Shown one piece after another: positions 1 through 44,902 of a DNA stretch of 44,902 nucleotides. This DNA is from an uncultured beta proteobacterium (GTDB lineage Bacteria > Pseudomonadota > Gammaproteobacteria > Burkholderiales > Burkholderiaceae_E). Position 1 is the stretch's first letter. Each line of letters begins with the position of its first letter. The stretch is taken from assembly GCA_903934295.1 (NCBI GenBank), contig CAIZNI010000031.1, positions 1 through 44,902 on the forward strand, written 5' to 3'. A model generated the notes under the pieces. That model was not told the origin of the DNA. It did no database searches and saw nothing but the letters and a program-made list of their open reading frames with translations. A program made the translations under genes and the position numbers.

Positions 1-256
1 CGCGCAGGGCTGCAACCTGCTCATCCGCGAAGGCGCCACGCTGATCCAGACGGCGGCCGACGTGCTGGAGGCGCTCTCCACCCTCTCCGGCCAGCCCGCG
101 CTCCCCCTCACCGTCGCCGAGCCTCTCCCGCTGCCAGACTTCGGCCCTGCCCTCACGCCCGATCCTGCCGCCCGCGCGGCATTGGACGATAGAATACGGG
201 CATGGAATCCTATCTCCTCGACTGGGCGAATCTGCTCGTCCGCTGGCTTCACCTGA
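1..256 (+). pseudogene. dprA: DprA (Smf) C-terminal fragment, apparently truncated
   Basis: The frame is open from the window edge (codons start at base 2) and begins with GCNLLIREGATLIQTAADVL, the conserved end of the Rossmann-like DprA/Smf core that loads RecA on incoming single-stranded DNA. After a proline/alanine-rich linker ending DPAARAALDD the frame runs only about 13 more residues and stops at 256, inside puuD (55 bases of overlap). Most DprA proteins carry a winged-helix (DML1-like) domain of about 60 residues after this linker; none is visible in any frame because puuD starts at 202. Either this lineage has lost the domain or the 3' end was cut off when the purine locus was joined here. 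The family call is secure; whether the gene is functional cannot be judged because the 5' part is outside the window. Confidence 0.75.
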
Positions 257-1407
257 TCGCAGGCATCGCCTGGATCGGTTCCTCCTTCTACTTCGTCTGG
301 CTCGACAATCACCTGACGGCACCCGTCCGTCCGGCCGATCGCGAGCGCGGCGTGCACGGCGAGCTCTGGTCGGTGCACGGCGGAGGCTTCTATCACAGCC
401 AGAAGTTCCTCACCGGACCGCGCGGCGAGCCGCTCACCGAGGACCTGCACTGGTTCAAGTGGGAGGCCTACGCCACCTGGCTCTCGGGCATGGGCATGCT
501 GGCGATCGTCTACTGGTTTGGCGCGACCACCTACCTGATCGACCGCTCGGTGATGCCGCTGACGGTGCCGGCGGCGATCGGCATCTCGATAGCCACCATC
601 CTGCTGGGCTGGGTGGTGTACGACCGCTTGTGCCGTCTGCTGCGCAACCGCGACACCCTGCTGGCGGCGGTGCTGTTCGTTTTCGTGGTGGCGGTGTCGT
701 GGGCGCTGTTCCAGGTGTTCAGTCCGCGGGCCGCTTTCCTGCATGTCGGGGCGATGCTGGGCACGCTGATGGTCGCCAACGTCGCGATGGTGATCATCCC
801 CGGCCAGCGCCGGGTGGTGGCTCAGATCCGCGCCGGGCAGCCGCCCGATCCCGAGCCCGGTCGCCAGGGCAAGCTGCGCTCCAGCCACAACACCTACTTC
901 ACCCTGCCGGTGCTGTTCATCATGATCAGCAACCACTATCCGTTCACCTACAGTCACCGGTTCGGGTGGCTGGTGCTGGCGGTGGTGATGCTGGCGGGGG
1001 TGTTCGTGCGCCAGTTCTTCGTGCTGCGCCACAAGGGCATCAGCAAGCCGTGGCTGCCGCTGGCGGCCTGCGCGCTGCTGGCCGCCGCCGGTGCGGCGCT
1101 GGCGCCCGCGCCGCTGCCGCCCCGTGCCGCGTCGGTTGCCCTGCCCGCGGGAACCGACCCGATGGCGGCGCTGCAGCCCATCATCGAGCGGCATTGCGTT
1201 GCCTGCCACGCGGCCCAGCCGACGCAGGCGGGCTTTGCCCAGCCGCCCAAGGGCGTGATGCTGCAAACCCGTGAGCAGCAGCGCCAGCACGCCGCCAAGA
1301 TCAGCGAAACCGTCGCCAGCCGCTACATGCCGATCGGCAACCTGACCGGCATGACCGACGACGAGCGCGCGGTGGTGGCTGCCTGGTACGCGGCGCTGCC
1401 CCGCTGA
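202..1407 (+). CDS. puuD: Membrane-bound urate hydroxylase with C-terminal cytochrome c (PuuD)
   Basis: This 401-residue protein has about eight hydrophobic segments between residues 10 and 310, starting LVRWLHLIAGIAWIGSSF, followed by a C-terminal cytochrome c domain with a CVACH haem-binding motif at residues 332-336 and a candidate axial Met in RYMPIGNLTGM. This matches PuuD, the inner-membrane enzyme that oxidises urate to 5-hydroxyisourate and passes electrons to the cytochrome chain without making hydrogen peroxide. The ATG at 202 puts the first membrane segment directly after a short N-terminus, as in the family. A Shine-Dalgarno sequence is not obvious. It is convergent with xdhC, and the nearby xdhABC would make its substrate. 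The enzymes for 5-hydroxyisourate hydrolysis and OHCU decarboxylation are not in the window. Confidence 0.93.
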   Translation: MESYLLDWANLLVRWLHLIAGIAWIGSSFYFVWLDNHLTAPVRPADRERGVHGELWSVHGGGFYHSQKFLTGPRGEPLTEDLHWFKWEAYATWLSGMGMLAIVYWFGATTYLIDRSVMPLTVPAAIGISIATILLGWVVYDRLCRLLRNRDTLLAAVLFVFVVAVSWALFQVFSPRAAFLHVGAMLGTLMVANVAMVIIPGQRRVVAQIRAGQPPDPEPGRQGKLRSSHNTYFTLPVLFIMISNHYPFTYSHRFGWLVLAVVMLAGVFVRQFFVLRHKGISKPWLPLAACALLAAAGAALAPAPLPPRAASVALPAGTDPMAALQPIIERHCVACHAAQPTQAGFAQPPKGVMLQTREQQRQHAAKISETVASRYMPIGNLTGMTDDERAVVAAWYAALPR

Positions 1408-1413
1408 ACGCGG

Positions 1414-1438
1414 ACGGCGTTGCCCAGGGCAGCGCCGT
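1414..1438. terminator. Strong hairpin between convergent puuD and xdhC
   Basis: The arms ACGGCGTTGCCC and GGGCAGCGCCGT pair over 12 bp (one G-T wobble) around a single A, so the real loop is a few bases larger. A second smaller hairpin, GCGGCC-GG-GGCCGC, follows at 1440-1453. Neither is followed by a T-run. The position between two convergent genes suggests a two-way transcription barrier. Confidence 0.45.
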
Positions 1439-1465
1439 TGCGGCCGGGGCCGCTGGCCGTGGCGC

Positions 1466-2416
1466 TCAGGCGCCCAGCAGCTGCGCGGCCACCGCCACCG
1501 CGATGACCGCCGGCTCGCGTCCCTGAATCCCCGGGACGCCGATCGGGCAGACCAGCCGGGTCACCACTGATTCGTCCAGGCCGCGTTCGTGCAACTGGCG
1601 GCGAAAGCGCGCGGCCTTGGTCTGCGATCCGATCACGCCGACCTGCCGGAAACGGCCGGCGCGCAGGGCGGCTTCGCAGATCTCGAAGTCCTGCGCGTGG
1701 CTGTGGGTCATGATCAGCACGCAGGTCTCGTCGGGCAGGTGCGCCAGCTCGGCGGCGGGCGAGTCCACGCAAAGCGGCGCGATGGCACCGGTGTTCGTCG
1801 CCACACCGCCGGTGTTCGTCGCCACACCGCCGGTGTTCGTCCCCATACCGCCGTCGGCGCCGGATGTCGGGCGGCTGGCGGTGCTGTCGGCGACCGGGTT
1901 CTCGCGCTCGTCGATCCAGTCGATCTGGCAGGGCAGGGTGGCCAGCAGGCGAACCAGGGCCTGCCCGACATGGCCGGCCCCGAACACCGCCACCCGCAGC
2001 CGCGCGGGCTCGTCGGGCCAGTCGTCCACCACCGATCGGGTCAGCGGGTAGTAGCGCAGCCAGACCACCCCGCCGCAGCACTGGCCCAGGCTCGGACCCA
2101 GCGCATGGCGGTGATCGGCCTCGGCCTGAGCGGCCGGGGTGCTCTCGGGCGGCGCGGCACCGGACGGTGATCGGTCCGCGGGTGAAACAGGGGTCGACGC
2201 CGGCGCCTGCGATGCCGCCAGCCGTTCCCGGGCGGTGCGCATCGCCAGCCATTCCAGGTGGCCGCCGCCGATGGTTCCCTCGATTCCCTGACGGCCGACC
2301 AGCATCCGGGTGCCGGCGGCCCGGGGCGCCGATCCCTGCACCCGGGTGATCTCGACCACCCAGGCGGCCCGGCCCTCGGCCAGCCAGCGCCGGGCCGCCT
2401 CGCGAAGCGCGTTCAC
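1466..2416 (-). CDS. xdhC: Xanthine dehydrogenase accessory protein XdhC
   Basis: XdhC proteins bind molybdenum cofactor, help convert it to the sulfurated form and insert it into xanthine dehydrogenase. Visible marks are ITRVQGSAPRAAGTRMLV and GTIGGGHLEW near the N-terminus, the GQCCGG motif mid-protein, and a Rossmann-like VFGAGHVGQALV segment in the C-terminal half with IMTHSHAQDFEI. I chose the GTG at 2416 because it overlaps the xdhB stop as GTGA and starts the protein directly at VNALREAARRWL; this gives 316 residues. A longer GTG start at 2467 would add an unconserved Arg/Ala-rich stretch. The protein carries an unusual seven-residue tandem repeat (VATNTGG type) between the Rossmann motif and the THSH motif. 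It is the last gene of xdhA-xdhB-xdhC. Confidence 0.92.
   Translation of the reverse strand: MNALREAARRWLAEGRAAWVVEITRVQGSAPRAAGTRMLVGRQGIEGTIGGGHLEWLAMRTARERLAASQAPASTPVSPADRSPSGAAPPESTPAAQAEADHRHALGPSLGQCCGGVVWLRYYPLTRSVVDDWPDEPARLRVAVFGAGHVGQALVRLLATLPCQIDWIDERENPVADSTASRPTSGADGGMGTNTGGVATNTGGVATNTGAIAPLCVDSPAAELAHLPDETCVLIMTHSHAQDFEICEAALRAGRFRQVGVIGSQTKAARFRRQLHERGLDESVVTRLVCPIGVPGIQGREPAVIAVAVAAQLLGA
1791..1853. repeat. Three 21-bp tandem repeats inside xdhC
   Basis: The unit GTGTTCGTCGCCACACCGCC plus a G occurs at 1791-1811 and 1812-1832 identically, and at 1833-1853 with two changes. The period is a multiple of three, so xdhC stays in frame and gains copies of VATNTGG. Copy number may vary by slippage. 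Confidence 0.9.
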
Positions 2417-4734
2417 GAAGCGCCGGACCGTCCGCCCAGGGCCGCCAGCAGCGCGGGCGCGGTGCACGGCGCATCGACCCGCGGGACGCCGCCGGTGTGC
2501 GCGGCCACCGCGTCGCGCAGCGCCTCGTAGACCGACAGCGCGAGCATGAAGGGCGGCTCGCCCACCGCCTTGGAGCCGTGCACATTGTCCTCGGGGTTCG
2601 GCTCGTGCCAGAGCGTGACCCGAAAGTGTGCCGGCACATCACCGCTGGTGGGAATCTTGTAGGTCGACGGGGCGTGGGTGGTCAGGCGCCCGCTCGCATC
2701 CCAGACGAGTTCCTCGGTGGTGAGCCAGCCCTGGCCCTGCACGAAGCCGCCCTCGATCTGGCCGATGTCGATCGCCGGGTTCAGGCTGCGGCCGGCGTCG
2801 TGCAGGATGTCGACCGCCAGCACCCGCGATTCGCCGGTCAGGACGTCGATCGCCACCTCGGTGCAGGCAGCGCCGTAGGCGAAGTAGTAGAACGGCCGCC
2901 CGCTCAGGGTGTGCTTGTCGTAATGGATCTTGGGCGTGCTGTAGAAGCCGTCGGACCACAGCTGCACCCGCGCCGCATAGGCCTGACGCACCACCTCGAC
3001 GAAGTCGGCCGATCCGGCGGGGCTGCTCACCCTGCCGTTTCGAAAGGTGACCGAGTCGGCGCTCACGCCGGCGCGCTGCGCGACATGGGCGGCCAGCCGT
3101 TCGCGGATCCGCTGCGCGGCGACCTGGGCGGCCCGCCCGTTGAGGTCGGTGCCGCTGGAGGCGGCGGTGGCTGAGGCGTTGGGCACGCGCGCGGTGTCGC
3201 TGGCGCTCAGGCGCACCCGCTGCAGCGGCACGCCGAGGACATCGGCCACGATCTGGCCGATCTTGGTGTGCAGGCCCTGGCCCATCTCGGTGCCGCCGTG
3301 GTTCACCAGCACCGACCCGTCGGTGTAGACCGAGACCAGCGCGCCGGCCTGGTTGAATTGGGTCGCGGTGAACGAGATGCCGAACTTGACCGGCGTGATC
3401 GCCAGCCCTCGCTTGATCAGCCGGTGGGTGGCGTTCCAGGCGGTGACCGCGGTGCGGCGGCGCCGGTAGTCGCTGTCGCGCTCGAGTTGCGCCAGCAGGG
3501 GCGGCGCGATGTTGTCCTCGACGGTCATGCCGTAGGGGGTACGGTCGCGCGGCGCCGGGCCGTAGAGATTGCGCCGGCGCACATCGAGTGCATCGATCGC
3601 CAGCACGCGCGCGATGTCGCCCAGCACCGTCTCGATGGCGATCATGCCCTGCGGACCGCCGAAGCCGCGGAACGCGGTGTTCGACTGGGTGTTGGTGCGG
3701 CATCGCACCGACTCGATGTCGACATGCGCCAGGAAATAGGTGTTGTCGACGTGAAAGACCGCGCGGTCGTTGACCGGGCCCGACAGGTCGGCGCTGAACC
3801 CGCACTGGCTGGCCATCATCAGCTGCAGGCCGTTGAGGTGTCCCTGGGCGTCGAACCCGGCGGTGTAGCGATACAGGAACGGGTGGCGCTTGCCGGTGAT
3901 CAGGAAGTCGTCGTCACGGTCGAGCCGCATCTTGACCGGACGGCCGGTCTTGCGGGCGGCCAGCGCCGCCCACACCGCGATGTGACCCGCCTGGGTTTCC
4001 TTGCCGCCGAAGCCGCCCCCCATGCGCCGGCACTGGATCTGGATCGCGTGCTGGGGCAGGTCGAGCGCGTGCGCGAGCCAGTGCTGCACCTCACCGGGGT
4101 GCTGGGTCGAGGCATGGACCAGCCAGCCCTGTTCCTCCTGGGCGATCGCATAGGCGGCCTGGCCTTCCAGGTAGAAATGCTCCTGGCCGCCGACCCGGAA
4201 CTCGCCGGACAGGCGGTGCGCGCTCGCGGCGATCGCCGCCTGCGCGTCGCCGCGCTGCAGTCGCAGCGTCGGCAGCACCTGGGACTGGCTCGCCAGGGCT
4301 TCGTCGATGGTCAGCACCGCGGGCAGGGCCTCGATGTGGCAGCGCACCCGGCGCGCGGCGCGCAGCGCGGCGCGGTGCGAATCGGCCACCACCAGCGCGA
4401 TTACCTGCCCGACGTGCAGCACCTGGCCGTCGGCCAGGATCGGTTCGTCGTGCGCCGGTGTCGCGAAGCAGCGCGCGCCGGGGATGTCGTCGACGGTGAC
4501 CAGGGCCACCACGCCCGGCATGGCGAGGGCCTCGGCGGCGTCGATGCCCAGCAGCCGGCCGTGGGCGATCGGGCTGGTCACCGGCGCCGCATGCAGCGTG
4601 CCGGCGAGTTCGGCGATGTCGTCGATGTACTGCGCGCGCCCGGTCAGGTGGGCCAGCGCGCTCTCGTGGGCCACCGACTGGCCGCAGGCCGGATCGGCGT
4701 CGGTCGGGGCGCTCGCTGCTGATGACGGGTTCAT
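2413..4734 (-). CDS. xdhB: Xanthine dehydrogenase, molybdopterin-binding large subunit XdhB
   Basis: This 773-residue protein belongs to the xanthine oxidase/aldehyde oxidase large-subunit family, which holds the molybdenum cofactor and hydroxylates hypoxanthine and xanthine to urate. Family marks include the MGGGFGGKET cofactor loop, NTAFRGFGGPQGM with its substrate-site Arg, GTEMGQGLHTKI, ASSGTDLNG, and the C-terminal VGEPPFMLALSV segment with the expected catalytic Glu. The ATG at 4734 overlaps the xdhA stop as ATGA, and the stop overlaps the xdhC GTG, so the three genes are translationally coupled. Length is normal for bacterial XdhB in the split XdhAB arrangement. Confidence 0.95.
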   Translation of the reverse strand: MNPSSAASAPTDADPACGQSVAHESALAHLTGRAQYIDDIAELAGTLHAAPVTSPIAHGRLLGIDAAEALAMPGVVALVTVDDIPGARCFATPAHDEPILADGQVLHVGQVIALVVADSHRAALRAARRVRCHIEALPAVLTIDEALASQSQVLPTLRLQRGDAQAAIAASAHRLSGEFRVGGQEHFYLEGQAAYAIAQEEQGWLVHASTQHPGEVQHWLAHALDLPQHAIQIQCRRMGGGFGGKETQAGHIAVWAALAARKTGRPVKMRLDRDDDFLITGKRHPFLYRYTAGFDAQGHLNGLQLMMASQCGFSADLSGPVNDRAVFHVDNTYFLAHVDIESVRCRTNTQSNTAFRGFGGPQGMIAIETVLGDIARVLAIDALDVRRRNLYGPAPRDRTPYGMTVEDNIAPPLLAQLERDSDYRRRRTAVTAWNATHRLIKRGLAITPVKFGISFTATQFNQAGALVSVYTDGSVLVNHGGTEMGQGLHTKIGQIVADVLGVPLQRVRLSASDTARVPNASATAASSGTDLNGRAAQVAAQRIRERLAAHVAQRAGVSADSVTFRNGRVSSPAGSADFVEVVRQAYAARVQLWSDGFYSTPKIHYDKHTLSGRPFYYFAYGAACTEVAIDVLTGESRVLAVDILHDAGRSLNPAIDIGQIEGGFVQGQGWLTTEELVWDASGRLTTHAPSTYKIPTSGDVPAHFRVTLWHEPNPEDNVHGSKAVGEPPFMLALSVYEALRDAVAAHTGGVPRVDAPCTAPALLAALGGRSGAS

Positions 4735-6206
4735 GGCTGGAGCTCGGCCAGCGACACCCCACCGTCCTGCACGTCGTGCCACAGGCGGGTGAGCAGATTG
4801 CCGATCACTTCGCGCCGGTAACCGGCGCTGGCGCGCATGTCGCTGATCGGGGTGAACTCGTTGCGCAGGATGTCGCCGGCCGCCTGCAGCACCGCCAGGC
4901 TCCAGGGCTGATCGACCAGTGCCGCTTCGGTGGCCGGCGCGCGGCAGGGGGTGGCCGCCATGCCGCCGACGCCGATGCGCGCCGCCAGGATCCGGCCATC
5001 GACCAGGCGCAGCGCCAGCGCCAGGCAGACTGCCGAGATGTCGTCCTCGAACCGTTTGGACACCTTGTAGGCCCGCACCACCTGCCCGGGCACCGGCTCG
5101 GGGATGCGCACATCGCACACCAGTTCATCGGCGCCCAGCCGGTTGCGCCGGTAGCCGGTGTAGAAGTGCTCCAGCGGCATCTCGCGCTGCGAGCGGGTGT
5201 TGGCCAGGGTCAGCCGTGTGTCCAGCGCGATCAGCAGCGGCATCGAGTCGCCGATGGGTGAGCCGTTGGCGATGTTGCCGCCCAGGGTCGCCGAGTTTCG
5301 GACCGGCTGCCCGGCGAAGCGCCCGAGGAACCCGGCGACCGGCGGCCAGCGCCGGCTGATCGCGTCGAAGGCGTCGGTCAGCCGCGCCCCGGCGCCGATG
5401 TGCAGTTCGCCCCCGCCCACCCGGATCTCGGCCAGCTCGGCCACGCCACTCAGGTCGAGCACCTCGGCCGGCGCCTGGTGCCCCTTGTTGATCCACAGGC
5501 CGACGTCGGTGGTGCCGGCCACGATCTGCGCAGCAGGCGAGGCGCGCCGGCAGGCCAGCGCCTGGGTGCGGTCGGCCGGACGCCAGGTGACGCCGCCGGG
5601 GCTGGTCAGCCGCTGACCCTCGGGCACCTGCAGGGCGCGCAGTTGCGCGGTGAGTGTCGCTTCATCCAGCGGTCGGGCCGGGTGCTCGTGCATGGTCTGT
5701 GCCGCCTCGAGGATCGGCCGGTAGCCGGTGCAGCGGCACAGGTTGCCCGACAGGGCCGTCTGCGCGTGTTCCCGGTCGATGCAGCCGGGCGGCGCCCCGG
5801 CGCCGGCCTGGTGATAGAGCGCGAACATCGACATCACGAAGCCGGGGGTGCAGAAGCCGCATTGCGAGCCGTGGCACTCGAGCATCGCCTGCTGGGCCGG
5901 GTGCAGCGCGCCGTCGGCCGCCTGCAGGTCCTCGATGGTGAAGAGCGCGCACCCGTCGATCGACGACAGCAGCCGAATGCAGCTGTTGACCGCGCGCAGC
6001 CGCAGGCTGCCCTGGTGGAGTTCGCCCAGCACCACCGTGCAGGCACCGCAGTCGCCCTCGGCGCAGCCTTCACGGGTGCCGTGCTCGCCGCCGGCGCGCA
6101 ACCAGTCGAGCAGCATCGCGTCGGGTGCCGGCGCCTCGACGGTGACCAGGCGATGGTTGCGGATGAAACGAAGCGGGCGCTCCGGCAGGGCAGTGAGGGT
6201 GCTCAT
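4731..6206 (-). CDS. xdhA: Xanthine dehydrogenase, FAD and 2Fe-2S small subunit XdhA
   Basis: At 491 residues this is the electron-transfer subunit. The first plant-type 2Fe-2S cluster is marked by C48, C53 and C56 in CAEGDCGACTVVL. The second all-helical cluster has CGFCTPGFVMSM and GNLCRCTGYRPI. The CO-dehydrogenase-flavoprotein-like FAD domain begins near GTTDVGLWINKG and includes FAGQPVRNSATLGGNIANG. The ATG at 6206 is preferred over an upstream in-frame start at 6263 because the shorter form starts close to the ferredoxin fold, as in relatives, and because the longer form would run through the AT-rich promoter. It is first in the operon and divergent from the LysR gene, its likely regulator. 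Confidence 0.95.
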   Translation of the reverse strand: MSTLTALPERPLRFIRNHRLVTVEAPAPDAMLLDWLRAGGEHGTREGCAEGDCGACTVVLGELHQGSLRLRAVNSCIRLLSSIDGCALFTIEDLQAADGALHPAQQAMLECHGSQCGFCTPGFVMSMFALYHQAGAGAPPGCIDREHAQTALSGNLCRCTGYRPILEAAQTMHEHPARPLDEATLTAQLRALQVPEGQRLTSPGGVTWRPADRTQALACRRASPAAQIVAGTTDVGLWINKGHQAPAEVLDLSGVAELAEIRVGGGELHIGAGARLTDAFDAISRRWPPVAGFLGRFAGQPVRNSATLGGNIANGSPIGDSMPLLIALDTRLTLANTRSQREMPLEHFYTGYRRNRLGADELVCDVRIPEPVPGQVVRAYKVSKRFEDDISAVCLALALRLVDGRILAARIGVGGMAATPCRAPATEAALVDQPWSLAVLQAAGDILRNEFTPISDMRASAGYRREVIGNLLTRLWHDVQDGGVSLAELQP

Positions 6207-6276
6207 GGACAGACGATAGGCGGAGTCGGCGACAAAAACATATCGATTATCGAATGAGATCAATAAAATATTCGGT
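6207..6276. promoter_or_regulatory. Divergent xdhA/LysR control region with LysR-type operator
   Basis: This 70-base gap is sharply AT-rich compared with the surroundings. It contains the perfect 11-base palindrome TCGATTATCGA (6243-6253), which lies in a T-N11-A frame (T6241 to A6253), the classical LysR box. Downstream ATCAATAAAATATTC supplies -10-like sequence for either direction. Binding of the adjacent LysR protein is inferred from position and motif. Confidence 0.55.
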
Positions 6277-7209
6277 ATGGCAAATGAACATCGTCTGAGC
6301 AGGATAGATCTTCACCTGGTCAAGATCCTCCACACCTTGCTCCTGACTCACAGCGTTTCGCAGTCGGCTCTGCGCCTGGGCATGCACCAACCTGCGGTGA
6401 GCACGGCGCTCGCGCGCCTTCGGGAGCTCACCGGCGACGCCATCCTGGTGCGCGCCGGCCGCGCGATGGTGCCGACCGACACCGCGCGGGCGCTGCTTGC
6501 ACCGGCATCGGACATGCTGTCGGCCGCCGAGCGCCTGTTCGCGGGGCATGCCGGTTCGCGCTTCGAGGCGGCCTCGACCGAGCGGGTCTTCCGGGTGGCG
6601 GCCAGCGATTACCTCGATCCGCAGTTCCTGCCGTTGCTGGTAGCCGACATCAAGCGGGCCGCGCCCCTGGCCGGCATCGAAATCCTGCCGCTCACTGCCG
6701 ACGCCGACTATCGCCAGCGCCTGGCCGCCGGCGAGATCGATCTGGTGGTGGGCAACTGGCTGGCGCCGCCCGCCGACCTGCACATCGGACGCCTGTTCCA
6801 GGACGAGATCGTGTGCCTGGTGGCCAACCGGCACCCGATGGTGCGCCGGGGCTGGACGATGGACAAATACCTCGCCTGCGAGCATGTCGCGCCCACGCCG
6901 ACCCACCCGGGCGCGCGCGGCGTGATCGACGATCTGCTCGCGCAGTCGGGCCTGCGCCGTCGCATCAGCGTGCGCTGCCCGCATTTCGCGCTGACCCCCG
7001 CCATGGTGGCCGACAGCCTGCTGGTGCTCACCACCGGCCGGCTGTTCTGCACCCGGTTCACCGCCACGTTGCCGGTGCGCATCGTGCCCTGTCCGGTGCC
7101 GATGCCGGCGCTCAAGTACTACCAGCTCTGGCACGACCGCACCCAGCAGTCCGACGCCTGCAAGTGGCTGCGCGAGCAGGTCCGGCGCGTGGCCGCACGG
7201 CTGAAGTAA
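6277..7209 (+). CDS. LysR-family transcriptional regulator
   Basis: This 310-residue protein has an N-terminal winged helix-turn-helix at roughly residues 10-65 (LHTLLLTHSVSQSALRLGMH, then QPAVSTALARLRELTGDAIL) and a LysR substrate-binding domain from about residue 95. The domain includes EIDLVVGNW and VCLVANRHP. Sequence in the DNA-binding part resembles the NodD/NahR-like branch. It is transcribed divergently from xdhABC and stands 13 bases ahead of the ABC transporter genes, so it probably controls both purine oxidation and uptake. The inducer (xanthine, urate or another purine) is not readable from sequence. Confidence 0.9.
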   Translation: MANEHRLSRIDLHLVKILHTLLLTHSVSQSALRLGMHQPAVSTALARLRELTGDAILVRAGRAMVPTDTARALLAPASDMLSAAERLFAGHAGSRFEAASTERVFRVAASDYLDPQFLPLLVADIKRAAPLAGIEILPLTADADYRQRLAAGEIDLVVGNWLAPPADLHIGRLFQDEIVCLVANRHPMVRRGWTMDKYLACEHVAPTPTHPGARGVIDDLLAQSGLRRRISVRCPHFALTPAMVADSLLVLTTGRLFCTRFTATLPVRIVPCPVPMPALKYYQLWHDRTQQSDACKWLREQVRRVAARLK

Positions 7210-7222
7210 ACTCGGACCCACC

Positions 7223-8752
7223 ATGACCGTTGCCCGCCTGGAACTGCGCGACATCAGCAAGCAATACCCGTTGGTGCTCGCCAACGACCGGGTCTCTCTG
7301 ACCGTCGCGCCGGGGGAAATCCACGCGGTGCTGGGCGAGAACGGCGCGGGCAAGTCCACCCTGATGAAGGTCATCTACGGTGCGGTGCGACCCGATGGCG
7401 GCGAGGTCGTCTTCGACGGCCAGCCGGTCCGGGTGCGCAGCCCCCAGGAGGCGCGCGCGCTGGGCATCGCGATGGTGTTCCAGCATTTCTCGCTGTTCGA
7501 GACCCTGACGGTCGCCGAGAACGTGATGCTCGGCCTGCCGGCGGGCGCCTCGCTCGCGCAGACCAGCCAGCGCATCCGCGACAAGGCGCGCGAATACGGC
7601 CAGGAGATCGATCCGGCGCGGCCGGTGCACACCCTGTCGGTGGGCGAGCGCCAGCGGGTCGAGATCGTGCGCGCGCTGCTGGTCGAGCCGCGCCTGCTGA
7701 TCCTCGACGAGCCGACCTCGGTGCTGATGCCCCAGGCGGTCGAGCGGCTGTTCGTCACGCTGCGCCAGCTCGCGGCCACCGGCTGCAGCATCCTCTACAT
7801 CAGTCACAAGCTCGACGAGATCCGCGCGCTGTGCCATCGCTGCACCGTGCTGCGCGGCGGGCGCGTCACCGGGGTGGTCGAGCCGGCCAGCGAGTCCAAT
7901 GCCAGTCTGTCGCGGCTGATGATCGGTGCCGAACTGCCGACGCTGCCGGCGCGCGCCGGGTCGCCGGGGCGGGTGGCGCTCGAACTGCGGCGGTTGTCGC
8001 TGCCGCGCGCCGATCGCCATGGGGTGGCGCTGCAGGACCTCGACCTGCGGGTGCATGCCGGCGAGATCCTGGGCATCGCCGGTGTGTCGGGCAACGGTCA
8101 GCAGGAGATGCTGGCCGCGCTGTCGGGCGAGGACACGCGCGCTGACCCCCAGTCGGTGCGCCTGTTCGATGCCCCGATCGGCACCTTCCATCCGGGCCGC
8201 CGGCGCAGCCTCGGCCTGCACTTCGTGCCCGAAGAGCGGCTGGGGCGCGGCGCGGTGCCCTCACTGTCCTTGCTTCAGAACATGCTGCTCACGCGCGCCG
8301 ACGCGAACACGGTTTCCCGGGGTGGGTGGCTGCGGCTGGACCGGGTGGCGCAACTGGCCGCCGGGGTGATCGAGCGCTTCCAGGTGCGCACGCCCGGCGT
8401 GCAGGCGGCCGCGCGCAGCCTGTCGGGCGGCAATCTGCAGAAGTTCATCGTCGGGCGCGAGATCGACGCCCGGCCCAAGGTGCTGATCGTCGCCCAGCCG
8501 ACCTGGGGCGTCGATGTCGGCGCCGCCACCCAGATCCGCGCGGAACTCCTCGCGCTGCGCGATGCCGGCTGTGCGGTGCTGGTGGTGTCCGAGGAACTCG
8601 ATGAACTGTTCGAACTCAGCGACCGGCTGCAGGTGATCGCCGCCGGCCGCCTGTCGCCGTCGATCCCGATCGCGCAGGCCTCGGTCGGGATGATCGGTGA
8701 ATGGATGAGCGGCCTGTGGCCGGTTGCACCCGAGGTCGATCATGCGGCTTGA
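7223..8752 (+). CDS. ABC transporter ATP-binding protein, purine/nucleoside type (two ABC domains)
   Basis: This 509-residue protein carries two ABC domains, as in the sugar/nucleoside importer ATPases (YufO/BmpB type). Domain one has Walker A GENGAGKST, signature LSVGERQRVEIV and Walker B LLILDEPTSVL. Domain two has a degenerate P-loop (GVSGNGQQEML), signature LSGGNLQKFIVG and a modified Walker B (VLIVAQPTWGVDVG, with Gln where Glu/Asp is usual). This asymmetry is typical for the family. It overlaps the first permease by 11 bases and belongs with the two permeases and the BMP lipoprotein. Location beside xanthine dehydrogenase argues for purine base or nucleoside uptake. Confidence 0.93.
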   Translation: MTVARLELRDISKQYPLVLANDRVSLTVAPGEIHAVLGENGAGKSTLMKVIYGAVRPDGGEVVFDGQPVRVRSPQEARALGIAMVFQHFSLFETLTVAENVMLGLPAGASLAQTSQRIRDKAREYGQEIDPARPVHTLSVGERQRVEIVRALLVEPRLLILDEPTSVLMPQAVERLFVTLRQLAATGCSILYISHKLDEIRALCHRCTVLRGGRVTGVVEPASESNASLSRLMIGAELPTLPARAGSPGRVALELRRLSLPRADRHGVALQDLDLRVHAGEILGIAGVSGNGQQEMLAALSGEDTRADPQSVRLFDAPIGTFHPGRRRSLGLHFVPEERLGRGAVPSLSLLQNMLLTRADANTVSRGGWLRLDRVAQLAAGVIERFQVRTPGVQAAARSLSGGNLQKFIVGREIDARPKVLIVAQPTWGVDVGAATQIRAELLALRDAGCAVLVVSEELDELFELSDRLQVIAAGRLSPSIPIAQASVGMIGEWMSGLWPVAPEVDHAA

Positions 8753-9791
8753 GGCACGCGCCCAGCCCTCGGGTGCGATGGCATTGCTGTCGCCGCTGCT
8801 CGCGCTGGCGATCACCGTGGTGATCGGCACGGGGCTCTTCTGGCTGCTGGGCAAGGATCCGGTGCGCGGGCTGTCGATGTTCTTCTGGGAGCCGATCCGC
8901 ACGCCCTATGCGCTGACCGAGCTGGGGGTGAAGGCCACCCCGCTGGTGCTGTGCGCGCTGGGGCTGGTGGTGTGTTTCCGGGCCAATGTCTGGAACATCG
9001 GTGCCGAGGGTCAGCTGCTGGCCGGCGCGATGGCCGCCGGGGCGGTGGCGCTGCTGGCCACGCCCGCCAACGGCGCCTGGATGCTGGCACCGGTGCTGGT
9101 GGCCGGTGTGCTGGGGGGGATGTTCTGGGCCTCGATCACCGCGGTGCTGCGCGACCGCGCCAACGCCAACGAGATCCTGGTGAGCCTGATGCTGGTCTAT
9201 GTGGCGCAGCTGCTGCTGGCCTACCTGGTCCACGGCCCGCTGAAGGACCCGCTGGGCTACAACTTTCCCCAGAGCCGCCTGTTCGTTCGCGAGGTCCTGA
9301 TGCCGCGCCTGGTCCCTGGCTCGCGGCTGCACCTGGGCGCGCTGCTGGCGCTGGTCGCGGTGCCGTTCGTGGCGGTATACCTGTTCCGCAGTTTTCCCGG
9401 CTACAAGCTGCAGGTGGGCGGGCTCGCGCCGATGGCCGCCCGCTATGCCGGCTTCTCGTCACGGGCTGCGCTGTGGCAGGCGATGCTGCTGTCGGGTGCG
9501 CTGGCCGGGCTGGCCGGCGCGATCGAGGCGGTCGGGCCCCTGGGCCAGCTCACCCCGTACGTGTCCTCGGGCTACGGCTTCGCCGCAATCATCGTCGCCT
9601 TCGTGGGGCGACTGCATCCGGTGGGCGTGGTGTTCGCCGGCCTGCTGATGTCGATGTTCTACATTGGCGGCGAGCTGGCCCAGTCGCGCATGGGCCTGCC
9701 GAATGCGCTCACCGGTGTCTTCCAGGGGGTGCTGCTGATCGCGCTGCTGGCCAGCGACACCCTCATCAACCATCGCTGGCGCTGGCGCTGA
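8742..9791 (+). CDS. ABC transporter permease, purine/nucleoside type (first subunit)
   Basis: This 350-residue integral membrane protein of the branched-chain/nucleoside permease superfamily (YufP type) has about nine hydrophobic segments. The signature WNIGAEGQLLAGAMAAG lies after the third segment, and the conserved loop GFAAIIVAFVGRLHP is near the C-terminus. I chose the ATG at 8742, which overlaps the ATPase gene by 11 bases. An upstream in-frame start at 8724 is possible but would deepen the overlap. The family normally works as a heterodimer with the permease encoded next. Confidence 0.92.
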   Translation: MRLEARAQPSGAMALLSPLLALAITVVIGTGLFWLLGKDPVRGLSMFFWEPIRTPYALTELGVKATPLVLCALGLVVCFRANVWNIGAEGQLLAGAMAAGAVALLATPANGAWMLAPVLVAGVLGGMFWASITAVLRDRANANEILVSLMLVYVAQLLLAYLVHGPLKDPLGYNFPQSRLFVREVLMPRLVPGSRLHLGALLALVAVPFVAVYLFRSFPGYKLQVGGLAPMAARYAGFSSRAALWQAMLLSGALAGLAGAIEAVGPLGQLTPYVSSGYGFAAIIVAFVGRLHPVGVVFAGLLMSMFYIGGELAQSRMGLPNALTGVFQGVLLIALLASDTLINHRWRWR

Positions 9792-9834
9792 TGAGTCCCG
9801 CTCGCCACCCCTGCCGCGTCATTCCGGAGGCCGC

Positions 9835-10755
9835 TTGGACGCCATCGCGCCGCTGATCGCCGCCACGCTGAACGCCGGCACGCCGCTGGCGCTGGCCGCG
9901 CTCGGCCTGCTGCTCAATGAAAAGGCAGGACTGGTCAACCTGGGCGCCGAAGGCATCCTGCTGATGGCGGCGGTGGCCGGCTTCGCGGTGGCGCTGGTCT
10001 CGGGCAGCACCGCGCTGGGCATGCTCGCCGGCGCACTCACCGGCGCGGCGATGGCCGGCCTGCTCGGGGGCCTGATCATCTGGCTCAACACCAACCAGTA
10101 CGCCAGCGGCCTGGCGATCAGCCTGTTCGGCGGTGGCTTGTCGGCCTTCATCGGGCTGCCTTTCGTGGGCCGAAACCTGCCGCCGGCCGAGGTCTGGGCG
10201 GTGCCCTTCCTGTCCGATCTGCCCTGGGTGGGGCCGGCGCTGTTCCGGCAGTCGCCGATGGTCTACCTGACCATCTTCGCCGCCTTCGCGATGATCTGGT
10301 TCCTCGACCGCTCCCGGTCCGGACTGGTGCTGCGCTCGATCGGCGAGTCGCCCGAGGCGGCCCATGCGCTGGGCTATCGGGTGCGCTGGATCCGGCTGGC
10401 GGCGATGATGGCGGGCGGTGCGCTGTGCGGGCTGGCCGGTGCCTTCATTTCGGTCATCTACACACCGCTGTGGGTCGAGGGCATGATCGCCGGTCGCGGC
10501 TGGATCGCGCTCGCCCTCACGGTCTTTGCCACCTGGCGACCGGCCCGCGTGCTGCTGGGCGCCTACCTCTTCGGTGGCGTCACCATGCTGCAGTTTCACC
10601 TCCAGGGCATGGGCGTGCAGGTTGCCAGCCAGTGGCTCTCGATGCTGCCCTATGTGGCGACCATCGTCGTGCTGGCGCTGATCTCGCGCAACCCGATGTG
10701 GATTCGTGTCAACATCCCCGCCTCCCTGGGCAAGCCTTTTCACCCGGGTCATTAG
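9835..10755 (+). CDS. ABC transporter permease, purine/nucleoside type (second subunit)
   Basis: This 306-residue membrane protein is the partner permease (YufQ type). The motif NEKAGLVNLGAEGILLMAA sits near residues 27-45 and is followed by about seven more hydrophobic stretches. The start is TTG at 9835, supported by a GGAGG Shine-Dalgarno four bases upstream and by the family N-terminus beginning with the first membrane helix. No better ATG exists in frame. It is 43 bases downstream of the first permease and 89 bases before the binding protein. Confidence 0.9.
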   Translation: MDAIAPLIAATLNAGTPLALAALGLLLNEKAGLVNLGAEGILLMAAVAGFAVALVSGSTALGMLAGALTGAAMAGLLGGLIIWLNTNQYASGLAISLFGGGLSAFIGLPFVGRNLPPAEVWAVPFLSDLPWVGPALFRQSPMVYLTIFAAFAMIWFLDRSRSGLVLRSIGESPEAAHALGYRVRWIRLAAMMAGGALCGLAGAFISVIYTPLWVEGMIAGRGWIALALTVFATWRPARVLLGAYLFGGVTMLQFHLQGMGVQVASQWLSMLPYVATIVVLALISRNPMWIRVNIPASLGKPFHPGH

Positions 10756-10844
10756 CCCCGAAACCGGTTCCATCGATTGCCCCGTCGTCGGGCAGCGAAT
10801 GTCTTTCGAAGCACTTCATCCAACCTGAGGAAAGAGAGTTCCCG

Positions 10845-11999
10845 ATGTTCGACAATCGCAAACGCAGCCTGCTGCGCAGTGCAGCAACCCTGAGCGTGCT
10901 GGCCGTGGCACTGGCCGCCTGCGGCAAGAAGGAAGAGCCGCCCGCGCCGGCGCCCGTCGCCGCTGCCCCCGCACCCGCGCCCAAGCCCGAGCCGCTGAAG
11001 ATCGCGTTTGCCTATGTCGGCCCGGTGGGCGACGGCGGCTGGACCTTCGCGCACGACAACGCCCGCAAGGCGGTCGAAAAGGAGTTCGGCGACAAGGTGG
11101 TCACCAGCTTCGTCGAGAAGGTGCCGGAAGCGGCCGATGCCGAGCGGGTGTTCCGCGACATGGCCAGCCAGGGCAACAAGCTGATCTTCGGCACCACCTT
11201 CGGCTACATGGAGCCCATGCTCAAGGTCGCCGAGACCGCCAAGGACGTGAAGTTCGAGCACGCCACCGGCTTCAAGCAGGCCGAGAACCTGCGCACCTAC
11301 GACAGCCGCACCTATGAAGGCGCCTACATGGCGGGCGTGATTGCGGGCAAGATGACCAAGAGCAACGTGCTCGGCGTGGTCGGCTCGATTCCCATCCCCG
11401 AGGTGATCCGCAACATCAACTCGTTCACCCTGGGCGCGCAGAGCAGCAACCCGAAGATCAAGACGAAGGTGGTCTGGGTCAACGAGTGGTTCAACCCGCC
11501 CAAGGAAAGCGATGCCGCGCAGAGCCTGATCAACCAGGGCGCCGACGTGCTGTTCCAGAACACCGACTCGTCGGCCGTGCTGCAGACCGCCGGCAAGAAC
11601 AAGAAGCTGGCGTTCGGCTGGGACAGCGACATGACCGCCTACTCGCCCGAAGCGCACCTGGGCTCGGCGATCATCAACTGGGCCCCGTACTACATCAAGG
11701 CCACGCGTGATGCGCTCGAGGGCAAGTGGACCGGCAACAGCGGCGTGTGGTGGGGTGTCAAGGAAGGCGCGATCGACATGGTGTCCATCTCCGACAAGGT
11801 GCCTGCCGAGACGAAGGAAACCGTCGAGAAGATCAAGGCCGGCCTGAAGGATGGCAGCTTCGCGATCTGGAAGGGCCCGATCGTCGGCCAGGACGGCAAG
11901 GAAGTCCTGAAGAAGGATGAAGTCGCCGACGACAAGTTCATGAGCGGCATCATGTTCTACATCAAGGGCGTCGAGGGCAAGGTCCCCAGCGGCAAGTGA
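10845..11999 (+). CDS. BMP-family substrate-binding lipoprotein of the purine/nucleoside importer
   Basis: This 384-residue protein begins with a lipoprotein signal: basic N-region, hydrophobic core and lipobox LAAC with Cys26. A Pro/Ala-rich spacer follows. The Bmp/PnrA-type periplasmic binding fold begins at KIAFAYVGPVGDGGWTF. The BMP family (PnrA, YufN, Med) binds nucleosides and purines. The ATG at 10845 follows a good GAGGAAAGAGAG ribosome site. The upstream gap (10756-10844) contains a small hairpin, TGCCC-N7-GGGCA at 10778-10794, which could adjust expression relative to the permeases. It is the likely dedicated receptor of the ABC importer, and it has a clear paralogue at 14103-15191. 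Confidence 0.93.
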   Translation: MFDNRKRSLLRSAATLSVLAVALAACGKKEEPPAPAPVAAAPAPAPKPEPLKIAFAYVGPVGDGGWTFAHDNARKAVEKEFGDKVVTSFVEKVPEAADAERVFRDMASQGNKLIFGTTFGYMEPMLKVAETAKDVKFEHATGFKQAENLRTYDSRTYEGAYMAGVIAGKMTKSNVLGVVGSIPIPEVIRNINSFTLGAQSSNPKIKTKVVWVNEWFNPPKESDAAQSLINQGADVLFQNTDSSAVLQTAGKNKKLAFGWDSDMTAYSPEAHLGSAIINWAPYYIKATRDALEGKWTGNSGVWWGVKEGAIDMVSISDKVPAETKETVEKIKAGLKDGSFAIWKGPIVGQDGKEVLKKDEVADDKFMSGIMFYIKGVEGKVPSGK

Positions 12000-12012
12000 T
12001 CGTCGCACGACG

Positions 12013-12048
12013 TGCCCCGCGGCCGGCGGCAATGCCTGCCGCGGGGCA
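12013..12048 (+). terminator. Terminator-like hairpin after the BMP lipoprotein gene
   Basis: Perfect 11-bp arms TGCCCCGCGGC (12013-12023) and GCCGCGGGGCA (12038-12048) enclose a loop that can itself pair (GGC-AAT-GCC). There is no T-run. It fills the 61-base gap before the Rieske gene and probably ends or attenuates the transporter transcript. Confidence 0.6.
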
Positions 12049-12060
12049 GACGGCTTCTCC

Positions 12061-13062
12061 ATGATCGAACACCGACTCTGGCTGCCGGTCTGCGCAGCCG
12101 CCGATCTGGTCGCCGGCGCGGTCGTGGCGATCCGCGTGCTGGGTCGCGACATCGCGCTCTGGCGTACCGCCGAGGGACACCTCGCCGCGGCGCCCGATCG
12201 CTGCCCCCACCGGGGCACCCCCTTGTCATTGGGCTGCGTCCAGGGTGAGTCCCTGGTCTGCGCCTATCACGGCTGGCACTTCGGGCCGACCGGCCGGTGC
12301 GTGCGGATTCCCGCGTTGCCGGCAGTGCGCCCCGGCACCCGTCAGGCCCTGGCCACCGTCGATGTCGGTGAACGCCACGGGATGATCTGGGTGCGTCTGG
12401 GCCCGGCCCACGAGGCCGACCTGCTCGCCCAGCCGCCTGCCTTCGAGGGGCCTGACGGCCCCGGCATCAGCCGCCTGCTGTGCGGCCCTTACGACGTGGC
12501 CACCAGCGCACCGCGGGTGATCGAAAACTTTCTCGATCTCGCCCATTTCGGCTTTGTGCATCCCGGCACGCTGGGCGATCCGGCGCAGCCGCAGATTCCC
12601 GACTACCAGGTGGCGGGTGGCCTGGCCACCCAGGGGCTGCAGGCCGAGGGCTGCCAGGCCTGGCAGCCGCGCAGCAACCTGCTGGCCGAGTCGGGCGCGA
12701 TGGTGCGCTATCGCTATTCGGTGCCCGCGCCCTTCAGCGCGGTGCTGGCCAAGTGTCCCGAGGGCTGGGATTCGCACCAGGAGTCGATCGCGCTGTTCAC
12801 CCTGCCGATGGAGCCGACCCGCACGCGGGTGTGGTTCCTGGTGGCGATGTCGGCGGCCGGCCGTTCCGATGCGCAGATCCGCGCCTTCCAGGACGTGATC
12901 TTCGAGCAGGACCGGCGCATCCTCGAGGCCCAGCGCCCGGCCTGCCTGCCGCTGGATCCGGCGCTCGAGGTGTCGTGCGCGGCCGACCGGCTGTCGCTGG
13001 CCTACCGGCTGTATCTGCGCACGCTGGGCATCGGCTTTGGCGTGGAGCCGGTGCGCGGCTGA
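12061..13062 (+). CDS. Rieske non-haem iron oxygenase, alpha subunit
   Basis: This 333-residue protein has an N-terminal Rieske 2Fe-2S domain with C48-x-H50 and C67-x2-H70 (CPHRG and CAYHGWHF). The catalytic domain has the mononuclear iron motif ENFLDLAHFGFVH, with N156, D159, H162 and H167, and the C-terminal FEQDRRILEAQRP typical of phthalate/vanillate-demethylase-like enzymes. Such oxygenases need a reductase, and none is encoded alongside. Within a purine locus two family precedents are relevant: the Ndm N-demethylases of methylxanthines and HpxD, a Rieske urate hydroxylase of Klebsiella. I cannot decide between these and an unrelated aromatic substrate. A 61-base gap with a strong hairpin separates it from the importer genes, so it may be a separate transcript. 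Confidence 0.9.
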   Translation: MIEHRLWLPVCAAADLVAGAVVAIRVLGRDIALWRTAEGHLAAAPDRCPHRGTPLSLGCVQGESLVCAYHGWHFGPTGRCVRIPALPAVRPGTRQALATVDVGERHGMIWVRLGPAHEADLLAQPPAFEGPDGPGISRLLCGPYDVATSAPRVIENFLDLAHFGFVHPGTLGDPAQPQIPDYQVAGGLATQGLQAEGCQAWQPRSNLLAESGAMVRYRYSVPAPFSAVLAKCPEGWDSHQESIALFTLPMEPTRTRVWFLVAMSAAGRSDAQIRAFQDVIFEQDRRILEAQRPACLPLDPALEVSCAADRLSLAYRLYLRTLGIGFGVEPVRG

Positions 13063-13070
13063 CGGTGCGC

Positions 13071-13952
13071 CTAGCCTGTTGACCGGACCGGCGCGCGGCG
13101 GCTTTCCGTCCAGCCCATGTAGAGCCCGCTGGCCACGATGATCGACGACCCGATCCAGGTGTAGACCGAGGGCAGATTGCCGAACACCAGATAGCCCAGC
13201 AACCCGGCGCCCAGCAGCTGAACGTACTGGAAGGGCGACATGATGTTGGCCGGCGCCAGGCCCATCGCGCGGGCCACGCAGTAGTGGCCGACCGCGCCGA
13301 ACAGGCCCAGGCTGAGCATCATGATCACGTCGGTCAGGCGGACCGGTGTCGTCCAGAAGAAGGGCACCAGGATCGAGGTGGCGAGGCTGCCCAGCATCGC
13401 GCTGTAGATCGCCGAGGTCTCGGCCGAATCGGTGCCCGCCACCCGCCGCGTCAACACCTGGTAGGTGGCATAGCAGCCCGAACTGCACAGGATGAGCAGC
13501 GACGACCACTGGAACACGTCGCTGCCCGGGCGCACGATGATCAGCACGCCGACGAAGCCGGCCAGCACCACCATCAGCCGGCCGCGGTCGATCCGCTCGC
13601 CCAGCATCGGCACCGCCAGCAGGGTGACCATCAGCGGCGACAGGAAGCTGATCGAGGTGGCCTCGGCCAGCGGCACGGTGCGCAGCGCGAAGAAATACAG
13701 CGTGGTCGAGCAGACCTGCAGCACCGAGCGCGACAGCTGGGCGACCGGCTGGGTCGAGCGCAGGACCGCCAGCCCGCGCCGCGGCAGGAAGAGCGCGAGC
13801 ACGAACAGGAAATGGCCCAGCGTGCGCGCCCACACGATCTGCACCGAGCTGTAGTCGGGGCTGAGCACCTTCACCAGCGTGTTCATGCAGGCGAAGCAGC
13901 AGACGGCCAGGCACATGAACAGGATCCCGCGGGTGATGCGACTGGTCGGCAT
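13071..13952 (-). CDS. DMT-superfamily (EamA) transporter
   Basis: This 293-residue protein has ten hydrophobic segments in two EamA repeats, beginning RGILFMCLAVCCFACMNTLV. Characteristic elements are TLYFFALRTVPLAEATSISF and GERIDRGRLMVVLAGFVGVL in the first repeat, and ARAMGLAPANIMSPFQYVQL in the second. Members export or import small metabolites across the inner membrane. The start is the ATG at 13952. It is convergent with the Rieske gene (stops 8 bases apart) and divergent from the second BMP gene with a 150-base control region between them. A purine-related solute is possible from context only. Confidence 0.85.
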   Translation of the reverse strand: MPTSRITRGILFMCLAVCCFACMNTLVKVLSPDYSSVQIVWARTLGHFLFVLALFLPRRGLAVLRSTQPVAQLSRSVLQVCSTTLYFFALRTVPLAEATSISFLSPLMVTLLAVPMLGERIDRGRLMVVLAGFVGVLIIVRPGSDVFQWSSLLILCSSGCYATYQVLTRRVAGTDSAETSAIYSAMLGSLATSILVPFFWTTPVRLTDVIMMLSLGLFGAVGHYCVARAMGLAPANIMSPFQYVQLLGAGLLGYLVFGNLPSVYTWIGSSIIVASGLYMGWTESRRAPVRSTG

Positions 13953-14026
13953 GGGGATCGGCGGTGCTGCTTTCGGGGTGATGCGCGGGTGAGCGACAGG
14001 CGCGGGCCGGGGCGACCCGCAACGCT

Positions 14027-14065
14027 CAGGCACAATTCTGTGCCTGCACGCGCCTCCCGGCGTGC
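14027..14065. promoter_or_regulatory. Abutting palindromes in the DMT/BMP divergent region
   Basis: CAGGCACAATTCTGTGCCTG (14027-14046) is an inverted repeat with perfect 8-bp arms and a 4-base centre. It shares its last base with a second one, GCACGC-N8-GCGTGC (14046-14065). They lie 37-75 bases ahead of the BMP start and about 75 bases from the DMT start, which is a good operator position. They could also fold as RNA hairpins in the BMP leader. Confidence 0.45.
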
Positions 14066-14102
14066 GGGTGATTCCATTCCGGGAGACATGTCGAGGACAA
14101 CC

Positions 14103-15191
14103 ATGTCGAAAAACCTCACCCGCCGCGGCTTTGTCGCGTCGTCCGCGGCCGTGGCCGCCCTTTCCCACCTGCCGATCGCCCGCGCGGCTGATCCCCTGAA
14201 AGTGGGGTTCGTCTATGTGACGCCGCTGTCGGCGGCCGGCTGGACCGCCCAGCACCAGGAGGGCCGCCAGCAGATGGAGCGCACGCTGGGCGCGCGGGTG
14301 CAGGCCCGCCATGTCGAGAACGTGTCCGAGGGGCCCGACGCCGAGCGGGTGATCCGCGATCTGGCCCAGCAGGGCCACCGGCTGATCTTCACCACCAGCT
14401 TCGGCTACATGGAACCGACGCTGAAGGTCGCGCGCGACTTTCCGCAGACCGCGTTCGAGCATGTCTCCGGCTATCGCTCGGCGGCCAATGTCGGCGTCGT
14501 CAACGCACGCTTCTACGAGGGGCGATACCTCGCGGGCATGGCGGCGGGGGGCGTCTCGCGCACCGGCGTCGCGGGCTGCGTCGCGGCGTTTCCGATTCCC
14601 GAGGTCGTCCACGGCATCAACGCCTTCGTGCTGGGCATGCGGGCGGTCAATCCGGCGGCGACGCTCAAGGTGGTCTGGGTCAATACCTGGCACGACCCCG
14701 GCCGCGAACGCGACGCGGCGCTCACCCTGATGAACCAGGGCGTCGATGTGGTGACCCACCACACCGATTCGACCGCGGTGGCGATCGCCGCCCAGGAGAA
14801 GGGGCGCTGGTGCGTGGCCTATCACAGCGACATGCGGGCGTTCGCGCCGACGGCGCAGCTCACCGCGGTGACGCACCACTGGGGCGGGCACTACACGCGC
14901 AGCGCGCAGGCAGTTCTCGAGAACCGCTGGCAGCCGGGCGCGGTGTGGGGGGGCCTGCGCGAAGGCATGATCGGTCTGGCCGAGTTCGGCCCCGCGGTGC
15001 CCGAGGCGGTGCGGGTGCGGGTGCGCGAGCGTCAGGCGGCGATCGCCAGCGGAAAATTCCACCCGTTTTCCGGCCGCCTGCTCGACAATGTCGGCCGGGT
15101 CCGCCAGACGGCCGGCAGCCTCTCCGACGAGGCGCTGAACCGGGTCGACTGGTATGTCGAAGGGGTGCAGGGAAAGTTGCCGGGGGCTTGA
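14103..15191 (+). CDS. BMP-family periplasmic binding protein with Tat signal
   Basis: This 362-residue paralogue of the lipoprotein at 10845-11999 shares many blocks with it, for example SFGYMEP, the PIPEVV segment, KVVWVN and NQGVDV. Its N-terminus is different: NLTRRGFVASSAAV is a twin-arginine signal and cleavage is expected after PIARA. There is no lipobox, so the mature protein should be soluble in the periplasm. A GAGG site six bases before the ATG at 14103 supports this start; another in-frame ATG at 14088 adds five residues. The stop overlaps the guaD start as TGATG, so the two genes are coupled. It may be an alternative receptor for the single ABC importer upstream, or a sensor. Confidence 0.9.
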   Translation: MSKNLTRRGFVASSAAVAALSHLPIARAADPLKVGFVYVTPLSAAGWTAQHQEGRQQMERTLGARVQARHVENVSEGPDAERVIRDLAQQGHRLIFTTSFGYMEPTLKVARDFPQTAFEHVSGYRSAANVGVVNARFYEGRYLAGMAAGGVSRTGVAGCVAAFPIPEVVHGINAFVLGMRAVNPAATLKVVWVNTWHDPGRERDAALTLMNQGVDVVTHHTDSTAVAIAAQEKGRWCVAYHSDMRAFAPTAQLTAVTHHWGGHYTRSAQAVLENRWQPGAVWGGLREGMIGLAEFGPAVPEAVRVRVRERQAAIASGKFHPFSGRLLDNVGRVRQTAGSLSDEALNRVDWYVEGVQGKLPGA

Positions 15192-16459
15192 TGCAGGGAT
15201 ATCGCGCGGCGCTGCTGCGCTTTGATGCCGGGGATGTTCTCCAGCGGGTCGACGACGCGCTGGTGATCGTCGATGAGGGGCGCATCCTCGAGGCGGATGC
15301 GTTCGCGGCGGTGGCCGCGCGCCATCCCGACGTGGCCTGGGTCGACTGGCGCCCTTGGGTGCTGGCGCCCGGCTTCGTCGACACCCATGTGCACTTTCCC
15401 CAGCTCGACGTGATCGGCTCGCCGGCCGATGGGCTGCTGCCGTGGCTGGAGAACTACACCTTTCCGCACGAGGCGCGTTTCGCGGATCCCGCCTACGCGG
15501 CGGCGATGGCCGAGGTGTTCCTGGATGAGCTGTTGCGCAACGGCGTGACCACCGCCATGGTCTATTGTTCGTCGCACCGCGCCAGCGCCGAGGCTTTCTT
15601 CGCGGCCTCGCTGCGGCGCGGTTTGCGGATGGTGGCGGGCAAGTGCCTGATGGACAGCAACAGTCCCGACCCGGTGCGCGACGAGACCGCCACCAGCCTC
15701 GTCGAGTCGCAGGCGCTGATCGAGCGCTGGCACGGTCGCGGGCGGCTCGGCTACGCGCTCACCCCACGCTTCGCGGCGAGCTGCTCCGAGGCCCAGATGC
15801 GCGGCGCCGCCGAGCTGGCCGACGCCTACCCTGGCACCTGGGTGCAGACCCATGTCGCCGAGAATCACGACGAGATCGCCTGGGTGGCGCGGCTGTTCCC
15901 GCAGGCCCGCAGCTATCTCGACGTCTATGACCGGCTGGGCCTGCTGCGCGAGCGCAGCATGTATGCCCACTGCATTTATCTCGACCACGAGGACCGGGCC
16001 CGGCTCGCGGCCAGCGGCGCCAGCGCCGCGGTCTGTCCGACCTCCAACCTGTTCCTGGGCAGCGGCCTGTTCGATTTCGGCGCGGCCGCACAGGCCGGCT
16101 TCCAGTGGGGCCTGGCCTGCGATGTCGGCGGGGGCACCTCGTTCTCGCCGTTTCGCACCATGCTGGCCGCCTACGAGGTGGCGCGGCTGGGCGCGCTCAC
16201 GCTGGCGCCGCAGACCCTCTGGTACCGCCACACGCTGGGCGCGGCGCGCGCGATGGGACTGGGCAGCCAGGTGGGCAATGTCGCCCCGGGCTACGACGCG
16301 GATTTCATCGCGCTGGACGACCGCGCCACGCCCCTGCTCGCGCGGCGCAGTGGCGCCGCGGCGTCGCTGGCCGAGTGGCTGTTCTCGCTGATTGTGCTGG
16401 GTGACGACCGGGTGGTCGTGCAACGGGTCGCCGGCGGCGTGCCGCTGGCGGGTTTCTAG
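15191..16459 (+). CDS. guaD: Guanine deaminase
   Basis: This 422-residue amidohydrolase converts guanine to xanthine and ammonia. Zinc-site and substrate motifs are in order: PGFVDTHVHFPQLDVIGSPA, then LLPWLENYTFPHE (guanine-binding region), TPRFAASCS, VQTHVAENHDEI, YAHCIYL, and the late Asp in CDVGGGTSFSPF. Length and order match bacterial GuaD. The ATG overlaps the stop of the BMP gene by one base. Its product feeds XdhAB encoded at the other end of the locus. Confidence 0.95.
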   Translation: MQGYRAALLRFDAGDVLQRVDDALVIVDEGRILEADAFAAVAARHPDVAWVDWRPWVLAPGFVDTHVHFPQLDVIGSPADGLLPWLENYTFPHEARFADPAYAAAMAEVFLDELLRNGVTTAMVYCSSHRASAEAFFAASLRRGLRMVAGKCLMDSNSPDPVRDETATSLVESQALIERWHGRGRLGYALTPRFAASCSEAQMRGAAELADAYPGTWVQTHVAENHDEIAWVARLFPQARSYLDVYDRLGLLRERSMYAHCIYLDHEDRARLAASGASAAVCPTSNLFLGSGLFDFGAAAQAGFQWGLACDVGGGTSFSPFRTMLAAYEVARLGALTLAPQTLWYRHTLGAARAMGLGSQVGNVAPGYDADFIALDDRATPLLARRSGAAASLAEWLFSLIVLGDDRVVVQRVAGGVPLAGF

Positions 16460-16477
16460 CCGTCGGGCCCGCGCGAC

Positions 16478-17062
16478 TCAGCTGCTGGCGGCGACCAGCG
16501 CGCGCCGCATCTTCACGAATTCGATCACCTGCGCGGCAACCAGTTCGAGCTGCTGCACGACCGCGGGATCGGGCCCCTGCGGGCCCGAGTCGAAAGCCGG
16601 GCCGTTGGTGTGGACCATCGCGGCATAGGGCGTGGGCCAGCCGCGCAGCGAGTGCACGATGGCCCGCAGGGCCGCGACCGTGGCGCCCATGGCCTGCGGC
16701 CCTTCGGCGCAGACGATGCAGCCCACCGCCCGTGATTCGAGGTAGACCCGCGAATCGGTGCGCAGGTCCTCGATGTAGTCGAGCGCGTTCTTGAGCAGTC
16801 CGGAGATCGATCCGTGATAGCTGGGCGAGGCGATGATCACCCCGTCGGCTTCACGAAGCGCCTGGACCAGTTCGGTCTCGCGCGGACCGCGAGCCGCGGT
16901 GGCGGGGTCGTAGTGGGGCAGTTGCAGCTCGGCGCCGCCGAAGACGCGGGTGCGCGCCCCCAGGGCCTGCGCGGCCGCCAGTGTCATGCGCAGCGCGCGC
17001 TCGCTGGTGGAGCCGACGCGGGTGGTGCCGCCGATGCCGACGATCAGGGGTTGTGGGTTCAT
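16478..17062 (-). CDS. NADPH-dependent FMN reductase family flavoprotein
   Basis: This 194-residue flavodoxin-fold protein starts IVGIGGTTRVGSTSERAL, the phosphate-binding loop of the NAD(P)H-dependent FMN reductase family. It also has ASPSYHGSISGLLKNALDYI, which shapes the flavin site. Members reduce FMN or quinones, often supplying electrons to oxygenases. It is convergent with guaD (18 bases between stops) and three bases downstream of the Nudix gene, with which it forms an operon. A role as reductant for one of the local oxygenases is only a possibility. Confidence 0.88.
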   Translation of the reverse strand: MNPQPLIVGIGGTTRVGSTSERALRMTLAAAQALGARTRVFGGAELQLPHYDPATAARGPRETELVQALREADGVIIASPSYHGSISGLLKNALDYIEDLRTDSRVYLESRAVGCIVCAEGPQAMGATVAALRAIVHSLRGWPTPYAAMVHTNGPAFDSGPQGPDPAVVQQLELVAAQVIEFVKMRRALVAASS

Positions 17063-17065
17063 GGT

Positions 17066-17941
17066 TCAGGCGAAGAGGGCTTCATAGCCGTCGACCGGCT
17101 CGAAACGCTCTTCCTGGAAGACGAGCCGCGTCGGGCCCGGGATCGCACGGGTGGCGATGGGATGACCGGGATCGCCCGGATAGGCGACGACCCGCTTGCC
17201 GTCGAGGTTCATCGGTTCGGGCTGGATCACCGGCGGCTTTCGGCTGGCGGCCTCGCGCAGCGCCGAGGCGACCTCGCGGTGGCGCGACAGGTGGGCCAGC
17301 GTCATGATCTGCGGGGGCGCCAGCGCGATCTCGCGGGCCCAGTAGCGATCGAGCGCGGCGCGCGGGGCGAGCCACTCGCTCTCGGTGGTTTCGCGCTCGT
17401 CGTGCCGGGCAACCGTGTCGCCGGCGACATGGACCGCGAAGAAACGGGTGTCGAAGCGCTTGCTCTGGATCGACGGGATGACCGGGGTGATCCAGCGCGT
17501 CCAGGGCACCATGCGACCCACCGCCAGACCGATGTCCAGCCGCGCCAGCAGGTCGGTGAACGACAGGCCGTCGCGGGCCAGGGCCTGGGCGGCGGCGGCA
17601 TCGAAGGGCCGATCGGCGCTGGCCAGCAGCAGACCGGCTTCCTCGAAGGTTTCGCGCAGCGCCGCCACGTACATCGACGCGGCAGTGGCCACCGGCAGTT
17701 CGGGTTCACCCAGGGCTTCGTGCAGTTCGGCGGCGGGGCGGTCGGCGCGCGCGAGCAGCGCTTCATCCGCGTCTTCGCGGTCGACCTTGCCGCCGGGAAA
17801 GACATAGGCACCGCCCAGCACATCGGACAGTCCGTGGCGACGGACCAGGAAGACTTCCAGGCCCCCGGGCGCATCGCGCAGCAGCATCACCGTGGCGGCC
17901 GGACGCGGCGGCGTGGTGACGACATCATGATTGAGTTTCAT
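17066..17941 (-). CDS. Nudix hydrolase with insertion in the Nudix box (NUDT19-like)
   Basis: In this 291-residue protein the Nudix box is split: the first half FPGGKVDRED lies near residue 50, and the second half ALRETFEEAGLLL follows about 45 residues later. An interrupted box of this kind is known in the NUDT19/RP2p branch, whose members hydrolyse CoA and acyl-CoA derivatives. The catalytic RExxEExG core is intact. The remainder (RWITPVIPSIQSKRFDTRFF) is also typical of that branch. The start at 17941 gives a normal N-terminus. It is first in a two-gene operon with the FMN reductase. The substrate is inferred from family resemblance only. Confidence 0.85.
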   Translation of the reverse strand: MKLNHDVVTTPPRPAATVMLLRDAPGGLEVFLVRRHGLSDVLGGAYVFPGGKVDREDADEALLARADRPAAELHEALGEPELPVATAASMYVAALRETFEEAGLLLASADRPFDAAAAQALARDGLSFTDLLARLDIGLAVGRMVPWTRWITPVIPSIQSKRFDTRFFAVHVAGDTVARHDERETTESEWLAPRAALDRYWAREIALAPPQIMTLAHLSRHREVASALREAASRKPPVIQPEPMNLDGKRVVAYPGDPGHPIATRAIPGPTRLVFQEERFEPVDGYEALFA

Positions 17942-18122
17942 AACCCGATGTTGCCACAGGTGGCCTGCGCCCCGCGGGAAGCGCGGCAGGAATCGGGCCA
18001 GCCGACTGCGGATTGTGTAAGGCGAAATTTTCTCGAGGCGTTCGTGGTGGCTTGCTCGATGTCAATGCATCGGCCCTCGCCCGCGCGCACGCTACCGGTC
18101 ATCCCGCCACCGGAGTCCACCC
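17942..18122. other. Divergent gap between Nudix and quinone reductase genes
   Basis: The 181-base region must hold promoters for both genes. Near the plus-strand gene there is a GGAG ribosome site at about nine bases before the ATG. I see no convincing -35/-10 pair. A short GCCAC-AG-GTGGC palindrome lies about 15 bases from the Nudix start. Confidence 0.4.
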
Positions 18123-18710
18123 ATGTCGCGACGAATTCTGGTCATCCAGGGACATCCCGATCCCGCGGGACATCACTTTGGTCACGCACTGGCGCACAGC
18201 TACCTCGAGGGCGCGCGCGGTGCCGGTCACGAGGTCCGGCTCATCGAGGTGGCGCAACTCGATTTCCCGCTGCTGCGCAGCCAGAAGGAATGGGACCACG
18301 GCGAGCTGCCGGCGTCGCTCAACGCGGCCCAGCAGTCGATCGCCTGGGCCGGGCACATCGTGCTGTTCTTTCCGCTGTGGCTGGGCGACATGCCGGCGCT
18401 GCTCAAGGGCTTCCTGGAACAGGTCGGGCGCCCGGGTTTCGCCTTCAAGCCGGGGCAGGGCGGACTGCTGCAGGCCAAGGGGCTGACCGGGCGCTCGGCC
18501 CGGGTGGTGGTGACGATGGGGATGCCCTCGCTGATCTACCGCTTCTACTTCCGGGCCCACAGCGTGCGGGCCCTGGAGCGCAGCATCCTGGGCTTCATGG
18601 GGATCTCGCCGGTCGACGAGTCGCTGATCGGCCGGGTCGATTCGATGGCCGACAGCGAGCGAGTGAGCTGGCTGGCGCGGATGCGCCGGTTGGGCCGCGA
18701 AGGGCTTTGA
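18123..18710 (+). CDS. NAD(P)H quinone oxidoreductase-like flavodoxin-fold protein
   Basis: This 195-residue protein of the NQO1/MdaB/KefF superfamily opens with RILVIQGHPDPAGHHF, the flavin-phosphate loop, and has VLFFPLWLGDMPALLKGFLE, the conserved segment that contacts the isoalloxazine ring. These enzymes reduce quinones by two electrons and limit redox cycling. It is transcribed alone, convergent with the rhodanese gene (24 bases between stops). The substrate is not identifiable. Confidence 0.87.
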   Translation: MSRRILVIQGHPDPAGHHFGHALAHSYLEGARGAGHEVRLIEVAQLDFPLLRSQKEWDHGELPASLNAAQQSIAWAGHIVLFFPLWLGDMPALLKGFLEQVGRPGFAFKPGQGGLLQAKGLTGRSARVVVTMGMPSLIYRFYFRAHSVRALERSILGFMGISPVDESLIGRVDSMADSERVSWLARMRRLGREGL

Positions 18711-18734
18711 GCTCCCGGCCGGGCGCTCCTCGCG

Positions 18735-19259
18735 CTATTCCTGGATCCAGGGCAGGCCGGTGCGGCGCCAGCCATCGATCAGGCCGCGCTGCTGCTGGTC
18801 ATCGAGCTTGCCCTCGAAGCCCTCGAGGATGTTGAAGGCGCGGCTGTAGCCCTCGCGCGCCGCGGCGGTGGCCGCGCGCACCGAGCGCACCGAACTGCGG
18901 CACAGCAGCATCACCGCGTCCTGCGGCGGTGCCGCGGCGCGCAGGTCGGCCATGAACTGGGCGACCTGATCGTCGGCGGTGCCGCGCCAGACGACCAGGC
19001 GCGAGCCCGGCACATGGCCGACGTAGCGGTATTCCTCGGGGCTGCGGACATCGATGAGGTGCACCCCCGGGTGGCCGCTGAGCTGCCAGGCCTCGGCCGG
19101 TGTCACCGCTCCGGCGTAGGGCCGGGGCTGGCCGGGCTCGCTGGCGACCCGTTGCGCGGCGGTCGCGAGTATCTCGGCGGCGTCGCCGCTGCCGGGCGCC
19201 GGCAGGCCGGCGGCGATTCGGTGGTCGGGCGGCGGGGGCTGGGTTGGGCTGGCGGACAT
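18735..19259 (-). CDS. Rhodanese-like sulfurtransferase
   Basis: This 174-residue protein has a Pro/Ala-rich N-terminal third and one rhodanese domain from about residue 50. The domain has HLIDVRSPEEYRYVGHVPGS and the active-site loop CRSSVRS, whose Cys is the persulfide carrier. I chose the ATG at 19259 because a GGAG lies just upstream; longer in-frame starts read through the hairpin region. It may serve sulfur transfer, for instance for iron-sulfur or molybdenum cofactor enzymes, but nothing here fixes that. Confidence 0.85.
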   Translation of the reverse strand: MSASPTQPPPPDHRIAAGLPAPGSGDAAEILATAAQRVASEPGQPRPYAGAVTPAEAWQLSGHPGVHLIDVRSPEEYRYVGHVPGSRLVVWRGTADDQVAQFMADLRAAAPPQDAVMLLCRSSVRSVRAATAAAREGYSRAFNILEGFEGKLDDQQQRGLIDGWRRTGLPWIQE

Positions 19260-19317
19260 GCGCGTCTCCTGCGGGGGCGAAACCGTCATTCTGCACTGCC
19301 CGGCGGCCGGATTCGAG

Positions 19318-19355
19318 TCGCCCGCGCCGGCCGGACACTCCGGGGGCGCGGGCGA
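19318..19355 (-). terminator. Long GC hairpin after the P450-reductase gene
   Basis: Perfect 11-bp arms TCGCCCGCGCC (19318-19328) and GGCGCGGGCGA (19345-19355) enclose a loop with inner CCGG-ACACT-CCGG pairing. It lies 17 bases beyond the P450-reductase stop. No T-run follows, so termination is inferred from strength and position. Confidence 0.5.
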
Positions 19356-19371
19356 GCGGGCGATGCCCGGC

Positions 19372-22300
19372 TCAGTTGAAGACGTCCTGGCGGAATCGGC
19401 CGCTGGCTGACAGTGCCTCCAGCCAGGCGTCGGCACTGGCGGCCGCCGTGTCTGTGCCGTGTGCCGCTTCGCCGTCACCCGGGTGGTGTTCACGCCAGAT
19501 GCGCTTAAGCGTCTCGCGCACCGCCGGTGCCATCGCCTTGCCGTCGCCGCACAGGTAGAAGCGGGCGCCCGCCTGGAGCAGCCGCCAGACGTCGTCGCGT
19601 TTGGCCCAGAGGGCGTCCTGCACGAAGCGCCAGGGGTGCTCCGGCAGGCTGGAGTAGGCAGCAACCACCGTCACCACGCCCTGGGCCGACCAGGCGGCGA
19701 GTTCGTCGGCATGCAGCGCGTCGTGCGCCGGGTGGCGCGCGCCGGTGAACAGCAGCGCCGGCGCGCAGGGGTGTCCCTGCGCGCGGTGCCAGGCGAGCTC
19801 CTCGATGAAGCCGCGGAACGGGGCGATCCCGGTCCCCGGGCCGACCAGCACCATCGGCTGGGCCGGATCGGCCGGTGGCGCGAAGTCCGGGCTCGGCGTG
19901 CGCACCTGGGCGGCGATCCATTGGCCGGCGGGCAGTTCGCAGAGGTAGCGTGAGGCGACTCCGCGCCAGCGGTCCTGGCCCGCGGCGGCGGGCGCCTCCA
20001 GCAGGCCCACCGTCAGCGTCAGCTCGGTGGGCGATGCCCGCGCGGAGGAGGAGATCGAATACCAGCGCGGGCGCATCGGCGCGCAGGTCTGCAGGACATC
20101 GGTGAGCGTGGCCTCGATCGCCGGGTATTGCAGCAGCAGCGCGGGCACGCTCGGTCGACGCGCGCCGGCCGGGGCCGCCTCGCCCAGCCAGCCTTTCAGG
20201 GCGGCAAGGGCGTTGGGACAGCGGGTGCGGGTGGCCAGGTGCTCGATGTCGCGCCGGCGCGCCGGGTCCTGCAGTTCGACGAATTCGCCGAGCAACTGCG
20301 ACAGCGCCACCGCCTGGCCGGGGGCCAGGTGTCGCGACAGGGCGGTGTCGCCCGACAGGGTCACGAGGGTCTCGGCAGACAGTCCGAGACGCTCGATCAG
20401 CGCCTGCACCCGCGCCGGTTCGTTGTGCGGGTAGACGGCGAGGTGGTCGCCGGTGGCATAGCCGGGCGTGTCTGTGGCGCCGGTGGCCGACGCCGGCAGC
20501 GCGATCCGCAGGTGGCGGGTCGAGGGGCGCGGCGCCTCGCGGCTGAAATCCCACAGGCCGTCAGCAGGCGCCACCAGTTCGCGGGTGTCGAGCACCCGCA
20601 TGGCTTGCGCCCGCGCGGGCAGCAACGCAGCGCGCACGTCGGCCGGGTCGCTCAGGGTCACCGTCAGTTCGCCCGCCCGCGCACCGGTTGCCGCATCGCT
20701 CGGCCGATGCTGCGCGAGGACCGCCTGCAATGCCGCGCTCCATTGCTCGACCGCGAGATCGAAATCCGCGTTGCCATCGGCCTGGCCGCGCGCGAGGACC
20801 TCGGTGGCGCCGCTGGCCGCGAGGGCTTGGGCGACCCGGGTCGGGAAGGCCTGGTAGGCCGGCCATTGGGAGTTGCCGCAGCCCAGTACCGCGTAGCGCA
20901 GGCCCGGCGCACGCCAGCCGGTCAGCGCGTCGTCATCGAGCAGCGCTTCCAGTCGGCGGGCGCTGTCCGGGGCGCGCCCGTTGTAGGTGGCGGTCACTGC
21001 GATCAGCCAGCCGTCGGTGGGCCAGGGTTCCATGCCCTCGTCCAGCGAGCGCACCTGCGGCTCGAAGCCCGCCGCGCGGGCGCGGGCGGCGATTTCCTCG
21101 GCCACTTCCTGGCAGGTGCCCACGCTGCTGCCGTACAGCACCCGGAAGGGCTCGCGGCCGCTGGTGGGCGAGGGCAGGCCGGCGGTAGCGGAGGCGGTGG
21201 CGGCGGGGCCGACCGAGGAGACGGCACCCGAGGGAAGTGCACCCCGGGGGAGTGCGCCCGGGGGGAGTGCACCCGGGCGGAGTGCAGGGTCCCGGGCGGT
21301 CGGCGCGCCGGGGTCCGAGCCGCTGCGCGCGTCCGCTGTCGCGGCGGGGGCCGTGCCGCGGGCAATCGATTCCCGCGTGTCGAGCCCGGTTCCAGGCCCG
21401 GCTCCAAGCCCGGTTCCCGGCGCGCCGCCCGTCATCGCCCGCACCCGCGGGCTGGCCCGCAGCCGCAGGCCGTCGGGCTTCAGGGTCAGGGTTTCCTTGA
21501 TCGCAAACTGGTAATCATGCGGGTCCGACAGGGCGAAACGCTGCAGGATCACCGCCAGCGCGAGTTTGGCCTCGGTCAGCGCGAACTGCTGGCCGATGCA
21601 GGCCCGCTCGCCGTTGCCGAAAGGCTTGTACGCATGGGGGTGGATGCCGGCGCGGGCCGCTGGCGTGAAGCGCTCGATGTCGAACGCTTCCGGGCGCGCC
21701 CAGTGCCGCGGATGGCGGTGCAGCGCGGGCAGAAAGACCAGCACCCGCTGTCCCTTGCGCAGGCGGTAGCGCCCGCCCAGCAGCGTGTCCTCGAGCGGCG
21801 CCACCGCATAGGAGGGCGCGGTGGGCCACAGCCGCAGGGTCTCGCGCAGCACCCGCTCGATGACATCGAGCCGGGCCAGGTGCTCATAGCGCGGCGTCTG
21901 CCCGTCGGGCATCACCCGATCGACTTCCGCATGGCACTGGGCGAGCACCTCGGGGTGGCGCATCAGCAGATACAGCGCGAAGGTCAGCAACCCGCTGGTG
22001 GTCTCATGCCCGGCGATCAGGAAAGTGATCACCTGGGAGCGGATGTTCTCGTTGTCCAGCGGCTCGTCGGTGAGCGGGTCGCGGGCCTGCAGCATCAGGT
22101 CGAGCAGGTCGCGCTGGGGCAGGGTCGAGGGCGAGTCGCGGCGCGCGCGGATCACCTCGTCGACCAGCGTGTGCATCACCGCGATGTCCTGGTCCATCCG
22201 CTCCAGGCTCGATTTCATCAGCCGGTTCTGGATCGGCAGGCGCGTGAGGCGCTGCATCACCTCGCCCAGCACCCGCGTCATCGCGTCCAGGAAGGGGTGC

Positions 22301-22818
22301 AGTTCATCGCTGGCGAACGAGTCGAACCGGTAGCCGAAGCCGGCCAGCGAGATCGTGTCCAGGGTGAGCCGGGTCATGTCGTCGGCCACCTCGATGTCGG
22401 CATCGGGGCCGCGCTGTTCCCAACGGATGGCCAGGCGCTGCGCCACCTCCAGCATCATCGGGAAGTAGCCCTTCATCGCGCGCTGGCCGAAGGCGGGCAG
22501 CAGGATGCGGTGGGCCTTGCCCCAGTTGGGCTCGTCGCTGCGGGCGGTGAACAGGCCATCGCTGGCCAGCCGGCGCAGCGTCGACAGCGGCGGCCCGACG
22601 GTCTTGGCAAAGCGCTTCGGGTCGGAGAGCTCGGCGACCAGATCGGGATCGAACACGAAGGGCAGCTTCGCGCCCGCGAAGTCGAGCGCCAGGATGCCGT
22701 CGAACCCGCGGCTGGTCTCCAGCAGGTACTGGGTGATCCGGGACTTCGGGATCTGCAGCAGATGACCCACCCAGGGCAGGCCGGGGGGCGAGGGGATCTC
22801 TTGTTCGAGGCTGGACAT
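19372..22818 (-). CDS. Self-sufficient cytochrome P450 / NADPH-P450 reductase fusion (CYP102-like)
   Basis: This 1148-residue protein has the P450BM3 layout. The haem domain shows the I-helix AGHETTS, the ETLR charge pair and the FGNGERACIG haem loop with Cys407 (Cys400 in BM3). The FMN domain begins near residue 558 (VLYGSSVGTCQEVAEEIA, ATYNGRAPDSA). The FAD/NADPH domain has RWYSISSS, VGPGTGIAPFRGFIEE and YLCGDGKAM. CYP102 enzymes hydroxylate medium- to long-chain fatty acids below the terminus. The linker between haem and FMN domains is about 95 residues, against roughly 20-25 in BM3, and is low-complexity. I chose the ATG at 22818 because it gives six residues before the conserved EIPSP; ATGs at 22839 and 22842 lie inside the palindrome shared with the divergent TetR gene. 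Fatty-acid specificity is inferred. Confidence 0.93.
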   Translation of the reverse strand: MSSLEQEIPSPPGLPWVGHLLQIPKSRITQYLLETSRGFDGILALDFAGAKLPFVFDPDLVAELSDPKRFAKTVGPPLSTLRRLASDGLFTARSDEPNWGKAHRILLPAFGQRAMKGYFPMMLEVAQRLAIRWEQRGPDADIEVADDMTRLTLDTISLAGFGYRFDSFASDELHPFLDAMTRVLGEVMQRLTRLPIQNRLMKSSLERMDQDIAVMHTLVDEVIRARRDSPSTLPQRDLLDLMLQARDPLTDEPLDNENIRSQVITFLIAGHETTSGLLTFALYLLMRHPEVLAQCHAEVDRVMPDGQTPRYEHLARLDVIERVLRETLRLWPTAPSYAVAPLEDTLLGGRYRLRKGQRVLVFLPALHRHPRHWARPEAFDIERFTPAARAGIHPHAYKPFGNGERACIGQQFALTEAKLALAVILQRFALSDPHDYQFAIKETLTLKPDGLRLRASPRVRAMTGGAPGTGLGAGPGTGLDTRESIARGTAPAATADARSGSDPGAPTARDPALRPGALPPGALPRGALPSGAVSSVGPAATASATAGLPSPTSGREPFRVLYGSSVGTCQEVAEEIAARARAAGFEPQVRSLDEGMEPWPTDGWLIAVTATYNGRAPDSARRLEALLDDDALTGWRAPGLRYAVLGCGNSQWPAYQAFPTRVAQALAASGATEVLARGQADGNADFDLAVEQWSAALQAVLAQHRPSDAATGARAGELTVTLSDPADVRAALLPARAQAMRVLDTRELVAPADGLWDFSREAPRPSTRHLRIALPASATGATDTPGYATGDHLAVYPHNEPARVQALIERLGLSAETLVTLSGDTALSRHLAPGQAVALSQLLGEFVELQDPARRRDIEHLATRTRCPNALAALKGWLGEAAPAGARRPSVPALLLQYPAIEATLTDVLQTCAPMRPRWYSISSSARASPTELTLTVGLLEAPAAAGQDRWRGVASRYLCELPAGQWIAAQVRTPSPDFAPPADPAQPMVLVGPGTGIAPFRGFIEELAWHRAQGHPCAPALLFTGARHPAHDALHADELAAWSAQGVVTVVAAYSSLPEHPWRFVQDALWAKRDDVWRLLQAGARFYLCGDGKAMAPAVRETLKRIWREHHPGDGEAAHGTDTAAASADAWLEALSASGRFRQDVFN
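21229..21288. repeat. Four 15-bp tandem repeats encoding the P450-reductase linker
   Basis: Diverged 15-base units sharing GGGNGGAGTGC or close variants lie at 21229-21243, 21244-21258, 21259-21273 and 21274-21288, encoding PGALP-type pentapeptides on the minus strand. A second short repeat family (12-base GCCCGGTTCC-like units, about 21385-21420) encodes the Gly/Thr-rich part of the same linker. Confidence 0.8.
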
Positions 22819-22833
22819 GGTTCGCGTGTTATC

Positions 22834-22878
22834 TGACATCATGCGATGTCACTTTAAGGAGGGCGTGGTTTGATGTCA
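22834..22878. promoter_or_regulatory. Candidate TetR operator between CYP102-like gene and TetR gene
   Basis: TGACATC-ATGC-GATGTCA (22834-22851) is a perfect inverted repeat with 7-bp arms, and a third copy of GATGTCA lies at 22872-22878, 18 bases before the TetR start. The arrangement matches autoregulated TetR genes that also repress a divergent P450, as with Bm3R1 and CYP102A1. Confidence 0.6.
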
Positions 22879-22889
22879 ACATTGGGGAC

Positions 22890-23591
22890 ATGAATGGCCC
22901 TGATCCTGCGACGCCGGTGACCCCCGAGTCGGCCACCGAAAGAACCTACCGCGGCGCCAGCGACGAGCAGCGCCGCGAGGCCCGGCGCCGGCGCCTGCTC
23001 GAGGCCGGCCTGGCGATCATCGGCACCCGCGGGTATGCGGCGGCGACGCTGCGTGCGGTCTGTGCCGAGGCCGAACTGACCGAGCGGTATTTCTACGAAT
23101 CGTTCGCCAACCGCGAGGCGCTGCTGGCCGGCGTGCACCGGGACATCGTCGAGGCGCTGCGCATCGAGCTGGCGGGGGTGTTCGGGCAGCCGCGCGCCGA
23201 TGGGCAGGCCGCGGTGCGCGCCGGTCTGGCGGTTTTCTTCGAAATGCTGCGGGCCGACCCCCGCAAGTCGCGGGTGCTGTTGTTCGAGATGCTGGGCGTC
23301 AGCGCTGAACTCGATCGGGTCCATCAGCAGGCGGCGGGCGAGTTCCTGCGCTTCCTGATGTCGGCGCTGCGTCCGCTGGTGCCTGCCGCGCGCATGGCGC
23401 GCGCCGACGAGTCGATGGTGTTCGCCGGACTGGTCGGCGCGGTTTTCCACATCGCCATCCGCTGGCACCTGACCCGCTACGAGGCAACGTTGCCCACGGT
23501 CACCGAGAGCTGCATGGTGCTGTTCGGCAGCCTGTCGGGGGCGACCACCGAGGGCGGTGATTCGCCCCCCGGCGCCGGCCTCAGACCTTGA
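22890..23591 (+). CDS. TetR-family transcriptional regulator
   Basis: This 233-residue protein has an Arg-rich N-terminal arm (EQRREARRRRLLEAGLAI) followed by a TetR helix-turn-helix, GYAAATLRAVCAEAELTERY and then FYESFANREALL, at about residues 47-80. The C-terminal ligand domain has no recognisable ligand signature. It is divergent from the P450-reductase fusion with a short shared region carrying repeated GATGTCA half-sites, so it probably represses that gene and itself. By analogy with Bm3R1/FatR, a fatty acid or other hydrophobic effector is likely. The 3' end overlaps the convergent VOC gene by 11 bases. Confidence 0.9.
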   Translation: MNGPDPATPVTPESATERTYRGASDEQRREARRRRLLEAGLAIIGTRGYAAATLRAVCAEAELTERYFYESFANREALLAGVHRDIVEALRIELAGVFGQPRADGQAAVRAGLAVFFEMLRADPRKSRVLLFEMLGVSAELDRVHQQAAGEFLRFLMSALRPLVPAARMARADESMVFAGLVGAVFHIAIRWHLTRYEATLPTVTESCMVLFGSLSGATTEGGDSPPGAGLRP

Positions 23592-24264
23592 CCGGCGGTT
23601 GGGTCTGGCTCATCGCGGCGGTCAGCGCCGCATCGGGCATGCCGATCAGCTTGCGGTAGACCTCGGGCGGATAGCTCATGTGCGGCTTGTCGGCGGTGAT
23701 CGGTGGCTGGGCGACCGCGCCGCCCTCGCCGGCGTAGGGCGCGGGCGCGCGAAACCGCGCCAGTTCGGCGGCGCTGATCCCGCTCAGGGCGACCACCTCC
23801 GGGTCGATCCAGGCGCGCGGGTCGATCGGCTCGGCCGAGGTCGAGATCTCCAGCGTCAGGTGTTCCGGACCGCCGAAGTAGATCGACTGGCAGAAGCCGT
23901 GGTCGATCGGGCCGATCACATTGACGCCGCGCGAGCGGATCCGGTCGCGCAGGGTCAGCAGCTGCGCCGCGTCGTCCACATTGAGCGCCAGGTGCTGCAT
24001 GGTGCCGGGCGCCGACGGGTTGCCGGCGGTGCCGGCGTGGCTGACGCCCAGCTGCGGCGCGATGGCGGCGATCTGCGGCGATTGCACCAGCGCGATCGAG
24101 GAGTGATCGTTGAGTTTCAGAAAGCCGTGCCAGGCGCCCTTTACCCCGTGCATCCAGTAGAGCGCCACCAGCTCCATGCCCAGCACATCCGAGAAGAACG
24201 CGATCTGGGTGCGGATGTCGGCGGTGCTGATCGCCAGATGGTGAATGCCGTTGGGTCGGGTCAT
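23581..24264 (-). CDS. VOC-superfamily metalloenzyme (glyoxalase/extradiol dioxygenase fold)
   Basis: This 227-residue protein has an N-terminal two-module VOC fold. H9 (GIHHLAIS), H91 (MQHLALNVDD) and E139 (HLTLEI) are placed like the metal-binding facial triad of extradiol dioxygenases and related enzymes. About 75 residues after the fold have no recognised motif. The ATG overlaps the stop of the FAD hydroxylase gene as ATGA, so the two products probably act in sequence: hydroxylation, then ring cleavage or another metal-dependent step. The exact reaction is unknown, and isomerase-type VOC activity is not excluded. Confidence 0.8.
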   Translation of the reverse strand: MTRPNGIHHLAISTADIRTQIAFFSDVLGMELVALYWMHGVKGAWHGFLKLNDHSSIALVQSPQIAAIAPQLGVSHAGTAGNPSAPGTMQHLALNVDDAAQLLTLRDRIRSRGVNVIGPIDHGFCQSIYFGGPEHLTLEISTSAEPIDPRAWIDPEVVALSGISAAELARFRAPAPYAGEGGAVAQPPITADKPHMSYPPEVYRKLIGMPDAALTAAMSQTQPPVKV

Positions 24265-25565
24265 GGCGAGGGTGTCCTTTCGTCCGTGCGCGCGCGAGCG
24301 GCTGCCCGCAGCGGGTCGTACCGGTAGACCCAGTCGAGCATCGAGCCGCGCATTCGGGCGGCGCGCCAGTTGCGCACCCAGGCCTTGATGCCCGAGAGGT
24401 GGAAGATCATGGCATTGCGTCGCGAACCGGCCTGGATACGGCTGGTGCGGGGGCGACGCAGCGATTCGTAGGCAGCCAGCGCCGCGGCCAGGGCTCCGGC
24501 GGGTGCCAGGGCATCCCCTTCAGCCAGACAGCGGGTCAGCACCGCCGCATCCTCGATCGCCATCGCGGCGCCCTGCGCCATGAAGGGCAGCGTCGGGTGG
24601 CAGGCATCGCCCAGCAGGGTGATGCGCCCGACGCTCCAGCAGGGCAGGGGCGGTCGGTCGAACAGGGCCCATTTGAAGCACTCCTGCGGGTCCATCGCGC
24701 CGATCAGCGTCTGCAGGTCGGGGTGCCAGCCGGCGAAGTCGCGGGTCAGTTCGGCGTGGTCACCGCGTTCGGTCCAGGATTCGTTTTGCCAGCCCGGCTT
24801 CTCGACCACGCACACGCAGTTCACCAGTTCGCCGGCGCGCACGTAGTAATGCACGAAGTGGCGTCCCGGACCCCACCAGGCGGTGGCGACCGGCCGGATC
24901 AGTCCGGCTGGCAGCCGGCCAGCGGGCACCAGCGCGCGCCAGGCGATGTTGCCGGTGAAGCGCGGTGCCTCGGCGCCAAACAGGTGGCTGCGCACCACCG
25001 AATGGATGCCGTCGGCGCCGATCAGCAACCCGCCTTCGTGGCGGATGCCGCCGGCCTCGATCACCACCCGCGATTCGTCCTGCTCGATCGCGCCGATTCG
25101 CGCGCCGCTGTGCAGCGTGATGTCCGGATGCGCGCGCGCCGCCGCCACCAGCACGCCCATCAGGTCGGCCCGGTGGACGTGGTAGTACGGGAATCCGTAC
25201 TGATCGAGCGCCTGCTGGCCCAGCGGATTGGTGGTGATGAGGCGGCCGTTTCGCCAGTGCCGGATTTCCGTGCCCTCGGGCAGGAAGGCGATGCGCCGCA
25301 GCGCCGACTCCAGGCCCAGGTCATGCAGGACCCGGGTGCAATTGGGGCTGAGCTGGATGCCGGCGCCGATTTCGCCGAAACCGGCCGCCTGCTCGAACAC
25401 CGAGACCGGGTGGCCCGCGCGAGCCAGGCTCAGTGCAGCGGTGAGGCCGCCGATGCCGCCACCGGCGATCAGGATCGGCAGCCGCGCGCCAGGCCGACGC
25501 GGTGAGAGGTCCGGGGAGGGGGAGCGGTCCGCGGCGGGCGGGACCTCCAGCGAGGGCGCGGCCAT
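24261..25565 (-). CDS. FAD-dependent monooxygenase, salicylate hydroxylase-like
   Basis: This 434-residue group A flavin hydroxylase has the ADP-binding GGGIGG at residues 35-40 (ILIAGGGIGGLTAALSLA), the FAD/NADPH motif region around ADGIHSVVRSHLF, and the second FAD motif LLGDACHPTLPFMAQGAAM. The C-terminal MLDWVYRYDP is like that of salicylate 1-hydroxylase and 3-hydroxybenzoate 6-hydroxylase. A 28-residue Ser/Pro-rich leader precedes the fold. The ATG shares one base with the stop of the beta-propeller gene (TGATG). Substrate is probably a hydroxylated aromatic acid or heteroaromatic; related FAD urate hydroxylases (HpxO) are shorter, and I see no reason to prefer that here. Confidence 0.88.
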   Translation of the reverse strand: MAAPSLEVPPAADRSPSPDLSPRRPGARLPILIAGGGIGGLTAALSLARAGHPVSVFEQAAGFGEIGAGIQLSPNCTRVLHDLGLESALRRIAFLPEGTEIRHWRNGRLITTNPLGQQALDQYGFPYYHVHRADLMGVLVAAARAHPDITLHSGARIGAIEQDESRVVIEAGGIRHEGGLLIGADGIHSVVRSHLFGAEAPRFTGNIAWRALVPAGRLPAGLIRPVATAWWGPGRHFVHYYVRAGELVNCVCVVEKPGWQNESWTERGDHAELTRDFAGWHPDLQTLIGAMDPQECFKWALFDRPPLPCWSVGRITLLGDACHPTLPFMAQGAAMAIEDAAVLTRCLAEGDALAPAGALAAALAAYESLRRPRTSRIQAGSRRNAMIFHLSGIKAWVRNWRAARMRGSMLDWVYRYDPLRAAARARTDERTPSP

Positions 25566-26536
25566 CAGCTCGGGATCATCCGCATCGAGCGGACCTCGCC
25601 GAACTCGCGCTCGAGCTTGTCCCAATGCTGACCGCCGTCGCGGCTGCGGTACAGCTGACCGAGATTGGTCGCGGCGAAGACGAGGCTCGGATCGGCGGCG
25701 TGCGAGCTCACGCACCAGGGCGTGCTGTTGGTGCGCCCGGGCAGACCGACGTCCTGCCAGCTGGTGCCGTGGTCGGTCGAGCGCAGCAGGCGTCCGGTCG
25801 AGCCGGGTGGGCCGTTGCCGTTGGTGAGGAACAGGGTGTGGTCGCCGTCGGCCCGGGCGATGATGGTGCGGGTGTACTGCCACTCGGCGTCGAGCGGCTG
25901 CAGCGACCAGTTCGCGCCGCCGTCGTCGCTGCGGTGCAGGCCCTTGTTGGTGGTGGCGAAGACGGTGGTGGCGGTGTCGCTTCGCACCACCGCCAGGCCA
26001 TGGATGTCGCCCGACACCAGGCCGCGATCGAGCCGCTCCCAGGTCTGGCCGCCGTCGCGGCTGCGGTGCACCGCGTCGATCTCGACGCTGGCCCACAGGG
26101 TGTCGTGATCGGTCGGATCGAACAGCACCTGGGTGACCCGCGGCCGGCCGACGAACACGCAGGCCCGGGCCAGTTCGAGCGGCAGCCGGCGCCACTGGCG
26201 CCCGCCGTCATCGGAGCGCCAGAGCGCCGCCGGGTGCGTGCCGGCCACGATCACCTGCGGATCATCCGGGTGCTGGGCCAGTGCCCAGACGGCCTCGTGG
26301 TCGAAGGGGCCCGGCAGAGGGGTCCAGCGCCGCTCGCCCTCGTCCCAGCGATACACGCCGCTGTCGGTGCCGGCCAGGAGTTGTCCGGGCCGGGCCGGGT
26401 GCGAGGACAGCGCCCAGACCCGCGCCTCGAGGTACAGCCCCGACTCGGTGTAGGGCCGCTCCCAGGTCTGGCCGAGGTCGCGGCTGAACCAGACCGACAT
26501 GCCGGCGGTGCCGACGCAAAGGGTGAAATCGGGCAT
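25565..26536 (-). CDS. Soluble BNR/Asp-box beta-propeller protein (sortilin/Ycf48-like)
   Basis: This 323-residue protein is built of repeats with six Asp-boxes: SRDLGQTW, SDDGGRQW, SRDGGQTW, SDDGGANW, STDHGTSW and SRDGGQHW. These turns stabilise beta-propeller blades in sialidases, sortilin and Ycf48/HCF136. There is no signal peptide and no membrane segment, so it should be cytoplasmic, unlike many BNR proteins. The catalytic Arg triad of sialidases is not apparent. It lies 21 bases after the PhyH-type gene and is coupled to the FAD hydroxylase gene by a TGATG overlap, so it is an integral part of an oxidative operon. Scaffold, ligand-binding or assembly roles are all possible. Confidence 0.82.
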   Translation of the reverse strand: MPDFTLCVGTAGMSVWFSRDLGQTWERPYTESGLYLEARVWALSSHPARPGQLLAGTDSGVYRWDEGERRWTPLPGPFDHEAVWALAQHPDDPQVIVAGTHPAALWRSDDGGRQWRRLPLELARACVFVGRPRVTQVLFDPTDHDTLWASVEIDAVHRSRDGGQTWERLDRGLVSGDIHGLAVVRSDTATTVFATTNKGLHRSDDGGANWSLQPLDAEWQYTRTIIARADGDHTLFLTNGNGPPGSTGRLLRSTDHGTSWQDVGLPGRTNSTPWCVSSHAADPSLVFAATNLGQLYRSRDGGQHWDKLEREFGEVRSMRMIPS

Positions 26537-26557
26537 CTCGGATTCGCTTCGAAGGGG

Positions 26558-27709
26558 TCAGATGCTCAGGTCGAGCCGGTTGTAGTCGCGCAGTCCGGCC
26601 CGCGCGGTGTCGTCCCACACCAGGTGCTCGCCCGTCTGCGCATGGGGCTGGTAGACGAAGGGGGTTTCCTGCGGAAAGCGCCGCCGGCGCGCGTCGATGG
26701 CGTAGCCGATGGCCCGGGCGCGCTCGCGGATGCGCGCCTCGTCGTAGAGTCCCGGCGCGCCGTGCAGGCTGCCGCGCGAATTCACCCCCAGCACCGAGCG
26801 GCGCCGGTGGAAGCCGAAATTCACCGTCACCCGCCAGTCGGCGCTGGTGTTGGCGAACGAGCCGTGCACCACCTGCCGGTTGGTGATCGCGACATCGCCC
26901 GGTCGGCACACGATCGGGACCGCGTCGGGCAGGCGCTCGGAGCCGGCGCTGGCCGACAGCGCGCGGATGTCGGCCTTGCCCCCCTTGTGCGAGCCGGGGA
27001 TCACCCAGACCCCGTTGGCCGGCGTGCAGCCGTAGAGCTGCGCCATGAAGTTGAATCCGTGCGAGCCCTCGTCCCAGTCCGGACTGTTCCAGTGGGTCAC
27101 GCCGTCCTGATGCCAGGCGACCGAGGCGCCAAGCCCCGGCTGCTTGATGAACAGGGCCTCGTTGAAGGGCACGAAGTCGTCGCCGTTGACCGCCGCGGCG
27201 ACCGCCAGCAGCTCCGGATGGCCATAGACCCGCAGTGCGGCCTCCGAGAACTGCAGCGAACCGAGGATCAGGTAGACCACCTCGGCGGGCGCGTCCGAGG
27301 CGGCGGTCGGCTCGAACATCTTCACCGGGTGGCGGCCATTGGCCAGTTCGGTGCCGCCCAGCGGATCACCGAGCGGGCGCGACCACATCAGCGGATTCGA
27401 GCGGCAGTCGGCGGCCAGCGCCGGACGACCCTGGCGATCGAGCGGCGCGCCGCGATGCACCGGCAGGCGGGCCAGGATGTCCTGCAGGTCGGCTTCGATG
27501 TCGGCCAGTTCGTCGGCCTTCAGCACGCCCTCGAAGATGTAGAAGCCGCAGCGCCAGTAGGCCGCGAGAATGTCCGGGTGGATGCGGCCCTGGGCATCGC
27601 GCCGGATCGGGCCGCGGTTGCCCAGTTCGGCGGCCCGGCGCTCGCCGTCCTTCAGATAGGCCTGCATGCGGGTCTGCTGCAGGCGGTCATCGGTGGCGAC
27701 TGCGTTCAT
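26558..27709 (-). CDS. PhyH-family Fe(II)/2-oxoglutarate dioxygenase
   Basis: This 383-residue protein has the iron-binding H200-Q-D202 in WHQDGVTHW and the distal H282 in VVHGSFANTS, with R293 placed to bind 2-oxoglutarate (DWRVTVNFGFHRR). This is the arrangement of phytanoyl-CoA dioxygenase-like enzymes, which hydroxylate unactivated carbon. An ATG at 27709 with AGGAGACGCCC upstream decides the start; longer in-frame starts run into the promoter. It is first gene of the operon PhyH, beta-propeller, FAD hydroxylase, VOC. The family is chemically broad, so no substrate is assigned. Confidence 0.88.
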   Translation of the reverse strand: MNAVATDDRLQQTRMQAYLKDGERRAAELGNRGPIRRDAQGRIHPDILAAYWRCGFYIFEGVLKADELADIEADLQDILARLPVHRGAPLDRQGRPALAADCRSNPLMWSRPLGDPLGGTELANGRHPVKMFEPTAASDAPAEVVYLILGSLQFSEAALRVYGHPELLAVAAAVNGDDFVPFNEALFIKQPGLGASVAWHQDGVTHWNSPDWDEGSHGFNFMAQLYGCTPANGVWVIPGSHKGGKADIRALSASAGSERLPDAVPIVCRPGDVAITNRQVVHGSFANTSADWRVTVNFGFHRRRSVLGVNSRGSLHGAPGLYDEARIRERARAIGYAIDARRRRFPQETPFVYQPHAQTGEHLVWDDTARAGLRDYNRLDLSI

Positions 27710-27909
27710 GGGCGTCTCCTGGTAGGGGGCGGTTTCGCGCCCGGCGGGCATTGGCCGATCGGCTGGACTGAGCGTAGAGGGTGCGCTCGAATTGTCAACC
27801 CGACGCAAGCCGCGCGACTCATGGTACGGTGCAGTCGGATCGATTTTGAACCGGTGGTTCGCCCGGTTTCGGTCTTTCGCCTCAGGCCTCGGTTCCCCCC
27901 TTCGAACGC
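27710..27909. promoter_or_regulatory. Divergent control region between PhyH operon and P450 gene
   Basis: This 200-base gap contains a minus-strand TTGACA (27793-27798) that could be the -35 of the PhyH operon, with only a poor TACGCT-type -10 at short spacing. The palindrome GAACC-GGT-GGTTC (27848-27860) lies 50 bases before the P450 start and is a candidate operator. No regulator gene is adjacent. Confidence 0.35.
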
Positions 27910-29397
27910 ATGACCATGACACCCACCACGCTCGCCGCCCCGCCCGTTACTTCCGCCGATCCCGGCCCGACGCCCGGTCGCCCGCTGCGCGAGCTGGCCT
28001 CGCTGCCGGGCCCGCGCGGTCTGCCCCTGCTGGGCAACGCGCTGCAGATCGATCCCCCGCGCTTTCACCTGCAGGTCGAGCAGTGGTGCCGCGAGTTCGG
28101 TCCCTATTTCAAGCTGCGCATGGGCCGTTTCACCGTGCTGGTGGTGGGCGACCACGAGGCGGTCGCCACCGTGCTGCGCGATCGGCCGGACGGCTTTCGC
28201 CGGACCATCAAGCTGGAGCTGATCGGCGCCGAGATGGGCCTGCAGCCGGGCGTGTTCGGGGCCAACGGCGAGGTCTGGCGCCGGCAGCGTCGCATGGTGA
28301 TGGCGGGCTTCGATCCGGCGCATGTGAAGGGCTATTTCCCCTCGATGCAGCGGGTCGCGAGCCGTCTGGAGGGCCGCTGGCGCAAGGCGGCGGCCCGGTC
28401 GGCCGACATCGACCTGCAGGCCGACCTGATGCGCTACACGGTGGACACCATCGCCGGGCTGGCCTTCGGCGCCGAGGTCAACACGCTGGAGTCCGACCAG
28501 GACGTGATCCAGCAACACCTGGACAAGATCTTTCCCTCCCTCTACAAGCGGATCCTCGCGCCGGTGCCGATCTGGCGCTGGGTGCGCAGCGCCGCCGACC
28601 GTCAGCTCGAGCGCAGCATCACCGAAGTCAATGCGGCGGTGGCCGGCTTCATCGCCCAGGCGCGCGAGCGCCTGCAGGCCGATCCGGCGCTGCGCGAGCA
28701 TCCGCGCAACCTGCTCGAGGCGATGATCGTCGCGGCCGACCAGCCCGACAGCGGCATCGACGACCGTCAGGTGGCTGGCAATGTGATGACGATGCTGCTG
28801 GCCGGCGAGGACACCACCGCCAACACCATCGCCTGGATGATCCACCTGCTGTGGCGCAATCCGCAGGCCCTGGCGCGGGCCCGCGACGAGGTCCGCCGGG
28901 TGACCGGTGATGCGGCCGAACTCACCCTCGAACAGATGGCGCAGCTCGAGTACATCGAGGCCTGTGCGCACGAGACCATGCGCCTGAAGCCGGTCGCGCC
29001 GCAGATGCCGCTGCAGGCGTTGCGCGACACCGCGATCGGCGATGTCCGGGTGCCGGCGGGCACGGTGGTCATCAACCTGCTGCGCCGCGACAGCGTGAGC
29101 GAGGCCCACGTGCCGCGCGCCGATGCCTTCGAGCCGGAACGCTGGCTCTCCGAAGGCGGGCCGGCCCAGCAGGCCAATGCCGCGCGCCGCCTGTCGATGC
29201 CCTTCGGCGCCGGGCCACGGATCTGCCCCGGCCGCTATCTGGCGCTGCTCGAGATGAAGATGGCGATGGCGACCCTGCTGGGCCGCTTCGACATCGAGAC
29301 GGTCGACACCCCGGACGGCCAGCCGGCTCAGGAGCGTCTGTCGTTCACCATGACCCCGGTGGGCCTGCGCCTGCGGGTCCGGCAGCGGGCGGCCTAG
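27910..29397 (+). CDS. Cytochrome P450 (unfused)
   Basis: This 495-residue P450 has the proline-rich entry LPGPRGLPLLGN, WRRQRRMVMAGFDPAHVKGY (C-helix), the I-helix AGEDTTANT, ETMRLKP (ExxR), FEPERW and the haem loop FGAGPRICPGRY with Cys439. The style is that of membrane-type (eukaryotic-like) bacterial P450s, but no N-terminal anchor helix is seen. It lacks a fused reductase, so it needs a ferredoxin or flavodoxin partner, and none is encoded next to it. It is divergent from the PhyH operon and convergent with the aldehyde dehydrogenase gene (11 bases between stops). The ATG at 27910 is used; one at 27916 is equally possible. Confidence 0.92.
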   Translation: MTMTPTTLAAPPVTSADPGPTPGRPLRELASLPGPRGLPLLGNALQIDPPRFHLQVEQWCREFGPYFKLRMGRFTVLVVGDHEAVATVLRDRPDGFRRTIKLELIGAEMGLQPGVFGANGEVWRRQRRMVMAGFDPAHVKGYFPSMQRVASRLEGRWRKAAARSADIDLQADLMRYTVDTIAGLAFGAEVNTLESDQDVIQQHLDKIFPSLYKRILAPVPIWRWVRSAADRQLERSITEVNAAVAGFIAQARERLQADPALREHPRNLLEAMIVAADQPDSGIDDRQVAGNVMTMLLAGEDTTANTIAWMIHLLWRNPQALARARDEVRRVTGDAAELTLEQMAQLEYIEACAHETMRLKPVAPQMPLQALRDTAIGDVRVPAGTVVINLLRRDSVSEAHVPRADAFEPERWLSEGGPAQQANAARRLSMPFGAGPRICPGRYLALLEMKMAMATLLGRFDIETVDTPDGQPAQERLSFTMTPVGLRLRVRQRAA

Positions 29398-29408
29398 TTC
29401 GGCTCCGA

Positions 29409-30782
29409 TCAGGGCTGGCGCAGGTGCCAGGCCTTCATCCGCGTCATCGCCCGGATCCCGTGGACCGACAGCGTCACCCCCACCCCCGAATCGCCGACGC
29501 CTGACCAGGGCAGGCGCGGGCTGACCCGGTCGCAGCAGTTCCAGTAGACGCTGCCCGCGGCGACCCGCGACAGGATCGCGCGGGCGGCGGATTCGTCGCG
29601 GGTGTAGACCCCGGCGGTCAGCCCGTAGCGGGTGTCGTTCATCAGCGCGAGCGCTTCCTCGTCGCCGCTCACCGACTGAATGCCGATCACCGGGCCGAAG
29701 CTTTCCTCGCGCATCAGCGTCATCCGGTGGTCGACGCCGGTCAGCACCGTCGGGGCAAACCAGTTGCCCGGGCCGGGCAGGCGCTGCCCGCCGGCGCGCA
29801 GACTCGCCCCCAGCGCCAGCGCGTCGGCGATCTGCGCCTGCAGCACATCGAGCTGCGCCGGGCGGGTGATCGCGCCGATGTAGGTGTCGTCGTGCATCGG
29901 ATCGCCCCGCTTCATCGCCGACACGCTCGCCAGGAGGTGCTCGACGAAGGCGTCGTGCAGCTCGTGATGCACATAGATGCGCTCGACCGAGCAGCAGCTT
30001 TGTCCGGTGTTGTAGAAGGCGCCATCGGCCAGTGACTCGGCGGCCGTCCGCGGGTCGGCATCGGCGCGGACATAGGTCGGGTCCTTGCCGCCGAGTTCCA
30101 GCTGCAGCCGGATCAGGCGTCCTGCCACCTGCCGGGCGATGCGCTGGCCGGTGGCGTGCGAGCCGGTGAAGAACACGCCGTCCAGCCGCTGCTCGAGCAG
30201 GGCCGCGCCGGTGTCGCCACCGCCCGTCACGCAGGCCAGCACCGCCGCCGGCACGCCCGCCGCGTGCAGCAGCCGCACGATGTGCTGCCCGCTCAGAGTC
30301 GCGTATTCGGACGGCTTGTAGAGCACCGCGTTGCCGGCCGCCAGCGCGGGCACCAGCACGTTGCAGCCGACGAACCAGGGGTAATTCCAGGCCGAAAGGC
30401 TGGCCACCACGCCCAGCGGCTCGTGAGTGATCTGCTCGCTCAGACCGGTGTCCTCGAACACCGTCTCGTCGGCCAGGCTGCGCCCCGTCTCGGCCAGAAA
30501 GAAGTCCAGGCGTCCGAGCAGTCCGTTGAGTTCGTTGCGCGATTGCGCGATCGGCTTGCCCACCTCCTGCGTCAGGGTGGTGGCCAGGGTCTCGAGCTCG
30601 GCCACCACCGCCGCGCGGAAGCGGCCGATGACCGCGAGGCGTTCGGCCAGCGGCACCGCGGCCCAGGCCGGTTGCGCCAGGCGGGCGGCCTGGGCCTTGG
30701 CGGCGATGGCGGCGGGCTCGTCGACTGCCAGTTCGCCGATCGAGGCGCCGGTGGCGGGGTTGATGATCGTCAGTGTTTTCAT
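29409..30782 (-). CDS. NAD(P)-dependent aldehyde dehydrogenase
   Basis: This 457-residue ALDH-superfamily enzyme has SAWNYPWFVGCNVLVPAL (cofactor entry), FFTGSHATGQRI, LELGGKDP with the general-base Glu, and NTGQSCC with catalytic Cys263 followed by an unusual second Cys264. It ends WSGVGDSGVGVTLSVHGIRA. It resembles succinate-semialdehyde/betaine-aldehyde-type enzymes in size. It is last of phnW, GS-like, FeADH, ALDH, 52 bases after the dehydrogenase gene. Since phnY encodes the dedicated phosphonoacetaldehyde dehydrogenase, this enzyme probably handles a different aldehyde, most simply the product of the neighbouring alcohol dehydrogenase. Confidence 0.92.
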   Translation of the reverse strand: MKTLTIINPATGASIGELAVDEPAAIAAKAQAARLAQPAWAAVPLAERLAVIGRFRAAVVAELETLATTLTQEVGKPIAQSRNELNGLLGRLDFFLAETGRSLADETVFEDTGLSEQITHEPLGVVASLSAWNYPWFVGCNVLVPALAAGNAVLYKPSEYATLSGQHIVRLLHAAGVPAAVLACVTGGGDTGAALLEQRLDGVFFTGSHATGQRIARQVAGRLIRLQLELGGKDPTYVRADADPRTAAESLADGAFYNTGQSCCSVERIYVHHELHDAFVEHLLASVSAMKRGDPMHDDTYIGAITRPAQLDVLQAQIADALALGASLRAGGQRLPGPGNWFAPTVLTGVDHRMTLMREESFGPVIGIQSVSGDEEALALMNDTRYGLTAGVYTRDESAARAILSRVAAGSVYWNCCDRVSPRLPWSGVGDSGVGVTLSVHGIRAMTRMKAWHLRQP

Positions 30783-30834
30783 GGGGATGTCTGGAACGGA
30801 TTCGGGGAGATGCGCGCAGCGGGCCGGGCGCCGC

Positions 30835-31968
30835 TCAGAGGGCGGCGCGCAGCAGACGGGTGTAGTCGTCGACGCCGGCCGGGCGCGGGTTGGTGCCGCC
30901 GGCGAAGTCGACCGCGGCCAGTGCCGCGAGCCGCGGGATCTGCGCCTCGGTCACCCCGTGGGCGGCCAGCCCGCCGCGGATGCCGATGGTGGTCTTGAGC
31001 TCGCGCAGCCACGGCACGAAGGCCGCGCCCCCGCTGCCCAGTCCCGCGGCATGCGCCAGGTCGTCGAACAGCGCCGGCACCGCCTCGTGGTTCCAGGCCA
31101 GCACGGTGTCGATCATCAGCGCGTTGGCCAGCCCGTGGTGCAGGTCGGCTACCGCGCCCAGCGCGTGGGCGCAGGCGTGCACCGAGCCCAGGTCCTTCTG
31201 GAAGGCGATCGCGCCCATCAGCGAGGACATCATCATGTCGCGGCGCGCCAGCCGGTCGGCAGGGTGGGCGACCGCGGTCGCCAGGGCGCGCGCGCCGATC
31301 CGCAGGCCCTGCAGCGCGATGCCGTCGCACAGCGGATGCCAGGCCGGCGACAGGTAGCTCTCGATGTTGTGGGTGAGGGCGTCGATGCCGGTGGCCGCGG
31401 TGATTGCCGGCGGCAGCGCCAGCGTGAGTTCGGGGTCGGCGAACACCGCGCGGGCCAGCAGGCGCGGGCTGAACACCGAGCGCTTTACATGGGTGTCGTC
31501 CTCGGCCACCACCGCCGAGCGGCCGACCTCGGAACCGGTGCCCGAGGTGGTGGGCAGCGCCACGAACCAGGGCAGCGGATTGACGATCGGGCGCACCTGC
31601 GGGTGATCCCAGACGTACTCGATCACGTCGCCCTCGTGCACCGCCATCAGGGCGACCACCTTGGCCACGTCCAGGGCCGCGCCGCCGCCGAAACCGATCA
31701 CGCAGTCGGCCTCGTGCCGGCGAAACGCAGCCGCGCCCGCCATCACCTGGCTGGCGGTCGGATTGCCGTGCACGCCGTCGAACACCGCGCTGTGCAGTTC
31801 GCCCAGGTGCGAGCGGAACTCGGCCAGCAGCGGCAGCGCCGCCAGCGCGCGGTCGGTGACGATCAGCGGGCGGCGCAGGCCGGCCTCGCGCAGGTGGCCG
31901 GCGACCAGGCGGCGTGCGCCGTCGCCGAAGTGGATCTCGGTCGGAAAGGAGAATCGGGTGATGGTCAT
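30835..31968 (-). CDS. Iron-containing (group III) alcohol dehydrogenase
   Basis: This 377-residue enzyme has GFGGGAALDVAKVVAL for NAD binding, LPTTSGTGSEVGRSAVV, and the metal-site series DALTHNIESYL, HACAHALG and HHGLANA. Group III dehydrogenases interconvert alcohols and aldehydes. In phosphonate biosynthesis a relative (PhpC) reduces phosphonoacetaldehyde to 2-hydroxyethylphosphonate, so the reverse reaction on a hydroxyalkylphosphonate is one possibility. Oxidation of a gamma-glutamyl amino alcohol made by the adjacent GS-like enzyme is another. The gene lies four bases after the GS-like gene, so co-translation is likely. Confidence 0.9.
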   Translation of the reverse strand: MTITRFSFPTEIHFGDGARRLVAGHLREAGLRRPLIVTDRALAALPLLAEFRSHLGELHSAVFDGVHGNPTASQVMAGAAAFRRHEADCVIGFGGGAALDVAKVVALMAVHEGDVIEYVWDHPQVRPIVNPLPWFVALPTTSGTGSEVGRSAVVAEDDTHVKRSVFSPRLLARAVFADPELTLALPPAITAATGIDALTHNIESYLSPAWHPLCDGIALQGLRIGARALATAVAHPADRLARRDMMMSSLMGAIAFQKDLGSVHACAHALGAVADLHHGLANALMIDTVLAWNHEAVPALFDDLAHAAGLGSGGAAFVPWLRELKTTIGIRGGLAAHGVTEAQIPRLAALAAVDFAGGTNPRPAGVDDYTRLLRAAL

Positions 31969-31972
31969 GGCG

Positions 31973-33337
31973 TCAGATGATCTCGAAGTAGCGTTTCAGT
32001 TCCCAGTCGGTCACCGCATCGAGCCACTGGCGCCATTCCCACTCGCGGGTCGCGGCGAAGTGATCGACGAAGGTGTCGCCCAGCCAGTCGCGGGCGATGT
32101 CGGACTGGCGGAACCGGCGGGTGGTCTCGATCAGGGTGCGCGGCGCGCGCTCGATGCCCTCGGCCCCCTGGTTGGTGCCGGTGATCGGCGGCGTGGTCAG
32201 CTTCAGGCCCTTCTCGACGCCGTCCAGGCCGGCCGCGATCACCGCGGCCATCGCGAGGTAGGGGTTCACGTCGGCGCCCGGACAGCGGGTCTCGAGCCGG
32301 GTCGATGTCGGGCTGCCGGCGATGACACGGAAGCTGGCGGTGCGGTTGTCGATCCCCCAGGTCGGCTTGACCGGCGCCCAGTACCCGTCGACCAGCCGCT
32401 TGTAGCTGTTGACGGTCGGCCAGAACATCGGCGCGAACTCCATCAGGCACGCCACCTGGCCGGCCAGGTAGCTCTCGAAGACGCTGCTCATGCCGCGCGG
32501 GCGGCGCGCGTCGTGAAACAGGTTGCGCCGTCCGTCCGACAGGCTCTGGTGGATGTGGCCGCTGCAGCCCGGGTATTGCTGGCTCCACTTGGCCATGAAG
32601 CTGGGCATGATGCCGAAGCGGTGGCCGATCTCCTTGGCGCCGGTCTTGAACAGGATCGCGCGGTCGGCGGCCTCGAGCGCTTCGCTGAAGGCGATCGCGG
32701 CTTCGTAGACGCCGGGCCCGGTCTCGGTGTGCAGGCCTTCGATCGGCACCCGGAAGGCGGCCATCTCGTCCATCAGGGCGTTGAAGAACTCGCGGTTGCC
32801 GTTCATGCGCAGCATCGAATAGCCGAACATGCCGGGCGTCAGGCTGGTGGGCGAGACCCCCTGCTTGGCGGCCCAGGTCTGGGGCGTCTCGGCGAAGTTG
32901 AACCACTCGAATTCCATGCCCGTCATCGGTGTGACGCCCATGCGCCGGGCGCGATCGAGCACCCGGCGCAGCGTCTGGCGCGGGCACACCGGGTAGGCCG
33001 AGCCGTCGGCGTTGACGAATTCGCCCAGGAAGAAGGGCACGCCGCCGTCCCAGGGCACGTGGCGGGCGGTGTCCAGGTCGATGCGGGCCAGCGCGTCGGG
33101 GAAGCCATGCTGCCAGCCGGTGACCTCGGTGTTGTCGTAGCAGACGTCGTGGGAATCCCAGCCGAACACCACGTCGCAAAAGCCGAAGCCGGACGTCGCG
33201 GCGCCGAAGAACTTGTCGCGGTGCAGGTACTTGCCGCGCAGGATGCCGTCGATGTCGCTGACTGCGACCTTGACCTTGCCGGTATCGGACTGGCGTACGG
33301 CGGCCAGCGCCGGGTGTTCCTTGCCTCGTGTTGCCAT
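31973..33337 (-). CDS. Glutamine synthetase-like ligase (probable gamma-glutamyl-amine synthetase)
   Basis: This 454-residue GS-fold protein has DIDGILRGKYLHRDKF (N-terminal domain), GMEFEWFNF, HTETGPGVYEAAI and CSGHIHQSLSDG (metal and ATP sites), NSYKRLVDGYWAP, and CPGADVNPYLAMAAV. The adenylylation segment NLYDLP of true GSI is absent, and the C-terminal part differs from GlnA. This points to the PuuA/IpuC/GlnA4-like group, which ligates glutamate to amines other than ammonia. It sits between phnW and the Fe-alcohol dehydrogenase gene. The amine might be ethanolamine, another amino alcohol or an aminophosphonate. The family is clear; the substrate is inference. Confidence 0.88.
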   Translation of the reverse strand: MATRGKEHPALAAVRQSDTGKVKVAVSDIDGILRGKYLHRDKFFGAATSGFGFCDVVFGWDSHDVCYDNTEVTGWQHGFPDALARIDLDTARHVPWDGGVPFFLGEFVNADGSAYPVCPRQTLRRVLDRARRMGVTPMTGMEFEWFNFAETPQTWAAKQGVSPTSLTPGMFGYSMLRMNGNREFFNALMDEMAAFRVPIEGLHTETGPGVYEAAIAFSEALEAADRAILFKTGAKEIGHRFGIMPSFMAKWSQQYPGCSGHIHQSLSDGRRNLFHDARRPRGMSSVFESYLAGQVACLMEFAPMFWPTVNSYKRLVDGYWAPVKPTWGIDNRTASFRVIAGSPTSTRLETRCPGADVNPYLAMAAVIAAGLDGVEKGLKLTTPPITGTNQGAEGIERAPRTLIETTRRFRQSDIARDWLGDTFVDHFAATREWEWRQWLDAVTDWELKRYFEII

Positions 33338-33358
33338 CGGGGGTCCTGAAAGGGGGGG

Positions 33359-34477
33359 TCAGCGGGCGGGCGCGCCGCTGTCGATGCCCATGACGTCGAG
33401 CGCCCGGGCCACCGCGGCCACCGCCTGGCGCATCTCGTTGGCGCCGATGGCGCCGATGCAGCCGACCCGGAACGTCTCGACCTCGGTGAGCTTGCCGGGA
33501 TACAGGATGAAGCCCTGCGCCCTGGCGGCCTCATAGAAGCGCCTGAAATCATAGACCGGATGGGCCGGCGCATGAAATGTGACGATGACCGGCGCCTGCC
33601 AGCGCGCGTCCAGGAAGGGCTGAAAGCCCAGCGCGCGCATGCCGGCGATCAGGGTGCGGCAGTTGTCGTCGTAGCGGGCCAGGCGCGCCGGCTGCCCGCC
33701 CTCTTCGTCGAATTGCGCGATCGCCTCGGCGAGCGCCGCCACCACATGGGTGGGCGGGGTGAAGCGCCACTGGCCGGTCTTCTCCAGGTATTGCCACTGG
33801 TCGTGCAGGTCCATCGCCAGTGACTGGCTGTGGCCGGCGCATTGCGCGAGCACCGCCTTGCGCAGGAACACGAAGCCCATGCCGGGCACGCCCTCCAGGC
33901 ATTTGCCGCTGGCGGCGATCAGCGCATCGAAACGGATCTCGCGCGCGTCGATCGGCAGCGCCGCGAAGGAACTCATCGCATCGACGATCAGCCCCCGGCC
34001 CTGGCGCTCGCACACCCGGGCCACCTCGGCCAGCGGATTGAGCACGCCGGTGCCGGTCTCGCAGTGAATCAGCATCACATGGGTGATGCCGGGGTCGGCC
34101 GACAGCGCGGCATCCAGTGCCACCGGGCTGACCGGCTGGTCCTCGGGGAAGGGCAGCAGCGTGGCGCGACGCCCCATCAGGGTGGCGAGCCGGGCGGCGC
34201 GCTTGCAGTAGGCGCCGTTGTCCAGGACCAGGACATGGCCGGTGCGCGGGACAAGGGTGGCCACCGCCGCCTCGACGCTGAAGGTGCCGCTGCCCTGCAG
34301 GGGCACCACGGTGTGGGTGTCGGGAGCGCCGACGATGGCGAGCAGGCGCTCGCGCACCCGGGCGGTGAGTTCGATGAAGCCGGTGTCCCACGAGCCCCAG
34401 TCGCGCAGCATCGCCAGCTTCGTGCGCAGCGTGGTGGTGAGCGGCCCGGGGGTGAGCAGGATGGGGTCTCGGTCCAT
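33359..34477 (-). CDS. phnW: 2-aminoethylphosphonate:pyruvate aminotransferase
   Basis: This 372-residue class V aminotransferase converts 2-aminoethylphosphonate and pyruvate to phosphonoacetaldehyde and alanine. It has the family opening [10 protein letters not shown], the substrate loop [31 protein letters not shown], and the PLP-binding Lys192 in [13 protein letters not shown]. It closes with [18 protein letters not shown]. These match PhnW closely. It is first gene of the minus-strand operon and divergent from gntR across an inverted-repeat promoter. With PhnY and PhnA across the divide it gives a complete route to acetate and phosphate. Confidence 0.95.
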
Positions 34478-34571
34478 GGTGTCGGCCTTTCGTGGCGCGC
34501 CGCGCGGTGGTCGGGCGACAGGCGGTCCGGCCCGGGCGGCTCGCGCCGATGTTGGTCATCGGGTGCCATGC

Positions 34572-34604
34572 TGTCAACGGTATTTTGCAGATTGTTGACA
34601 AAAT
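34572..34604. promoter_or_regulatory. Back-to-back promoters with nested inverted repeats (phnW / gntR)
   Basis: TGTCAAC (34572-34578) and GTTGACA (34594-34600) form a perfect inverted repeat with 15 bases between. Each arm is a consensus TTGACA -35 box, one facing phnW and one facing gntR. Nested within are ATTTTG-N11-CAAAAT (34582-34604) and TTGT-TG-ACAA (34592-34601), the latter fitting the TNGTNNACNA pattern bound by many GntR proteins. A plus-strand -10-like TTGAAT at 34618-34623 touches the annotated gntR start. Confidence 0.6.
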
Positions 34605-34621
34605 GATGGTCAGCGGATTGA

Positions 34622-36617
<1,996 letters not shown>

Positions 36618-36683
36618 TCGGCTCGCGCGGCCGCGGCGGTCCGCGGTTTCCCGGATGGACCCGTCCCTTTGCCGGGGTGCCCT

Positions 36684-38126
36684 GTGACCGAACCCCGTAT
36701 CGAAGGCCTGCGGATTGCCGGCGAGCGCATCGGCGCGCAGTCGGGCGGCGATCGTGCGATCGCGGTCGCCCATCCGTTCAGCGGCGCGGTGGTGGGCTAT
36801 GTGCCCAAGGCCACCCTGGCGCAGGTGCGCCGGGCCTACCAGGTGGCGCACGGCTATCGCGCCACCCTGAGCCGCTATGAGCGGGCCGGCATCCTGAACC
36901 GCGCCGCCCAGGCGGTGCGCGAGCGCACCGACGAGATCGCCGGGCTCATCACCGCCGAAGCGGGGCTGTGCCTGAAGGACTCCCGCTACGAGGCGGGCCG
37001 GGTGGCCGATGTGCTGATGTTCGGCGCCCAGGAGGTGCTCAAGGACGACGGGCAGTCGTTCTCCTGCGACATCACCCCGCACGGGCGGCGCCGGCGGGTG
37101 TTCACCCAGCGCGATCCGCTGCTCGGGGTGATCACCGCGATCACCCCCTTCAACCACCCGATGAACCAGGTGGCCCACAAGATCGTGCCCTCGATCGCCA
37201 CCAACAACCGGATGGTGCTCAAGCCCTCCGAGAAGGTGCCGCTGTCGGCCTTCCTGCTGGCCGACATCCTGTACGAGGCGGGGCTGCCGCCCGAGATGCT
37301 GGCGGTGATCACCGGCGACCCGCGCGAGATCGCCGACGAGATGATCACCAACCCCTCGGTCGATCTGGTCACCTTCACCGGCGGGGTGGCGATCGGCAAG
37401 GCGATCGCGGCGCGCGCCGGCTATCGGCGCCTGGTGCTCGAGCTCGGCGGCAACGACCCGCTGATCGTGATGGAGGACGCCGATCTGGACGAGGCTTCGC
37501 TGCTGGCGGTGCAGGGCTCGTACAAGAACTCCGGCCAGCGCTGCACCGCGGTCAAGCGGCTGCTGGTGCACCGCTCGGTGGCGGCGCGCTTCACCGAGCG
37601 GGTGGTCGACCGGACCCGGGAGTGGCGCTTCGGCGATCCGGCCGATCCGCAGGTCGACATGGGGACGGTGATCGACGAGCAGGCCGCACGCCTGTTCGAG
37701 GCGCGCGTCGACGAGGCGATCGCCCAGGGGGCGCGCCTGCTGACCGGACACCGGCGCGAGGGGGCGCTGTACGCGCCCACCGTGATCGACGGGGTCGATC
37801 CGAAGATGACGGTGGTGCGCGAGGAGACCTTCGGACCGGTCTCGCCGATCATCGTCTTCGACGACCTCGATCACGCGATCCGGATCGCCAACGGCACCGC
37901 CTACGGCCTGTCCTCGGCGGTGTGCACGCAGCGGCTCGACTACATCACCCGCCTGGTCAACGAACTGCACGTCGGCACGGTGAATGTGCGCGAGGTGCCC
38001 GGCTATCGGCTCGAGCTGACGCCGTTTGGCGGCATCAAGGACTCGGGGCTGGGCTACAAGGAGGGCGTGCAGGAGGCGATCAAGAGCTTCACCAACCTGA
38101 AGACCTTCTCGCTGCCCTGGGCATGA
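36684..38126 (+). CDS. phnY: Phosphonoacetaldehyde dehydrogenase
   Basis: This 480-residue ALDH oxidises phosphonoacetaldehyde to phosphonoacetate with NAD. It has ITPFNHPMNQVAHKI, VTFTGGVAIGKAIA, LELGGNDPLIVMED with the general-base Glu, and NSGQRCTAVKR with catalytic Cys287. The start chosen is GTG at 36684; the alternative TTG at 36669 adds five residues, and no ATG fits. The stop overlaps the DMT gene as ATGA. It lies between phnA and the DMT gene in one transcript, and its context makes the assignment more secure than sequence alone. Confidence 0.93.
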   Translation: MTEPRIEGLRIAGERIGAQSGGDRAIAVAHPFSGAVVGYVPKATLAQVRRAYQVAHGYRATLSRYERAGILNRAAQAVRERTDEIAGLITAEAGLCLKDSRYEAGRVADVLMFGAQEVLKDDGQSFSCDITPHGRRRRVFTQRDPLLGVITAITPFNHPMNQVAHKIVPSIATNNRMVLKPSEKVPLSAFLLADILYEAGLPPEMLAVITGDPREIADEMITNPSVDLVTFTGGVAIGKAIAARAGYRRLVLELGGNDPLIVMEDADLDEASLLAVQGSYKNSGQRCTAVKRLLVHRSVAARFTERVVDRTREWRFGDPADPQVDMGTVIDEQAARLFEARVDEAIAQGARLLTGHRREGALYAPTVIDGVDPKMTVVREETFGPVSPIIVFDDLDHAIRIANGTAYGLSSAVCTQRLDYITRLVNELHVGTVNVREVPGYRLELTPFGGIKDSGLGYKEGVQEAIKSFTNLKTFSLPWA

Positions 38127-39013
38127 GCGGGCCCCTGCCGCTGACCGAGCCGCTCGCGCTGACCGGGCCGGTGATCGCGGTGGTGCTGGTCGGCGCGCTG
38201 CTGCACGCCGGCTGGAACGCGCTGGTCAAGTCGTCCGGCGACAAAGCGGTGGACACCGCGCTGGTCCATTTCCTGGGCGCGCTGATGGCGCTGCCGGTGC
38301 TGCTGGTGACCGGGCTGCCGGCGCCCGCGTCATGGCCCTTCATCGGTGTGTCGCTGCTGATCCACGTCGGCTACTACATGGCCCTGTCGGGCGCCTATCG
38401 GCACGGCGATCTCGGGCTCACCTATCCGATCATGCGCGGCTTCGCGCCCCTGCTGGTGGCGCTGGCGAGCGGCTCGCTGATCGGCGAGGTGCTGTCGCTG
38501 GCGGCCTGGCTGGGCGTCGTCGGGATCACCCTGGGGGTGGCGCTGGTCGGGCTCGCCAGTCCCGGGCAGGCGCTGAACCATCGCAAGGCGCTCGCCTTTG
38601 CGCTGGCCAATGCGGTGATCATCGCCTGCTACACCGTGGTCGACGGGCTCGGTGTGCGGCAGGCGGGCAATGCGGCCGCCTATGTGATCCTGCTGTTCGT
38701 GCTCGACGGGCTGCCGTTTCCGTTGCTGGTCTGGGTGTCGCGCGGCGCGCAGGGGCGGGTGCAGATCCTGCGCTATGCGCGCACCCGCTGGCCGCTGGCG
38801 GCGCTCGGCGGCGTCGCCTCGATCGGCTCCTACTGGATCGCGCTCTGGGCGATGACGCGCGCGCCGGTGGCCGCTGTCGCGGCGTTGCGCGAAACCTCGG
38901 TGCTGTTCGCCGCGGTGCTGGGGGTCTGGCTGCTCAAGGAGCGCTTCGGCGTGCAGCGCGCGATCGGCACGGTGGTGCTGGTGGCGGGCGTGATCGCGTT
39001 GCGCCTGGGCTGA
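38123..39013 (+). CDS. DMT-family membrane protein associated with phosphonate use
   Basis: This 296-residue protein has ten hydrophobic segments in two EamA-like halves, beginning VIAVVLVGALLHAGWNALVK. ALSGAYRHGDLGLTYPIMRG marks the first half, and ALWAMTRAPVAAVAALRETS with LLKERFGVQRAIG the second. A DUF6/DMT protein of this type is a recurrent neighbour of PhnA/PhnY genes. It could import a phosphonate or export a product. No phosphonate ABC importer (PhnCDE) is in the window, so this is the only transport candidate in the locus. Confidence 0.88.
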   Translation: MSGPLPLTEPLALTGPVIAVVLVGALLHAGWNALVKSSGDKAVDTALVHFLGALMALPVLLVTGLPAPASWPFIGVSLLIHVGYYMALSGAYRHGDLGLTYPIMRGFAPLLVALASGSLIGEVLSLAAWLGVVGITLGVALVGLASPGQALNHRKALAFALANAVIIACYTVVDGLGVRQAGNAAAYVILLFVLDGLPFPLLVWVSRGAQGRVQILRYARTRWPLAALGGVASIGSYWIALWAMTRAPVAAVAALRETSVLFAAVLGVWLLKERFGVQRAIGTVVLVAGVIALRLG

Positions 39014-39112
39014 GCGCGATCCCCGATGAATCGCTGGCCCGGCCAGCACCCAGGCGCTGCTGCGCAACGGCGCCGGTCGCCTGCTGGATCGCTGAGCGGG
39101 CGGGGCGTCCGG
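39014..39112. other. Short gap between convergent DMT and decarboxylase genes
   Basis: There is no gene here. One frame reads STQALLRNGAGRLLDR before a stop (to about 39095), which might be a remnant of a lost gene tail but is too short to assign. No clear terminator hairpin with a T-run is present. Confidence 0.3.
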
Positions 39113-39748
39113 TCAGATCGGCGACAGGCCCAGCGCGCGGCGGAACCGGTTCTTGTTGTCGACGCCGTCGCGCGAGGGCATTACCCGTGGCGGCTCGGTC
39201 TGCGCGATCTGAAGGGTCGCCAGGCCGGGGCCCTCGCAGCGGTGGATGCGCGCGCGCAGCGCCGCGATCGCCGACAGCCCGGTGATGCGCTCGGTCCAGG
39301 CGAACGCGCAGGCGGCGGCGACGCCCGCCAGATCGATACCACGGCCGGTGTGGCTGGTCTGCATCCCGGTTTCGCCATACAGCCGGTTGTCCAGCACCGC
39401 GATGCTCAGGTTGCGCGGTCGCTGCGCGCCGATGGTGGCCAGCGCGCCCATGCCCATCAGCTGCTCGCCGTCGCCGGTGATCACCAGCACGGGGGTGTCG
39501 GGACGGGCCAGCGCCAGGCCCAGGCCCATGACGGCCGCTCCGCCCATCGCGCCCCACAAATAGAAGTTGCGCTCGTGGTCGCCGGCGGCGGCCACGTCGT
39601 AGGTGGGCGACCCCAGGCCGGTGACGACCAGCAGGTCGCCGCGGTCGGCCAGCAGCGCGGCGACGGCGGCGCGCCGGTCCAGCGTGCCCGGCGCCTCGGC
39701 GGCGCCGGCAGGGGCGGGGGAGTTCGAATCCGGTTGGGTGGTGGCCAT
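39113..39748 (-). CDS. Thiamine-diphosphate decarboxylase, beta subunit (sulfopyruvate/phosphonopyruvate type)
   Basis: This 211-residue protein is the C-terminal ThDP-binding half of a two-subunit decarboxylase. It has the GDGEQLMGMGALATIG start of the ThDP-magnesium motif and VLDNRLYGETGMQTSHTG at the expected distance, where Asn binds magnesium. GLGSPTYDVAAAGDHERNFY and AMGGAAVMGLGLALARP are typical of ComE and of the C-terminal half of phosphonopyruvate decarboxylase. The start at 39748 leaves a two-base gap after the alpha gene; the ATG at 39763 would overlap it by 13 bases. The substrate is 2-oxo-3-sulfo- or 3-phosphono-propanoate by family, and the phosphonate context favours phosphonopyruvate. 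Confidence 0.85.
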   Translation of the reverse strand: MATTQPDSNSPAPAGAAEAPGTLDRRAAVAALLADRGDLLVVTGLGSPTYDVAAAGDHERNFYLWGAMGGAAVMGLGLALARPDTPVLVITGDGEQLMGMGALATIGAQRPRNLSIAVLDNRLYGETGMQTSHTGRGIDLAGVAAACAFAWTERITGLSAIAALRARIHRCEGPGLATLQIAQTEPPRVMPSRDGVDNKNRFRRALGLSPI

Positions 39749-39750
39749 CG

Positions 39751-40284
39751 TCAGCGCGTCCATTGCTTGCGCCCGAGCAGGCGCTGTGAAATCAGGATGG
39801 CCACCGGCTGGTCGGCCAGGAAGGCATCGTCCAGGCCGGCCTGGACCTCGTCGGCCATCCGGGCGGGATCCTCGACCCGGCGCACCGACAGGCCCATCAT
39901 CGACAGCGCCGCCGGAACCGCGCGGCCCATCGGCACCTGCCAGGGGTTGAACTCGCCCCACTCGCCGCGCATCGTCACCAGCATCAGCAGCGGAAAGCGG
40001 CAGTTCTCGATCAGGCTGAGCAGGTTGATGCAGTTGCCCACCCCGCTGGACTGCATCAGCAGCACCGCCCGCTGGCCGCCCAGCCAGGCGCCGCAGGCGG
40101 CGGCGATGCCTTCCTCCTCGGTGGACAGCGGGTAGGCGGTGATGTCGGGGTCGGCGTGCGCGCGCGCGATCAGCCGGCTGTGGCCGGCGTCGGGCACATA
40201 GGCGACCTGTCGAACCGCGTTGCGGCGAAAGGTTTCGAAGACCTGATCGCGCCAGTCGGGCGCGGCGGGGGTGTCATGGGACAT
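39751..40284 (-). CDS. Thiamine-diphosphate decarboxylase, alpha subunit (sulfopyruvate/phosphonopyruvate type)
   Basis: This 177-residue protein is the N-terminal (pyrimidine-binding) half. Its catalytic Glu is in YPLSTEEEGIAAACGAWLGG, followed by VLLMQSSGVGNCINLLSLIE and RGEWGEFNPWQVPMG, the pattern of ComD sulfopyruvate decarboxylase alpha. The alpha-beta split into two tightly spaced genes is the ComDE arrangement; most phosphonopyruvate decarboxylases (Ppd, AepY) are single chains of about 390 residues. The gene points away from the phosphonate operon and its 139-base upstream region is shared with the HNH gene. No PEP mutase is nearby, which argues for a catabolic rather than a phosphonate-making role. 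Confidence 0.86.
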   Translation of the reverse strand: MSHDTPAAPDWRDQVFETFRRNAVRQVAYVPDAGHSRLIARAHADPDITAYPLSTEEEGIAAACGAWLGGQRAVLLMQSSGVGNCINLLSLIENCRFPLLMLVTMRGEWGEFNPWQVPMGRAVPAALSMMGLSVRRVEDPARMADEVQAGLDDAFLADQPVAILISQRLLGRKQWTR

Positions 40285-40423
40285 CGGTGACCTGGGTTGG
40301 GCTGCGGGCAGGCGTGATTACCGCCCCCGCGGCGGCGCGCGGCAAGTCCGGTTGCGCTGGCGCATTCCGGAATCCGCTGCGGCGCAGCCGGCGGGCGTTA
40401 TAGTGAAGCCGAAGGGTTCCGCC
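40285..40423. promoter_or_regulatory. Divergent region between decarboxylase and HNH genes
   Basis: A TATAGT -10-like box (40399-40404) lies 19 bases before the HNH start without a matching -35. A compact hairpin GCTGCG-G-CGCAGC is at 40376-40388. I see no clear promoter for the decarboxylase side. Confidence 0.3.
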
Positions 40424-40996
40424 ATGCACTCGCACGTTCTGCAGCTCGACATCCAGGGCACGCCGCAGGCCTGGATCTCACTGGAAGCGGCCGCGCTCGA
40501 CTACGCCACCGGCTCGGTCGCCTGGCAACACGGCGAAGGTCCCCTCGCGCGGCTGCGCGGGGGCTGGAACGTGGCCGCCCGGCGCCGCTCCGAGATCGAG
40601 ATCTATCCGATCATCGCGCTGCGCGGCACCGCGCGGGTCGACCTGTTCACCGTTCCTCCCCTGGTGACCAAGGCGCGTCTGTGCCGGCGCGACCGCTTCA
40701 CCTGCGCCTATTGCGGGCAGGTCTTCGCCGAGCGCGACCTGCAGTGCGAGCACATCATTCCCGAGAGCCGGGGCGGGAAGGCCTCCTGGATGAATCTGGT
40801 GGCCGCCTGCGGTCCGTGCAACCGGGCCAAGGCCGATCGCACGCCGGAGCAGGCCGGCATGCCGCTGCTGTATCTGCCCTACGTTCCGAACCGCTTCGAG
40901 GCTTTTCTGCTCGAGGCCCGTGGCATCCGGGCCGATGTCCACGACTGGCTGGCGGCCCGCCTGCCGCGTGGCTCGCGCCTGCCCCGCCTGCAGTGA
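40424..40996 (+). CDS. HNH endonuclease family protein
   Basis: This 190-residue protein has a C-terminal HNH zinc-finger nuclease domain: C94-x2-C97 (CAYCG), the metal-site EHIIPESRGG with H110, N124 (MNLVAACGPC) and C129-x2-C132. The first catalytic position is EH (E109-H110) rather than the commoner DH, a frequent variant. The N-terminal 80 residues have no known motif. Standalone HNH proteins of this type occur widely in proteobacterial chromosomes with unproven roles. The ATG at 40424 is used. It lies 17 bases before the P-type ATPase gene, possibly in one transcript, but no functional link is evident. Confidence 0.85.
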   Translation: MHSHVLQLDIQGTPQAWISLEAAALDYATGSVAWQHGEGPLARLRGGWNVAARRRSEIEIYPIIALRGTARVDLFTVPPLVTKARLCRRDRFTCAYCGQVFAERDLQCEHIIPESRGGKASWMNLVAACGPCNRAKADRTPEQAGMPLLYLPYVPNRFEAFLLEARGIRADVHDWLAARLPRGSRLPRLQ

Positions 40997-41013
40997 GGCC
41001 CGATCCGCCGTCG

Positions 41014-43611
41014 ATGACCGGCCTGAGCGCCGACGAGGCCGCGCGCCGGCTGGCTCAGGATGGCCCCAACGAGCTGCCCCAGCAGCGTCGGCGCGGTTGG
41101 GTGCGGATCGCGGGCGAGGTGGCGCGTGAGCCGATGGTGCAGCTGCTGCTGGCCGCCGGCCTCATTTACCTGGTGCTCGGCGATCGCGGCGAAGCGCTGA
41201 TGCTGCTGGCGTTCGTGGCAATCACCAGCGCGATCAACATTCTCGAGGAAGGCCGTACCGAGCGGGTCCTGGAGGCGCTGCGCGAACTGAGCAGTCCGCG
41301 GGCGCTGGTGCTGCGCGATGGCCAGCGCCATCGCATCGCCGGACGCGAACTGGTGCGCGGGGACCTCGTTTTTCTGGCCGAGGGCGACCGTGTGCCGGCC
41401 GATGCCCGGCTGCTCGAGGCCAACGACCTGCAGGCCGACGAATCGCTGCTGACGGGTGAGTCCGTCCCGGTGCGCAAGCGGGCGATGGCGCTGGCGCAAC
41501 CGGCCGAGGCGGCCCCGCGAGCGGCCGATGGGGCGCAGCGGCCTGGCGGCGATGACCTGCCCTGGGTCTACTCCGGTTCGATGGTGGTGCGCGGGCGCGG
41601 CCTGGCTGAGGTGGTTGCCACCGGGGGCCGCAGCGAACTGGGCCGGATCGGCCGCTCGCTCGAGAGCCTGGTCGCGCAGCCCACGCCGCTCAACCGGCAG
41701 GTGCGCCGGATGGTGCGCGTCTTCGCGGTGCTGGGTCTGCTGATGAGCGCGGTGACGGTGCTGCTGTACGGCTGGCTGCGCGGCGACTGGCTGGGCGGCC
41801 TGCTGGCGGGCATCGCGCTCGCCATGGCGATGCTGCCCCAGGAGTTCGTGCTGATCCTGGCGGTGTTCATGGCGATGGGCGCGCATCGCCTGTCAGCCCA
41901 GCGGGTGCTGACCCGGCGTGCCGCCGCGATCGAGGCACTGGGCTCGGCGACCGTTCTGTGCACCGACAAGACGGGCACGCTGACCCTGAACCGGATGTCG
42001 ATCGCCGAGATCCGGGTGCCGGCCGACGGGTCCGACCCGCACGCCATCGTCGGCCTGGGCTGGATGCCCGCCGACGGCGAACCGCCCGCGCCGGTGGCCC
42101 GCGCCCTTGCCCACGGCATCCTCGCCAGCGAAGTGGACGCCTTCGACCCGATGGAAAAGGCTTTCCACGACCTGGGTGTCCGCTACCCGGGCGAAGCGGC
42201 GCAGCGGCTGGGCAGCGGCTGGCGCATCGTCCATGAATACCCGCTGACTCCCGAACTGATGGCGATGACCCATGTCTGGCAGGCGCCGGCCGGGGGCGCG
42301 GTCGAGGTGTCGGTCAAGGGCGCGCCGGAGGCGGTTGCCGGGTTGTGCGGACTCGGCGCTGAACAGGCGCAGGCCCTGCGTGAGCAAGCCCTGCGGATGG
42401 CCGGTACCGGCATGCGCGTGCTGGCGGTGGCCCGAGCCGACGGCGCGGCGCAGCCCTGGCCGGCCGATCCGCACCGGTTTCCCTTCGTGTTCCTGGGCCT
42501 GGTCGGACTGCTCGATCCGCTGCGCGAGTCGGTGCCCGGTGCGATTCGCGAGTGCCGCCAGGCCGGGATCCGGGTGGTGATGATCACCGGCGACTATCCG
42601 GCCACCGCGCTGGCGATCGCGGCGCAGGCCGGCATCGAGGTGGGCGAGGGCGTGCTCGACGGCGCCACGCTCGCCCGGCTCGATGACGAGCAGCTGCGTG
42701 CGCGGGTGGCGGGCTGCGGCGTCTTCGCGCGGGTCACGCCCGACCAGAAGCTGCGCCTGATCGGCGCGCTGCGCGCGCGCGGCGAGGTGGTCGCGATGAC
42801 CGGCGACGGCGTCAACGACGCCCCGTCGCTGAAAGCCGCGCAGATCGGGATCGCGATGGGCGGGCGCGGCACCGATGTGGCCCGCGAGGCGTCGGCGATC
42901 GTGCTGCTCGATGACCATTTCGAGGCGATCCCGGGCGCGGTCCGCCTGGGCCGGCGCATTCACGACAACCTGCGCAAGGCCCTGGCCTTCGTGCTCGCGG
43001 TTCACCTGCCGATCGCCGGGCTCACGCTGATGCCGCTGCTGTTCGGCCTGCCGCTGATGTTCGCACCGGTCCACATCGCCTTCCTCGAACTGGTGATCGG
43101 CCCGGTGTGTTCGATCGTCTTCGAGGCCGAGCCGGCCGAGGGCGATGTGCTGGATCGCCCGCCGCGGGCCCCGGACGCGCCGCTGTTCGCGCCCCGGGCG
43201 CTGCTGGCCAGTTCGGCGCAGGGGCTGCTGGTGATGGCGGGCGTGGCGGCGCTGGCGTTCACCCTGCTGCAGCAGGGTGCCGGCGAACCGGTGGCGCGCG
43301 CTGCCGGATTCATCGCGCTGGTGGTCGCCGATTTCGGGCTGATCCTGTTCAACCGTTCGTTTGCCGGGTCGTGGGTCGCGGCGCTGATGCGCCCGAACCG
43401 GGCGCTGTGGTGGGTGGCCGGATCGACCCTGCTGCTGATGGCGGCGGTGTTGGCGATTGCGCCACTGCGCGAGCTCTTTCGCTTCGGGCTGCTGTCGCCG
43501 GCGCAACTCGCGGCGGCGCTGCTGACCGGGCTGGGCGTGGGCGGGCTGCTGTTCCTGTTCCGCCCGCTGTTCAGCGCCCGGTCACAGCTCGACCGTCGCC
43601 AGCACCGCTGA
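41014..43611 (+). CDS. P-type (P2-like) cation-transporting ATPase
   Basis: This 865-residue protein has the N-terminal cation-ATPase domain, actuator loop DESLLTGES, phosphorylation site CTDKTGTLT with Asp318, VKGAPE nucleotide-domain motif, MITGDYPATA, and the hinge MTGDGVNDAPSLKAAQIGIA. It has six C-terminal hydrophobic segments. Domain order is that of P2A/P2B calcium-type pumps. The ion-binding helices are unusual: M4 reads MLPQEF where PEGLP or PEEF types are usual, and M6 reads ELVIGPVCSIVFEAEP where relatives I know have Asp in place of this Gly. Ion specificity is therefore not assignable. The 3' end overlaps the convergent SMC-like gene by 30 bases. Confidence 0.9.
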   Translation: MTGLSADEAARRLAQDGPNELPQQRRRGWVRIAGEVAREPMVQLLLAAGLIYLVLGDRGEALMLLAFVAITSAINILEEGRTERVLEALRELSSPRALVLRDGQRHRIAGRELVRGDLVFLAEGDRVPADARLLEANDLQADESLLTGESVPVRKRAMALAQPAEAAPRAADGAQRPGGDDLPWVYSGSMVVRGRGLAEVVATGGRSELGRIGRSLESLVAQPTPLNRQVRRMVRVFAVLGLLMSAVTVLLYGWLRGDWLGGLLAGIALAMAMLPQEFVLILAVFMAMGAHRLSAQRVLTRRAAAIEALGSATVLCTDKTGTLTLNRMSIAEIRVPADGSDPHAIVGLGWMPADGEPPAPVARALAHGILASEVDAFDPMEKAFHDLGVRYPGEAAQRLGSGWRIVHEYPLTPELMAMTHVWQAPAGGAVEVSVKGAPEAVAGLCGLGAEQAQALREQALRMAGTGMRVLAVARADGAAQPWPADPHRFPFVFLGLVGLLDPLRESVPGAIRECRQAGIRVVMITGDYPATALAIAAQAGIEVGEGVLDGATLARLDDEQLRARVAGCGVFARVTPDQKLRLIGALRARGEVVAMTGDGVNDAPSLKAAQIGIAMGGRGTDVAREASAIVLLDDHFEAIPGAVRLGRRIHDNLRKALAFVLAVHLPIAGLTLMPLLFGLPLMFAPVHIAFLELVIGPVCSIVFEAEPAEGDVLDRPPRAPDAPLFAPRALLASSAQGLLVMAGVAALAFTLLQQGAGEPVARAAGFIALVVADFGLILFNRSFAGSWVAALMRPNRALWWVAGSTLLLMAAVLAIAPLRELFRFGLLSPAQLAAALLTGLGVGGLLFLFRPLFSARSQLDRRQHR

Positions 43612-44902
43612 GGACAGGGTGCGGCGCGCCACCTCCACCAGATGCCGGTGGTGGGTGAAGATCAGCACCTGCCCGTCGCCGGCGAACTCGGCCAGCGCCT
43701 GCAGCATCAGCGCGGCGCGCGTGTCGTCCGAGGTCATCAGGACATCGTCAAGCACCAGCGGCAGGCACAGCCCCGCCTGCCGGCGCAGGGTGAGCGCGGC
43801 CAGCCGCAAGGCCAGATAGAGCTGGTCGCGGGTGCCCTCGCTCATCGCCTCGGTGCCGATGCGCGAGCCGTCGCGACGCTGCGCCACCAGCACCGGTCGG
43901 TCGCTGCTGTCGTCGCTGCCCAGGCGGGTGAAAGCGCCCCCGGTCATTCGCTCGAAGCTGGCCGACGCGCTGCCCAGCATCGGCCCCTGCGCCCGCTCGC
44001 GAAACCGGCGGGTGGCCTCGGTCAGCAGCGCATGGGCCAGCCGCGTGCGCATCCACGGACCCATCGCCGCGGCCACCCCGGCACGGGCCTGTTCCATCGA
44101 CTCGCGTGCCGCGGCCGCGGCATCGGCGCTGTCGATGGCGTCGAGCGCCCGCCGGGCCTGCTCGAGTTCCGCGCGGGTCGCCTGAATCCGCGACTCCAGC
44201 GGGGCGAGGGCGTCGGTGATCCGGATTTCCTCGGCGTCGAGCGCATGGGCCTCGCGGCCTTCGAGCTGCGCGCGCAGGTCATCGATGGGGTGCTGCGCGG
44301 CCTGCGCCAGCTGCGCATCCGAGCGTTCGACCTCGGCCTGGGCCGCGCGCCGGCGCGCTGAACGCGCGTGGGCGTCCGCCAGCTCGGCGACCGCGTCCAC
44401 CCCGGCCTGGGCGCACATCGCGGCCAGCCGGTCCGCTTCGGCACGCGCGGCCGCTTCGTGTTCATCCAGGGCCTGCCCGGCCTGGGCGACCGCCTGTTGC
44501 GCCAGCAGTCGCTCGCCCTGGTCCTGGCGCGCCCGGGCCAGTCGCCCGGCCAGCCGGTCGATGCTCAGCCGCAGGCCCGCGGCCGCGGGCAGTCCCTCGC
44601 CCGTGACCAGGGCCAGCTCGATCGCGTGTATCTGCTCGCCCAGTGTCTGCAGCGACTGGCGGCTGACCGCCTCGCGCCGGAGCGACTCGGCCAGTTCGCC
44701 GTGGCGATCGGCCAGCGCCTGCAGCTCCGCCAGGCGGGCGCGCGCCACCGCAGTGCCCGAGCCGGCCGGCAGGCGCAGCGCGCCCAGCTCGCTGTCCAGT
44801 GCCGCGCGGCTGGCGGCCAGCGCCTCGCGCAACCCGGCCTGGCGGGTCAGCAGGCGGGCGCGCTCGCGGGCGCGCTGCTGTTGCTCGCCGCTGGCGGTGG
44901 CC
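43582..44902 (-). CDS. SMC/Rad50-like AAA ATPase (YhaN type), C-terminal part
   Basis: The frame is open to the window edge, so the N-terminal Walker A part is missing. The visible 440 residues are a long Ala/Arg/Glu-rich coiled coil followed by the C-terminal ATPase lobe: FERMTGGAFTRLG, the ABC-like signature MSEGTRDQLYLALRLAAL, Walker B LPLVLDDVLMTSDD, and the switch VLIFTHHRHLVEVA. This matches YhaN/SbcC-like ATPases, which usually work with a SbcD-like metallophosphoesterase in DNA repair. The partner would lie beyond the window edge. The 3' end overlaps the P-type ATPase gene tail to tail. Confidence 0.85.
   Translation of the reverse strand, partial: ATASGEQQQRARERARLLTRQAGLREALAASRAALDSELGALRLPAGSGTAVARARLAELQALADRHGELAESLRREAVSRQSLQTLGEQIHAIELALVTGEGLPAAAGLRLSIDRLAGRLARARQDQGERLLAQQAVAQAGQALDEHEAAARAEADRLAAMCAQAGVDAVAELADAHARSARRRAAQAEVERSDAQLAQAAQHPIDDLRAQLEGREAHALDAEEIRITDALAPLESRIQATRAELEQARRALDAIDSADAAAAARESMEQARAGVAAAMGPWMRTRLAHALLTEATRRFRERAQGPMLGSASASFERMTGGAFTRLGSDDSSDRPVLVAQRRDGSRIGTEAMSEGTRDQLYLALRLAALTLRRQAGLCLPLVLDDVLMTSDDTRAALMLQALAEFAGDGQVLIFTHHRHLVEVARRTLSSAVLATVEL

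Follow-up and report, generated by a model that had tools for sequence, protein, structure and literature searches.

Why would a gene cluster equipped to degrade 2-aminoethylphosphonate (AEP) also encode a ligase and two further dehydrogenases? PhnW, PhnY, and PhnA together suffice for the complete breakdown of AEP. In the window, by which we mean the whole 44,902-nucleotide stretch analyzed (contig CAIZNI010000031.1 of an uncultured beta proteobacterium), all three enzymes of the PhnWAY AEP cluster score above their curated cutoffs, and phnW is followed by a glutamine synthetase (GS)-like ligase (GSL), an iron-dependent alcohol dehydrogenase (Fe-ADH), and an aldehyde dehydrogenase (ALDH). Comparative genomics makes it probable that in this run a Burkholderiales-type bacterium has an AEP operon with a built-in ethanolamine catabolic module. 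The features of the locus are the following.

29409–30782, minus strand: ALDH, predicted maker of gamma-glutamylglycine (PF00171, 427 bits; LELGG and GQSC motifs)
30835–31968, minus strand: Fe-ADH, predicted gamma-glutamylethanolamide dehydrogenase (PF00465, 148 bits; metal motifs)
31973–33337, minus strand: GSL, predicted gamma-glutamylethanolamide synthetase (PF00120, Gln-synt_C, 306 bits)
33359–34477, minus strand: phnW, 2-aminoethylphosphonate:pyruvate aminotransferase (PRK13479, 569.9 bits, cutoff 296; TIGR03301, 476 bits, cutoff 361)
34572–34601, minus strand: predicted PhnR operator TTGTCAACAAT, with a second half-site, TTGACA, 24 nt on (conserved 10-mer core)
34622–35410, plus strand: phnR, GntR/FCD regulator of the phosphonate cluster (TIGR03338, phnR_burk, 299 bits, cutoff 271.5)
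35403–36617, plus strand: phnA, phosphonoacetate hydrolase (TIGR02335, 623 bits, cutoff 408), its start set near the beginning of the TIGR02335 match
36669–38126, plus strand: phnY, phosphonoacetaldehyde dehydrogenase (TIGR03250, 856 bits, cutoff 636)
38126–39013, plus strand: EamA-type membrane protein, possible cluster transporter (PF00892; TIGR03340, phn_DUF6, 227 bits, below the cutoff of 288)

Recomputed open reading frames give gaps of 21, 4, and 52 nt in the minus-strand run from phnW to the ALDH gene, with phnR, phnA, and phnY on the opposite, plus-strand arm, just as the first-pass annotation had described the two arms. Both dehydrogenases share the operon with GSL and are intact in their motifs: the Fe-ADH metal motifs and the ALDH Cys/Glu motifs, in the patterns that we take to define them, are present. 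A PhyH dioxygenase and a P450 encoded downstream were not matched in any other phn locus that was mapped.

The ligase retains every metal, ATP, and glutamate residue that was compared (E129, E131, E212, E220, H269, R321, R339, R344, E357, and R359, in what we take to be E. coli GS numbering). Its ammonia site is altered, with E327 replaced by Trp, N264 by Pro, and the Tyr179 loop lost, and the adenylylation residue Tyr397 is Gln, in keeping with the earlier remark that the adenylylation segment is missing. GSL falls below the model cutoffs for GlnA, type III GS, and PuuA. An ammonia-dependent glutamine synthetase was rejected on the TIGR00653 score (210 bits against a cutoff of 429) together with E327W and the other ammonia-site changes, which at the level of sequence contradict the possibility that GSL makes glutamine from ammonia; type III GS was rejected on its score, and so was gamma-glutamylputrescine synthetase, PuuA (182 bits against 650). 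The window genome has a separate GS that is 67% identical to E. coli GlnA. The gamma-glutamylamide synthetases IpuC and PuuA, of the isopropylamine and putrescine pathways, share with GSL the GS fold and an altered ammonia site.

In a tree of ligases that did not include GlnA4 itself, the nearest relatives of GSL are a sister family and then IpuC and the Eto-type ligase. Identity to GSL is 36% for IpuC, 36% for the Eto-type ligase, and 26% for PuuA. Because identity to the Eto-type and IpuC ligases is just 36%, homology does not fix the amine. The Eto-type ligase is no closer to GSL than IpuC, which bears the name of an isopropylamide synthetase, and this speaks for an alternative in which the module serves another amino alcohol (1-amino-2-propanol, 3-aminopropanol, or alaninol, for example), with ethanolamine a minor substrate and the same steps leading to a different gamma-glutamyl amino acid. 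We consider this alternative unlikely, for reasons of genomic context given below. A Paracoccus ethanolamine-type cluster has homologs of all three window enzymes (GS-like, 36%; Fe-ADH, 41%; ALDH, 41%), and in its gene layout it resembles the ethanolamine operon of Phaeobacter (PMC10132767).

The chemistry we propose would begin with the ATP-dependent joining of glutamate to ethanolamine by GSL. The resulting gamma-glutamylethanolamide would be oxidized to the aldehyde by Fe-ADH and the aldehyde to gamma-glutamylglycine by ALDH, and a PuuD-like hydrolase would then release glycine and glutamate. The hydrolase gene belongs to the operon in many relatives; it is absent from 7 of the 22 phnW-GSL loci with enough flank, and in the window genome a 62% identical ortholog lies on contig C11, unlinked to the cluster. 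AEP would be handled in parallel by PhnW, PhnY, and PhnA, with both branches under PhnR. The first-pass annotation had called such a branch undescribed. As a pathway it is not: Phaeobacter sp. MED193 gamma-glutamylates ethanolamine using ETAGA, GETADH, GAADDH, and GGAH with the TRAP transporter EtoVWX (PMC10132767), and the GlnA4 cluster of Streptomyces coelicolor starts with a GS-like gamma-glutamylethanolamide synthetase, followed by predicted dehydrogenases and an amidohydrolase (PMC6529630). What is new is the wiring into an AEP operon and an added phosphatase; the pathway would be a familiar one whose setting is new.

The Phaeobacter operon likewise combines a ligase, two dehydrogenases, and a gamma-glutamyl amidohydrolase (PMC10132767), whereas the module here belongs to an AEP operon that has an operator of the PhnR type and, in relatives, gains a HAD phosphatase. 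The hydrolase is PuuD-like (C26) here and an N-formylglutamate amidohydrolase in the Paracoccus cluster. The GlnA4 cluster shares the first step proposed for GSL, but its figure legend lists a short-chain dehydrogenase, and its description, as excerpted, names no phosphonate genes (PMC6529630). With the PhnWAY clusters (PMC10574752), the locus has phnW, phnY, and phnA in common, and relatives add the AEP ABC transporter.

The module is widely conserved. The close loci comprise 90 distinct ones with GSL at least 56% identical, three duplicates (L132, L135, and L069) having been dropped before counting; these loci come from related genomes and are not independent samples. phnW directly adjoins GSL in 30 of the 90 (26 of the 67 where at least 4 kb upstream is visible), and this adjacency recurs in eight named genera. 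Both dehydrogenases are present in 49 of the 60 close loci with at least 6.5 kb visible downstream and in all 15 loci of the sister family. The concern that these genes might rarely occur together, or rarely near phnW, is thus contradicted, and the earlier suggestion of a gamma-glutamyl amino-alcohol oxidation module acting on a second substrate beside AEP gains support from comparative genomics. In a sample of 300 genomes of the order, 13 have a close GSL, and 7 of these also have phnW; among the other 287, 28 do (Fisher p = 1.7e-4, not corrected for relatedness). In all seven co-occurring genomes the two lie on one contig within 28 kb. This sample has 36 phnW places, of which 32 were taken in and four of 39–40% identity left out.

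In its fullest form the locus is a nine-gene operon encoding an AEP transporter (three genes), PhnW, GSL, Fe-ADH, the PuuD-like hydrolase, ALDH, and a HAD phosphatase. Environmental isolates with this full form include Polaromonas sp. OV174, Ramlibacter sp. WS9, and Aquabacterium terrae S2 (L074). Of the 30 phnW-adjacent loci, 22 have a PhnU2 homolog, and the window belongs to the eight that do not. The window is a reduced form of this operon: its cluster has no HAD phosphatase, its hydrolase gene lies elsewhere in the genome, and no AEP ABC transporter PhnS2T2U2 scores above cutoff, the best TIGR03261 match in the window genome reaching 182 bits (cutoff 393). The ethanolamine permease model TIGR00908 has no match above cutoff in that genome either (best, 72 bits), and no EutB was found there. 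Operon content is variable, with M20 and GNAT genes sometimes added.

Outside the phn context, the module adjoins ethanolamine-type permeases and EutR-like regulators. A permease homologous to the TIGR00908 type lies 49–228 nt from GSL in 12 loci, 7 of which have a EutR-like AraC gene 1.7–4.0 kb from GSL; in Polaromonas OV174 such a gene lies within the phn operon itself. The EutR-like matches are well under the model cutoff (144–152 against 319). Among five permeases scanned against TIGR00908 (cutoff 382), those of L035 (628 bits) and L140 (430 bits) pass, and a permease 76–78% identical to that of L035 directly precedes eutB in two relatives. On the GSL tree the phnW-adjacent and permease contexts are mixed, with six changes under the strict label of phnW adjacency, at least two of them forced by starred branches. 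With three labels and the widest phn label (39 loci, including L092 and L102, where PhnR occurs and phnW does not), there are 14 changes.

These contexts bear on what the ligase acts on. The first-pass annotation had allowed an amino alcohol or an aminophosphonate. Of these, the comparative evidence favors the amino alcohol, most probably ethanolamine. Glutamylation of AEP or hydroxy-AEP for protection or activation, with the dehydrogenases acting on a phosphonate intermediate, would account for the physical linkage of the module to phnW, the AEP transporter, and PhnR. AEP has no alcohol group for Fe-ADH to oxidize, however, and the three Phn enzymes already suffice for it. The module also stands without phnW, which was absent at E 1e-60 from 11 of 12 such genomes searched; glutamylation of AEP itself was set aside on this ground. 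In addition, the mixing of contexts on the GSL tree favors a single substrate, and we regard a phosphonate substrate as very improbable.

EutB co-occurs with the module in three genomes (L092, L094, and L096), two of which pair eutB with a separate permease of the strong type; genomes that have eutB with a strong ethanolamine permease thus also hold a GSL module with a weaker-scoring one. The module permeases of L094, L119, and L043 score slightly below cutoff (362–376 against 382), so that the module in these loci may serve another amino alcohol. Against this as the general case, the permease clade of L035–L037 and L075 nests among phnW loci, with moderate branch support (SH-aLRT 84–90), and the L035 permease is a clear ethanolamine permease. 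EutB is absent from L035 and L036, the two genomes of this clade tested, and EutR-like regulators lie close by. Taken together, the permease and EutR contexts and their mixing with phn contexts on the GSL tree make the ethanolamine route the best reading.

The 10-mer core TTGTCAACAA occurs in all 22 phnR-AepS/phnW intergenic regions examined, its 11-mer form in 21 of the 22, and the half-site in 17; the window copy is at 34591–34601. PhnR would be expected to bind at this conserved operator. In two genomes that yielded no phnW, a phnR gene and the palindrome ATTGTTAACAAT immediately precede GSL. The window genome contains a second perfect operator copy (C23), uncounted because it lacks the second half-site.

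The HAD phosphatase was invisible to the first-pass annotation because the window lacks it. It is present in 18 of the 22 phnW-GSL loci (the four without are the window, L066, L072, and L079) and in none of the 7 permease loci or 15 phn-free loci of equal flank, nor, G241 excepted, in any of 28 further phnW loci. Among 24 loci whose upstream context is hidden by a contig end just before GSL, 4 have it too. The operon copies form a clade separate from histidinol-phosphatase (support 95/80); in an NF052360 scan (cutoff 280) that covered the L034 operon copy, this copy scored 221 bits and the housekeeping copy of the window genome 308. By sequence, the operon phosphatase is a paralog of HAD-IB histidinol-phosphatase. 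Histidinol phosphate is itself an amino-alcohol phosphate, and the operon paralog hints that phosphoethanolamine is used alongside AEP.

Where relatives have the full operon, the phosphatase would split phosphoethanolamine into ethanolamine and phosphate, the least certain step of our scheme, and phosphoethanolamine might enter through the AEP transporter, so that one operon would serve both aminoethyl head groups. We put forward only tentatively, as possible but somewhat short of an even prospect, this joint utilization of phosphono and phospho head groups, in which the AEP-type ABC transporter would import both compounds, a HAD-IB paralog would have been recruited from histidinol-phosphatase, PhnR would switch on both branches, and phosphonolipid and phospholipid head groups would form one resource. 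Alternatively, two unrelated pathways could share the operon simply because each scavenges nitrogen or carbon and a single regulator controls both, with the phosphatase in an unrelated role. The variable operon content fits such an arrangement, as do L040, L041, and L042, in which phnW and the module are 11–28 kb apart on the same contig with no HAD near phnW; a search of two of these three genomes found no operon-type HAD. The recurrence of adjacency across genera, the distribution of the phosphatase, the conserved operator core, and the phnR-palindrome pair preceding GSL where phnW was not found all argue otherwise, and we judge unrelated pathways unlikely.

Phosphonate clusters have so far been mined for enzymes that feed in other phosphonates: PbfA, PbfB–D, and PbfF channel these to phosphonoacetaldehyde (PMC8154272, PMC10590968, PMC12366243), whereas the module here would handle a phosphate-free amino alcohol. 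It seems to feed in a molecule that has no C–P bond, probably by breaking down ethanolamine after tagging it with glutamate. Many bacteria seem to carry a module for what is probably an ordinary membrane lipid head group inside an AEP operon. If our reading holds, AEP and phospholipid head-group breakdown would form one genetic program linking phosphorus, nitrogen, and carbon supply in several Burkholderiales genera. The reading also predicts that bacteria have a phosphatase for phosphoethanolamine, that the AEP transporter takes a broader range of substrates, and that PhnR has an operator, and AEP transporter or phnW genes should then be treated with caution as markers of phosphonate use alone.

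At the 90% level, no residues are fixed differently between the operon and housekeeping HAD proteins. G038 has the operon HAD and no second, housekeeping copy, which counts against the proposed scheme. The HAD of L043 falls in the housekeeping clade and is encoded on the other strand; it was left out of the operon count. L229 has a divergent HAD, labeled housekeeping, on a long branch next to the operon clade.

The four minus-strand genes in the window, which model scans assign to PhnW (33359–34477), Gln-synt_C (31973–33337), iron-containing alcohol dehydrogenase (Fe-ADH; 30835–31968), and aldehyde dehydrogenase (ALDH; 29409–30782), were confirmed at the positions of the first-pass annotation, and their gaps were recomputed as 21, 4, and 52 nt. 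PhnA and PhnY do lie on the opposite, plus arm with phnR, each above its curated cutoff. The glutamine synthetase (GS)-like ligase (GSL) scores 210 bits against the ammonia GS model (cutoff 429), 205 against the type III GS model (cutoff 470), and 182 against the PuuA model (cutoff 650). Of the residues compared with Escherichia coli GlnA, those for metal, nucleotide, and glutamate are retained in GSL, but Trp replaces Glu327, Pro replaces Asn264, and the Tyr179 loop is deleted; the reported loss of the adenylylation feature is borne out, as Tyr397, the adenylylation site, is Gln. The genome encodes two further GS-family proteins, one 67% identical to E. coli GlnA.

The proposal that GSL, Fe-ADH, and ALDH form a module was examined across genomes. 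In a sample of 300 genomes of the order, GSL (E of 1e-60 or better) was found in 34, comprising 13 with a close family member (at least 65% identity, the window counted), 15 with a sister family (46–53%), and 6 with distant homologs only (33–36%). A scan of named genomes gave at least 80 GSL loci; combined with the order sample, minus three duplicates, 90 distinct loci of at least 56% identity were mapped. For 60 of them, 6.5 kb or more of downstream sequence is available; of these, Fe-ADH is present in 56, a same-strand ALDH in 49, both in 49, and a PuuD-like hydrolase in 42. ALDH and Fe-ADH adjoin GSL in all 15 sister-family genomes, where the order is GSL-ALDH-FeADH, as opposed to GSL-FeADH-(hydrolase)-ALDH in the close family.

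The association with phosphonate genes also recurs. A same-strand phnW directly adjoins GSL in 30 of the 90 loci (26 of the 67 with at least 4 kb upstream), many of them in metagenome bins, with Rubrivivax, Ramlibacter, Pseudaquabacterium (Aquabacterium terrae), Polaromonas, Rhizobacter, Rhodoferax, Limnohabitans, and Caenimonas among the named genera. In the order sample, phnW occurs in 7 of 13 close-GSL genomes versus 28 of 287 others (p = 1.7e-4), within 28 kb of GSL in all seven; it occurs in 4 of 15 sister-family genomes, never near the module. The fullest operon reads AepS-AepT-AepU-phnW-GSL-FeADH-PuuD-ALDH-HAD, divergent from phnR-phnA-phnY-EamA, where AepS/T/U is short for PhnS2/T2/U2 (all three above cutoffs in one operon, L034) and HAD is a HAD-IB phosphatase. 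Intergenic gaps in nine measured operons are mostly short, although L080, L090, and L109 contain longer insertions. With contig ends scored as misses, 22 of the 30 phnW-adjacent loci have an AepU homolog and 20 have phnA or phnY. Where 6.5 kb of downstream sequence is available (22 of these loci), Fe-ADH is encoded in 21, ALDH in 20, a same-strand HAD in 18, and the hydrolase in 15.

Some loci have additional genes next to GSL. A glutamate-carboxypeptidase-like M20 gene, possibly another γ-glutamyl hydrolase, lies between GSL and Fe-ADH in two phn-GSL operons (L090:11479–12756 and L109:11384–12676; the L109 copy was scanned). Three related genomes (L040, L041, and L042) have a secreted amidohydrolase-like gene, labeled by eye, at this position. 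Ten loci (L080, L089, L090, L092, L099, L101, L106, L107, L108, and L113), among them phn, phn-free, and short-contig cases, encode a GNAT acetyltransferase homolog shortly 3′ of GSL.

The operons share an operator-like sequence. In 22 loci, phnR is transcribed away from AepS or phnW; the intergenic region contains the 10-mer TTGTCAACAA in all 22, the 11-mer TTGTCAACAAT in 21, and, 22–24 nt further on, a second half-site (TTGACA) in 17. Across 1.85 Mb of mapped loci there are 25 copies of the 11-mer, 24 of them being one per phn-labeled locus near phnR, AepS, or phnW; the window copy is at 34591–34601. ATTGTTAACAAT sits directly 5′ of GSL in L092 and L102; each of these loci has a PhnR gene (the L092 one scores 322 bits), and phnW had no match at E 1e-60 in either genome. 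Judged from these sequences, PhnR-type control may thus extend to the module without phosphonate genes, and the regulator's "phosphonate" label may be too narrow. In both loci (L092:7559–9832 and L102), the module is accompanied by this PhnR-family regulator and by an amino acid permease.

The probable amine of the module is suggested by its other settings. Twelve loci have, 49–228 nt from GSL, a permease gene with homology to TIGR00908-type permeases; 11 of these genes share the strand of GSL. Of five scanned (cutoff 382), those of L035 (628 bits) and L140 (430) are above cutoff and those of L043, L094, and L119 (362–376) just below. The L035 permease can be linked to ethanolamine because it is 76–78% identical to a permease directly 5′ of eutB in two other genomes. 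Seven of the 12 permease loci also have an AraC gene 1.7–4.0 kb from GSL; its top NCBIfam model is EutR (144–152 bits in three scanned, cutoff 319), and in Polaromonas OV174 an EutR-like AraC gene sits between phnW and GSL. In a GSL tree from a quick method, loci of the two contexts, phnW-adjacent and permease, are intermixed (six changes, at least two forced by starred branches), and a permease clade (L035–L037 plus L075) is nested among phnW loci with moderate branch support. This pattern suggests that the module switched context more than once while keeping one substrate. EutB is absent from all 11 phnW-GSL genomes tested, including that of the window. As evidence in the other direction, EutB and the module coexist in 3 of 7 other genomes tested (L092, L094, and L096), so that the substrate in those genomes may be a different amino alcohol.

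The γ-glutamyl ethanolamine pathway itself is already known. The Streptomyces GlnA4 product is given as γ-glutamylethanolamide in the part of PMC6529630 consulted. According to PMC10132767, phosphorylethanolamine induces the proteins for all four steps in Phaeobacter, EtoX, the binding protein, binds ethanolamine and not phosphorylethanolamine, and the genes are closely related to a demonstrated pathway of Chromohalobacter and Agrobacterium. A Paracoccus cluster organized like that of Phaeobacter encodes homologs of the window's GS-like ligase, ALDH, and Fe-ADH at 36–41% identity. Among the matches listed from titles and abstracts of the open-licence literature, no published description places the module inside a 2-aminoethylphosphonate (AEP) operon. 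The searched text of four phosphonate papers (PMC10574752, PMC8154272, PMC10590968, and PMC12366243) does not mention glutamine synthetase, and in the retrieved parts of PMC10734445, PMC11857848, and PMC7858074 the matching terms occur in unrelated places.

The HAD gene follows the phnW-adjacent context. Present in 18 of 22 phnW-adjacent loci, it occurs in none of 7 permease loci and none of 15 with neither phnW nor permease (p = 7e-9, relatedness ignored); 4 of 24 loci whose contigs end upstream of GSL, and to which no context could be assigned, also have it. In nine measured loci it lies directly 3′ of ALDH, with gaps (taken from match borders) of −7 to 116; in L045 its place is between phnW and GSL. 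Of 29 further phnW loci from the order, 28 lack HAD near phnW; the other, in genome G241, has phnW-HAD with GSL 18 kb away on one contig. The operon copy is paralogous to a housekeeping copy: one search found both in all 8 operon genomes covered, and the housekeeping copy alone in 6 of 7 genomes of the permease or phn-free type, the remaining one having two other copies. In a second genome set, G211 and G241 have both types, G038 has the operon type only, and the remaining seven, weak matches aside, have the housekeeping type only, including two (G152 and G250) that are phn-linked with phnW not adjacent to GSL. Operon copies form a single clade (95/80), and the L034 copy falls below the cutoff of the histidinol-phosphatase model, with the housekeeping copy of the window's genome above it. 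This HAD gene occurs where AEP genes and the predicted ethanolamine module coincide, a distribution that suggests an amino-alcohol phosphate as its substrate, with phosphoethanolamine the simplest candidate.

The window holds a reduced cluster, with phnW and the three module genes retained behind the operator; locus mapping found no AepSTU, HAD, or hydrolase gene in it. Elsewhere in the genome are an ortholog of the operon hydrolase (62%, contig C11) and a single, housekeeping HAD of the operon/histidinol-phosphatase family; PhnS2 and the ethanolamine permease had no match above cutoff. The EamA protein encoded beside phnY is a candidate transporter for the cluster; its gene also faces GSL in four phn-free loci of Ramlibacter and Caenimonas (L073, L101, L106, and L108). 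Three neighboring features were recorded.

39113–40284, minus strand: two small genes resembling those for the α and β subunits of phosphonopyruvate or sulfopyruvate decarboxylase, with every model score below cutoff.
26558–29397, downstream of ALDH: PhyH-family dioxygenase (minus strand) and cytochrome P450 (plus strand), by model scan.
19372–22842, minus strand: long open reading frame, P450 fused to flavodoxin and reductase (CYP102-like), labeled by eye.

Neither the first nor the second has a match in the other mapped phn loci. The decarboxylase-like pair adjoins the EamA gene that follows phnY and could feed phosphonopyruvate into phosphonoacetaldehyde.
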